Below are positions 1-35,168 of a stretch of DNA of 35,168 nucleotides, piece after piece. The stretch is taken from positions 1-35,168 of IMG/VR virus record IMGVR_UViG_3300032132_000024; one strand, given 5' to 3'. Source of the stretch: a virus. The position numbers were made by a program, and so were the translations under genes. The notes below the pieces were generated by a model. It saw nothing but the letters and a program-made list of their open reading frames with translations, did not search any database and was not told the origin of the DNA. Position 1 is the stretch's first letter, and the number at the start of each line of letters is the position of its first letter.

Positions 1-127
1 CTCCGGTGTCGCAGATTGAGGGTTCAGCCCTGCTACATACTGCGATGTCGGGTGACTTAGCATCAGCCGAGAAGGCGCTTGCTACGGTCGAGGCTGGACT
101 GTCCGACGGTTCCGTTGATCTCACAAA
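1..127. repeat. Terminal direct repeat (assembly circle closure), left copy
   Basis: The first 127 bases are identical to the last 127 (35042-35168). The scaffold-protein reading frame continues across the join without interruption. An exact overlap of 127 is typical of a k-mer assembly of a circular or circularly permuted molecule, so this is probably one locus counted twice rather than a physical terminal repeat. The unique genome length would be 35,041 bp. Confidence 0.95.
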
Positions 128-131
128 CTGA
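1..131 (+). CDS. Capsid scaffolding protein, C-terminal part (continues from the right end)
   Basis: This is the 3' end of the gene that starts at 34468. Position 1 is the second base of a GCT codon whose first base is 35041. The frame stays open to a TGA at 129-131, giving a whole protein of 234 residues. This part encodes a short acidic and alanine-rich tail. Scaffold C-termini commonly contact the coat protein, which is encoded two genes downstream. The function is described in the 34468 entry. Confidence 0.85.
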   Translation, partial: PVSQIEGSALLHTAMSGDLASAEKALATVEAGLSDGSVDLTN

Positions 132-154
132 AAACAGAAAAAGGAAATATGTGT

Positions 155-610
155 ATGAAATACATACTCGCAACATTGGCCGTGCTCGGCGTGTTTGGCG
201 TCCTGTCGGCTTCTGCCGCAGTACAGTCAACCCGCGCCATCTATGCGGTTGACGGTGCTATTACGGTTATATCCACGAACAGCGCAACGACGAATACTAT
301 CGTTGACGCTGACGCGGAATTGCTGGCGGATAGCAAGTACGTCGTGACGGGTGGAGATGCCTCGACGGCTCTCCAGATTCAGCACGGCACAGCAACCAAC
401 GGGCAGACGGTAACTTTCGGTGCTGTCTACCTCGCGGCTCCAAATGTTACAGCCAACTGGACGGATGCGTTCGGTGGTGCGGCGTCAACTAACGCCCCTA
501 TCCGCTGCACGATCACCTCCAACAAAGTAGTGTTCAACGGCTTCATCGGCGTTGGTGGCGGTGCTCCGCAAACCAACCTCTCGTGGATTGCCGTCGGAAA
601 ACGCAAATAG
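155..610 (+). CDS. Secreted small protein between scaffold and coat genes (possible head decoration)
   Basis: The protein has 151 residues. ATG 155 is preferred over ATG 149 because the AAGGA at 141-145 then sits 9 nt away instead of 3. Residues 1-21 form a clear Sec signal peptide: a Lys, a hydrophobic core and an SASA/A-type cleavage site. The mature part is rich in Ala, Thr, Val and Asn, with glycine stretches, and looks like a beta-rich domain. Its place between scaffold and coat is where some phages encode decoration or stabilisation proteins. A signal peptide there is odd, because head assembly is cytoplasmic. The signal resembles those at 19527 and 20198 at DNA level (CTCGCAACA). No family is recognised, so the decoration role is inferred from position only. 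Confidence 0.8.
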   Translation: MKYILATLAVLGVFGVLSASAAVQSTRAIYAVDGAITVISTNSATTNTIVDADAELLADSKYVVTGGDASTALQIQHGTATNGQTVTFGAVYLAAPNVTANWTDAFGGAASTNAPIRCTITSNKVVFNGFIGVGGGAPQTNLSWIAVGKRK

Positions 611-643
611 AAAGCCGTAAGGCACAGAAAAGGAAAATATAAA

Positions 644-1543
644 ATGTCATACTCAAACTTCAAGCCTAGCTTAGTTCTCGCGAACTTGGTGCTGAACTTC
701 CGCAAGAACCTTCCCGGTCTTGCGTTCTGCAACACCTCGATTACGACCGGACTGAAAGCCAAAGGCACGCAGTTGGACATCAATACCCTCAACGACGCTT
801 CGGCTAACGATGTCGATGAAGGTACCGCCATGACCTACAACGAACTGGATACGACCAACAACAGCTTGACGATCACGCTGGACAAGGAAGTTCCCGTCAA
901 GATCCGCGATAACGACAAGGTGCAGATCGAATCCTCCGGGCAGAGCCTAGAGGCCGCGATTGCTGGCACCATGACGTACGCGCTGGCCGACGAGTTGGAT
1001 CAGTTGATCTTTGGTAAGTACACCGAGATTACGACCGACAACTTCGAGACTGGTTCGACCGCTTGGCAATGGGGCGCGAGTCCTACAGCCGCCGAGATCG
1101 CGAAGTTTTTCGCGTCGGTTCATAAGGACATGGACGACAACGACTGCCCGCAGCGGGGTCGTTTCATCGCTCTCCCGAATATTGCCATACAGGGCATTCG
1201 GATTGCGCATGGCACGGTCGAGACTGTCGGCGGCGACGCCGCTCGCGGTGCGAGCTCCTCGTCTATCGGCCCCATGGGCGGATTCGCTCAGGTGTTCCAA
1301 GCGCCCAACGTGGTTGAGGCCGCGTCGGTCGCTCACGGTATCGCAGGCAACATGCCTAACGTCGGAATGGGTGTGCCGGGCGGAATCGCTTGTGCCGTTC
1401 AGATCGACCCGTCGCAGATCGAAAAACTGCGTCTGGAAGGTTTCTGGGCCGACGGTATCCGCGTGCGGATCACGGCTGGAGCCAAGGTTTATCGTCCGTC
1501 CGAAATGGTGGATGTGAACCTCGACACCGACCTGCTGGCGTAA
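644..1543 (+). CDS. Major capsid (coat) protein
   Basis: The protein has 299 residues and builds the icosahedral head, probably with the HK97 fold. The identification rests on position (portal, scaffold, one small gene, then this gene), size and features typical of P22-gp5-like coats. These include an N-terminal region with an arm-like helix, a T-x-D-I-N beta segment, a long helix with an AIAGTM motif at about residues 104-112, and a C-terminal beta segment with R-V-R-I-T-A-G-A. AAGGAAAA lies 10 nt before the ATG. A very stable hairpin follows the stop, as is common after abundant coat genes. I did not see an N-terminal prohead-protease delta domain, which fits the separate scaffold gene. The call is good at the level of coat protein; the subfamily is uncertain. 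Confidence 0.85.
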   Translation: MSYSNFKPSLVLANLVLNFRKNLPGLAFCNTSITTGLKAKGTQLDINTLNDASANDVDEGTAMTYNELDTTNNSLTITLDKEVPVKIRDNDKVQIESSGQSLEAAIAGTMTYALADELDQLIFGKYTEITTDNFETGSTAWQWGASPTAAEIAKFFASVHKDMDDNDCPQRGRFIALPNIAIQGIRIAHGTVETVGGDAARGASSSSIGPMGGFAQVFQAPNVVEAASVAHGIAGNMPNVGMGVPGGIACAVQIDPSQIEKLRLEGFWADGIRVRITAGAKVYRPSEMVDVNLDTDLLA

Positions 1544-1586
1544 GCAAGCAACTTCTCCCCTCCCTACCTCCTAACAGGGACGCCCG

Positions 1587-1602
1587 CCCCGGTTCGCCGG
1601 GG
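1587..1602 (+). promoter_or_regulatory. UUCG-capped hairpin after the coat gene
   Basis: A six-base-pair GC stem, CCCCGG with CCGGGG, closes a TTCG tetraloop. Three more C-G pairs (1583-1585 with 1605-1607) can extend it across a small bulge. A weaker TCCCT/AGGGA stem lies just before it (1561-1580). No T-tract follows, so it is unlikely to be a strong intrinsic terminator. An mRNA-stabilising or attenuating element between coat and connector genes is the best guess. Confidence 0.6.
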
Positions 1603-1652
1603 TTGGGTAAGGGGTGGGGAAATCGCTAACGAAGAAAAATAGGAGTAAGGAA

Positions 1653-2006
1653 ATGGCAACGATTGAAGGACTACAGGGGGCAACGATTAGAGCGGTGGAG
1701 CGCGAGCTTGGGGCGATCGAAGACGGCTACGCTGAGGGTCAGCAGAGCAAGAAGTATCTCCGAAAGAAGGAGTACCTTGAAGGGCTGCTCGATAAGGTTT
1801 CACGCAACGAAGAATGCACCGACAGGGTGAAGATTTTCCGCGAGTACCGTGACGGCACAATTCGTCGCCGCACTTGCGCCAAGGTCGATCTTACGTGGTT
1901 CCTAGATCAGGGATACGCGCAGGACGGCGGAGACGCGCTGGAGGCCGCACCCGTCAAGACGCCCAAAAAGAAGAAGGCGACCGAGCAGGTCGAGGCGACT
2001 GACTAG
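1653..2006 (+). CDS. Small basic head-region protein, function unknown
   Basis: The protein has 117 residues. ATG 1653 is chosen because AGGAG lies 7 nt upstream; the longer frame from 1614 has no comparable site. The N-terminal half is helical and charged (E-R-E-L, then K-K-Y-L-R-K-K-E-Y-L). The middle carries paired aromatic and charged residues, and the C-terminus ends in a lysine cluster followed by an acidic tail. It lies between coat and the head-tail connector candidate and ends 2 nt before it. It may be a virion or head-completion protein, but I recognise no family. Confidence 0.7.
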   Translation: MATIEGLQGATIRAVERELGAIEDGYAEGQQSKKYLRKKEYLEGLLDKVSRNEECTDRVKIFREYRDGTIRRRTCAKVDLTWFLDQGYAQDGGDALEAAPVKTPKKKKATEQVEATD

Positions 2007-2008
2007 TC

Positions 2009-2380
2009 ATGGCGTGGACGCAGACACTTCAAGACTGCTCCGAGTATCTCGACCCGTCGAGGCACCCGCAGGGCAATGCATGGGCCGCGCTATCTAACGG
2101 CGATCAGAAGATGTGGTTCGACCGGGCGCTTATCGTACTGGAGGCCACACAGGGCCGCACGATGAACGACCCCGGCGGCACCACGAACACGGTTCAGCGT
2201 GACGACCGCGCAGTCTTCGAGCAAGCGATCTGGATGTCTGTTAATGTTCCCGTGTCCGGCCCCGGTGGGCTATCATCCCCGCGCAGCGTGGACGAGGACG
2301 CGGCAGATATGACGATGGCAGTCTCGCCAGCGGCTCTCGCGTTCATGCGCAAGAATCGCATCATGATAGACAGGGGCTAA
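2009..2380 (+). CDS. Probable head-tail connector (adaptor) protein
   Basis: The protein has 123 residues and lies between the coat region and the large minor head gene. An N-terminal helical segment starts with W-T-Q-T-L-Q-D-C-S-E-Y-L-D and includes a W-F-D-R-A-L-I-V-L helix. Together with its size this resembles small gp6-like adaptors that dock under the portal. It starts 2 nt after the previous stop, so translation is probably coupled. The role is inferred mainly from position and size. A head-closure protein or a DnaT-like structural protein are alternatives. Confidence 0.6.
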   Translation: MAWTQTLQDCSEYLDPSRHPQGNAWAALSNGDQKMWFDRALIVLEATQGRTMNDPGGTTNTVQRDDRAVFEQAIWMSVNVPVSGPGGLSSPRSVDEDAADMTMAVSPAALAFMRKNRIMIDRG

Positions 2381-2383
2381 CCC

Positions 2384-4975
2384 GTGGCCGGGGGCAACAT
2401 ACCCCGACCGAGCGGACGGCGGCAGGTTCTACTCGCGCAAGAGCGCATCGGCGCAGAGGCCATGCGCAAGGTTATACTCAAGGCCCGCAACCGCATGGAG
2501 CGCAAGATCGTTGCCGCCGTGCGCGACCAACGCTTCGCATCCGCAGCCACGCTGCGCGACACGCTATACTCCGACCTGCGCAAGGAATACATCCGCTTCG
2601 GTGGAGAGCTTGACGACTTCACGAGCAGCCGCGTATCGGCCACAGCTAAAGAGTGGCGACGTATGGCGATAGACGACTTGCCGCCCGGCCAATACAACCA
2701 GCGGTGGAAACAGTTTTCTCGTAAGTACGTTGACGACATGACGCGCATCGTGTCGCCCAAGACGGGCAAGCACATTGCCGCCGTTAATGGCCGCTTGGGT
2801 GGAATGCTGGAGCAGGATATACGCACGCTCCGCAAGGCGGTTATCGACGTCAACAGACAGGCCGCGCTGACGGGCATGACCGCCCGCGAGATTCAGAAGG
2901 AAGTCATGGGAACCGTTCTGGCTAAGAGCAATACATGGGCATTCATAGATCAGAGCGGGCGCAAGTGGAAAGCGGGCAACTATTTCAACATGCAGAACAG
3001 GACGCTGCACGCAACCGTCGCACGCGAGACAACTGTAAACGTGATGAACGAGGCGGGCGTCGATCTCGCTATCATAGAAGGCGGCGTCGTTGGTGACTCG
3101 CACCCCGGCTGCGTTGCATGGGCTGGCCGCATCGTAAGCGTGAGCGGAACCAGTACGGAATACCCGTCACTCGATGACGCCATAGCCGACGGATTGTATC
3201 ACCCTAACTGCCGCCATTATCTAGCATATGTCTCGGCATCCACGGACGCGCTTAAGAAGCAGGCCGAGGACAAGAGCGCGAACAGGATAGCGACCAAGCA
3301 GGAGCAGTTACGGCGCATTGAGGCGGACAAGATTAAGCCGCCCGTGACTCCGCCCGTTAAGCCGCCAGTAACGCCGCCCATTGCGCCGCCAACGCCGGGC
3401 GCATTTGTTCCCGCAAAGACCATTGGGGAGGCGGAGGAGTGGGCGAAGCGTAAAGGCATTGCCAAGGATATTGACTACTCCGGCATAGATGACGTGGACG
3501 TAGCCAATAAAATAAACAAGACGCTTTCCGATTTAGTTGACGAGTACGGAGTAACGCTTGACGGCGTAGGCATGACCGACCTACCTGTTGATATATTGGG
3601 GAACAGAACGCCCGCGCAGGTTTTCCGCTTTACCATAAACGACAAGCAGAAGGTATTCATGAACCTAGATTTGGAAACTTGGAAAAATAAGGCATCTCTT
3701 AAATCCGCATCGCAGAGCGTGCAGGCGGGCTGGCTTGAGTCGCCTACGTCAGGGGGGATGCTTACGCATGAATACGCGCACGCATTAGAATTTGCACACA
3801 AGGCCGACAAGGCGCGAATCGCTTCTATATATAATAAGTGGATGGAGCAAGAAAAGGCGGGCAGAGCCGGGGGCGTTCTGTCCGGGTATGGACACGCAAA
3901 CGCAACCGAAATGACGGCGGAAGCGTTCGTCCTATACGCGAAGCAAGGGGCAGAGGGGCTACGCGCCGTGGGCTTGGGGGATATGGTAAAGGTGTTTGAT
4001 GGATGGCGGCGGGGTGCCAAGGTCGCCCGCAAGGTGCCTGTAACGCCGCTGAGGCCACGATCTACGCCCAAGCCTACGCCTACCCCCGGACGCAAGAAAG
4101 CTGGCCCACGGACGGAGGAGCAATGGAAGACGGAGGCGACAGACCTGCGGAAGGAGTTAGAGAAGGCAACCCCGACTGCCGCGGAAAAGGCGGCTCTCCG
4201 TGACGCCGAGCTTAAGCACTCGAAGGTTTTGTCTGAAACAGATAAGGGGCATGACGAGTTACGGAAGCAGATCGGAAAGATACACTCAAAGGCAGACCCG
4301 GCATACAAAGCCTTTAACAAGGAATGGAACAGGCTGAACGCCCTACGTGTGAAATCATTGAGGGCGAAGGAGGCCGCGAAGCACGGGATACACCGACGCG
4401 CCCGCGGCCTGATATACCAAGACACGCCGGGAACATCCAAGGCCGGGGGCGTCTCGCCGTCCATTGTGAATAATAAGGTGCGGAATGCACAGCTAAACGA
4501 GGCGCGGGATTCATTCAACAGGATGATCGGTGCCGGAACGGAACTGGACGACGTGAAGATAAACGCAACGACGAAACGGGGCCGAGCGTATCATGTCGAG
4601 GGGCGCGGGATATACTATTCAGCGTCCGATGACATTGGCATAATCATACACGAGATGTCGCACGCGCTAGAGTACGCATCGCCCCGCGTACACCGTGAAG
4701 CCGTTGCGTTCCTCAATAGGCGCAAGAAGCCGGGCGAGAAGCTGAGGCGGCTGAAAGACCTCAAGCCGGGGAGTTCGTACAAGGCGCACGAAGTATGTTT
4801 CCCTGACGAGTTTAAGAACCCATATACGGGCAAGATTTACGGAAGCACGGCCTCGCCAAGTTCTACAGAGATTGTATCTATGGGCGTCGAGGCCATGTAC
4901 CGCAACCCGCTGAAATTCGCCAAGGACGACCCCGACTTTTTCGACTTCATATACAGGCTATTGAGGGACAGATAA
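2384..4975 (+). CDS. Minor head protein (phage_min_cap2/MuF type) with two C-terminal zincin-like domains
   Basis: The protein has 863 residues and starts at GTG 2384. The N-terminal part (about 1-300) resembles minor capsid protein 2/MuF proteins, which associate with the portal. It has a helical region, then a Cys/His-rich core with H-P-G-C at about 240-243 and H-P-N-C-R-H at about 273-278. A proline-rich linker of K-P-P-V-T-P-P type follows (about 317-340). Two separate domains then each hold an HExxH zinc-protease motif: HEYAH at 462-466 with downstream glutamates 509 and 513, and HEMSH at 756-760 with glutamates 829 and 836. A basic proline/charged linker separates them. MuF proteins carrying C-terminal effector domains are known, and an effector injected with the DNA is plausible. 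Two zincins in one chain is unusual. Zinc binding and protease activity are inferred from the motifs only. Confidence 0.8.
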   Translation: MAGGNIPRPSGRRQVLLAQERIGAEAMRKVILKARNRMERKIVAAVRDQRFASAATLRDTLYSDLRKEYIRFGGELDDFTSSRVSATAKEWRRMAIDDLPPGQYNQRWKQFSRKYVDDMTRIVSPKTGKHIAAVNGRLGGMLEQDIRTLRKAVIDVNRQAALTGMTAREIQKEVMGTVLAKSNTWAFIDQSGRKWKAGNYFNMQNRTLHATVARETTVNVMNEAGVDLAIIEGGVVGDSHPGCVAWAGRIVSVSGTSTEYPSLDDAIADGLYHPNCRHYLAYVSASTDALKKQAEDKSANRIATKQEQLRRIEADKIKPPVTPPVKPPVTPPIAPPTPGAFVPAKTIGEAEEWAKRKGIAKDIDYSGIDDVDVANKINKTLSDLVDEYGVTLDGVGMTDLPVDILGNRTPAQVFRFTINDKQKVFMNLDLETWKNKASLKSASQSVQAGWLESPTSGGMLTHEYAHALEFAHKADKARIASIYNKWMEQEKAGRAGGVLSGYGHANATEMTAEAFVLYAKQGAEGLRAVGLGDMVKVFDGWRRGAKVARKVPVTPLRPRSTPKPTPTPGRKKAGPRTEEQWKTEATDLRKELEKATPTAAEKAALRDAELKHSKVLSETDKGHDELRKQIGKIHSKADPAYKAFNKEWNRLNALRVKSLRAKEAAKHGIHRRARGLIYQDTPGTSKAGGVSPSIVNNKVRNAQLNEARDSFNRMIGAGTELDDVKINATTKRGRAYHVEGRGIYYSASDDIGIIIHEMSHALEYASPRVHREAVAFLNRRKKPGEKLRRLKDLKPGSSYKAHEVCFPDEFKNPYTGKIYGSTASPSSTEIVSMGVEAMYRNPLKFAKDDPDFFDFIYRLLRDR

Positions 4976-4976
4976 T

Positions 4977-5213
4977 ATGACAACGATAACGATAGAAGGA
5001 TTCCCGCCGCTCAAGTTCGACGGAGAGACGTGGACTTGCGAAATACAGGGTTTCGCTGATACGGCAAACGACTTCACACAAAGCGCACCCATGATCCACG
5101 ACGACTATTACCCGGACACGGATATCCTTCTTGCGCGGGAGTTGGCGGAGATCATGGGCGGCAAGGTCACGCAGCACGACCCGCCGGAAGCTATCGAGGG
5201 GCGCATTTACTAA
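4977..5213 (+). CDS. Small acidic protein, function unknown
   Basis: The protein has 78 residues and starts 1 nt after the minor head gene. It is acidic and aromatic, with short beta-like segments at the start (T-I-T-I-E-G-F) and an acidic D-D-Y-Y-P-D-T-D patch. Its stop overlaps the ATG of the next gene by one base, so it belongs to the head-tail connector operon. A head-closure role is possible from position, but no family is recognised. Confidence 0.65.
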   Translation: MTTITIEGFPPLKFDGETWTCEIQGFADTANDFTQSAPMIHDDYYPDTDILLARELAEIMGGKVTQHDPPEAIEGRIY

Positions 5214-5716
5214 TGCTCGACGTATCTATAGATCACGGGGCCGGGGATATACGCAACGCAATCCGCAAGCTGGACAGGTTAAGCACCAAGGCGGGGAGCG
5301 GAATGAAAACCGCATTGCAGCGCATCGGGTTGCGAGTCAAGGGAACCGCACAGGCGTACTGTCCAGAGTCACCGACAAAGGGGCAGTATGTCCGCACGCT
5401 CAAGACGCGCAAGACGAAGCGCAACGACTTCAACCCCGGCGCTCTGCGTAATTCTATTACGAGCAAGTTGGAAGACGAGTCTGTGTTAATATACGTGCCG
5501 TCGAACAGTCCCGGCGGGAAGTACGCCGAGAAGATACACGACGAGCGGGGGAAGACGTGGAAGCACTTGGGGCCGGGTTCCATAGCAAAGAACGTGAGCG
5601 GCAACGTGGGCGACAAGTTCATAGAGAACGCCGGACGTGACGAGCAGAGGAATTTTGAGAGAGAAATTAACGGCGTCATAGCCGACCTTATAAGGGGGTT
5701 TAATCGTGGAAATTGA
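5213..5716 (+). CDS. Tail-completion/neck protein, HK97 gp10-like
   Basis: The protein has 167 residues. It shows the pattern of the HK97-gp10/tail-completion family. A helical N-terminus is followed by a central L-R-N-S-I segment, V-P-S-N-S-P with Y-A-E-K-I-H (about residues 100-113), then G-D-K-F-I-E-N-A near 140. Such proteins sit at the neck and help join tail to head. The gene order (connector, this gene, tail terminator, tube) agrees. It overlaps the next gene by 11 nt. Confidence 0.75.
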   Translation: MLDVSIDHGAGDIRNAIRKLDRLSTKAGSGMKTALQRIGLRVKGTAQAYCPESPTKGQYVRTLKTRKTKRNDFNPGALRNSITSKLEDESVLIYVPSNSPGGKYAEKIHDERGKTWKHLGPGSIAKNVSGNVGDKFIENAGRDEQRNFEREINGVIADLIRGFNRGN

Positions 5717-6173
5717 TATTGCATGGAGCAGCGCGGAAGAGTCAGCGTTCAACGCAATCGCGGAGCATCTTAACCACACGCCGGGGCGCGAGTGTTTCCT
5801 TGGCGCAATGCCGGACAGCATGACGAACGTGTGGATGTTCACCAGCGGCGGCGGGGGCGATGCCGACGTTACGGAGATCATGGCCGGGACGGTCGCGTGT
5901 TATGATGAACTCGTAATGGACGCAACCGCAGAGTGCCGATACGAGACGCGGCGTATGTGTCAGGATTGGGCGATGTCCATTCTTCAACTACTCCGCGACG
6001 GCGTAGAGGACGCGACGACGACCAACCTGCACCACGTCGGGAATATACATATGCTCAACCCGACAGGGCTACCGACAGACCCGACGCCCGCAGCGTTCGG
6101 TGATGGTGTCGAGGCGTGGACGTGTTCGATCCCGTTTCAACTGGTATTCAGAACGAGCGCAGATTTGGGGTAG
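5706..6173 (+). CDS. Probable tail terminator protein
   Basis: The protein has 155 residues and starts at GTG 5706 inside the end of the neck gene. Size and place (after a gp10-like protein, shortly before the tail tube) fit the gpU/gp11-like tail terminator that caps the tube. The sequence mixes helix and strand and ends in a strand-like segment (W-T-C-S-I-P-F-Q-L-V-F) often seen at the end of such proteins. The family assignment is by context, not by a diagnostic motif. Confidence 0.55.
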   Translation: MEIDIAWSSAEESAFNAIAEHLNHTPGRECFLGAMPDSMTNVWMFTSGGGGDADVTEIMAGTVACYDELVMDATAECRYETRRMCQDWAMSILQLLRDGVEDATTTNLHHVGNIHMLNPTGLPTDPTPAAFGDGVEAWTCSIPFQLVFRTSADLG

Positions 6174-6176
6174 AAG

Positions 6177-6317
6177 ATGGGAGACGCGGGGAGGCAATAC
6201 AGGGGAGGCGTTAAGGTTGCGCGTCGGTGCATGGGGTTGGCCCTCATGCCGTTTGCGCTGCTGCTGCTTGCTGCTGTGTTGACCATAGACAAGATAATGC
6301 AAAGGGGGTCGAAGTGA
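6177..6317 (+). CDS. Mini membrane protein, function unknown
   Basis: The protein has 46 residues. A basic N-terminus (R-Q-Y-R-G-G-V-K-V-A-R-R) leads into one hydrophobic segment at about 19-37, then a short charged tail. The start lies 3 nt after the tail-terminator stop, and the stop overlaps the GTG of the next gene. This tight packing supports it as a real gene. A membrane protein inside the tail operon is unexpected. No function is assigned. Confidence 0.5.
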   Translation: MGDAGRQYRGGVKVARRCMGLALMPFALLLLAAVLTIDKIMQRGSK

Positions 6318-6988
6318 GCAAGGGCAGAACGATTGTTATTCTCGGCATGGGGCATAGCTCCATGGTGCGCTCGCACGGTATCAAGGCACACATCCCGGAT
6401 GGCGCGGAAGTGTGGGGTTTGAACAACGGGTATCTATGCTTTCCCGATCTAGCGGACGGCGGCTGGTCGCGCTTCTATGAGTTGCACTCGTGGAACTATC
6501 TGAAAACGTGGGACGCATCCACGCCCAACGGCCCGCCCGTCGATCACTTCAAAGAACTCGCGGACTTGCGCTGCGAGGTTTGCGTATCGGAGCCGTTGCC
6601 GCTGGTGCCGAATCAAACCGTCATAAATTGGGGTGAAGTTTTCGACAAGCTCGGCACGAATTATTTCCTAGGCTCGCCGTCTATGATGCTAGCGCACGCA
6701 CTATATGAGCATTCAGAAGGTGCAGAAATTGACCAGATAATAACATATGGAATCGACACAAACGACGGCAGACACGCACAGCAGCGCCACAGTTGGGCGT
6801 ACTGGTTGGCGCATTGTGGAAATGCTGGTATAATCTTTGGCGGTACAGCTTGCGCATTCATGGAGGAGTCAGACAACGATATCGGGCTTCAAGGAATGCG
6901 CGAGAAAACGGGGCGCTATATGGTCGAATCGGATCAGCGCCGAAACATGATAAACATAGCCGACGACCTAGAGGCGCGGCAGGCATGA
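6314..6988 (+). CDS. Rossmann-like phage protein, enzyme of unknown substrate
   Basis: The protein has 224 residues from GTG 6314, which follows GGGGG and overlaps the previous stop. The upstream extension of this frame is Cys/Ala-rich and belongs to the 46-residue gene in another frame. The N-terminus T-I-V-I-L-G-M-G-H-S is a classic beta-loop of a Rossmann fold. E-V-W-G-L-N-N-G and F-Y-E-L-H-S follow, and a later strand has I-I-T-Y-G-I-D. Similar proteins occur in phage structural regions and resemble the MptE/DUF115-like group, but no substrate is known. It may modify virion or host components. Fold call moderate, function unknown. Confidence 0.6.
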   Translation: MSKGRTIVILGMGHSSMVRSHGIKAHIPDGAEVWGLNNGYLCFPDLADGGWSRFYELHSWNYLKTWDASTPNGPPVDHFKELADLRCEVCVSEPLPLVPNQTVINWGEVFDKLGTNYFLGSPSMMLAHALYEHSEGAEIDQIITYGIDTNDGRHAQQRHSWAYWLAHCGNAGIIFGGTACAFMEESDNDIGLQGMREKTGRYMVESDQRRNMINIADDLEARQA

Positions 6989-6998
6989 GGTTATTGAT

Positions 6999-7682
6999 AT
7001 GAGTTTTTCAGCGGATACAGATTACTGGTCGTTTGCGGACACAGAGGTTCTTCTCGTTTCCAGCACACAAGACAAATCCACCAGCGAAGCGCAGGCGATG
7101 GATGAGAACGCCGACGTTTCCGCATCCTCCATTTACGACACCATAACGACCCGCACGGTTGAATATGTGACGTGCAGCGATACAGGGCTGCTGTTCTACG
7201 ACACGACATCGAGCAAAGACTTCCGCATCGGCAAAGTCATCTCGTCTCATGTCATAACGGGCATTACCGTTACTACGTCGAACACGGCCCGCCCGCGCAT
7301 AACGATCACCGGGGAATCATGCCCTTCGGTTGACGGCGACGTGCGGAAGATCGACACGAGCGATCTGGAGATCGCCGGATCACGCGCTGCAACCAAGTTC
7401 GGCGCAACGGTTGATACTGTCACGAAGTTGAACGGCTCAAGCTGTACCGTGAGCGGAACCGTGACACGCGAAGCGGGGACGACGGGCAGCACGGCTTGTG
7501 CCGATGTCCACACCGGGCGCGTGGAGGCGTCGAACGATTTCGTCGGCGTAACCGGGAATCCGGGCGCAGCCGTGGACACGGGATGGACGGTTAATTCTCC
7601 AGTTAGCCGCAGCGACGAGAACACCGGATATTCTACCGGATCAATCGGCGTGTTTAAGAACGTCGCAAGCACGGCCAGCTAA
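6999..7682 (+). CDS. Major tail tube protein (probable)
   Basis: The protein has 227 residues, is rich in Thr, Ser, Val and Asp and has almost no long helix. This beta-sandwich composition is typical of siphophage tube proteins. It sits between the neck/terminator genes and the assembly-protein and tape-measure genes, where the tube gene normally lies. The C-terminal part carries T-G-S-I-G-V-F-K-N-V. The assignment rests on synteny and composition; I see no unique motif. Confidence 0.65.
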   Translation: MSFSADTDYWSFADTEVLLVSSTQDKSTSEAQAMDENADVSASSIYDTITTRTVEYVTCSDTGLLFYDTTSSKDFRIGKVISSHVITGITVTTSNTARPRITITGESCPSVDGDVRKIDTSDLEIAGSRAATKFGATVDTVTKLNGSSCTVSGTVTREAGTTGSTACADVHTGRVEASNDFVGVTGNPGAAVDTGWTVNSPVSRSDENTGYSTGSIGVFKNVASTAS

Positions 7683-7683
7683 C

Positions 7684-7809
7684 ATGTCAGGCAAGGATTA
7701 TACCGAAGTTCTGACGCCCCCCGCGAAGGAACCGAAGAAGGGCGGGGAGGAAAAGCATGGGCCAGAGCGTAAGAGACAGTCTGCACCCGATAGCGAAAAC
7801 ACAGATTGA
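7684..7809 (+). CDS. Very small charged ORF between tube and assembly protein
   Basis: The ORF has 41 codons and starts 1 nt after the tube stop. The product is hydrophilic, rich in Lys, Glu and Pro, and its last 53 nt overlap the start of the 7757 gene in another frame. Many siphophages have two overlapping tail-assembly frames here, often linked by frameshifting. This ORF is much shorter than usual, and the 7757 gene has its own strong GGGAGGAA site. It may simply be a translational coupler. Confidence 0.3.
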   Translation: MSGKDYTEVLTPPAKEPKKGGEEKHGPERKRQSAPDSENTD

Positions 7810-8515
7810 CATTTTCGCCGCGCAGGGTGTAACCCTCGAACTGCATCATGTCTGCTGGCTGAATGATCTGTGCCGCAAGATAACGAACCCGACGGGCGGC
7901 ACAACACTCGCCAAGGGTACGCCGCACCGAGCGGGCAACCTTTGGTTGTGGCCCTTAACCCGGCAAGCGGAGGTTTGGTATCAGTTTATCCTCGACGCGC
8001 TCGACGGGGAGGAAAACCACGTCCTCGCCCTTGTGTACGCAATGGCACACGCCAGAGAGCACGACGCCTTCTCTGGCCTTTACTCACGCGATGCGGCCAT
8101 CAATCATCTTGTTGCATGGAACAAAACCGTTGTTGCCACAACGGCGGAAATGATGGACGCCGTTTCCGGTGTGCTCGATGCGGCGGACGAGATGGACATA
8201 ATCAGCATTCCCAACGAAGGCGCGACGGAACCAACCGGGGCCGCGTTTAATGTTGCGCAATGGGTTATATCTCAAGTGGGCGGCACGCCCGATCTATGGG
8301 AGCGGGAAGTATCGCGGAAGTACCTGCACGAGATAGCCGACACGATACGCTTGCAAAAAGAGGCGGAAGCCGGGGTCGAGGGGCCGAGCAAGAGCGACAA
8401 CGACCCTACGCTGATTGCGGAGCGGCGAATGCTGCAAGCGGTTCAGCTTTTAGAGTGGCGTTACGGAATCTCGGAATGCCCCGATAAGTTTAAGGATCAA
8501 CAGCTAGAGGATTAA
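7757..8515 (+). CDS. Probable tail assembly protein upstream of the tape measure
   Basis: The protein has 252 residues. GGGAGGAA lies 6 nt before ATG 7757. It is largely helical, acidic and rich in Trp, Ala and Glu, and ends 2 nt before the tape-measure gene. This slot normally holds tail assembly chaperones that coat the tape measure. No slippery sequence is obvious, so the protein may be made without frameshifting. The call is positional; no family is recognised. Confidence 0.5.
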   Translation: MGQSVRDSLHPIAKTQIDIFAAQGVTLELHHVCWLNDLCRKITNPTGGTTLAKGTPHRAGNLWLWPLTRQAEVWYQFILDALDGEENHVLALVYAMAHAREHDAFSGLYSRDAAINHLVAWNKTVVATTAEMMDAVSGVLDAADEMDIISIPNEGATEPTGAAFNVAQWVISQVGGTPDLWEREVSRKYLHEIADTIRLQKEAEAGVEGPSKSDNDPTLIAERRMLQAVQLLEWRYGISECPDKFKDQQLED

Positions 8516-8517
8516 TC

Positions 8518-10251
8518 ATGGCCGCAAAAGAAATAGGCATAAGAATACGCGCCAAGTGGTTGGGCAGGAAGGCTGTTAAAGCAGCCCGCAGCGGTATAAA
8601 GAAAGTTGGACAAGCCGCTAAAAAAATGGGGGCGAGCGTTAAGAACGCATTTACCGGAATGGCTGCGAAGATTGGGGCCAGCGTTGCCATTATGGGGACA
8701 GCGTTTATCGCCATACGCACGGGAATACAGGCCGTAAAGGAAGCGATGAAGTTTGAGAGCGTGCGGCTACAGTTCGCCGTGCTTCTCGGCAGCATGAAGA
8801 AAGCAGAAGTGCAGGTTAAACGCCTGCAAGATTTCAGCGCAGCAACCCCGTTTCAATTTGACGATCTAGCCAAGGGGGCCAAGCAGCTTTTAGTATTTAG
8901 CGAGAACGCACTCGGAACGACAGAGGACTTGCGACGTATAGGTGACGCCGCCGCAATGGCGGGCATGGGTTTCTCTGAAGTCGCATTTTGGGTTGGCCGC
9001 GCTTATGCAGCGATACAGGGCGGGCAACCATTTGGAGAGGCGGCAATGCGCTTAGGTGAGATGGGCATTCTTGCGCCCAAGACCGCCGTTGCCATGCGCG
9101 AGCTAAGGGACGCTGGCGGATCAGCCGCCGATATCTTCGCGCTACTGGAGGGCGACATGAACCGCGCAGACGGAACGATGGCGCTTCTATCGCAGACCGG
9201 GGAGGGGTTAGCGTCAACCGTTCAAGATAATTGGAAGCTCGCCCTTGCTGATTTTGGTGCCGTGCTGCTTAGTCTGGTGAAGGACAGAATGAAGCTGCTG
9301 ATTGACTTCTTGCAGCGCATAAGAAACGACGGGTCTATAGTTAAGTGGGGGATTGCGACCAAGGAAGTTTTGCAAAAGGTTCTTACGTTCCTTGATTCTA
9401 TTCCGGGAAGGTTTAAGGAAATAACGGAAGGGGTGGGAACCGCCGTTGATAAGCTCAAGGGATGGGGCGCAGCTGTAGAAGGGTTTTTCTCCGGTGAGGG
9501 CGGGCTGTTCTCCATAGGCGACCGAATCGAGGGCGGGAAGCTGGCGAAACAACTAGCGGACGAGCGAATTGCTTCTCAACGAAAATTGGAGAAAGACCTT
9601 AAGGGGGTAACGGCGGCACACGGCGACCCTGCCGCAGACAAGCGGGCAGAGGCTGACAAAACCGCGCTGGAGGAAGCAAGGAAGCTGAATGACGAGATTG
9701 CGGCGGCCAAGGCTAAGGCCGCAGCGGACGCGAAGAAGATAGCAGCGGACACGAAAAAAGACGCAGCCGAAAAGGCGGCGGCGATAGAGAACGAGATACG
9801 GCTGACGAGAATGCAGCAGGATGCCCGCGCAAAGGTGCGCGAAGAGGAGAAGCGCGGTATCAGGGAAGAATTGCAGGCGGGCCGGGCTATAGAGGCCGCG
9901 CTCAACAAGCGGGCCGGGCTACAGATAGACGATTTTATTAAAAATGAAAAAGCACGCGGAGACGCCGAGCAGGCCGGAGTGGACGAGCAGGACGAATTTG
10001 ATAAGCTTGTAAAGAAGGAGAAAAAGCGCGGCCATAAAATGAGCCGAAAAGACCGCGAGAGGTTGGCCGCATTTCGGGCGCGGCAAGCCGTCGCCGGGGC
10101 GGCTGCCGTTGAAAATCAGCAGAACGCAGCCCTTGAGGCGAAGTTAAAAAAGATGCAGGAGAAACAGGCGGAAGATATCAGGCTGTCCAAGATAGCCCTA
10201 CAGGATCTAAATAAGCAACTGAAGCCGCTACTCACCGCAAAGGATTCATAA
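8518..10251 (+). CDS. Tape measure protein
   Basis: The protein has 577 residues. The N-terminus is basic and alanine-rich, with a hydrophobic stretch at about 45-70. A conserved tape-measure segment follows: F-E-S-V-R-L-Q-F, Q-D-F-S-A-A-T-P-F-Q-F, the A-A-A-M-A-G-M region and L-S-Q-T-G-E-G-L-A-S-T-V-Q-D-N-W. The C-terminal half is a long charged coiled coil of Ala, Lys and Glu. Tape-measure length sets tail length; 577 residues at about 0.15 nm each suggests a tail near 85-90 nm, a short siphovirus tail. Synteny agrees. Confidence 0.9.
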   Translation: MAAKEIGIRIRAKWLGRKAVKAARSGIKKVGQAAKKMGASVKNAFTGMAAKIGASVAIMGTAFIAIRTGIQAVKEAMKFESVRLQFAVLLGSMKKAEVQVKRLQDFSAATPFQFDDLAKGAKQLLVFSENALGTTEDLRRIGDAAAMAGMGFSEVAFWVGRAYAAIQGGQPFGEAAMRLGEMGILAPKTAVAMRELRDAGGSAADIFALLEGDMNRADGTMALLSQTGEGLASTVQDNWKLALADFGAVLLSLVKDRMKLLIDFLQRIRNDGSIVKWGIATKEVLQKVLTFLDSIPGRFKEITEGVGTAVDKLKGWGAAVEGFFSGEGGLFSIGDRIEGGKLAKQLADERIASQRKLEKDLKGVTAAHGDPAADKRAEADKTALEEARKLNDEIAAAKAKAAADAKKIAADTKKDAAEKAAAIENEIRLTRMQQDARAKVREEEKRGIREELQAGRAIEAALNKRAGLQIDDFIKNEKARGDAEQAGVDEQDEFDKLVKKEKKRGHKMSRKDRERLAAFRARQAVAGAAAVENQQNAALEAKLKKMQEKQAEDIRLSKIALQDLNKQLKPLLTAKDS

Positions 10252-10252
10252 A

Positions 10253-10579
10253 ATGGCACTCAATGACACATCCTATATTCAAGCCGCCGACACGGTGAAC
10301 ACGCTGCAGACATCGAACGCCGTTGTCCGCAACTATCGCAAGACGACAGAGCGCGGATACGTGACCGCCCCCGGCTTGGAGTCGCCGCCACAGGTTAGCC
10401 GCAACCGCACGATAATTACCCGTGAATGGTTAGCCGTGAGCAAGGCCGCAGCAATACAGGCGGTTGACGATCACGCGGGCGATACGAACCAGACATTCGC
10501 CATGCGCGAAACGAATCAGGTTCTCGGCGCGGCTGTGTTCGTGCAGCAGGTTGATTCTGTCACAACAGATTGGGCGTAA
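10253..10579 (+). CDS. Small distal tail protein, function unknown
   Basis: The protein has 108 residues and starts 1 nt after the tape-measure stop. It is polar and rich in Thr, Asn and Val, with a central R-T-I-I-T-R-E-W-L-A-V segment. Position right after the tape measure suggests a distal-tail or baseplate component. I see no diagnostic motif. Confidence 0.65.
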   Translation: MALNDTSYIQAADTVNTLQTSNAVVRNYRKTTERGYVTAPGLESPPQVSRNRTIITREWLAVSKAAAIQAVDDHAGDTNQTFAMRETNQVLGAAVFVQQVDSVTTDWA

Positions 10580-10582
10580 GTC

Positions 10583-11185
10583 ATGGCCGATCAATGGATA
10601 CTCCCCGCAGCCATGAAGGCGGGCGACCCGATCGCTAAAGTTCCGTTCCACTTTTACAACACGGTGGACGAGGTACTTTCACGCCTCCAAGTTTACGGCG
10701 GCACGATAGACAGGGGAACGGATAACACGTGGACGATATACCCGCAGCAATTCGGGGGCGGTACGGCGTCGGGATACCTCAAGCCGCTTGACCTGTACGG
10801 CGTTGACTTGTCCGGCGACACGTACAAGATTCGCGGGGCGGGCGGTCTGTCGAGCAGCTTGGGAAACGTCAACAAGGTATTCGGAATCGCGAGCGTGTGG
10901 ACAGCCATTACAGCCGGGACGCAAGCGCTAGACACGGCGACAGCCATAGCCGCGAGCACTTGGATATATGCAAAGATTGTGACCACGGACAGCGGCGATA
11001 CCGTGACGCTTGAAAAGACGACGAGCACTAGCCATGCATTTTTTGATGGCGGCGACACGGCGGGACAGGCAACGATGAGTATTCCGCTCTGGTTCATACC
11101 GTGGGACGGGGCCGCAACACAGATGGACATTCCGAATATCGAAGACTGGAGAAGTGCGCCATTAATTCCGCGAATGGGAAACTAG
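10583..11185 (+). CDS. Distal tail protein, function unknown
   Basis: The protein has 200 residues. It is beta-rich and Thr/Gly/Ala-rich, with D-T-Y-K-I-R-G-A-G-G in the middle and an aromatic segment (I-P-L-W-F-I-P-W) near the C-terminus. It starts 3 nt after the previous gene and runs into the next one, so it belongs to the tail operon. A tail-tip or fibre-attachment protein is plausible from place and composition. Confidence 0.65.
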   Translation: MADQWILPAAMKAGDPIAKVPFHFYNTVDEVLSRLQVYGGTIDRGTDNTWTIYPQQFGGGTASGYLKPLDLYGVDLSGDTYKIRGAGGLSSSLGNVNKVFGIASVWTAITAGTQALDTATAIAASTWIYAKIVTTDSGDTVTLEKTTSTSHAFFDGGDTAGQATMSIPLWFIPWDGAATQMDIPNIEDWRSAPLIPRMGN

Positions 11186-12324
11186 CGGCCCTGCTCGTTG
11201 CCGTACTCGTACCCGCCGCCGCTCTAGCTGGCTGGCATACAAACGCATGGCCCGCTGACGGCTACCGCTTCAAGGGGTATCAGCGGCAAGTAGACGTGTA
11301 TTCTTCGCTGTGGGAGCGGCTCATGATACAGAGCAACGCAACGCCGACCATTACGCCGCACCCGTCAAGGGGTGGTGTTATCGGTGGCGTGCCGAAACGG
11401 TTTAAGCAACGCGCCAACCTTGTGAGTTACAAGCAAGACTTAGAGCGCACCATTCCAAACTGGATCAATAATACATATTCAAGCAACGATATTTTTACAT
11501 CCATGGCGGACGGCGGCTGGTGGCCTACCAACGGCGCACCCCTAACCAATATGCTCCCCCGGTGGACGGTGACGGGTCTGCTCGATCACGTAGGCGCACC
11601 CACAAACTACCTTGATGTGACACCGTGGTTTAACCTGCACAAGGTATCGAACGGTTGGGCGTATATGCGCCCGCTGGTGAGTAATCTATACGTCAGCTTT
11701 TCGAGAGACACGTCCGTCGGCGGTTCGGTCGGGCAGTTCGACCCCGGCCCGATATCGCGACCCGATGCCGTTGACGGGGTGGTGACGGGCAAGACAATAA
11801 ATTCCCCATTTCTGGAGTCGAACGCGTGGGCGCTAACCAAGACGCTATTTATCGCGAACGTGGAAACCAACCCGGCCTATGGGTTGACCAATCCGGCCAC
11901 AGCGAATGATCTCCCTTGGTTGATAAACTTCCGGGCGATCACGAACAACAACCCGATTTCTGTACAGCCGATAAAGATGTCTGCCCCCGTCGGTAGCAAG
12001 TTCGGATATAACCAAGCCTTGCACATATGGAATCAGCGCCCGCACTACGGGAGGACATACGCCGCATTCGACGGGAAGGTAACGAGCGGCTCGCCCGCTA
12101 CCCATTACGACTATTTCGACTGGTTCGGCATTGCGCCGACCTCAGACGTTGCGTATCTACTACAGGACACCGGGACGCAAACGACTAACGAGGTGAGGAC
12201 TGCGTTTAACTACACCTATACCCCATGGGAGGGCATCCCGGCTTCCCCCGCAAAGTACGATCTGCGCCAAGAGATGAAATGGATACTACACGTCCAGCAT
12301 TACGATATGCACTATGGGCCGTAG
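11101..12324 (+). CDS. Secreted tail-region protein with N-terminal signal peptide
   Basis: This is a frame of 407 codons. The only ATG/GTG/TTG start that keeps the signal sequence is GTG 11101, which lacks a ribosome site. An ATT at 11161, in frame and 6 nt after GGAGAAG, would give a clean signal peptide of N-G-K followed by L-A-A-L-L-V-A-V-L-V-P-A-A-A-L-A, so the true start is uncertain. The mature part is rich in Trp, Asn, Thr and Pro, with repeated T-N-A-W and W-P-T-N motifs. It is the last gene of the late head-tail operon. A receptor-binding or tail-tip role is likely by position, but no family is recognised. The export signal is unusual for a tail protein. Confidence 0.65.
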   Translation: MGRGRNTDGHSEYRRLEKCAINSANGKLAALLVAVLVPAAALAGWHTNAWPADGYRFKGYQRQVDVYSSLWERLMIQSNATPTITPHPSRGGVIGGVPKRFKQRANLVSYKQDLERTIPNWINNTYSSNDIFTSMADGGWWPTNGAPLTNMLPRWTVTGLLDHVGAPTNYLDVTPWFNLHKVSNGWAYMRPLVSNLYVSFSRDTSVGGSVGQFDPGPISRPDAVDGVVTGKTINSPFLESNAWALTKTLFIANVETNPAYGLTNPATANDLPWLINFRAITNNNPISVQPIKMSAPVGSKFGYNQALHIWNQRPHYGRTYAAFDGKVTSGSPATHYDYFDWFGIAPTSDVAYLLQDTGTQTTNEVRTAFNYTYTPWEGIPASPAKYDLRQEMKWILHVQHYDMHYGP

Positions 12325-12363
12325 CCCGTCTGCGGGGGGTCTAGGATGCGCTGTGGCGCGTTA

Positions 12364-12543
12364 TTATCGCGTCCGCGTGTGATGTGATGCGACTTGATAT
12401 ATCGCCCCGCCATCGCTCAATTCGTCATGAGCCCAATCAAGCAGCGTCCGCACGGCTGAACCGTTCACGCTGATCGCGTACTGCTGGAACGCGCACCAGA
12501 CCGCAAGCGCGGCGATGATGTACCATTGAACGCGGATACTCAT
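12364..12543 (-). CDS. Mini membrane protein, last gene of a leftward operon
   Basis: The protein has 59 residues. ATG at 12543 overlaps the stop of the upstream gene as ATGA, and the frame ends in tandem TAA codons. Residues 7-22 are hydrophobic and Trp-containing (W-Y-I-I-A-A-L-A-V-W-C-A-F), giving one N-terminal membrane anchor. The rest is polar with a His/Arg-rich tail. Function unknown. It ends 39 nt from the converging tail operon. Confidence 0.55.
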   Translation of the reverse strand: MSIRVQWYIIAALAVWCAFQQYAISVNGSAVRTLLDWAHDELSDGGAIYQVASHHTRTR

Positions 12544-12776
12544 GATGGCGCGTATTTCTCACAAGCCAGCGTGACCAGCTTGCGCCTGTGATCCGTGTCG
12601 AGCATAGCCCACAGAGCACCAAGGCCGCTGTCCATCAGGACGTTCAACTTCTCGACCCGGTAAGCGTCGGCTATGTCGTCGCCATAGACCGCGCTTATTA
12701 CCTCGTCCGCCCGCTTGTTGGACACGTACAGGAACACGTACCCGACGGCCTTGCAATGTTCGTCGATGTTGCTCAT
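12540..12776 (-). CDS. Small early protein, function unknown
   Basis: The protein has 78 residues. It starts at the GAACATG of an A/C-rich leader (minus strand, about 12777-12812) like those of other early genes. It is acidic and helical, with V-F-L-Y-V-S-N-K-R-A-D-E-V-I near the start and A-M-L-D-T-D-H-R-R-K-L near the end. It lies in a three-gene leftward operon under the 13.06-kb promoter. Function unknown. Confidence 0.7.
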   Translation of the reverse strand: MSNIDEHCKAVGYVFLYVSNKRADEVISAVYGDDIADAYRVEKLNVLMDSGLGALWAMLDTDHRRKLVTLACEKYAPS

Positions 12777-12780
12777 GTTC

Positions 12781-12978
12781 TTAGCTCCGTTGTTCGTGTT
12801 GTTGTTCTTTTATTTTGTCCTCAAGAATGGCGAGTGCGAGATATGCCGACCGCCCGACCCGTGAGTGCGTTGCGATGTAGCGCTTATGTTCGAGGAGGTC
12901 ATGGCGCAAAACTTCGATGTCGTCGCATATCGCCGACCGATCCGCCTGACTAAGGGTATTCCATTCAAGTCTCGTCAT
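12781..12978 (-). CDS. Small early protein, function unknown
   Basis: The protein has 65 residues from ATG 12978, which has AGGGA 4-5 nt upstream. The open frame extends further to an Asn-rich stretch, but that part coincides with the predicted 5' leader of the transcript, so I exclude it. The product is a charged helical protein (L-R-H-D-L-L-E-H-K-R-Y, then A-I-L-E-D-K-I-K-E). Its last codons are overlaid by the A/C-rich leader of the next gene. Confidence 0.6.
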   Translation of the reverse strand: MTRLEWNTLSQADRSAICDDIEVLRHDLLEHKRYIATHSRVGRSAYLALAILEDKIKEQQHEQRS

Positions 12979-13009
12979 GGAGTCCCTGATCTCTAGCGGC
13001 GTGCGGTTC

Positions 13010-13064
13010 GTGTTGTTGTTCGTTGTCATGGTGATAGAATGCGCCCATTCCCCAAAAACGGCAA
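13010..13064 (-). promoter_or_regulatory. Leftward sigma70-like promoter with A/C-rich leader
   Basis: On the minus strand, -35 TTGCCG (13064-13059) and -10 CATTCT (13041-13036) are separated by exactly 17 bp. The predicted start, about 13029, falls on the ATG of the A/C-rich leader. The bases before the -35 read AAAATAGTTC, close to the matching region of the 26.8-kb and 28.5-kb promoters (AAATAGTTG). It would drive 12978, 12776 and 12543. Confidence 0.6.
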
Positions 13065-13100
13065 GAACTATTTTCAACCATTTTCAAATTCGTGCGTTCA

Positions 13101-13116
13101 CCCCTATAAACAGGGG
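13101..13116. other. Hairpin upstream of the 13.06-kb promoter
   Basis: CCCCT and AGGGG flank a six-base AT-rich loop. It lies between the terminator of the leftward operon and the next leftward promoter. It could be a second terminator stem or an operator. The sequence does not decide. Confidence 0.35.
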
Positions 13117-13127
13117 CTAAATCGACG

Positions 13128-13148
13128 AAAAAAAATAGCGCTTTCGCT
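13128..13148 (-). terminator. Intrinsic terminator of the leftward 16.6-13.2 kb operon
   Basis: On the minus strand a short AGCG/CGCT stem with an AAAG loop is followed by AT and a run of eight T. It begins 5 nt after the stop of the 13153 gene. The stem is short, but the T-run and position fit a terminator. Confidence 0.55.
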
Positions 13149-13152
13149 TGCA

Positions 13153-13449
13153 CTACTCGTCCGGGGCGGCAAGTTTCCAGAACTTCTCCGCTAACCGCTT
13201 ACCGGGAACGCGGGACAGAATCGTCTCGCACCCCCGGCGTAGCAAGCGCTTGCGTGCCGTCTCCGTGGTCACGCCCATTGCTCCCGCTAGGTCGTGCAGC
13301 GGAACGTAGCCGCGCTCTATGGCGTCGTCGTAACCGACCTCTCCGCTACTCAATGCGGCGGCAAGTTGCGCTAGGTTCTCCGCTAAGAGTTCCGCGCTTG
13401 TTTGAACTCGGCCCGTGCTTGCTTGATCTTGTGAAGCTTTACGTTGCAT
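13153..13449 (-). CDS. Helix-turn-helix-like DNA-binding protein (possible regulator)
   Basis: The protein has 98 residues. The segment at about 50-75 (V-P-L-H-D-L-A-G-A-M-G-V-T-T-E-T-A-R-K-R-L) has the spacing of a helix-turn-helix. A first helix is followed by G-V-T, then a second helix with T-A-R-K-R-L-L-R-R. The C-terminus is basic. ATG 13449 lies inside the end of the metallophosphoesterase gene, a 67-nt overlap that is longer than usual here. As the only HTH-like protein in this block it is the best candidate regulator of the early promoters, but that link is inference. Confidence 0.55.
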   Translation of the reverse strand: MQRKASQDQASTGRVQTSAELLAENLAQLAAALSSGEVGYDDAIERGYVPLHDLAGAMGVTTETARKRLLRRGCETILSRVPGKRLAEKFWKLAAPDE

Positions 13450-14180
13450 GATCCGCCCCCGTCGTTTGTGTACTCACCCCATGCCCAACCCTGCGACCAG
13501 CTTGTCGTGTTGCGTCTGCGTCCAGCGTATGCCATTGCCGGGATATCCGACAACGTGCCGACGCAGTAACCGTCTGGAGAACCGAGCACGCGACCGGGCT
13601 GCATGACAACCTTGTGCAGGTGAGCGATTACAACCGGGTGGCCGAGCATCTCCACATGGTCGCGCACGGCGTTCTCGTTAAACATGTAGCCGTGACCAAA
13701 GAGCGTCCCGCCAAGCATTCGCCAAGCGTTAGCGCTCGCCGTGGACTCGTATTGCACGCACTCGCACTCCATGTCTTCAAGCAGGTTTTCTATCTGCTCG
13801 ATAACACAATTTGCAGCGAACGACACAAGCGCTTTCGGATGATCGCGCAAGCCCCACAGCCTGTCTTCGTGGTTGCCCATGAACATCAGGTCTGGCTTAT
13901 ACCGCTCAACGAATCGCAGACCCGCTATGCAATCGTCGGGTATGCTCGTACCCTCGTCCACAGACCCGGACGCACCCGCACGAAACGCGGTCGTGTCCCA
14001 GTTGTCTCCAAGGTGTATCGTCATGTCCGGGTCGAGGTCTTCCCGGAACTTAATAGCGGCATCCTCCGCCGTCTTGTCCGCATGGACTCCGTGGTTGCAG
14101 CCGAGGGCCATAAAGGTTTTCCACTTGCGCGGAGAACTGATGCCCGTCGGCGGCTTGCTTTTCTTGCGTGGTGTTTTCAT
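13383..14180 (-). CDS. Metallophosphoesterase
   Basis: The protein has 265 residues with the calcineurin-like phosphoesterase motifs in order: C-N-H-G-V-H (about 28-33, in place of the usual D-x-H), G-D-N-W-D (58-62), G-N-H-E-D (102-106), F-G-H-G-Y-M near the middle and A-H-L-H-K later. These residues bind two metal ions and hydrolyse phosphodiesters. The basic N-terminus may bind nucleic acid. The first motif is divergent. The gene lies downstream of the ERF recombinase in the leftward early operon, so a DNA end-processing or nucleotide role is plausible. The start sits 1 nt after AAGGAGGT, which is tight. Confidence 0.85.
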   Translation of the reverse strand: MKTPRKKSKPPTGISSPRKWKTFMALGCNHGVHADKTAEDAAIKFREDLDPDMTIHLGDNWDTTAFRAGASGSVDEGTSIPDDCIAGLRFVERYKPDLMFMGNHEDRLWGLRDHPKALVSFAANCVIEQIENLLEDMECECVQYESTASANAWRMLGGTLFGHGYMFNENAVRDHVEMLGHPVVIAHLHKVVMQPGRVLGSPDGYCVGTLSDIPAMAYAGRRRNTTSWSQGWAWGEYTNDGGGSCNVKLHKIKQARAEFKQARNS

Positions 14181-14186
14181 ACCTCC

Positions 14187-14327
14187 TTAGCTTGCCAGTT
14201 TCAGCAGGATATATGTGGACGCCGCATAGCTAATCCACAACCCCGCGAATAGCGGCTTGCCTTGTGTTATGTAACTAACCCCCGCCCCAACTTCCAGAAC
14301 GATGATCGTGAAGAGGAACCAATTCAT
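14187..14327 (-). CDS. Mini membrane protein (two predicted helices)
   Basis: The protein has 46 residues. ATG 14327 overlaps the stop of the previous ORF as ATGA. It is mostly hydrophobic, with W-F-L-F-T-I-I-V-L at the start and a second segment (L-F-A-G-L-W-I-S-Y-A-A-S-T-Y-I-L-L) at the end, separated by a short polar turn. Holins have such hairpin topologies, but this gene is in an early operon, so a lysis role is not implied. Confidence 0.55.
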   Translation of the reverse strand: MNWFLFTIIVLEVGAGVSYITQGKPLFAGLWISYAASTYILLKLAS

Positions 14328-14476
14328 ATCAGAACCTCCAGCAAAAGCATCGCGCACATTATACAGGCACCGATAGCGAAAGGCAACGCGCTTTCCCTGT
14401 GTCCAATTGCATCAGCCAGAGCGGAACACGTACAGAACCCGACAAACGCCATGAGCATAATTACTTCCGCCGTCAT
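14324..14476 (-). CDS. Mini membrane protein (two predicted helices)
   Basis: The protein has 50 residues. ATG 14476 overlaps the stop of the 14790 gene as ATGA, and its own stop overlaps the next ATG the same way. Two hydrophobic segments (about 5-20 and 31-50) are joined by a short turn with H-R-E. With the next gene it makes a tandem pair of tiny membrane proteins. Function unknown. Confidence 0.55.
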   Translation of the reverse strand: MTAEVIMLMAFVGFCTCSALADAIGHRESALPFAIGACIMCAMLLLEVLI

Positions 14477-14790
14477 GAATAGATTCTCCATTCCGTTATG
14501 ACCGCGTGAGGGAGAACCGTCTTGTCTCGCCGGGTGTCGTGGTCTTCATCGTACCAAGCGCCCGTTTCGATAACCGTGCGGCGTGTTCCCTGCGCTGGCT
14601 GATTCCATTCGGCAACGTATCCGATGGCCCAAGCCCGCGCCATGCAGTCTCCGGCAACCATGCAGCCGGACACGATGTCAACCCACTCGACCCGCACAAG
14701 GTCACCGACTTTCGGCTTGCGTACTTGGTGGCGGTCGAGCGTCTCATGCTCCCGCATCTGCCGCTTGTAGGTATCGCTATATTGATACAC
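14473..14790 (-). CDS. Small early protein, function unknown
   Basis: The protein has 105 residues from GTG 14790, which shares a base with the upstream TAG stop. The N-terminus is polar and basic (Y-K-R-Q-M-R-E-H-E). The rest looks beta-rich (D-L-V-R-V-E-W-V-D-I, then R-R-T-V-I-E-T-G-A-W-Y) and could be a small barrel. Coupling to both neighbours supports it as real. No family is recognised. Confidence 0.65.
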   Translation of the reverse strand: MYQYSDTYKRQMREHETLDRHQVRKPKVGDLVRVEWVDIVSGCMVAGDCMARAWAIGYVAEWNQPAQGTRRTVIETGAWYDEDHDTRRDKTVLPHAVITEWRIYS

Positions 14791-15032
14791 TAGACGTTCC
14801 TCCAGTCGGCGGTGTCGGTGTAGTAATAGATAGAGCCATTGCGGTGCTTGTATTTCGCGGAAATCGTTCGCTCGCTCCCGGCGTACTGCCGACCCTCCCG
14901 CAGCATGTGACGCGCTTCGTCCTCGTCACGCGCTCCGCGTATGTGCTTGTGCGGCGGCGACGTGTTGGAGGCACGGGGCAACCGCTTGCGCGATGCCTCC
15001 GCCGCCTCCCGCATTCTGGCGTCGTCGGTCAT
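14790..15032 (-). CDS. Small early protein, function unknown
   Basis: The protein has 80 residues. ATG 15032 overlaps the ERF stop as TAATG. It is very hydrophilic and basic, rich in Arg, Glu and Ala, with a P-P-H-K-H motif and a C-terminal aromatic run (S-I-Y-Y-Y-T-D-T-A-D-W). The same DNA is open further upstream in this frame, but that part lies antiparallel inside the ERF codons and is rejected. Confidence 0.6.
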   Translation of the reverse strand: MTDDARMREAAEASRKRLPRASNTSPPHKHIRGARDEDEARHMLREGRQYAGSERTISAKYKHRNGSIYYYTDTADWRNV

Positions 15033-15727
15033 TATTCGGCCCCGCCTTCCGTGGCGTTGTCGCCTACGTTTTCGCTCCATGCTTTCCAGCCCCGGATGTG
15101 CTGGCAGATGTGCTCGAACGTCTCGAACGGAATCTCTGCCGACGACTTGCACCCGGCCTCCGCCTCGATGATGCACTTGGCAATCTCGTTCGGACACGCC
15201 GCCTCTTTTGCAACCCCGGCTAAGTGCTTGCGCATGTCCGCCGTTATCTTCGGTACACCGTCGTCCTTGACGGGTTCCGCCACGGGAGCCGCAACGGGTT
15301 CCGGGCTGTCCTTGTCGGCGTCGTGCAGATCGCTGACAGGTATACATAGCGTCTCGAAGATCGCGTACTTGTAGGCCGCGCTCATGGCCTTATTCGTAGC
15401 CTTGTCGCCGCTGTCCATGCCCTCTCCCTCCGTAGTGCATGACACGCTCGACCCGTCCGCAGCCGCGAACGTATGCCGCACGCGCAGCCGCGTGCAGAAC
15501 AGGACGCCGCCGTTCCGTGTGGCGCGTTCCGTGGTGCTGCTCTCGATAACGTCGGGCAACACGAGAACGCCCTCGTCCCGGAACGCCGGGCCGCACGCAT
15601 TGTAAACCGCGTCGATGCCACGGAAGTTATAACGCTGCGCATCGTTGCGCCCGTCCTTGCCGATGGCCCCGACCTTGCTCTGCACGGCTACCAGTTTGCC
15701 GTATATTTCCCCTGCTTCGTTACTCAT
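15032..15727 (-). CDS. erf: ERF-family single-strand annealing recombinase
   Basis: The protein has 231 residues from ATG 15727, where AGGAGGTC lies 6 nt upstream. The N-terminal 150 residues match the ERF family. Y-G-K-L-V-A-V-Q-S is followed by Y-N-F-R-G-I-D-A-V-Y-N (about 33-43). R-L-R-V-R-H-T-F comes next, then G-E-G-M-D-S-G-D-K-A-T-N-K-A-M-S-A-A-Y-K (about 101-120), the most diagnostic stretch. ERF proteins anneal complementary single strands in phage recombination and genome circularisation. The linker is Pro/Ala-rich and the C-terminus is a separate small domain that may bind a partner. Confidence 0.9.
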   Translation of the reverse strand: MSNEAGEIYGKLVAVQSKVGAIGKDGRNDAQRYNFRGIDAVYNACGPAFRDEGVLVLPDVIESSTTERATRNGGVLFCTRLRVRHTFAAADGSSVSCTTEGEGMDSGDKATNKAMSAAYKYAIFETLCIPVSDLHDADKDSPEPVAAPVAEPVKDDGVPKITADMRKHLAGVAKEAACPNEIAKCIIEAEAGCKSSAEIPFETFEHICQHIRGWKAWSENVGDNATEGGAE

Positions 15728-15752
15728 ATCTTGACCTCCTATTTTCTGTATT

Positions 15753-15926
15753 TTAGCTTCCGAAGATTCGGAACGCAAGCGCTAATGTGAGCAGCAGATT
15801 CAGCGCCAGACTACACAGGGCGAACGCGCCCCACTTCTGCATCTGGTTGTCTGCCGCAATGTAGCGCTCGTAATTGTGCGCGGCTGCTTCTTGCCATTGC
15901 GTCTCTAGTGTTTTTCTAACGATCAT
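15753..15926 (-). CDS. Mini membrane protein with C-terminal anchor
   Basis: The protein has 57 residues from ATG 15926, preceded by AAAGGAACAC. A charged, helical N-terminal half (L-E-T-Q-W-Q-E-A-A-A-H-N-Y-E-R-Y) is followed by one hydrophobic segment at about 33-53. It lies 25 nt upstream of erf. Function unknown. Confidence 0.55.
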   Translation of the reverse strand: MIVRKTLETQWQEAAAHNYERYIAADNQMQKWGAFALCSLALNLLLTLALAFRIFGS

Positions 15927-15950
15927 GTGTTCCTTTTGCTACAATGCGTC

Positions 15951-16136
15951 ATGCGCATATATTATTCCGACGTTCTCGCTGATTGGTCTGCCGCCTTTAC
16001 CGACCTCTTGATTCTGTACCTTGAGACAGAACCGAACCGGGAGCAGCTTGAGGCGTTCATTTGCGACCAGCTCGGCTTGCTTCCTCCTGCGCAATCGTCC
16101 GAAGGTGCCGCGAGTGATACGCTACCCAAGCCCTAG
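15951..16136 (+). CDS. Possible plus-strand ORF inside the leftward operon
   Basis: The frame from ATG 15951 has 61 codons and gives a leucine- and acid-rich product (Y-Y-S-D-V-L-A-D-W-S-A-A-F-T-D-L-L) with normal protein composition. The antisense alternative (15962-16060, 32 codons) is Ser/Arg-rich and looks like a shadow. It has no clear ribosome site or promoter, and its 3' end overlaps the minus-strand gene at 16057. It may be a convergent small gene or chance. Confidence 0.3.
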   Translation: MRIYYSDVLADWSAAFTDLLILYLETEPNREQLEAFICDQLGLLPPAQSSEGAASDTLPKP

Positions 16137-16209
16137 CCGCTGCTCCGCGCTTGTCCTCTTTCGATAAGGGCTTAAGCAGCGCCACGGCCACGGGTGAAAG
16201 CTCGATCAT
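16057..16209 (-). CDS. Small early protein, function unknown
   Basis: The protein has 50 residues from ATG 16209; a longer frame starts at 16287 but overlaps the previous gene by 68 nt. The sequence is helical and basic (S-P-V-A-V-A-L-L-K-P-L-S-K-E-D-K-R, then A-R-A-W-V-A-Y-H-S-R-H-L-R). It may bind nucleic acid, but nothing specific is recognised. Confidence 0.5.
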   Translation of the reverse strand: MIELSPVAVALLKPLSKEDKRGAAARAWVAYHSRHLRTIAQEEASRAGRK

Positions 16210-16219
16210 CTCAACGCGC

Positions 16220-16411
16220 TTACTTTCCACCGTTTCCCCCTGTCCTGTTACCGATTCCCCAAGGTATCGAATCCGACCAACGCGCATTAGCCCCTGCGCG
16301 ATATGCCGCCAGCCGCTCCTCGCTCCATGTCTTGCCCTTGTCGCCGCCGTTGTACCCGGAAGCCCATGCCTTGCCGTATACGCTGTTTTTTCCGTGTTGG
16401 TTGTTCGTCAT
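16220..16411 (-). CDS. Small early protein, function unknown
   Basis: The protein has 63 residues. The start lies in an AAGGAACTAAGAACATG translation signal shared with other early genes. It is Gly/Asn/Lys-rich and basic, with aromatic residues (Y-G-K-A-W-A-S-G-Y-N, then W-S-E-E-R-L-A-A-Y-R-A-G), which suggests a small nucleic-acid-binding protein. This is composition-based only. Confidence 0.6.
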   Translation of the reverse strand: MTNNQHGKNSVYGKAWASGYNGGDKGKTWSEERLAAYRAGANARWSDSIPWGIGNRTGGNGGK

Positions 16412-16415
16412 GTTC

Positions 16416-16613
16416 TTAGTTCCTTTCCTTTTTCTTGAGATGTTCCCGTGTCTCTTCCGCTGCCTGCTTCGGGGTCTTGGAGCCATCCCGCACGGCGTTC
16501 ATTAACTCCTCCAACTTAGGGTCGAGGGGCAACGGCGTCCGATTCGCTGCCCTTCGCTGCCGCATCTTCAAGAGCTGCCCGTCTGTCATTCCCATTTTGT
16601 TTGGATTAGCCAT
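16416..16613 (-). CDS. First gene of the leftward early operon, function unknown
   Basis: The protein has 65 residues from ATG 16613. The in-frame upstream part (to 16655) is the Asn-rich A/C leader. The predicted transcription start lies at about 16655, so I place the start at the GAACATG. The protein is basic and helical (Q-L-L-K-M-R-Q-R-R-A-A-N-R, then A-A-E-E-T-R-E-H-L-K-K-K). As the first gene under the 16.68-kb promoter, it is probably made early. Confidence 0.65.
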   Translation of the reverse strand: MANPNKMGMTDGQLLKMRQRRAANRTPLPLDPKLEELMNAVRDGSKTPKQAAEETREHLKKKERN

Positions 16614-16690
16614 GTTCTTTGTTCCTTCGTGGTTCGTGTTGTTCGTTGCGTTCACGCCATATTACATAAGCACTAGCCGTGCCAACCCGG
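16614..16690 (-). promoter_or_regulatory. Leftward early promoter, sigma54-like element plus A/C-rich leader
   Basis: On the minus strand TTGGCACG (16685-16678), GCTA and GTGCT follow each other, with GG and GC 10 bp apart, as in sigma54 promoters (TGGCAC-N5-TTGC). The predicted start is about 16658. A 24-nt stretch recurs with one mismatch at 22147-22170. A TAATAT at 16664-16659 leaves a sigma70 reading open, although the spacer would be only 15. The transcript leader up to 16614 is A/C-rich and carries GAAGGAAC and AGAACATG. It drives 16613 and probably the whole block to 13153. Confidence 0.55.
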
Positions 16691-16706
16691 CAACAATCAA
16701 AAGATA

Positions 16707-16735
16707 TTTTATTTCGTGCGTATTCTCTAGCAAAC
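16707..16735. repeat. T-rich conserved element near early promoters (copy 1)
   Basis: A stretch ending in CGTATTCTCTAG recurs as CGTATTCTCTAG at 26761-26772 and, in diverged form, at 28411-28436. All copies include T-T-T-A-T-T-T-[CT]-G. Here it lies between the divergent leftward early genes and the rightward fibre genes. It may be a regulator site or an upstream activating element. Confidence 0.5.
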
Positions 16736-16753
16736 TCGCACGGGGTCGAAATG

Positions 16754-16821
16754 TTGGCGCGGTAATTCTGCCCTTAATCTGTGTCAGTTCTTAGAAATGA
16801 AATTGCACTTTCTACAAAGTG
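16754..16821 (+). promoter_or_regulatory. Possible promoter and hairpin upstream of the fibre genes
   Basis: TTGGCG (16754-16759) and TAATCT (16775-16780) are 15 bp apart, a short spacer. A perfect CACTTT-CTAC-AAAGTG hairpin follows at 16806-16821, possibly an operator or 5' structure. No strong ribosome site precedes ATG 16877. The promoter call is weak. Confidence 0.3.
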
Positions 16822-16876
16822 AGAAATTAACCCGCGTTTGTCGGCTCTCTCGCTCGGTGTTAAACTTGCCGCGCCT

Positions 16877-19114
16877 ATGAAATACGCCCTCTCTATTCTC
16901 GCCGCACTCGCTCTCCCCGTGTTAGCCCTTGCGGCTGACCCGTATATAAAGACCAAGGTTGACGGCGACAGGCCGCGCCAGCCGTGGAGCATCGACACCC
17001 GACAAGGCGACACGCCTACGGCCCGCATCTATACATATATCGGCGGCAAGAAGTGGGTCGCGGATACCAACTGGATACCCGTTCTCGGTTGGGGAACCAA
17101 CGGGCAATACTCGACCGGGCTGCACTCGATTACGGGCAACGCTGACGGCGTGAACAATTACGCGAAATTTAATATCCCCCTCGCGCTCACAGGAACGAGC
17201 GGCACGTTTTACGCAAGTTTTTCCATGACCAACCGCGTTGATGCGCGACGGTTTACTTGGCCAGACGGACGCTTCTTGCTTGACCGCAACCCGGCCTCCG
17301 GTGGCAATGCCCTTGCGGCAATTTCCAACATACTCGATTTCTCGCTGCTAACCGTACTGAACCGCCCCTACTTGATATCGTCCGACACAAGCGGCTGGAG
17401 CGTTGTATCTAGCGGCGACATCTTCACGAACTGGCTTGCCGTGTCTGGTTCACGGCTCACGCTGGCGGGCGCAGGGCGGAGCGGGTCTAACACTATCGGC
17501 CTGACGGACGCGGCGATACAGGGTGCCGCGACGGGTGCCGTTCATGGATCATACTTGCACGTCAACTCTACAGCCGCATGGGTTATCGCGTCGATCACGA
17601 ACGCGCTCAACGATTCGGTCGTAGCGCTCAACGCGGCGAGTAACACCTTCGAGGCGGATATAAACGCGCTCGTCGCGGCGAGCAATCGACCGAGCCTTAC
17701 GCAAGTCTCCGACGTGGGAAACAGGCACGGCGACGGGTTGCGGGGTGTCGAGTTGGTCGCGGGTGGCCCGGACTACGCGTTCATGGCAAGCAACGGAACG
17801 ATTCGCGTGCGGCTTGCCGATGGTGCCAACGCGGCGGCGGGATACTTTCGCGGGAGCACGGGTACGGATATAATTACAATCGGGGAAAACGCGGGCGGCT
17901 CGACGTTTTCAAACTCCTCCGGCTATGTTGATGTCCTAAAAAATTCCGTTGGCCTTGGCAACCGGGTCGGCACGTCTGCGGGATTGTTTCAACTCGGCAA
18001 CGTAGTCGGTTCGACGGCTATCATAGCGACGAACACCGGGGGCCGGATTGCGCTCGGCACGGCAACGAACCCGCTCACCATTCTCGCGGGCGATGGCTTG
18101 GCATTCCTGCCCGGCGGTATAGACTTCGGCAACGCGGAGGCGTTCGCGGCTAAATACACAATGGCAAACCTTGTTGACGGTCACGTTTTGACATGGGACA
18201 GCGGAAAATCTGCATGGACGAACGAGGCGCAGTCTGGTGGACTGCCTGCGTCCGCGACGAATGTTATGGTGACGTTTGCGATGACGAACGGGTGGAACGT
18301 GAGCGCGGGTGGTGGTGGAACGCTCGCGACCAGCGCACAATACACGGTCACGTTTCGCCACGCTGATTTGGCGGCAGGCGTTCTGACCGTTGACCACGGA
18401 CTTGCCAGCACGGGACAGATCGTGCAGGTGTTCCGCACTCAGGCTACAGGATATGACGAGATCATCTCGCCAGATGCGGTGAGTGTATCGAATATGAATA
18501 CTGTGCTCGTTGATCTGACCACGTTCGGATCGTTCGCTTGGACGGGCCGCGTGACCGTAGCCGGGTCGAGCGTGACTGCTGCGCTTGGTAACTATCTGCA
18601 ATCGGCACAGACGAATGGGTGGGATGTATCGGGTGGGGGCGACACAACGACCAATATGTATGCGAGCGTATATTTTGCGGGACGATACCCGACATTCGCT
18701 GCATCCACGTTTGCGCGTGTTGATCCCGATGCGGAGCACAGCGACATCCACAACATTTACGATCCGGTTGTGGGTGCTATCACGCCACCGTATACAAACG
18801 TGTGGATCAGTCTATCTATTGAGGCATGTCTGGATGGTGCGTCTGGAGTCGATAATCACGGATGGGTGATTCAGACGAACGATGCCGCGACGGGTGGCGT
18901 AAAGTATTATAAGAACATTCAAGATCAAGGCATCAATGGGATAGCCCCACTCGCTGCGTCTTGGTTCCACAAGGACAGCGCAATATCGAACTATCCGCTG
19001 TGGTTCTTTCACCAGTACGCAAGCACATATTCATTCGTAACGGGTCTTAACTCGCAAGCGGATTCGGATACGCCGTTCCGCATGATCGTGAATATAACGA
19101 AGGAGCAACCATGA
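16877..19114 (+). CDS. Large secreted fibre/receptor-binding-like protein
   Basis: The protein has 745 residues from ATG 16877, chosen because it opens a clean Sec signal peptide (M-K-Y-A-L-S-I-L-A-A-L-A-L, cleavage after A-L-A). The mature protein is Asn/Thr/Gly/Ala-rich and repetitive, like a trimeric fibre shaft, with short coiled-coil stretches around V-A-L-N-A-A-S-N-T-F. T-N-G-W-[ND]-V-S modules occur at about residues 470 and 579. A small fibre domain lies between them (V-D-H-G-L, then I-V-Q-V-F). The last 150 residues look like a C1q/TNF-type beta head. It heads an operon whose genes overlap by ATGA. Receptor binding is inferred. A signal peptide on a fibre is unusual. Confidence 0.75.
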   Translation: MKYALSILAALALPVLALAADPYIKTKVDGDRPRQPWSIDTRQGDTPTARIYTYIGGKKWVADTNWIPVLGWGTNGQYSTGLHSITGNADGVNNYAKFNIPLALTGTSGTFYASFSMTNRVDARRFTWPDGRFLLDRNPASGGNALAAISNILDFSLLTVLNRPYLISSDTSGWSVVSSGDIFTNWLAVSGSRLTLAGAGRSGSNTIGLTDAAIQGAATGAVHGSYLHVNSTAAWVIASITNALNDSVVALNAASNTFEADINALVAASNRPSLTQVSDVGNRHGDGLRGVELVAGGPDYAFMASNGTIRVRLADGANAAAGYFRGSTGTDIITIGENAGGSTFSNSSGYVDVLKNSVGLGNRVGTSAGLFQLGNVVGSTAIIATNTGGRIALGTATNPLTILAGDGLAFLPGGIDFGNAEAFAAKYTMANLVDGHVLTWDSGKSAWTNEAQSGGLPASATNVMVTFAMTNGWNVSAGGGGTLATSAQYTVTFRHADLAAGVLTVDHGLASTGQIVQVFRTQATGYDEIISPDAVSVSNMNTVLVDLTTFGSFAWTGRVTVAGSSVTAALGNYLQSAQTNGWDVSGGGDTTTNMYASVYFAGRYPTFAASTFARVDPDAEHSDIHNIYDPVVGAITPPYTNVWISLSIEACLDGASGVDNHGWVIQTNDAATGGVKYYKNIQDQGINGIAPLAASWFHKDSAISNYPLWFFHQYASTYSFVTGLNSQADSDTPFRMIVNITKEQP

Positions 19115-19530
19115 TTCGCTCTATCATTATTTGTCTGCTGCTGATGACCGTGCCCGTGTTTGCGGAGCACGAAACGAATCACTATTTTATCGTGGATTCT
19201 ACGACTGCGGAGTTTGAAGGCGCGACTGCGATATGGACAGACGATCCGATTCTGTCGAGCGGCATTCCCGATGCGTTGAAGCAGCAAGAGGCTGGAGTGG
19301 TTTGGGTCGAAGTGACCAGCGAGCAGTACGCCGCAGGCTTTGAGGCGTATGGTTCTGCCGCTGCTGAAGCTGCGAGGGCCGCAGCAGTAGCCGACATCGA
19401 GTCACTCTGGACAGAGATAGAACGCAAGGCCCATGTGATGCAGTTCTTGATGGATAACCGGATACGTGTTTTGGAAAGTCGCGGCACAAATACATGGGCG
19501 CAGTACAAGTCTGAGGTGGATGCATTATGA
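19111..19530 (+). CDS. Secreted protein in the fibre cluster, function unknown
   Basis: The protein has 139 residues and overlaps its neighbours at both ends by ATGA. A signal peptide covers residues 1-18 (I-I-I-C-L-L-L-M-T-V-P-V-F-A). The middle is alanine-rich and helical (A-A-A-E-A-A-R-A-A-A-V-A-D-I-E) and predicted to be a coiled coil, followed by a charged helical tail. Position just after the large fibre suggests a fibre accessory or assembly factor. Confidence 0.6.
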   Translation: MIRSIIICLLLMTVPVFAEHETNHYFIVDSTTAEFEGATAIWTDDPILSSGIPDALKQQEAGVVWVEVTSEQYAAGFEAYGSAAAEAARAAAVADIESLWTEIERKAHVMQFLMDNRIRVLESRGTNTWAQYKSEVDAL

Positions 19531-20195
19531 AGAAGCTGATCGCAACAATCGCAATGCTCGCCAGTTTGTCTGCGTCCGGTAAAGAGTTCGGCACGGTCAA
19601 CGGCACGGTTGGCACGTTCAACTCCTTGACCAACGCTGGCTCTCCTGTTCTTAAGGCATCCGACACAAACGGCTGGGACGTGAGCGCGGGTGGTGGTGGT
19701 GGCGGTAACGCTGACGACACAAACTACTGGGGGCAACTCGCATACGGATCGAACGATTGGCAGACGCTGCCAACTGGCGTCACTAATGACTGCATCTTCT
19801 CGCTTGAGGTTGCAGATTTCGGCAACATGTGTGATCCGGCAACAGGTTTCATCACGACACGAAAAACTGGGTGGTGGGAAGTCTACGCATCCTACTGGAT
19901 GGTGCATCCAATCGGAATACAAAAGCTTGGGATATTTTCAGTTATGACGAACGACTGCCACTGGATTTCAACCCCTATTAGTTCAACGTATAATATGTCC
20001 CATCAGGCGCAAGTTTATCACGTACAGACCCGTGCCTACCTACCGTCGGGAACGGTTGTGCGGTGTACGTTTTACCATAACAACGGAACAGACCGAGTGG
20101 CGGGTGGATACGTCGGCCATGCTGACGGTTCAGGGAATTACCACAGCTACCCGGACAACGTATCTGTTTTCATAATGGATTTCATACAGGAATAA
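19527..20195 (+). CDS. Secreted C1q-like fibre-tip protein
   Basis: The protein has 222 residues. A signal peptide (K-K-L-I-A-T-I-A-M-L-A-S-L-S-A-S-G) is followed by a short stalk and the module T-N-G-W-D-V-S-A-G-G-G at about 47-57, also present in the large fibre. From residue 75 on the sequence looks like a C1q/TNF jelly roll: D-P-A-T-G-F-I-T-T-R-K-T-G-W-W-E-V-Y-A-S-Y is the typical F-x(n)-G-x-Y/W-beta pattern. Such heads bind ligands at fibre tips. A 22-nt identical run joins 19678-19699 to 18297-18318, suggesting duplication or exchange. Confidence 0.7.
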   Translation: MKKLIATIAMLASLSASGKEFGTVNGTVGTFNSLTNAGSPVLKASDTNGWDVSAGGGGGGNADDTNYWGQLAYGSNDWQTLPTGVTNDCIFSLEVADFGNMCDPATGFITTRKTGWWEVYASYWMVHPIGIQKLGIFSVMTNDCHWISTPISSTYNMSHQAQVYHVQTRAYLPSGTVVRCTFYHNNGTDRVAGGYVGHADGSGNYHSYPDNVSVFIMDFIQE

Positions 20196-20197
20196 AT

Positions 20198-20755
20198 ATG
20201 AAACTACTCGCAACAATCGCGCTGCTCGTCGGCTTGACTGTTTCTACACACGCTGCTGATTGGTACTGGGCTACTGATCTGAGTACGGCAGACGCTGAAA
20301 CAGTTTATCGTTCGTGGCTGATGGACAACGTAAGCACCAATGCTGCTGTTGCTGCCACACCAGAGGTTCTCACCTTTGTTGACGGACAGACCCATGTGAT
20401 TGGCCTTGATGGTGTAACTCCCGCGCAACTCACTACGCTCGCCGCATCTATGAGCGCAGCAGACATAACTGCTGCTGCAAAGGCTATCGAGTACGCCGAA
20501 AACGGATGGTCGATAGCCGTGCAGAATAATGCCGCTTCCAATATCGTCGCGCTCGCCACCTCATACGGCGTAACGGATCAGCCTGTACCGTGGGCCGATG
20601 TTGCCGCAGCAATAGTGGCAGAGGAACAGGCTGCGCTTGCGAGCAGCAATGAGTTTCGGCTGTTGATCGCAATCGGAGACGGAACCAAGATGCTCAGTTA
20701 CTATGAGTTTTATACCGCGAACGGTGGCGACACCAAGAACGTAGTCGCGCCATAG
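20198..20755 (+). CDS. Secreted alanine-rich protein in the fibre cluster
   Basis: The protein has 185 residues. The signal peptide (residues 1-19, K-L-L-A-T-I-A-L-L-V-G-L-T) shares DNA identity with the preceding gene's signal, so they probably arose by duplication. The mature protein is Ala/Thr-rich, with helical segments and no Cys, and contains V-S-T-N. It starts 2 nt after its neighbour. Its role is unknown, but it sits with fibre proteins. Confidence 0.6.
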   Translation: MKLLATIALLVGLTVSTHAADWYWATDLSTADAETVYRSWLMDNVSTNAAVAATPEVLTFVDGQTHVIGLDGVTPAQLTTLAASMSAADITAAAKAIEYAENGWSIAVQNNAASNIVALATSYGVTDQPVPWADVAAAIVAEEQAALASSNEFRLLIAIGDGTKMLSYYEFYTANGGDTKNVVAP

Positions 20756-20764
20756 GATGCAGAG

Positions 20765-21187
20765 ATGCAAGATCCGTATGAATGGACGAGGGTGACATGG
20801 GACGGAGCAGGCGCGAGACAGATTCCCCGGAGCAAGACCATACGGATTCCCGTGCGGGAGGCGAATCGTACACGACTGTCGATAAAAATTATGCAATCTC
20901 TATCGGTTGCCTCCGCACTCTTGCTTGCATGGTGGTTCCCCTTCTCTGGGGCATCTTCCAGTTCGACGCTCGATTCAAACACCTTGAAGCAAAGCAAGGA
21001 CGATCTGGATGGGATCGAGAACAGTCTATACGTCAATGGGAAGCATTTTCAGATCTTAACCCCTCAAACATCGTGCCCGACCCGCGATGTATCGGATACC
21101 ACGATCCCCGATCAGGACAATGGATTCGACCATCGCATTCTCCAGCAGTCCACCCGTGACACATCAAACATAAAGGTGTTGAAATGA
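20765..21187 (+). CDS. Putative membrane protein, possible lysis/envelope gene (frame A)
   Basis: The protein has 140 residues. An AGGA lies 7 nt before the ATG, and the stop overlaps the next ATG as ATGA, both normal here. One hydrophobic segment (V-A-S-A-L-L-L-A-W-W-F-P-F) at about 49-61 divides a basic N-terminus from a Ser/Asp-rich tail. A second frame (20782-21159) is also open and protein-like across the same DNA, so one or both may be real. With the lipoprotein behind it, a spanin-like pair is possible but unproven. Confidence 0.45.
   Translation: MQDPYEWTRVTWDGAGARQIPRSKTIRIPVREANRTRLSIKIMQSLSVASALLLAWWFPFSGASSSSTLDSNTLKQSKDDLDGIENSLYVNGKHFQILTPQTSCPTRDVSDTTIPDQDNGFDHRILQQSTRDTSNIKVLK
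20782..21159 (+). CDS. Alternative overlapping ORF with one membrane helix (frame B)
   Basis: The ORF has 125 residues from ATG 20782, without a clear ribosome site. The N-terminal 40 residues are hydrophilic (R-S-R-R-E-T-D-S-P). A membrane segment follows (C-L-R-T-L-A-C-M-V-V-P-L-L-W-G-I-F), then a charged helix (F-D-A-R-F-K-H-L-E-A-K-Q). This layout resembles an inner-membrane holin or i-spanin, with composition at least as convincing as frame A. It ends 25 nt before the lipoprotein gene. Confidence 0.4.
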   Translation: MDEGDMGRSRRETDSPEQDHTDSRAGGESYTTVDKNYAISIGCLRTLACMVVPLLWGIFQFDARFKHLEAKQGRSGWDREQSIRQWEAFSDLNPSNIVPDPRCIGYHDPRSGQWIRPSHSPAVHP

Positions 21188-21561
21188 AAATATTAGTATC
21201 GTTGGTTCTGGTAGCGCTCTTGTCCGGGTGTACTTCTAGTGGCAGATCCGCCACGTCCTACGGCCCGATTCTATGTGCCGCTGACGGTCAGCCTGTCGTC
21301 GGCGCGTTCGTGCGGCGAGAGGCCGCAGAGGAGAAACCCCCGATGTCGATGGGCAAGAAGATCGCCATCGGTGCGGTCGCGGCTGGCGCAATCTACGCAG
21401 CGGGAGAGGAGTGGATATGGGGCGGCAAGGGTGGACGGCATCAAGACACCAGCACGCCCCCGGTGCAGGAGATTGAGAACCAGACCGTCGTTGACATTTC
21501 CAACAACAGCGGGAGCGTTGACGTTGTTATTATACGCGACGATGCGGACGCTGGAATATAG
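21184..21561 (+). CDS. Lipoprotein (possible outer-membrane spanin subunit)
   Basis: The protein has 125 residues. The N-terminus M-K-I-L-V-S-L-V-L-V-A-L-L-S-G-C is a lipoprotein signal; the lipobox L-S-G-C places the lipid on Cys16. A second hydrophobic stretch (I-A-I-G-A-V-A-A-G-A-I-Y-A-A-G) lies at about 57-71. An acidic tail with strand-like segments follows. It overlaps the preceding TM gene, as o-spanin genes often do, but it is longer than typical Rz1. The lipoprotein call is strong; the spanin role is uncertain. Confidence 0.6.
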   Translation: MKILVSLVLVALLSGCTSSGRSATSYGPILCAADGQPVVGAFVRREAAEEKPPMSMGKKIAIGAVAAGAIYAAGEEWIWGGKGGRHQDTSTPPVQEIENQTVVDISNNSGSVDVVIIRDDADAGI

Positions 21562-21564
21562 CCC

Positions 21565-22008
21565 GTGAAGTGGTACGAAGTCGAGCGGCTGATCCCGCCC
21601 TGCTTCCGCGACAATGGGCCCTCAAGCCCCTTTGGCTTCCTGTATGGGTTCATCTATACCCCCAAGCGCCGGGCAGCGATATACCGTGCCGCAAAGGTGC
21701 ATGACTTCCTCTACTGGCAAGGGCGGTTGAGTGGATCAGGGACGGAGCACCTCACACGCTCTGAGGCGGATTTTATTTACGGCGACTCGATCAGGGTGGC
21801 CGGATACCCGGTCATAGCGAAGCTGCACGCGGGCGTCCTGCGTCGATTCGGGGGCCGTGCATATGATAAGGCTATGCGGAGAATGCGGGCGCTCTGCGAC
21901 TACACATACGGCGACTATCTATCCCGCAAGCTCCACGAGGGCAACCTGTCCACGTCCGAGTTCCGCCGCCTCACGGACGAGATTACCGCCAGATTTTCTC
22001 GATTGTGA
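21565..22008 (+). CDS. DUF1353-like phage protein
   Basis: The protein has 147 residues from GTG 21565. It has the DUF1353 pattern, with L-I-P-P near the start, a central A-A-K-V-H-D-F-L-Y-W, and R-S-E-A-D-F-I-Y followed by an arginine-rich helix (L-R-R-F-G-G-R-A-Y). Such proteins occur near lysis and tail genes of many phages; their role is not known. It is the last gene of the block, followed by a palindrome and a terminator-like stem. Confidence 0.6.
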   Translation: MKWYEVERLIPPCFRDNGPSSPFGFLYGFIYTPKRRAAIYRAAKVHDFLYWQGRLSGSGTEHLTRSEADFIYGDSIRVAGYPVIAKLHAGVLRRFGGRAYDKAMRRMRALCDYTYGDYLSRKLHEGNLSTSEFRRLTDEITARFSRL

Positions 22009-22018
22009 GACGCAATTC

Positions 22019-22034
22019 TAAGAATTGATTCTTA
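22019..22034. promoter_or_regulatory. Palindrome (operator candidate)
   Basis: Perfect inverted repeat TAAGAAT-TG-ATTCTTA just after the DUF1353-like gene and before the early promoter at 22.15 kb. AT-rich arms with a 2-nt centre look more like a dimeric-protein site than an RNA hairpin. Confidence 0.45.
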
Positions 22035-22072
22035 CGGTTGCGAGAAATCGCCCCAATTTCGGCTGATTCCGG

Positions 22073-22105
22073 CCCCGGTTCGCTGGCTTGATTTTTATTT
22101 TCTGC
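22073..22105 (+). terminator. Possible intrinsic terminator
   Basis: A CCGG-TTCG-CTGG stem (one G-T pair) around 22074-22085 is followed by a T-rich tract (GATTTTTATTTTCTG). It lies after the DUF1353-like gene and before the early promoter. A GAAAT/ATTTC stem precedes it. Confidence 0.45.
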
Positions 22106-22150
22106 GCTTTTGTTGGGGTTTCCTGCGTTCGTCCTGCGGTCTGGCACGGG

Positions 22151-22221
22151 TTGGCATGGCTAGTGCTTATACAAGCTGTCGATGAAGGAAACGAACAACA
22201 ACACGAACCACGGAGAAAAGA
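22151..22221 (+). promoter_or_regulatory. Rightward early promoter, sigma54-like, with A/C-rich leader
   Basis: TTGGCATG, GCTA, GTGCT with GG (22153-22154) and GC (22165-22166) 10 bp apart repeats the 16.68-kb element almost exactly. The predicted start (about 22178) lies just before ATG 22182. The leader 22182-22221 is A/C-rich with repeated AAC, then GGAG and AAAAGAACATG. A sigma70 alternative fits less well because TATACA has no -35 at the right distance. Confidence 0.55.
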
Positions 22222-28842: not shown

Positions 28843-28876
28843 CACTTCACACGGGGGGTGCGCATCCTACACGCAC
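28840..28876 (+). promoter_or_regulatory. Conserved post-gene RNA hairpin, copy 2
   Basis: GTGCG (28858-28862) and CGCAC (28872-28876) close the loop CATCCTACA. The stem has changed at two pairs against copy 1 (27416) while remaining paired, and the loop is kept except for two bases. Confidence 0.6.
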
Positions 28877-28895
28877 ACCGAAAGGAACACAGAAC

Positions 28896-29114
28896 ATGAC
28901 GAACGAACACCAATGTTGCGAGAGTGTTAGAGAGAGCGGACAATGGCCCCGATACCACCAATGCAAACGCAAGGCGGTCAAGGAGGGATACTGCAAGCAG
29001 CATCACCCCGATGCTGTTGAGGCGAGGCGGTACAAGGCCGTCGCGCGATATGAGGAAAGGCGGTTGAGAATGCTCCTACTAGACAAAGCATTTGCCGACA
29101 AGTACTACGAATAA
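28896..29114 (+). CDS. Small Cys/His zinc-finger-like protein (paralogue B)
   Basis: The protein has 72 residues from ATG 28896, preceded by AAAGGAACACAGAACATG-type spacing. The core C-C-E-S-V-R-E-S-G, then R-Y-H-Q-C-K-R and G-Y-C-K-Q-H-H-P-D-A-V is shared with 22222, giving a conserved C and H set suited to zinc. The C-terminus is a basic, Arg/Leu-rich helix. Two copies at different early promoters suggest duplication of the promoter-gene unit. Confidence 0.7.
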   Translation: MTNEHQCCESVRESGQWPRYHQCKRKAVKEGYCKQHHPDAVEARRYKAVARYEERRLRMLLLDKAFADKYYE

Positions 29115-29144
29115 AACAACACGAACAACGAAGGAACTAAGAAC
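29115..29144 (+). promoter_or_regulatory. A/C-rich translation leader without its own promoter
   Basis: AACAACACGAACAACG, then AAGGAACTAAGAACATG, matches the leaders after the promoters at 22.15, 26.8 and 28.5 kb. Here it sits in the middle of an operon, right after a stop, so the element works as a modular initiation signal. Confidence 0.6.
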
Positions 29145-29402
29145 ATGAGGACACTCGAAAACATGCAACTGCCGGACAGGCTCAAGCGTGGCGACCGCTT
29201 AACGTGGGACGGTGGCCCGGTGTGTACCGTGGTTAGCATCCACAATCGACGCCGCGACGAATACGGCCAGCCATACTACACGCTGCATTGTGGGCGATGG
29301 GTTGACGCCGCCGGATGGGCACGACCCGCGCAGGACTCCAAGCAGCGCACACGCGACCAGCTCCAAGAGCAGGGCTACACGTTCGTAGGGGGTGCGGAAT
29401 GA
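29145..29402 (+). CDS. Small protein, function unknown
   Basis: The protein has 85 residues with the leader just described upstream. It is beta-rich (G-D-R-L-T-W-D-G-G-P-V-C-T-V-V-S-I-H, then Q-P-Y-Y-T-L-H-C-G-R-W-V-D) and looks like a small SH3/barrel-like domain. Function unknown. Confidence 0.65.
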   Translation: MRTLENMQLPDRLKRGDRLTWDGGPVCTVVSIHNRRRDEYGQPYYTLHCGRWVDAAGWARPAQDSKQRTRDQLQEQGYTFVGGAE

Positions 29403-29617
29403 ATCGCCCCCGGCCAAAGGTGACAGTCGAGCACGCGACGGAAGCACGCAAGGCGATTGAGGGGATCATCGCCGCGCATGTTCAGTCCTACGAGAATCAG
29501 ACGGGGCTTCTAGTTGACATGCTGTACGTCAGCCGGGACTCGTTCTGGACGGACGACGGGCGCAAGCCGCTTGTCGATATCGTCCGCGTAGAAGCTAAGG
29601 TGGTGCTCCGTGACTAG
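29399..29617 (+). CDS. Small protein, function unknown
   Basis: The protein has 72 residues from ATG 29399, overlapping the previous stop as ATGA; a longer frame from 29315 lies in the previous gene. It has a helix (H-A-T-E-A-R-K-A-I-E-G-I-I-A-A-H) and then strand segments. Function unknown. Confidence 0.6.
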   Translation: MNRPRPKVTVEHATEARKAIEGIIAAHVQSYENQTGLLVDMLYVSRDSFWTDDGRKPLVDIVRVEAKVVLRD

Positions 29618-29810
29618 CGACCAAGTTGAGAACGTGTCTGTAATGCACAATCTGGACGGCTCGAAAAATATCTGTCTCCGCACGGGCGGAGCGGGGCCGC
29701 AGTCGTTCAGCATCGTATTCATGCGGGGTGCGTCGGTCGATAGTGTCGCGGAGTTATTGCGGCACGTTGCCGACGCGCTGGAGATGCATGGGCGCAAGGT
29801 GGAGGGGTGA
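29610..29810 (+). CDS. Small protein, function unknown
   Basis: The protein has 66 residues from GTG 29610, overlapping the previous gene by 8 nt. Mixed strands and a C-terminal helix (V-A-E-L-L-R-H-V-A-D-A-L). It ends just before the methyltransferase. Function unknown. Confidence 0.55.
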   Translation: MTSDQVENVSVMHNLDGSKNICLRTGGAGPQSFSIVFMRGASVDSVAELLRHVADALEMHGRKVEG

Positions 29811-29813
29811 ACC

Positions 29814-31013
29814 GTGGCGGCATTCTACAACGAGCACGACAAGGGGGCAGCGCAATGGCTAAGGGAACTCATAAAAGACGGATTAATAGCGGACGGGGTA
29901 GTCGATGAGCGGGACATCCGAGACATCGCCCCGGCCGACCTCGACGGATTTACGCAATGTCACTTTTTCGCAGGCATTGGCGGATGGCCTCTCGGCCTCA
30001 GAATGGCTAATTGGCCCGACGACCGACCCGTCTGGACAGGCTCGTGTCCATGTCAGCCATTTAGTGTCGCCGGAAAGGGTGGAGGGGTTGACGATGAGAG
30101 ACACCTGTGGCCCGCTTTTCGGTGGCTCATCGCCCAGCGCAGACCTGCAAGCGTCTTTGGCGAACAGGTTGCAAGCCGCGACGGGCGTGAATGGGTCGCC
30201 GGAGTACACGCTGACTTGGAAGCAATGGGATATGTTTGCGGGGTTGCAGATATGTGCGCTGCGGGCTTCGGCGCGGCCCACATCCGACAGCGATTGTGGT
30301 GGGTGGCCTACGGTGACGGCTCTGGTGGGGTACGGAACGGACGACAGTCCGACGAACCAGAGGAACAGTCCATCGACCAGCACCCTAGTAAAGGGGTGGA
30401 CTTCGCCAATAGCGCGGGACCACAAGGGCCACACGAAGACGGAGGCGCACCCAGAGGGATTCACTCAGACTCTGGCAAACGACGTGGAGCAAGCGGGGTG
30501 GCCGACGCCGATGAGCAGCGATCAGAACGACAGGCAAAAGTCGGAAAATTGGCAAGGGGGCGATCTTCCATCAATGTCGAAGTTGACTGGAGCCGCGCAG
30601 TCTGGTGGCCCTGTCGAGACGGGAAAGCAAGGCGAGTTCCTGCCAGATGGGTGGAGGACGCCGACCGAGGCCGAGACTCACAATCAGGATTACTCCACGC
30701 AGATATACCTCCAGAATCAAGCACAGACGGCGGGGTGGGTAAGCCCGACATCGCAGGATCACTCGAGGGGCAGCAAGCCGCCACGCCCACAGGACAGAGG
30801 GGTACCACTAAGCCAGCAGGCGACAATACAAAACCTCCGCCTGCCCGACATGGAAGGCTGGAAGTTGAACCCGCGCTTTTCCCTCTGGCTGATGGGATAC
30901 CCGGACGAGTGGGCCTGCTGCGGGGAGCGGGCAATGCAATCGTACCGCAAGTCGCGAAAGCGTTCATCGAAGCAGCAGAAGGCGCAAGAGAAGAAATAGG
31001 AGGTAAAAAATGA
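29814..31013 (+). CDS. DNA cytosine-C5 methyltransferase
   Basis: The protein has 399 residues from GTG 29814. Motifs of the family occur in order: motif I F-F-A-G-I-G-G-W (51-58), motif IV G-S-C-P-C-Q-P-F-S (catalytic Cys80), motif VI F-G-E-Q-V with Glu117, motif VIII I-R-Q-R-L-W (157-162) and motif X R-G-A-G-N-A-I-V-P-Q-V near the end. The middle is a low-complexity target-recognition region with repeated V-A-D-A-D-like units. It adds methyl to C5 of cytosine, probably protecting phage DNA from host restriction. No matching nuclease is nearby. A second long frame is open through it (next entry). Confidence 0.93.
   Translation: MAAFYNEHDKGAAQWLRELIKDGLIADGVVDERDIRDIAPADLDGFTQCHFFAGIGGWPLGLRMANWPDDRPVWTGSCPCQPFSVAGKGGGVDDERHLWPAFRWLIAQRRPASVFGEQVASRDGREWVAGVHADLEAMGYVCGVADMCAAGFGAAHIRQRLWWVAYGDGSGGVRNGRQSDEPEEQSIDQHPSKGVDFANSAGPQGPHEDGGAPRGIHSDSGKRRGASGVADADEQRSERQAKVGKLARGRSSINVEVDWSRAVWWPCRDGKARRVPARWVEDADRGRDSQSGLLHADIPPESSTDGGVGKPDIAGSLEGQQAATPTGQRGTTKPAGDNTKPPPARHGRLEVEPALFPLADGIPGRVGLLRGAGNAIVPQVAKAFIEAAEGAREEIGGKK
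30094..30999 (+). CDS. Nested ORF in another frame of the methyltransferase (WPTP-repeat protein)
   Basis: A frame with no stop from 29905 to 30999 lies wholly inside the methyltransferase gene, offset by +1. ATG 30094 has GGAGGGG 6 nt upstream, giving 301 residues. The product has repeated G-W-[PTRV]-[TSV]-P blocks (five, 30-40 residues apart), an N-terminal T-L-T-W-K-Q-W-D-M, A-L-R-A-S-A-R-P-T-S and a C-terminal L-N-P-R-F-S-L-W-L-M-G-Y-P-D-E-W. I recall phage proteins with the same W-P-T-P and L-N-P-x-[FW]-x-x-W-L-M-G-[FY]-P pattern. But the methyltransferase repeats V-A-D-A in the same DNA, so the repeat may be a shadow. Either an overprinted gene or a conserved open shadow. Confidence 0.5.
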   Translation: MRDTCGPLFGGSSPSADLQASLANRLQAATGVNGSPEYTLTWKQWDMFAGLQICALRASARPTSDSDCGGWPTVTALVGYGTDDSPTNQRNSPSTSTLVKGWTSPIARDHKGHTKTEAHPEGFTQTLANDVEQAGWPTPMSSDQNDRQKSENWQGGDLPSMSKLTGAAQSGGPVETGKQGEFLPDGWRTPTEAETHNQDYSTQIYLQNQAQTAGWVSPTSQDHSRGSKPPRPQDRGVPLSQQATIQNLRLPDMEGWKLNPRFSLWLMGYPDEWACCGERAMQSYRKSRKRSSKQQKAQEKK

Positions 31014-31408
31014 ACACGGCCGCATTTGATTGTAAGGGTTGCGGGGTTTTGCTGGAGGCCGAGCCGGGGGCGACGGGTCTAGCTTGCCCTAAGTGCGGAA
31101 CGGAGGTTGTCGGCGTGGATGTTGGGGGCAGAATAGGTCTTTGGTCGCGGGGGTCTGGTGGCCGGGCGCTACAGATAGTCGGTGCCCTGCACTTCCTGTG
31201 GACTACGTTTGTCCTGTTTACCCCGCTTGCCGCCTTGTCCGACATCCCATCGTTTTCTGACGGTTCATCTCACGCGGTTTTCCTGATTGTGGCCGCTCCG
31301 GTGTTGGTTGTAGTTGCGGCGTGCGGCCCGATGCTCGGCGTTTTTGCGATGGTGTACGGGGCGCGTGTTGCGCTCGCAGATGCAACGAAGAAAAGAGGCA
31401 TAAAATGA
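31010..31408 (+). CDS. Zinc-ribbon membrane protein
   Basis: The protein has 132 residues; AGGAGG lies 8 nt upstream. C-K-G-C at the start and C-P-K-C at about 27-30 make a zinc ribbon. Two hydrophobic segments follow (about 55-75 and 90-115). This layout is like small cytoplasmic-face zinc-ribbon/membrane proteins. Function unknown. Confidence 0.65.
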   Translation: MNTAAFDCKGCGVLLEAEPGATGLACPKCGTEVVGVDVGGRIGLWSRGSGGRALQIVGALHFLWTTFVLFTPLAALSDIPSFSDGSSHAVFLIVAAPVLVVVAACGPMLGVFAMVYGARVALADATKKRGIK

Positions 31409-31698
31409 AACCACTAGAACATAAACCAACAATGAAACAGATACGCGTCAAGGTCGGGATACTGCGGGCGTGTCGCCCGACCCCGGCCCTGCTGGAGACG
31501 ATACGGGAGGCGATTGAAAACTGCGACCACCGAGTCGGCGGCGTAGAAGTTAAGATCGTCCGCGTGCCCGTGCCGAAAGAAAAAGAGCGCGTACCGATGC
31601 CGCCCATCAAGGACAAGTTAAGCAAGCGGGACGAGGACAGGCTCCGCAAGGCGATAGGTGGCGCAGTATGCCGCGTGAGGGGGTCTTCCAATGGATAA
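31405..31698 (+). CDS. Small basic protein, function unknown
   Basis: The protein has 97 residues, start overlapping the previous stop as ATGA. It is basic with I-R-V-K-V-G-I-L-R-A-C-R-P-T-P-A at the start and a proline/charged middle (V-P-V-P-K-E-K-E-R-V-P-M-P-P). Function unknown. Confidence 0.6.
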   Translation: MKPLEHKPTMKQIRVKVGILRACRPTPALLETIREAIENCDHRVGGVEVKIVRVPVPKEKERVPMPPIKDKLSKRDEDRLRKAIGGAVCRVRGSSNG

Positions 31699-31936
31699 CC
31701 CACACACAGACGAGCCAGACGTTCTCGATTGCCCCAAATGCAAGCAGCCCGGCGAGAGCATGGGGAGCGCGTTTGAGCCGGACACGCAGACTTACACATG
31801 CGCGGCCCGGTGTTTGCGGTGCGAGATCATATGGACGGACACGCACGACGACGACGGCCACGTGGAGACATCGTGGAAACCGGACAGAGACATAACACAC
31901 AACTCCCGTTTGGAGTTTGGAGGAGGTTGGGAGTAA
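31691..31936 (+). CDS. Small zinc-finger-like protein
   Basis: The protein has 81 residues. C-P-K-C (about 14-17) and C-L-R-C (about 41-44) with acidic segments between suggest a zinc ribbon. It overlaps the previous gene by 8 nt and the next by 1 nt (TAATG). The C-terminus is acidic. Function unknown. Confidence 0.6.
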   Translation: MDNPHTDEPDVLDCPKCKQPGESMGSAFEPDTQTYTCAARCLRCEIIWTDTHDDDGHVETSWKPDRDITHNSRLEFGGGWE

Positions 31937-32352
31937 TGCTCGACGGCTCTCCATTCGCACCGATACCGGGGTTCCGGCGTCCCGACCTGTTCGCGGAGGG
32001 GTGCGACGATTTCGTTACAGACGACTCCGTGGCGTTCCTCGATAAGTACCCCGTGTCACCGGGACATCTGCTGGTTGTGCCGCGCCGGGTTGTTGCGTCC
32101 GTGTATGATCTGCCAGCGTGCGAGTATAATGACCTGTGGAGGCTCGTCAGGCGGTGTAGGACGGCGTTTAACGAGGGAAGGCTAGGCCTAGTACCTGACG
32201 GGTACAACATCGGCTTAAACGACGGCACAGCGGCGGGACAGACAATCGACCACGCGCATATTCACATCATCCCGCGATACAGGGGCGACGTGGAGGACGC
32301 ACGCGGCGGTATCCGATGGGTGAAGCCGGGCAAGGCTAATTACTGGGGGTGA
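31936..32352 (+). CDS. HIT-family hydrolase
   Basis: The protein has 138 residues; AGGAGG lies 9 nt before ATG 31936. The histidine-triad signature H-A-H-I-H-I-I-P (106-113), preceded by N-I-G-L-N-D-G-T-A-A-G-Q-T, is the active site of nucleotidyl hydrolases that cleave phosphoramidate or AMP/dinucleotide bonds. F-L-D-K-Y-P-V-S-P-G-H-L-L-V-V-P at about 34-49 matches the family's N-terminal half. In a phage it may act in nucleotide metabolism or on modified DNA; the substrate is unknown. Confidence 0.9.
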   Translation: MLDGSPFAPIPGFRRPDLFAEGCDDFVTDDSVAFLDKYPVSPGHLLVVPRRVVASVYDLPACEYNDLWRLVRRCRTAFNEGRLGLVPDGYNIGLNDGTAAGQTIDHAHIHIIPRYRGDVEDARGGIRWVKPGKANYWG

Positions 32353-32447
32353 AAGATCGCGCGTCAGCTATCCTGCTTGTGTTCCTCATGCTTGCCACGC
32401 TCGGTATTTATTCCGCGCTTGTGGTGGTCATGTTCTGCACGTTCTAA
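32349..32447 (+). CDS. Mini membrane protein
   Basis: The protein has 32 residues from GTG 32349, overlapping the HIT stop. A charged start (K-D-R) leads into a hydrophobic segment (A-I-L-L-V-F-L-M-L-A-T-L-G-I) and further to V-V-V-M-F-C-T-F, with no other polar stretch. It may be a single-pass membrane peptide at the end of the accessory operon. Confidence 0.45.
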   Translation: MKDRASAILLVFLMLATLGIYSALVVVMFCTF

Positions 32448-32612
32448 CGCGCCGATTTGATCGTTTCATTTTCGGAAATTCGCAGGGCCGAGAGGGGGTA
32501 CGGTTTTGACCCGAAAAAAAACCACTTTGGAAAATAAACGGACTTGATAATGCATCGAATCTGCACGTTTGCCCGCTGTTCATAGGGCTAGATCTACGCG
32601 CCGAAAAATGAG

Positions 32613-32668
32613 CTTAAGCGGTACTTAAGTTGCACTTAAGTTCAACCAACCAGAACCAGAACCAGAAC
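32613..32668. repeat. Second iteron array, non-coding, upstream of the portal promoter
   Basis: Three tandem 11-bp repeats (32613-32623, 32624-32634, 32635-32645), then CCAAC, then CAGAAC three times (32651-32668). This is the same architecture as at 23345-23406 inside the initiator gene (CATAAC there). One frame even reads L-S-S-T-N-Q-N-Q-N-Q-N-K, like the initiator linker, but a stop lies just upstream, so it is not coding. The surrounding 367 bp hold no gene. It may be a second origin or a switch site. Confidence 0.6.
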
Positions 32669-32748
32669 AAGACTAGTAGAGTGTAAATATACAGAGTGTG
32701 ATCGAACGCTGTTCGTCGCCCCCTGTGACCGTGTTCCATGGCGTGCGT

Positions 32749-32814
32749 TTGTACGGCTGCGCGTAGTCGGCTATCATTCCCCCGAATGCACACAACACCG
32801 GGAGAAGGATAATC
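32749..32814 (+). promoter_or_regulatory. Promoter for the late head/tail operon
   Basis: -35 TTGTAC (32749-32754) and -10 TATCAT (32772-32777) are 17 bp apart; the predicted start is about 32784. GGGAGAAGG follows as ribosome site before ATG 32815. The iteron-like array is 80 bp upstream of the -35. An inverted GGTTTT/AAAACC pair lies further up (near 32501-32522). Confidence 0.55.
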
Positions 32815-34380
32815 ATGGCTGGCGACGACTACTGGGGGCGGGGGAACGTGATCGGCAATATGCCGCTCGATCTTACTGGCAAGATGGATTCCACATCCAC
32901 GCCGGAAGATATCATCCTCAAGCAGATGCACCCCGTACTGGCTGCACGCGGCCCACAGATCGCAATTAACCACCTCGCCTATGGAGGCGGTCGTGCGTAC
33001 ATCGCAGCCCGCCTGTCGCGCTTTGCTGGCGAGAGCGAGATTGAGTGGGACGGCGGCACACGCAAAGACGGTAGCAAGATCACGGGGCGGCTGGCACGTA
33101 GCCACCACGTCCCGCTGATACGCCGCATGGTAAACAAGCTCTCGCAGTACGTCTTCCAGACCCCACCGGGCCGCGACGGGATAGACCCCGACGTTGAGGA
33201 AGATATCACGCTCACGGGCCAACGGCTCGACCTGTTCATGCAGCAGCTTCTCGCGACGGTTGCGAGCAGTCAATGGGCATGGGTCGGCGTAGACACCCCG
33301 GCCACAGGCGCGGCGGAAATGACCGAAGCGGACAAGGTGACGGAGCGCATTCGCCCATTCTGGCGCATATACAATCCCGGCGACGTGATGGATTGGGAGT
33401 TCAACCGCACAGGCGGGCTAGAGTGGGTTAAGGTGCGCGGTGTAGAGACGATCTCTAACGGCCCCATAGGGTTGCGTACAACCCGCGAGACACGCACGAT
33501 ATGGAGCCGCGGTGAGGTTACGCGCTACACGGCGAACGAAGACGGCACCGAGATAGAGAGCAAGCAGACGAGCCCGGTCAGCATCCAGAGCGTGCCGTTC
33601 TTCCCGGTCGGCAACATATCGACCGACCCGTCAGAGATGGACGATTTAGAGGGCATGAATGCCACCGTGATGGATTTAGAAAGCGCGAACAGAGAGAACT
33701 ATTTTAAAGGCGTATACCCGCAGAAGTATCTGCCCGCGTCCGTACTGGAACACGCGAAAGAAGCATACAGCATGGAGGGGCCGGAAGCGCTGTCGATGGT
33801 CATGGGCCTTGCGTATCCCATCCTGCTTGAGCCGGGCGACCCGACGCCGGGTATCATCATGCCGGACGCATCGAGCACGGCAACGATCCGCACCGAGATC
33901 AACGAGCTAAAGGACGCGATGAAAGAGTGTTTCGGGATGATGCTCCAGAAGCAGACGCGGCAAGCTGAATCCGCCGAGGCTAAGGCGTGGGATCATCTCG
34001 ACGTGGAAGCGGTCATGCGCGTGAACGCCGATATGCTGGCAGACGCCGAGCGCAAGGCTGTCGCGCTATCGAGCGAGTGGGACGCATCCTTCAAAACATG
34101 GACGCCGGAATACAGCGTCGATTTCGACGTGGGCGATTTCAAGGGCGACATCGAGGCGATTGTCGCAGCGATGAACGCGACCAGCCACCCCGAAAGCGTG
34201 AAGCGCATGTTCGAGCGCAAGCTTGTCGAGCGCGTTGACCGTATCGGTTCCCGTGCCACAGTTGAAGAAATGGCCGAAATGCGCGAAGATATAGCGAGTC
34301 ACGAATCCGACCCGGTGATGATCGACATTGACGCGGCCACACAGGGCGACGAGGACGAGGGCGAAGAAGACGAGGGGTAA
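32815..34380 (+). CDS. Portal protein
   Basis: The protein has 521 residues. Size, helical C-terminus, acidic tail (D-E-D-E-G-E-E-D-E-G) and gene order (first of the structural operon, followed by scaffold and coat) fit a portal. Segments such as R-R-M-V-N-K-L-S-Q-Y-V-F, W-R-I-Y-N-P-G-D-V and T-A-T-I-R-T-E-I-N-E-L-K-D-A-M-K-E resemble DUF4055-like portals. Portal dodecamers form the DNA channel, take the terminase and later bind the connectors. Confidence is high for portal, lower for the family. Confidence 0.85.
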   Translation: MAGDDYWGRGNVIGNMPLDLTGKMDSTSTPEDIILKQMHPVLAARGPQIAINHLAYGGGRAYIAARLSRFAGESEIEWDGGTRKDGSKITGRLARSHHVPLIRRMVNKLSQYVFQTPPGRDGIDPDVEEDITLTGQRLDLFMQQLLATVASSQWAWVGVDTPATGAAEMTEADKVTERIRPFWRIYNPGDVMDWEFNRTGGLEWVKVRGVETISNGPIGLRTTRETRTIWSRGEVTRYTANEDGTEIESKQTSPVSIQSVPFFPVGNISTDPSEMDDLEGMNATVMDLESANRENYFKGVYPQKYLPASVLEHAKEAYSMEGPEALSMVMGLAYPILLEPGDPTPGIIMPDASSTATIRTEINELKDAMKECFGMMLQKQTRQAESAEAKAWDHLDVEAVMRVNADMLADAERKAVALSSEWDASFKTWTPEYSVDFDVGDFKGDIEAIVAAMNATSHPESVKRMFERKLVERVDRIGSRATVEEMAEMREDIASHESDPVMIDIDAATQGDEDEGEEDEG

Positions 34381-34393
34381 ACAATTTCACCTA

Positions 34394-34406
34394 ACCCCGG
34401 CGGGGT
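34394..34406 (+). promoter_or_regulatory. GC-rich hairpin between portal and scaffold genes
   Basis: ACCCC and GGGGT close a 3-nt loop within the 87-bp gap between portal and scaffold. A CGC/GCG-rich segment follows. No T-tract. It could tune readthrough or stabilise mRNA, as the UUCG hairpin after the coat gene may do. Confidence 0.4.
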
Positions 34407-34467
34407 GTGATTCGCTGGGAACCGCGCAACGGCACGGCGCGTAATACGTGACGAGGGAGCAGACACG

Positions 34468-35168
34468 ATGACATACGAAGACGCACAAAAGATATTGCTA
34501 GATGGCGGCGACGTTACGGACGAAGTTCGTAGCGCGTTGGGATCATTTGATCCGCAAGCGGCTATCGCGGCAGAACTGGAAAAGCAAAAGAACTCATTAG
34601 CGGCGGCGGCACGCAAGGACGCGGAAAGCAAGGCGGAAGCATTGCGGGCGCAACTTGACGAGGCACAGGCCAAGGCTGACGAGAGCGAAAGCAAGACCGG
34701 GACAGCAGCGGAGCAGCACGCGAAACAGATGAAGATTCTCGCTGACAAGATCGACGCAATGCAGGCAGAGTCCGCCGCCGACAAGGCGCAGGCGACTAAG
34801 CTCCTGCGAGATGCCGCGGTGTCAAAGGTGATCGGCTCGCAACGATTCAACCAGAAGATCGTGACGGACGACTACGCTCGACTGCTGGCGGATAGTGCAT
34901 TGGGTGGACTCGACACGGAGCAGATAAGCGACCCGGCCATTACTGGCCCGTTGTTTGACGCTCTGCGTGCGGAGAAGCCAGACCTGTTCATGGTCGATAC
35001 ACCATCTGGCGCGGGCGGCGTGGAAGGCACGGGCGGAACGGCTCCGGTGTCGCAGATTGAGGGTTCAGCCCTGCTACATACTGCGATGTCGGGTGACTTA
35101 GCATCAGCCGAGAAGGCGCTTGCTACGGTCGAGGCTGGACTGTCCGACGGTTCCGTTGATCTCACAAA
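34468..35168 (+). CDS. Capsid scaffolding protein, N-terminal part (continues at position 1)
   Basis: The whole protein has 234 residues. It begins M-T-Y-E-D-A-Q-K-I-L; the middle is an alanine/glutamate/lysine-rich coiled coil (L-R-A-Q-L-D-E-A-Q-A-K-A, then A-K-Q-M-K-I-L-A-D-K-I-D-A-M-Q-A). A globular C-terminal part ends at 131 on the far side of the join. Placement between portal and coat, coiled-coil core and lack of a protease motif fit an internal scaffold. GAGGGAGC lies 8 nt before the ATG. Confidence 0.8.
   Translation, partial: MTYEDAQKILLDGGDVTDEVRSALGSFDPQAAIAAELEKQKNSLAAAARKDAESKAEALRAQLDEAQAKADESESKTGTAAEQHAKQMKILADKIDAMQAESAADKAQATKLLRDAAVSKVIGSQRFNQKIVTDDYARLLADSALGGLDTEQISDPAITGPLFDALRAEKPDLFMVDTPSGAGGVEGTGGTAPVSQIEGSALLHTAMSGDLASAEKALATVEAGLSDGSVDLT
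35042..35168. repeat. Terminal direct repeat (assembly circle closure), right copy
   Basis: Identical to 1-127. See that entry; most likely the same locus read twice at the ends of a circular contig. Confidence 0.95.

Follow-up and report, generated by a model that had tools for sequence, protein, structure and literature searches.

Tailed-phage assembly is taught as entirely cytoplasmic. The fibre cluster at positions 16877-21561 of the viral genome IMGVR_UViG_3300032132_000024 raises the question of why several proteins of such a phage would begin with export signals. A sequence-only reading of this locus had offered periplasmic assembly, secreted receptor-modifying proteins and captured host-surface proteins as explanations; the evidence presented here favours virion surface proteins to which export signals were added.

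Signal peptides in the window

The window, i.e. the whole stretch of 35,168 nucleotides that was analysed, is a complete-looking tailed-phage genome with 127-nt identical ends and a unit of 35,041 bp. Its approximately 46 genes include those for terminase, portal, scaffold, capsid (phrog_267), minor head protein, tail proteins and tape measure as well as ERF, DnaB and a C5 methylase. The partial set of window genes tested contained no recognisable integrase gene, and none of 50,697 isolated phages was related to the window at the DNA level. The features used below, with the relatives G001, G002 and G003 and the prophage-bearing genome G376 for comparison, are:

34468-35166, across the circle: scaffold, upstream neighbour of the slot at 149-610
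149-610, plus strand: protein with a Sec signal at residues 1-23 (149-217), MCMKYILATLAVLGVFGVLSASA/AVQ; encoded in the head-decoration slot, flanked by the scaffold and major capsid genes
644-1543, plus strand: major capsid protein, no signal (internal control); phrog_267 (2.2e-14), 48% identical to G001
8518-10251, plus strand: tape measure protein, unsignalled; related proteins occur in prophages of the signal-rich class described below (L194, 28%; L205, 27%)
10583-11185, plus strand: tail-end adaptor-like protein, no signal (internal control); by eye like the G001 4901-6016 type, also unsignalled
11101-12324, plus strand: Sec-signalled tail-end protein of uncertain start (GTG 11101 or ATT 11161)
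16877-19114, plus strand: large modular tail fibre; signal 16877-16933 (MKYALSILAALALPVLALA/ADP); middle and tip common to G002 and G003, N-terminal domain different
19111-19530, plus strand: small signalled fibre-cluster protein; signal 19111-19164; G002 homologue 91% identical, signal kept
19527-20195, plus strand: short fibre; signal 19527-19580; TNGWDVSAGGG linker in common with 16877; beta-rich tip probable; G002 homologue signalled
20198-20755, plus strand: small fibre-cluster protein with a signal at 20198-20254; signal also present in the homologues of G002 (79%) and G003 (47%)
20782-21159, plus strand: single-TM lysis-region protein; by eye like G002 22820-23257 and G003 18203-18589
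21184-21561, plus strand: lipoprotein (LLSG/C lipobox) of the lysis region in o-spanin-like position, outside the fibre set
32815-34380, plus strand: portal, unsignalled; matches in G001 (36%), G376 (33%) and Lentisphaeria prophages (about 24-28%)
12767-13033, 16395-16427 (minus strand), 22165-22354, 26826-26910, 28490-28537 and 28880-29026: copies of a repeated leader

Signal peptides were called by a rule-based test that required a charged n-region, a 10-residue uncharged hydrophobic core and either an AxA-like -3/-1 site or a lipobox. At annotated starts the rule flagged exactly 149/155, 16877, 19111, 19527 and 20198 as Sec signals and 21184 as a lipoprotein signal, so the textbook signals previously described at 155, 16877, 19111, 19527 and 20198 were confirmed. 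The Sec-type calls have the features of signal peptidase I substrates, namely a basic n-region, a hydrophobic h-region and an AxA-type site at residues 15-30. Two further window genes scored solely from implausible internal starts deep within the tape measure and DnaB genes. With 6 of 46 genes signalled, the window exceeds the background of 22 in 1159 genes (1.9%) determined for 80 terminase-related viral contigs (binomial p = 2e-4); shuffled N-termini scored at a rate of 1.8%. The portal, scaffold, capsid, tail tube, tape measure and tail-end adaptor genes of the window are unsignalled.

For the gene in front of the capsid gene the start at 149 (ATG TGT ATG) has a better ribosome site than 155, and the signal is identical from either. 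Neither this protein (PF09956 profile included) nor 16877 matched a Pfam or PHROG family, and AlphaFold predictions reached pLDDT values of 40 for 155-610 (one sequence as input) and 34 for 19527 (two sequences), too poor for use. It is the position of 149-610 beside the capsid gene that suggests a decoration role. The claim of a further signal at 11101/11161 held for the peptide but less so for the gene start: the frame encodes a textbook signal (...KLAALLVAVLVPAAALA/GWHT), and the start is doubtful because in-frame start codons are limited to GTG 11101, CTG 11146 and ATT 11161, of which the last sits 9 nt behind GGAG. The gene at 21184 had been counted with the fibre cluster; its lipobox was recovered, but it lies in the lysis region between the single-TM protein and a DUF1353-like gene (21565). 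Both lipobox and lysis-cassette place beside a TM protein are as in an o-spanin, and the comparison with spanin profiles gave no more than a weak match to the Rz-like phrog_456 (E 0.6). The 21184 product is an ordinary lysis-cassette lipoprotein and has to be removed from the signalled fibre set.

Three other features of the window were noted. At its C-terminus the minor head protein (2384-4975) is extended by a long segment containing two HExxH-like motifs (THEYAHALEFAH and IHEMSHALEYA), which suggests metallopeptidase-like domains fused to a head protein. A repeated leader with a ATGACNACGAACAACAACACGAAC-like start and a GAGAAAAGAACATGAA site stands upstream of many small early genes on both strands and is possibly a shared translational or regulatory element. 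The terminase (25480-26745) is closest to many viral contigs sharing almost no other gene with the window; that it does not travel with the portal is a sign of module exchange. As 0 of 80 terminase relatives share at least three genes with the window, the terminase was dropped as a host marker.

Signals in related phages and on head-decoration proteins

As a check, a search for the trait in phages of the same host had been proposed; the related phages G001, G002 and G003 all show it. G001 has a capsid 48% identical to that of the window and the same head gene order; its scaffold and capsid genes flank a signalled gene (14221-14829), and two more follow the tail genes. G002 and G003 have a head module unlike that of the window and share its fibre cluster, with signalled homologues of 16877, 19111, 19527 and 20198 in G002 and of 16877 and 20198 in G003. 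Their fibre carries an N-terminal domain different from that of 16877, as expected if it binds a different tail, with its own signal in front. The N-terminal domain is thus exchanged between phages with different tails, as in tail fibres, and each version keeps its own signal. Identity between 19111 and its G002 homologue is 72% in the signal and 93% in the mature part (dN of 0.138 versus 0.031), with dN/dS of approximately 0.2 in both parts; for 20198 and G003 the values are 22% and 50% identity. The signals drift in their residues and keep the basic start, the uncharged core and the AxA-type site, as real signals do.

Directly behind the capsid gene of G002, the gene at 8759-9283 encodes a Phage_cement_2 protein (PF09956; 4.9e-12, 46.6 bits versus a curated cut-off of 24), which also matches the head decoration family phrog_122 (2.5e-12); the match begins at residue 25 (profile position 2). 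Predicted cleavage at SFA/A leaves AMNFVRGAG..., aligned with the native N-terminus of unsignalled members, i.e. the signal is an extra N-terminal segment that ends exactly where ordinary family members start. G003 likewise has a signalled PF09956 protein directly behind its capsid gene. The decoration-slot protein of G001 is a signalled member of phrog_11997 (2.9e-13), homologues of which lack a signal in the Pseudomonas phages JG054 and Rollin and in ctgrD200; in JG054 the gene directly follows the major head protein gene. Since PF09956 and phrog_11997 are phage families that are unsignalled elsewhere, the signal must have been added, and signals appear to have been gained ahead of phage head proteins at least twice, in two unrelated families. 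Homologues without signals had been named as a finding that would overturn the idea of export; they exist, in phages of other hosts, yet do not refute it, as they point to a gain of the signal in the present phage group and not to a mistaken signal call.

The window, the phage G001 and the prophage of G376 have a head module in common, and in their decoration slots (32420-32809 in G376) three signalled proteins are found among which no similarity was detected. Signalled genes also lie directly behind the capsid gene in G539, G607 and G561, and before or behind it in G376. None of 29 cement loci examined (cements found in 387 Verrucomicrobiota genomes) had a clean signal, and G176, G583 and G287 carry unsignalled cements within the signal-rich class. 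The prophage cements L143-L150 from Verrucomicrobiota form a divergent Phage_cement_2 branch with a basic/hydrophobic N-terminus (..ARPVFAN.. in several); they were excluded as further signalled cements because their N-termini are not clean signals.

Distribution among prophages and the likely host

Verrucomicrobiota were examined because 5 of 18 terminase matches in genome contigs belonged to Lentisphaeria. Prophages with signalled tail fibres were found in G176 and G244. In order to search independently of signals, the unsignalled tape measure gene of G176 was run as bait against the 345 genomes of its class, which is distinct from the Lentisphaeria class and, judging by its size, probably Kiritimatiellia. 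The bait recovered 12 prophages with usable contigs. In 11 of them Sec signals occur in the 9 kb that follow the tape measure; over all 12, this stretch has 23 signalled genes out of 88, compared with 4 of 53 upstream. In 16 other cement-bearing Verrucomicrobiota prophages, 4 of 197 genes are signalled (p = 1e-9 versus 23 of 88), where the two sets were excised by slightly different rules and both gene caller and signal rule were home-made. Signals are hardly ever found on portal, capsid, tail tube or tape measure genes. Among the signalled genes are unmistakable fibres, e.g. a collagen-like fibre of G376 (36533-38314; phrog_5073 tail fibre, 2.1e-34) and a G244 fibre with PAFTGTPTAP repeats (phrog_7032, 5.8e-5). 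One G284 prophage region and the BppU-like fibres L164 13602 and L192 10117 are exceptions within the class; as decoration and fibre genes there can lack signals, export is not obligatory.

The trait is not phylum-wide: in a prophage (L155) with a cement like that of the Lentisphaeria genome G004, the late region is complete and includes a collagen-like fibre gene, and one lysis lipoprotein has the only signal. The window capsid family was found in the signal-rich class (G376, 4e-62) and in 0 of 197 genomes of the Lentisphaeria class, so a member of the signal-rich class or a near relative is the likely host; a capsid scan of genome contigs gave nothing, the match coming solely from the within-class search. 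In a further phage contig with an unrelated head (L066; 15880-19056 of IMGVR_UViG_3300009528_000012), the major capsid gene (phrog_10, 5e-40) is immediately followed by two genes with signals, one encoding 255 aa (Sec) and the other 287 aa (lipobox), and the trait may therefore not be confined to one bacterial class.

A proposed two-compartment assembly route and its alternatives

That the export signals are real, conserved and evolving, and sit on decoration-slot and fibre genes and very rarely on other late genes, is well supported by these comparisons. As to what they serve, we give an even chance to a route of dressing at the exit, by which the outermost, last-added virion proteins would be Sec-exported, processed and joined to the particle at lysis. 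In known phages decoration proteins and fibres are added last and from outside. The 149-610 protein, the fibres 16877 and 19527, their companions 19111 and 20198 and probably 11101 would carry cleavable Sec signals when made, pass into the periplasm and lose the signal to the host signal peptidase, while capsids and tails would be assembled without them in the cytoplasm. Once the inner membrane is opened at lysis, the stored mature proteins would bind to capsids and tails. Cleavage, periplasmic location, attachment at lysis and any advantage are deduced from the pattern of signals; the advantage could lie in keeping receptor-binding proteins away from the cytoplasm or in masking receptors before release. 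The trait would be typical of the phages that infect a single class of Verrucomicrobiota, probably Kiritimatiellia. Late dressing is feasible, since in vitro the decoration protein pb10 of T5, once purified, attaches to heads that are already filled with DNA (PMC5292684). A benefit from periplasmic disulphide formation was considered and is unsupported (0.82 Cys per 100 residues in signalled mature proteins versus 1.14).

The main rival is that the signalled proteins remain at the surface of the infected or lysogenic cell, or outside it, as receptor-masking adhesins, free decoys or lysogenic-conversion proteins and are not virion parts. Lom of lambda has a signal peptide and is encoded between tail-spike and fibre genes (PMC12309495), the position of the signalled cluster, with tail genes on one side and lysis genes on the other, is a usual one for cargo genes, and the long signalled proteins L164 10202, L204 3643 and L194 8247 match no fibre family. 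However, the signal is found in a head-decoration family and in unmistakable tail fibres, which counts for the set as a whole and not for every member; the decoration-slot genes either separate the scaffold gene from the capsid gene or immediately follow the latter, fibre N-termini swap with tail type, and lysogenic cargo is less likely in the window, where no integrase was recognised in the partial gene set. We consider this rival unlikely.

It is rather improbable that the hydrophobic N-termini are uncleaved or phage-protease-cleaved elements, such as assembly tags, trimerisation or membrane anchors inside the virion. Virion proteins are otherwise assembled in the cytoplasm, and the odd N-termini of L143-L150 would suit such elements, but basic start, uncharged core and AxA-type site are all kept despite residue change, the unrelated head and fibre proteins have nothing else in common, and tail fibres are out of reach for an internal head protease. 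Export could also be a by-product of taking fibre and decoration genes from host surface-protein genes, the signal being tolerated or skipped via internal starts. The host genomes of the signal-rich class do encode many signalled proteins, and the signals of the phage genes resemble those of the host genes next to them; since PF09956 and phrog_11997 are phage families to which the signal was added, and the 19111 signal is under purifying selection in the one pair tested, we hold this to be very improbable.

Returning to export followed by attachment at lysis, its stronger form, a two-compartment virion assembly in which decoration and receptor-binding proteins are stockpiled in the periplasm via Sec, is put forward tentatively, at somewhat below an even chance. 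As far as we found, such a route is undescribed for Caudoviricetes; the literature searched held no precedent for signal peptides on decoration proteins or tail fibres. If true, part of the tailed-phage particle would be built in another compartment in the phage community of one bacterial class, which would account for keeping receptor-binding proteins off the cytoplasm or blocking receptors before release, and processed N-termini are predicted in virions. For annotation, such genes are liable to be called host secreted proteins and dropped from phage gene catalogues.

Tailed phages are known to use the host Sec pathway for lysis proteins, i.e. Sec-exported endolysins such as that of fOg44 (as cited in PMC4640515) and spanin lipoproteins; 21184 is of that ordinary kind, whereas the other signalled proteins would act in the virion. 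Lambda Lom and other signalled cargo of fibre regions share the signal peptide and the late-operon place, but Lom is an outer-membrane beta-barrel and belongs to neither a fibre nor a head-decoration family. Compared with the cement proteins (PF09956, phrog_122; by analogy lambda gpD and T5 pb10), the G002 and G003 genes are profile members right behind the capsid gene and differ in a 24-residue Sec-type signal ahead of the normal N-terminus, while the corresponding slot of the window, ahead of the capsid gene, is occupied by a small protein unrelated to them. The fibres resemble modular tail fibres (phrog_5073 and similar collagen-like or repeat fibres) in their repeats, exchangeable tips, tail-specific N-terminal domains and position behind the tail genes, but have a signal peptide ahead of the tail-binding end. 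The coat proteins pVIII and pIII of Inoviridae are virion proteins with Sec signals. Inoviruses, however, extrude through the membrane without lysis, whereas the window encodes a tailed dsDNA phage with terminase, portal, major capsid, tape measure and lysis genes, in which the signals are confined to the late-added parts.

Follow-up and report, generated by a model that had tools for sequence, protein, structure and literature searches.

Organization of the locus

The window, that is the whole stretch of DNA analysed (35,168 bases), is the same as the virus record and carries genes for head, tail, terminase and replication. Two genes on one strand share the DNA under study (Table 1). The longer one, which we call alpha, encodes a C5-cytosine methyltransferase that is recognized by PF00145 (E 4.2e-13; 49.9 bits, exceeding the curated cut-off of 22) and by phrog_363 (E 5.6e-72). 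Nested within it, in the +1 frame that is open from 29902, lies beta, whose stop codon is at 30997-30999. Beta matches phrog_1008 (E 8.2e-24) over most of its length, its product gave no match to Pfam, and its profile gave 0 matches to the sequences of solved structures. Both phrog_1008 and phrog_363 are labelled DNA methyltransferase; they represent two frames of the same DNA, an overlap that the label of phrog_1008 hides.

Table 1. Features of the overlapping gene pair, with positions in the window.
Feature	Position	Strand	Evidence
Alpha, C5-cytosine methyltransferase, frame 0, 399 aa, GTG start	29814..31013	+	PF00145, phrog_363, regional constraint
Beta, nested +1 gene, 364 aa from ATG 29905, stop included	29905..30999	+	phrog_1008, conserved overlap, substitution classes, stop depletion
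Probable beta start, frame-0 codon 31	29905..29907	+	ATG enrichment; family-wide ATG and Shine-Dalgarno signal
Alpha motif IV, PCQPFS	30048..30065	+	Frame-0 translation; alignment with fused methyltransferases
GGAGGGG and ATG 30094, possible additional internal start, not conserved	30081..30096	+	Sequence; comparison with relatives
Beta residues 77-123, predicted helix and beta-hairpin, overlapping alpha motifs VI-VIII	30133..30273	+	pLDDT; both frames constrained
Beta module array, five GW-x-TP type modules, only +1 constrained	30304..30840	+	Module split; NS 0.204 versus SN 0.024
Beta motif IX, LNPRFSLWLMGYPDEW	30865..30912	+	hhalign to fused methyltransferases; pLDDT ~83
Alpha motif X, GNAIVPQ, frame 0	30930..30950	+	Frame-0 translation

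Alpha is made up of motifs I-VIII and X, with a middle linker that is near-neutral yet open. Of the motif X residues, G373 is kept in 74 and N374 in 75 of 76 loci. The first motifs, in codons 1-84 (29814-30065), look permuted: YNEHD, which resembles motif II, comes at the start, and FAGIGG, which resembles motif I, only at codons 53-58, directly 5' of motif IV, while fused relatives have motif I first. The motif names I to X follow the C5-methyltransferase literature. Elsewhere in the window, the ORF at 31798-32352 contains the stretch HAHIHIIPRYRGD, which resembles a HIT-type hydrolase motif; in PHROGs this ORF matches families of unknown function only.

The nested frame is open beyond chance

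A preliminary description of this DNA had drawn attention to the 364-codon open frame (301 aa from ATG 30094) inside the 399-aa methyltransferase, which agrees with the ORF list, and had weighed a very long overprinted gene against a conserved shadow. Shuffles, constraint and conservation, described here and below, decide for the gene. In the shuffles, the frame-0 protein was kept fixed and its synonymous codons were permuted 500 times. The window has 365 open +1 codons, a length attained in none of the 500 shuffles (mean 130). Across 76 distinct loci, the longest +1 run averaged 321 codons versus 173 after shuffling, and in 20 of them the observed length was never matched by any shuffle; the +2 frame, taken as a comparison, gave 72 codons versus 84 in the same 76 loci. 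Among 213 loci aligned across the N-terminal part, +1 stops were absent from codons 76-165 (0 versus ~283 in synonymous shuffles) and scarce in codons 46-75 (3 versus ~50), and in codons 1-30 they were, if anything, commoner than expected. The open +1 frame is a real gene.

The reciprocal count concerns frame 0 in the module region of beta. Shuffling synonymous +1 codons there predicted 672 frame-0 stops in 191 loci, and 1 was observed; four loci with frame-0 stops (L009, L149, L152 and L204) were excluded from this count. Because frame-0 stops are almost absent from the modules, alpha must be read through them to motif X; its amino acids hardly matter in this region, yet the frame is kept open. 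In each of the four excluded loci (of 247 collected), a single frame-0 stop (L009:1795, L152:1575, L149:2172, L204:2492) breaks alpha and leaves the nested +1 gene intact; these may be pseudogenes, sequencing errors or further split enzymes.

The overlapped pair is conserved

A +1 match overlapping the methyltransferase in the same relative frame was found in 247 of 247 loci. Of these, 80 viral loci were collected via the methyltransferase protein, 1 via the window's +1 protein, 80 viral and 80 bacterial ones via the +1 alignment, and 5 were annotated phage loci, the window making up the rest; some are copies or overlap one another, and the number of distinct overlaps is 216. The check set out in advance, a search for stops or missing constraint in relatives, was thus carried out: every locus keeps the +1 gene, and purifying selection on its amino acids is strong. 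Another 28 loci, drawn from the phylum of G001 (where 14 of 299 genomes matched) and from a phrog_27243 search, all have the same overlapped arrangement as judged by offsets from the printed coordinates, and some of them overlap one another. Neither the 247 nor the 28 loci held a +1 gene without an overlapping methyltransferase. We considered phrog_27243 as a standalone relative of beta; its single match among 3 genomes (L339) was the overlapped pair again. In a distant Firmicutes-type set, 57 of 60 loci have the +1 arrangement and 3 have both parts in one frame.

Both frames are sometimes annotated already, as in PhiXhv-18, K1ind2 and Gryphonian, the annotation of the last remarking that no program called it. 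More diverged methyltransferases with the same nested +1 ORF occur in the phylum of L191 (L348, L351, L352, L353, L359, L361 and L364); the nested ORF there has WPTP modules and ends of the LNPLFVEALMGWP type. Gene 58 of phage N15, searched in E. coli genomes, gave no near match. Our literature search, which had most subscription journals outside its range, turned up no publication about gene nesting in this family of methyltransferases; the accessible portions of PMC5723332, PMC3439449, PMC6456624 and PMC4574080 contain nothing on the nesting, and that of PMC5582158 has a one-line mention of 'Mte8-like'.

Each frame is selected chiefly in its own part

We classed single substitutions by their effect in frame 0 and then in +1 (N, nonsynonymous; S, synonymous), using up to 60 independent pairs from the 216 distinct overlaps. 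The counts cover isolated differences within ungapped in-frame blocks only, with transitions weighted 2, and the resulting rates are not full dN/dS estimates. At codons 1-30 only frame 0 is constrained (NS 0.013, SN 0.305), and at codons 46-105 it is mainly frame 0 (NS 0.0145, SN 0.265), the +1 amino acids being hardly constrained. Both frames are constrained at codons 106-165 (NN 0.010, NS 0.067, SN 0.130, SS 0.31) and again in the last 60 codons (NN 0.012, NS 0.058, SN 0.112, SS 0.279). The module region gave NN 0.015, NS 0.204, SN 0.024 and SS 0.26, and its NS/SN of 8.6 (bootstrap 6.0-12.2) means that +1 is the constrained frame there and frame 0 is nearly neutral. The GW-x-x-P repeat had been suspected of being an echo of VADA units in the methyltransferase; in the module region the reverse holds, the +1 frame being constrained and VADA the echo. 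The window and its nearest relatives, compared pairwise, have too few module differences for the +1 pattern to appear, and the pattern rests on the family.

The Firmicutes-type set (18 pairs) repeats the pattern independently, with NS 0.016 and SN 0.261 before the overlap and NS 0.191 and SN 0.035 in the modules; its last 60 codons (NS 0.066, SN 0.260) look more like frame 0 alone. Frame-0 synonymous variation amounts to 0.93-0.95 of expectation at codons 1-45 and to 0.40-0.45 at codons 106-150, and many frame-0 synonymous sites are invariant (e.g. V119 is GTT in 76 of 76 loci). Constraint from RNA structure or a DNA signal was considered as a cause and is disfavoured because the constraint tracks the +1 codon positions (NS 0.204 versus SN 0.024 in the modules). 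Flanking ORFs, taken as a neutral control (150 pairs, 139 usable), gave NN/NS 0.51 and NS/SN 0.44, a control that is impure because mechanical ORFs from either strand were taken; the fused homologues described below are the better one. Both frames are selected, each chiefly in its own part.

The start of beta

Beta probably begins at ATG 29905. A +1 ATG stands at codon 31 in 96 loci (shuffle mean 59, maximum 72), at codon 37 in 106 (mean 46, maximum 59) and at codon 41 in 61 (mean 39, maximum 48). An ATG at codons 27-44, combined with a Shine-Dalgarno sequence and a +1 frame open to codon 165, occurs in 128 of 213 loci, where shuffles gave a mean of 4.3 and a maximum of 9. ATG 29905 is common to the window, L006 and L086, and in the window it is without a canonical Shine-Dalgarno sequence. 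Synonymous substitution is reduced at codons 34-49, and a sharp fall follows at codons 82-97.

The preliminary description had placed the start at ATG 30094, and the GGAGGGG that it named upstream is indeed present (30081-30087). This start was tested first and was downgraded after the stop-depletion and ATG-enrichment results. It is missing from the relatives L006, L086, L088 and L090, the family signal lies at codons 27-44, and the +1 frame upstream of 30094 is still homologous and stop-depleted; ATG 30094 is probably not the conserved start. A start codon of any kind is found at codons 91-94 in 146 of 213 loci (shuffle mean 113, maximum 133), ATG itself showing no enrichment (78 versus 84), and ATG 30094 is possible as an extra internal start.

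Modules and motif IX of beta

The AlphaFold2 model of beta is poor overall (pLDDT 53.9, pTM 0.24) and has two confident pieces, the helix-hairpin at residues 77-123 (pLDDT ~73-82 in blocks 81-120) and the motif IX helices, with no fold predicted for the modules. A fold search with this model gave no match at E <= 0.001. Both the G-W-x-x-P blocks and the LNPRFSLWLMGYP end reported earlier for the +1 product are present. In the window, modules start at W134, W165, W199, W250 and W278; across loci their number varies from 0 to 6, with a median length of 35 residues. In 19 pairs with flanks alignable over 90% at an identity above 85%, the module region aligned on average over 67% (range 28%-99%). 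Between the window and L006, codons 1-165 and the last codons differ little, and only 83 bases of the module region aligned. Such variability between near-identical flanks is how recognition regions behave, and on this sequence pattern we regard the modules as putative target-recognition units. The tandem modules stand between motifs VIII and IX, as in multispecific phage C5-methyltransferases.

By hhalign, beta residues 313-341, which hold LNPRFSLWLMGYPDEW, align with residues 318-346 of actinophage methyltransferases (probability 97.3, E 2.3e-11). The LNPxFxxWLMGYP end, which had been likened to other phage proteins, is thus methyltransferase motif IX. Profile comparison of alpha with the actinophage methyltransferases aligned motifs I-VIII only and found no motif IX in the alpha chain; that of beta with alpha gave no alignment.

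Fused single-chain relatives

Actinophage relatives carry the modules and motif IX within one methyltransferase chain. In 22 of 23 loci motifs IX and X lie in the same ORF, which in 14 of 15 examined also holds motifs IV and VIII. The model of one fused enzyme resembles M.HhaI (Z 21.6, 3.7 A over 241 residues), its modules being unfolded too; residues 273-308 of M.HhaI fall under motifs IX and X of the fused enzyme, an assignment for which the sequence alignment alone is too weak. Two relatives of the Firmicutes-type set, L300 and L308, combine WPTP modules, LNPDWVECLMGFP or LSPDWVECLMNYP, and motif X within a single chain. Judged by their sequences, the fused enzymes are the parts of the split enzyme in one piece.

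All 14 anchored fused loci have +1 stops between motifs IV and IX. In 7 independent pairs, the rates were NS 0.076 and SN 0.116 for the modules and NS 0 and SN 0.265 for the end with motifs IX and X; +1 constraint on the modules and motif IX is therefore seen only where the +1 frame encodes them. The control picture is not clean, the IV-VIII region having an intermediate SN rate of 0.13.

Short +1 ORFs in three fused loci (L323:1271-1672, L318:1292-1657 and L316:1292-1657) still match the N-terminal profile of beta (E 2.5e-14 for L323). The helix-hairpin domain might serve a separate purpose, or the fusion might have happened not long ago; these ORFs are accounted for by neither a plain split nor a plain shadow. 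In Mycobacterium phage Jarcob, the methyltransferase consists of two consecutive genes in different frames, 69 and 70 (L249:1836-3006), the second of which holds the modules, motif IX and motif X; this is possibly a recent frame change.

A probable methyltransferase of two polypeptides

The same DNA codes twice at this locus, constraint is divided between the frames, motif IX is present in beta and absent from alpha, and fused homologues contain the same parts. The locus very probably encodes a C5-cytosine DNA methyltransferase of two polypeptides, a catalytic alpha and a nested target-recognition beta. Frame 0 would yield alpha, in which motifs I-VIII, for cofactor binding and catalysis, are joined by an unconstrained linker to motif X, and the +1 frame would yield beta, with the small helix-hairpin domain, the GW-x-TP module array and motif IX. 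The array would occupy the position of the variable target-recognition region of methyltransferases. We infer that both products are translated and assemble into one enzyme, in which beta would contribute motif IX and the variable modules that complete the small domain. Alpha would bind the cofactor and catalyse, beta would pick the DNA target, and cytosines would be methylated in sites set by the modules. Swapping modules in beta would then change the sites that the phage marks, and the phage DNA would be protected, presumably against host restriction.

An independent role for the +1 protein outside the methyltransferase (e.g. anti-restriction or regulatory) would suit the N-terminal helix-hairpin domain, which lacks a counterpart among solved sequences, and the short +1 ORFs of fused loci that still match the beta profile. 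We consider it unlikely, since beta carries the motif IX that alpha lacks, since the part with modules and motif IX is found inside single-chain methyltransferases, and since no copy without an overlapping methyltransferase occurs in the 247 and 28 loci. Less probable still is a ribosomal shift from frame 0 to +1 whose product would be a single chain running from the alpha motifs to the modules and motif IX. A chain that joins motifs IV-VIII to modules and motif IX does occur in the fused actinophage enzymes, and the drop in synonymous substitution at codons 82-97 is sharp, but the ATG with Shine-Dalgarno sequence at codons 27-44 and the rarity of +1 stops from codon 46 on both precede the frame-0 motifs IV-VIII, and a single shift would lose motif X, which lies in frame 0. 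That the +1 frame is an untranslated shadow, held open by composition and the frame-0 protein, is scarcely credible: +1 runs are indeed lengthened by GC-richness and by the conservation of frame-0 motifs (even after shuffling the mean is 173 codons) and the +1 amino acids are hardly constrained over codons 46-105, but the lack of stops, the constraint on synonymous sites, the +1 periodicity of substitutions in the modules, the start signal and the loss of the pattern in fused homologues all contradict it.

To our knowledge, DNA phages have rarely provided documented cases of overlapping genes on one strand that exceed 300 codons and for which selection has been shown in both frames. The load is shared here, frame 0 being constrained at the ends, +1 in the middle and both only over short motif stretches. 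If the two-polypeptide reading is true, many entries annotated as a single orphan methyltransferase are incomplete enzymes, alpha cloned by itself would seem inactive, and specificity would be deduced from a near-neutral part of its sequence. How two frames can be optimised at once also becomes testable, with the fused single-frame homologues as natural controls. A wider proposal, on which we are evenly divided, is that the C5-methyltransferases of phages and bacteria include a very widespread class of overprinted two-subunit enzymes, most of whose second subunits are unannotated. The nested frame would be an exchangeable specificity cassette shuffled by phages, and dual coding an evolvable device by which specificity can change without touching catalysis. 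By the same proposal, and with no greater certainty, the catalytic frame would tolerate any module swap because the modules, read in that frame, form no more than an open linker.

Comparison with known systems

In M.EcoHK31I, the smaller subunit is reportedly encoded in another frame within the larger gene. The distribution of motifs I-X in split C5-methyltransferases is treated in PMC3404938, according to the accessible part of which M.EcoHK31I (Lee, Kam and Shaw 1995, as cited there) is a natural two-polypeptide C5-methyltransferase for YGGCCR, with motifs I-VIII and X in the larger subunit and motif IX in the smaller. Alpha (motifs I-VIII and X) and beta (motif IX) divide the motifs in the same way, and the second polypeptide is likewise encoded at the same locus, here from the coding evidence for the nested frame. 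The systems differ in that the target-recognition region of M.EcoHK31I is predicted in its larger subunit (same portion of PMC3404938), whereas here the variable region is near-neutral in alpha, is selected only in beta and forms a modular array. Alpha and beta may thus be a variant that works like M.EcoHK31I, likened to it by the described motif distribution and not by sequence.

M.AquI, the split C5-methyltransferase for CYCGRG covered in the same part of PMC3404938, also makes one enzyme of two polypeptides, the smaller of which has the variable region and motif IX. Unlike here, where motif X is in alpha, its motif X is in the smaller subunit, and the genes here overlap across nearly all of beta. 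The multispecific phage methyltransferases SPR, phi3T and rho11, with tandem target-recognition domains as the accessible part of PMC8936443 describes them, likewise have exchangeable modules lined up from motif VIII to motif IX; they are single chains with known targets, whereas here the array lies in a nested frame and recognition is putative. The ShiLan domain, a hidden out-of-frame HNH endonuclease in a phage methylase (PMC11855218, accessible part), resembles beta in being a protein out of frame inside a phage methylase gene. ShiLan, however, is a homing insertion, whereas beta carries a methyltransferase motif and is present throughout the family.

Follow-up and report, generated by a model that had tools for sequence, protein, structure and literature searches.

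We analyzed a window of 35,168 nucleotides that spans the whole of IMG/VR record IMGVR_UViG_3300032132_000024, which is classed as a virus and is complete and circular. Its ends (window positions 1-127 and 35042-35168) carry the same 127 bases, indicating a circular assembly with a unit genome of 35,041 bp. Two related repeat arrays were found, one inside the gene for a replication initiator and a second in non-coding DNA (Table 1). The non-coding array sits between early-type genes and the portal gene, in a gap of approximately 460 bp that opens at position 32352, where a HIT-domain gene ends. That gene (31798-32352; PF01230, 5e-19) is unusual as phage cargo.

Table 1. Coordinates of the repeat arrays, low-stability segments, and relevant genes in the window.
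Feature	Position	Strand	Details
Erf-like single-strand annealing protein (recombination-dependent replication)	15032-15778	-	phrog_155, 2e-31
Initiator gene	22972-23694	+	DUF1376 domain, disordered array-coded linker, C-terminal domain of phage replication initiators
In-gene array, three 11-bp iterons	23345-23377	+	lag-11 p ~0.001
Genome-wide minimum of stability (100 bp), at and past the in-gene array	23347-23446		nearest-neighbor energy; putative unwinding element
In-gene array, CCAAC junction and four AACCAT hexamers	23378-23405	+	encodes STNHNHNHNH
DnaB-type helicase, adjoining the initiator gene	23694-24542	+	PF03796, 9e-22; phrog_19, 3e-38
Single-strand DNA binding protein (SSB)	27458-27829	+	phrog_4932, 1e-27
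Low-stability 100 bp over the non-coding array	32603-32702		third least stable separate site, rank 0.11%; candidate unwinding element
Non-coding array, three 11-bp iterons	32613-32645	+	11-bp periodicity p ~0.001; CTTAAG at 32613, 32624, and 32635
Non-coding array, CCAAC junction and three CAGAAC hexamers	32646-32668	+	AACCAG run at 32648-32672
Portal gene, opening the head operon on the 3' side of the non-coding array	32815-34380	+	phrog_145, 9e-48

The window also contains a dispersed leader-like repeat, AACAACACGAAC...GGA..AAGAACATG, which occurs on both strands and often runs up to an ATG. Copies lie at 22165-22354, 26748-26910, 28410-28558, 28884-29026, and 29115-29151, with inverted copies at 12763-13033 and 16395-16734, and some have a TTTATTTTGC...TAGTTGTAGACA block upstream. 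From its sequence, this repeat is possibly a common early promoter and ribosome-binding leader.

The non-coding array reads CTTAAGCGGTA CTTAAGTTGCA CTTAAGTTCAA CCAAC CAGAAC CAGAAC CAGAAC, in exact agreement with a preliminary description of the locus, while the in-gene array reads CCCAAGTTCAA CCTAAGCTCAA CTTAAGTTCAA CCAAC, followed by CATAAC repeats. A 34-base pattern fitting both arrays occurred twice in the window versus never in 100 shuffles, and ACTTAAGT was present three times in the genome, in each case within one of the two arrays. When the non-coding array was compared with the window by BLAST, the in-gene array was matched over 46 bp (85%, E 5.8e-10), and the ungapped +1/-2 score of the pair was 26, compared to 11 or less in 40 simulated 5-kb sequences. 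In a six-base periodicity scan of the 35-kb genome, the arrays were the only hexamer runs to score at least 10, the threshold used. Identity in the 60-bp flanks was 23% and 30%, as expected by chance, such that the similarity ends at the module edges.

These comparisons refine how the two arrays were first related to each other. The separation reported as 9.2 kb was measured at 9.27 kb from start to start. The order of elements is shared, as described and as the 46-bp match indicates, but the in-gene array has four hexamers rather than three, and the A-richness that follows the hexamers is weaker at the non-coding array. CTTAAG is complete in all three non-coding iterons and in only the third in-gene iteron. 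The T to G change throughout the hexamer was correctly noted, yet family members vary freely at the sixth base (AACCAC, AACCAT, AACCAG), and AACCAG itself is common within initiator genes.

Both arrays coincide with DNA of low duplex stability, although the rank of the non-coding array should be considered weaker evidence because intergenic DNA is often A-T rich. GC skew did not switch at either array and instead tracked gene strand. We considered a strand hairpin and rejected it, as three of the four strands folded no better than shuffled sequences (z above -1.3) and the in-gene minus strand folded only mildly better (z -2.1).

The protein encoded around the in-gene array matched PF07120 (DUF1376) with 45.8 bits (8e-12), above the curated cut-off of 30.1, and its C-terminal part (residues 114-237) matched phrog_270 (2e-19), with a further match to phrog_9327 (6e-20). 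In the predicted structure, the sole internal stretch with pLDDT below 50 was residues 133-144, corresponding to the array-coded linker. In a check for a winged-helix DNA-binding fold, a Foldseek search with the predicted fold returned zero significant matches, while in a second look at structure matches the best were the N-domains of RepA-type initiators (4pql, 4pt7, and 5kbj), at a modest Z of approximately 6.

To compare initiator genes, we defined the origin module as iterons of approximately 11 bp placed directly before CAACC and a tandem hexamer, an arrangement found in both window arrays and in relatives. A hexamer array was present in the linker of 9 of 16 DUF1376 initiators, versus approximately one such run in every 90 kb of DNA elsewhere. 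The 16 initiators were gathered via protein homology or their terminase, with no DNA pattern used to select them, and loci that could be picked through the peptide pattern NHNHNHNH, which the hexamer itself matches, were left out of this frequency estimate. Linker tandem hexamers were seen in many DUF1376 initiators of viral contigs L003 and L007-L031 and of phages W01-W09. The hexamers vary (AACCAN, ATAAAG, ATACAG, CCTAAC, TCACCT), encode QP, EP, NH, NQ, TT, TD, KD, NP, or SP, and use all three reading frames. Pooled autocorrelation of the DNA 5' of the hexamers peaked at 11-12 bp (0.44 and 0.38) and again at 22-23 bp, compared to approximately 0.25 at most other lags. Because the array lies in different frames and a period of 11 bp is out of step with codons, selection acts on the DNA.

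Searches made without reference to genes returned the same kind of locus. In a sample of approximately 80 stretches from a scan of viral contigs for four AACCAN units, 26 encoded proteins were picked by size and array position; 12 of them have DUF1376, and others match replication initiation families, including O-like initiators. The core common to both arrays, TTCAACCAACCANAACCANAAC, occurred in nine stretches among 2.9 million viral contigs. Seven of the nine were in initiator-type genes, with GTTSAACGGRC-like iterons 5' of the core and in different frames. Over approximately 29 bp, the module inside an initiator gene of another phage (L222/G043) is identical to the non-coding array. Since the core falls mostly in initiator genes and this stretch matches one of them, the non-coding array is, by its sequence, an origin module. 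Judged by these comparisons, the in-gene array represents a trait that recurs in the family of phage DUF1376 initiators and is conserved at the DNA level. The linker tandem hexamer would apparently be an origin signature without prior description; we did not find iterons with a tandem hexamer in DUF1376 initiator genes described as such in the literature searched.

The layout of a repeat array in the initiator gene and a second array in a distant non-coding segment is that of Bacillus phage SPP1, where initiator gene 38 contains oriL, and oriR is found at a distance of 12-13 kb in late-region DNA that is non-coding (PMC6316719, PMC3485210). SPP1 gp38 binds both origins, and at oriR it is believed to halt replication forks and set off concatemer replication (PMC6316719, PMC3485210). 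In both phages, an origin-type site of direct repeats and AT-rich DNA is found in the initiator gene, a similarly organized one is non-coding, and both an SSB and a single-strand annealing protein are encoded. The phages differ in array distance (9.3 kb here, compared to 12-13 kb on the SPP1 circle) and in the initiator, which here is of the DUF1376/phrog_270 type and is encoded beside a DnaB-type helicase, with a module of 11-bp iterons and hexamers. Of the two phages, SPP1 is the one with demonstrated initiator binding.

Other systems share parts of this layout. Phage lambda also has iterons and an asymmetric A-T rich stretch within the gene of its own initiator (ori in gene O), but its iterons are four in number and 19 bp long, its origin is single, and no second non-coding copy has been described (PMC4488673). 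In Lactococcus phage BK5-T, the C-terminal domain encoded by the replication initiation gene is homologous to that of the initiator studied here, and a repeat_region is annotated inside the gene, although this initiator lacks a DUF1376 domain, none of its hexamer runs reached our threshold, and a second copy was not found. Satellite phage P4 uses one initiator and two repeat-bearing sites, ori and crr, which are kilobases apart and both needed for replication, but its initiator is unrelated and crr alone is not known to be an origin.

Based on these data, we consider it probable, with moderate confidence, that positions 32613-32668 are a second, non-coding copy of the replication-origin module that serves the phage's own initiator, comparable to oriL and oriR of SPP1. 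The preliminary description had already raised a second origin; the family-wide module, the low stability, and the SPP1 precedent favor an origin-like site that serves the resident initiator, while the lack of a distant pair among relatives counts against it, as do the smaller number of hexamers, the weaker A-richness behind them, and the GC skew, which does not switch at either array. Two matching modules, origin-type anatomy across the family, low duplex stability, and genes for an annealase and an SSB are its observed basis. We infer that the DUF1376-type initiator binds the 11-bp iterons of the non-coding array. The main origin would be the linker-coding part of the initiator gene itself, and at either site the hexamer array with the surrounding unstable DNA would be the part where strands open. 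By analogy, the non-coding array most likely acts as oriR does in SPP1, either as a secondary or late origin or as an initiator-loaded block to forks from the first origin. In that role it could, as in SPP1, help replication to pass from circles to concatemers driven by recombination.

The position of the array between early-type genes and the portal gene, approximately 80 bp before the sequence TTGTAC-17-TATCAT (32749-32777), would also suit a control site, at which bound initiator regulates a late promoter or obstructs transcription arriving from the early genes and so ties head expression to replication. The preliminary description had cited this sequence as the late promoter and had proposed that the initiator controls late transcription. 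The sequence is weak, with 8 of 12 consensus bases, and was absent from the list returned by our consensus scan, in which promoter-like sites in this region occurred at chance number. Consensus terminators were likewise at chance level. The claimed promoter is thus no better than chance, and the proposed control of late transcription lacks sequence support. Moreover, the strand-opening hexamers were copied together with the binding iterons, and a pure operator would not need them. Since there is no credible promoter and the retention of the hexamers is left unexplained, a transcription switch is disfavored; we regard a control site as unlikely, and consider it more likely that the array is a secondary origin or that initiator bound there acts as a barrier to forks.

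We also considered whether the non-coding array is an inert relic, left from an initiator gene or an origin of which a piece was caught by recombination and is now drifting. One frame of the array reads KLHLSSTNQNQNQNK, which resembles the linkers of other initiators, and duplication of the module does happen, as it is found twice in one initiator gene of L350 (2404-2425 and 2683-2704; G068:C1:14653 and 14932), 279 bp or 93 codons apart. The pattern in relatives is also in keeping with a relic. Among the sampled relatives, many of which are contig fragments, none had a distant second copy away from the initiator gene, and the pair may be a chance acquisition. The preliminary description held that the second-copy idea would fall if no relative kept both arrays, and this is so far what we see for a distant pair. 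Because many contigs are fragmentary and searches of the collections that used the portal, the helicase, and exact DNA patterns yielded no close relative of this phage, we consider this absence to be weak evidence. The array itself does not look decayed: its iterons match those of the resident initiator, it keeps the 11-bp spacing, and each of its three CTTAAG motifs is perfect, unlike the outcome of random decay. A decayed copy of the initiator gene in the portal-side gap was sought by profile and tblastn without finding a remnant, and there is no coding remnant of an initiator on either side, with similarity stopping at the module edges. We therefore regard a relic as improbable.

Two further observations concern repeated sequence in relatives. 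In Octadecabacter DB virus 2, a candidate second copy consisted of a 16-bp match on the other strand inside the portal gene, which we read as chance. In G001 (the L003 contig), the reverse complement of 36142-36168 is an inverted 27-bp copy (96%) of GTCGATCGAAGTCGATCG, the stretch directly behind the hexamers of the initiator gene; this copy lies approximately 1.1 kb upstream of that gene and is perhaps an operator or a second binding site.

A titration site, where the second array would sequester initiator or pair with its in-gene counterpart so that initiation is limited, in the manner of plasmid iteron coupling, is in keeping with the same iterons being present in both arrays and has a parallel in lambda, whose replication is arrested by extra origin copies on a plasmid (PMC4488673), but three sites are few for a lytic burst and the hexamers would be unneeded, leaving it the least probable of these alternatives. 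More speculatively, and in our view a long shot, the non-coding copy of the origin module could be a working device at the boundary of the replication and head genes, where loaded initiator stops or fires forks and also gates late transcription, such that concatemers and heads start together.

If the non-coding array is indeed a second origin module, this phage would join SPP1 as the second with a dual-origin layout, here with a different-looking initiator. This would suggest that the layout may have arisen more than once. In a large class of phages, origins would be readable from sequence, as iterons and a tandem hexamer inside DUF1376 initiator genes, which would make both the location of the origin and the purpose of a second one directly testable in cultured phages.
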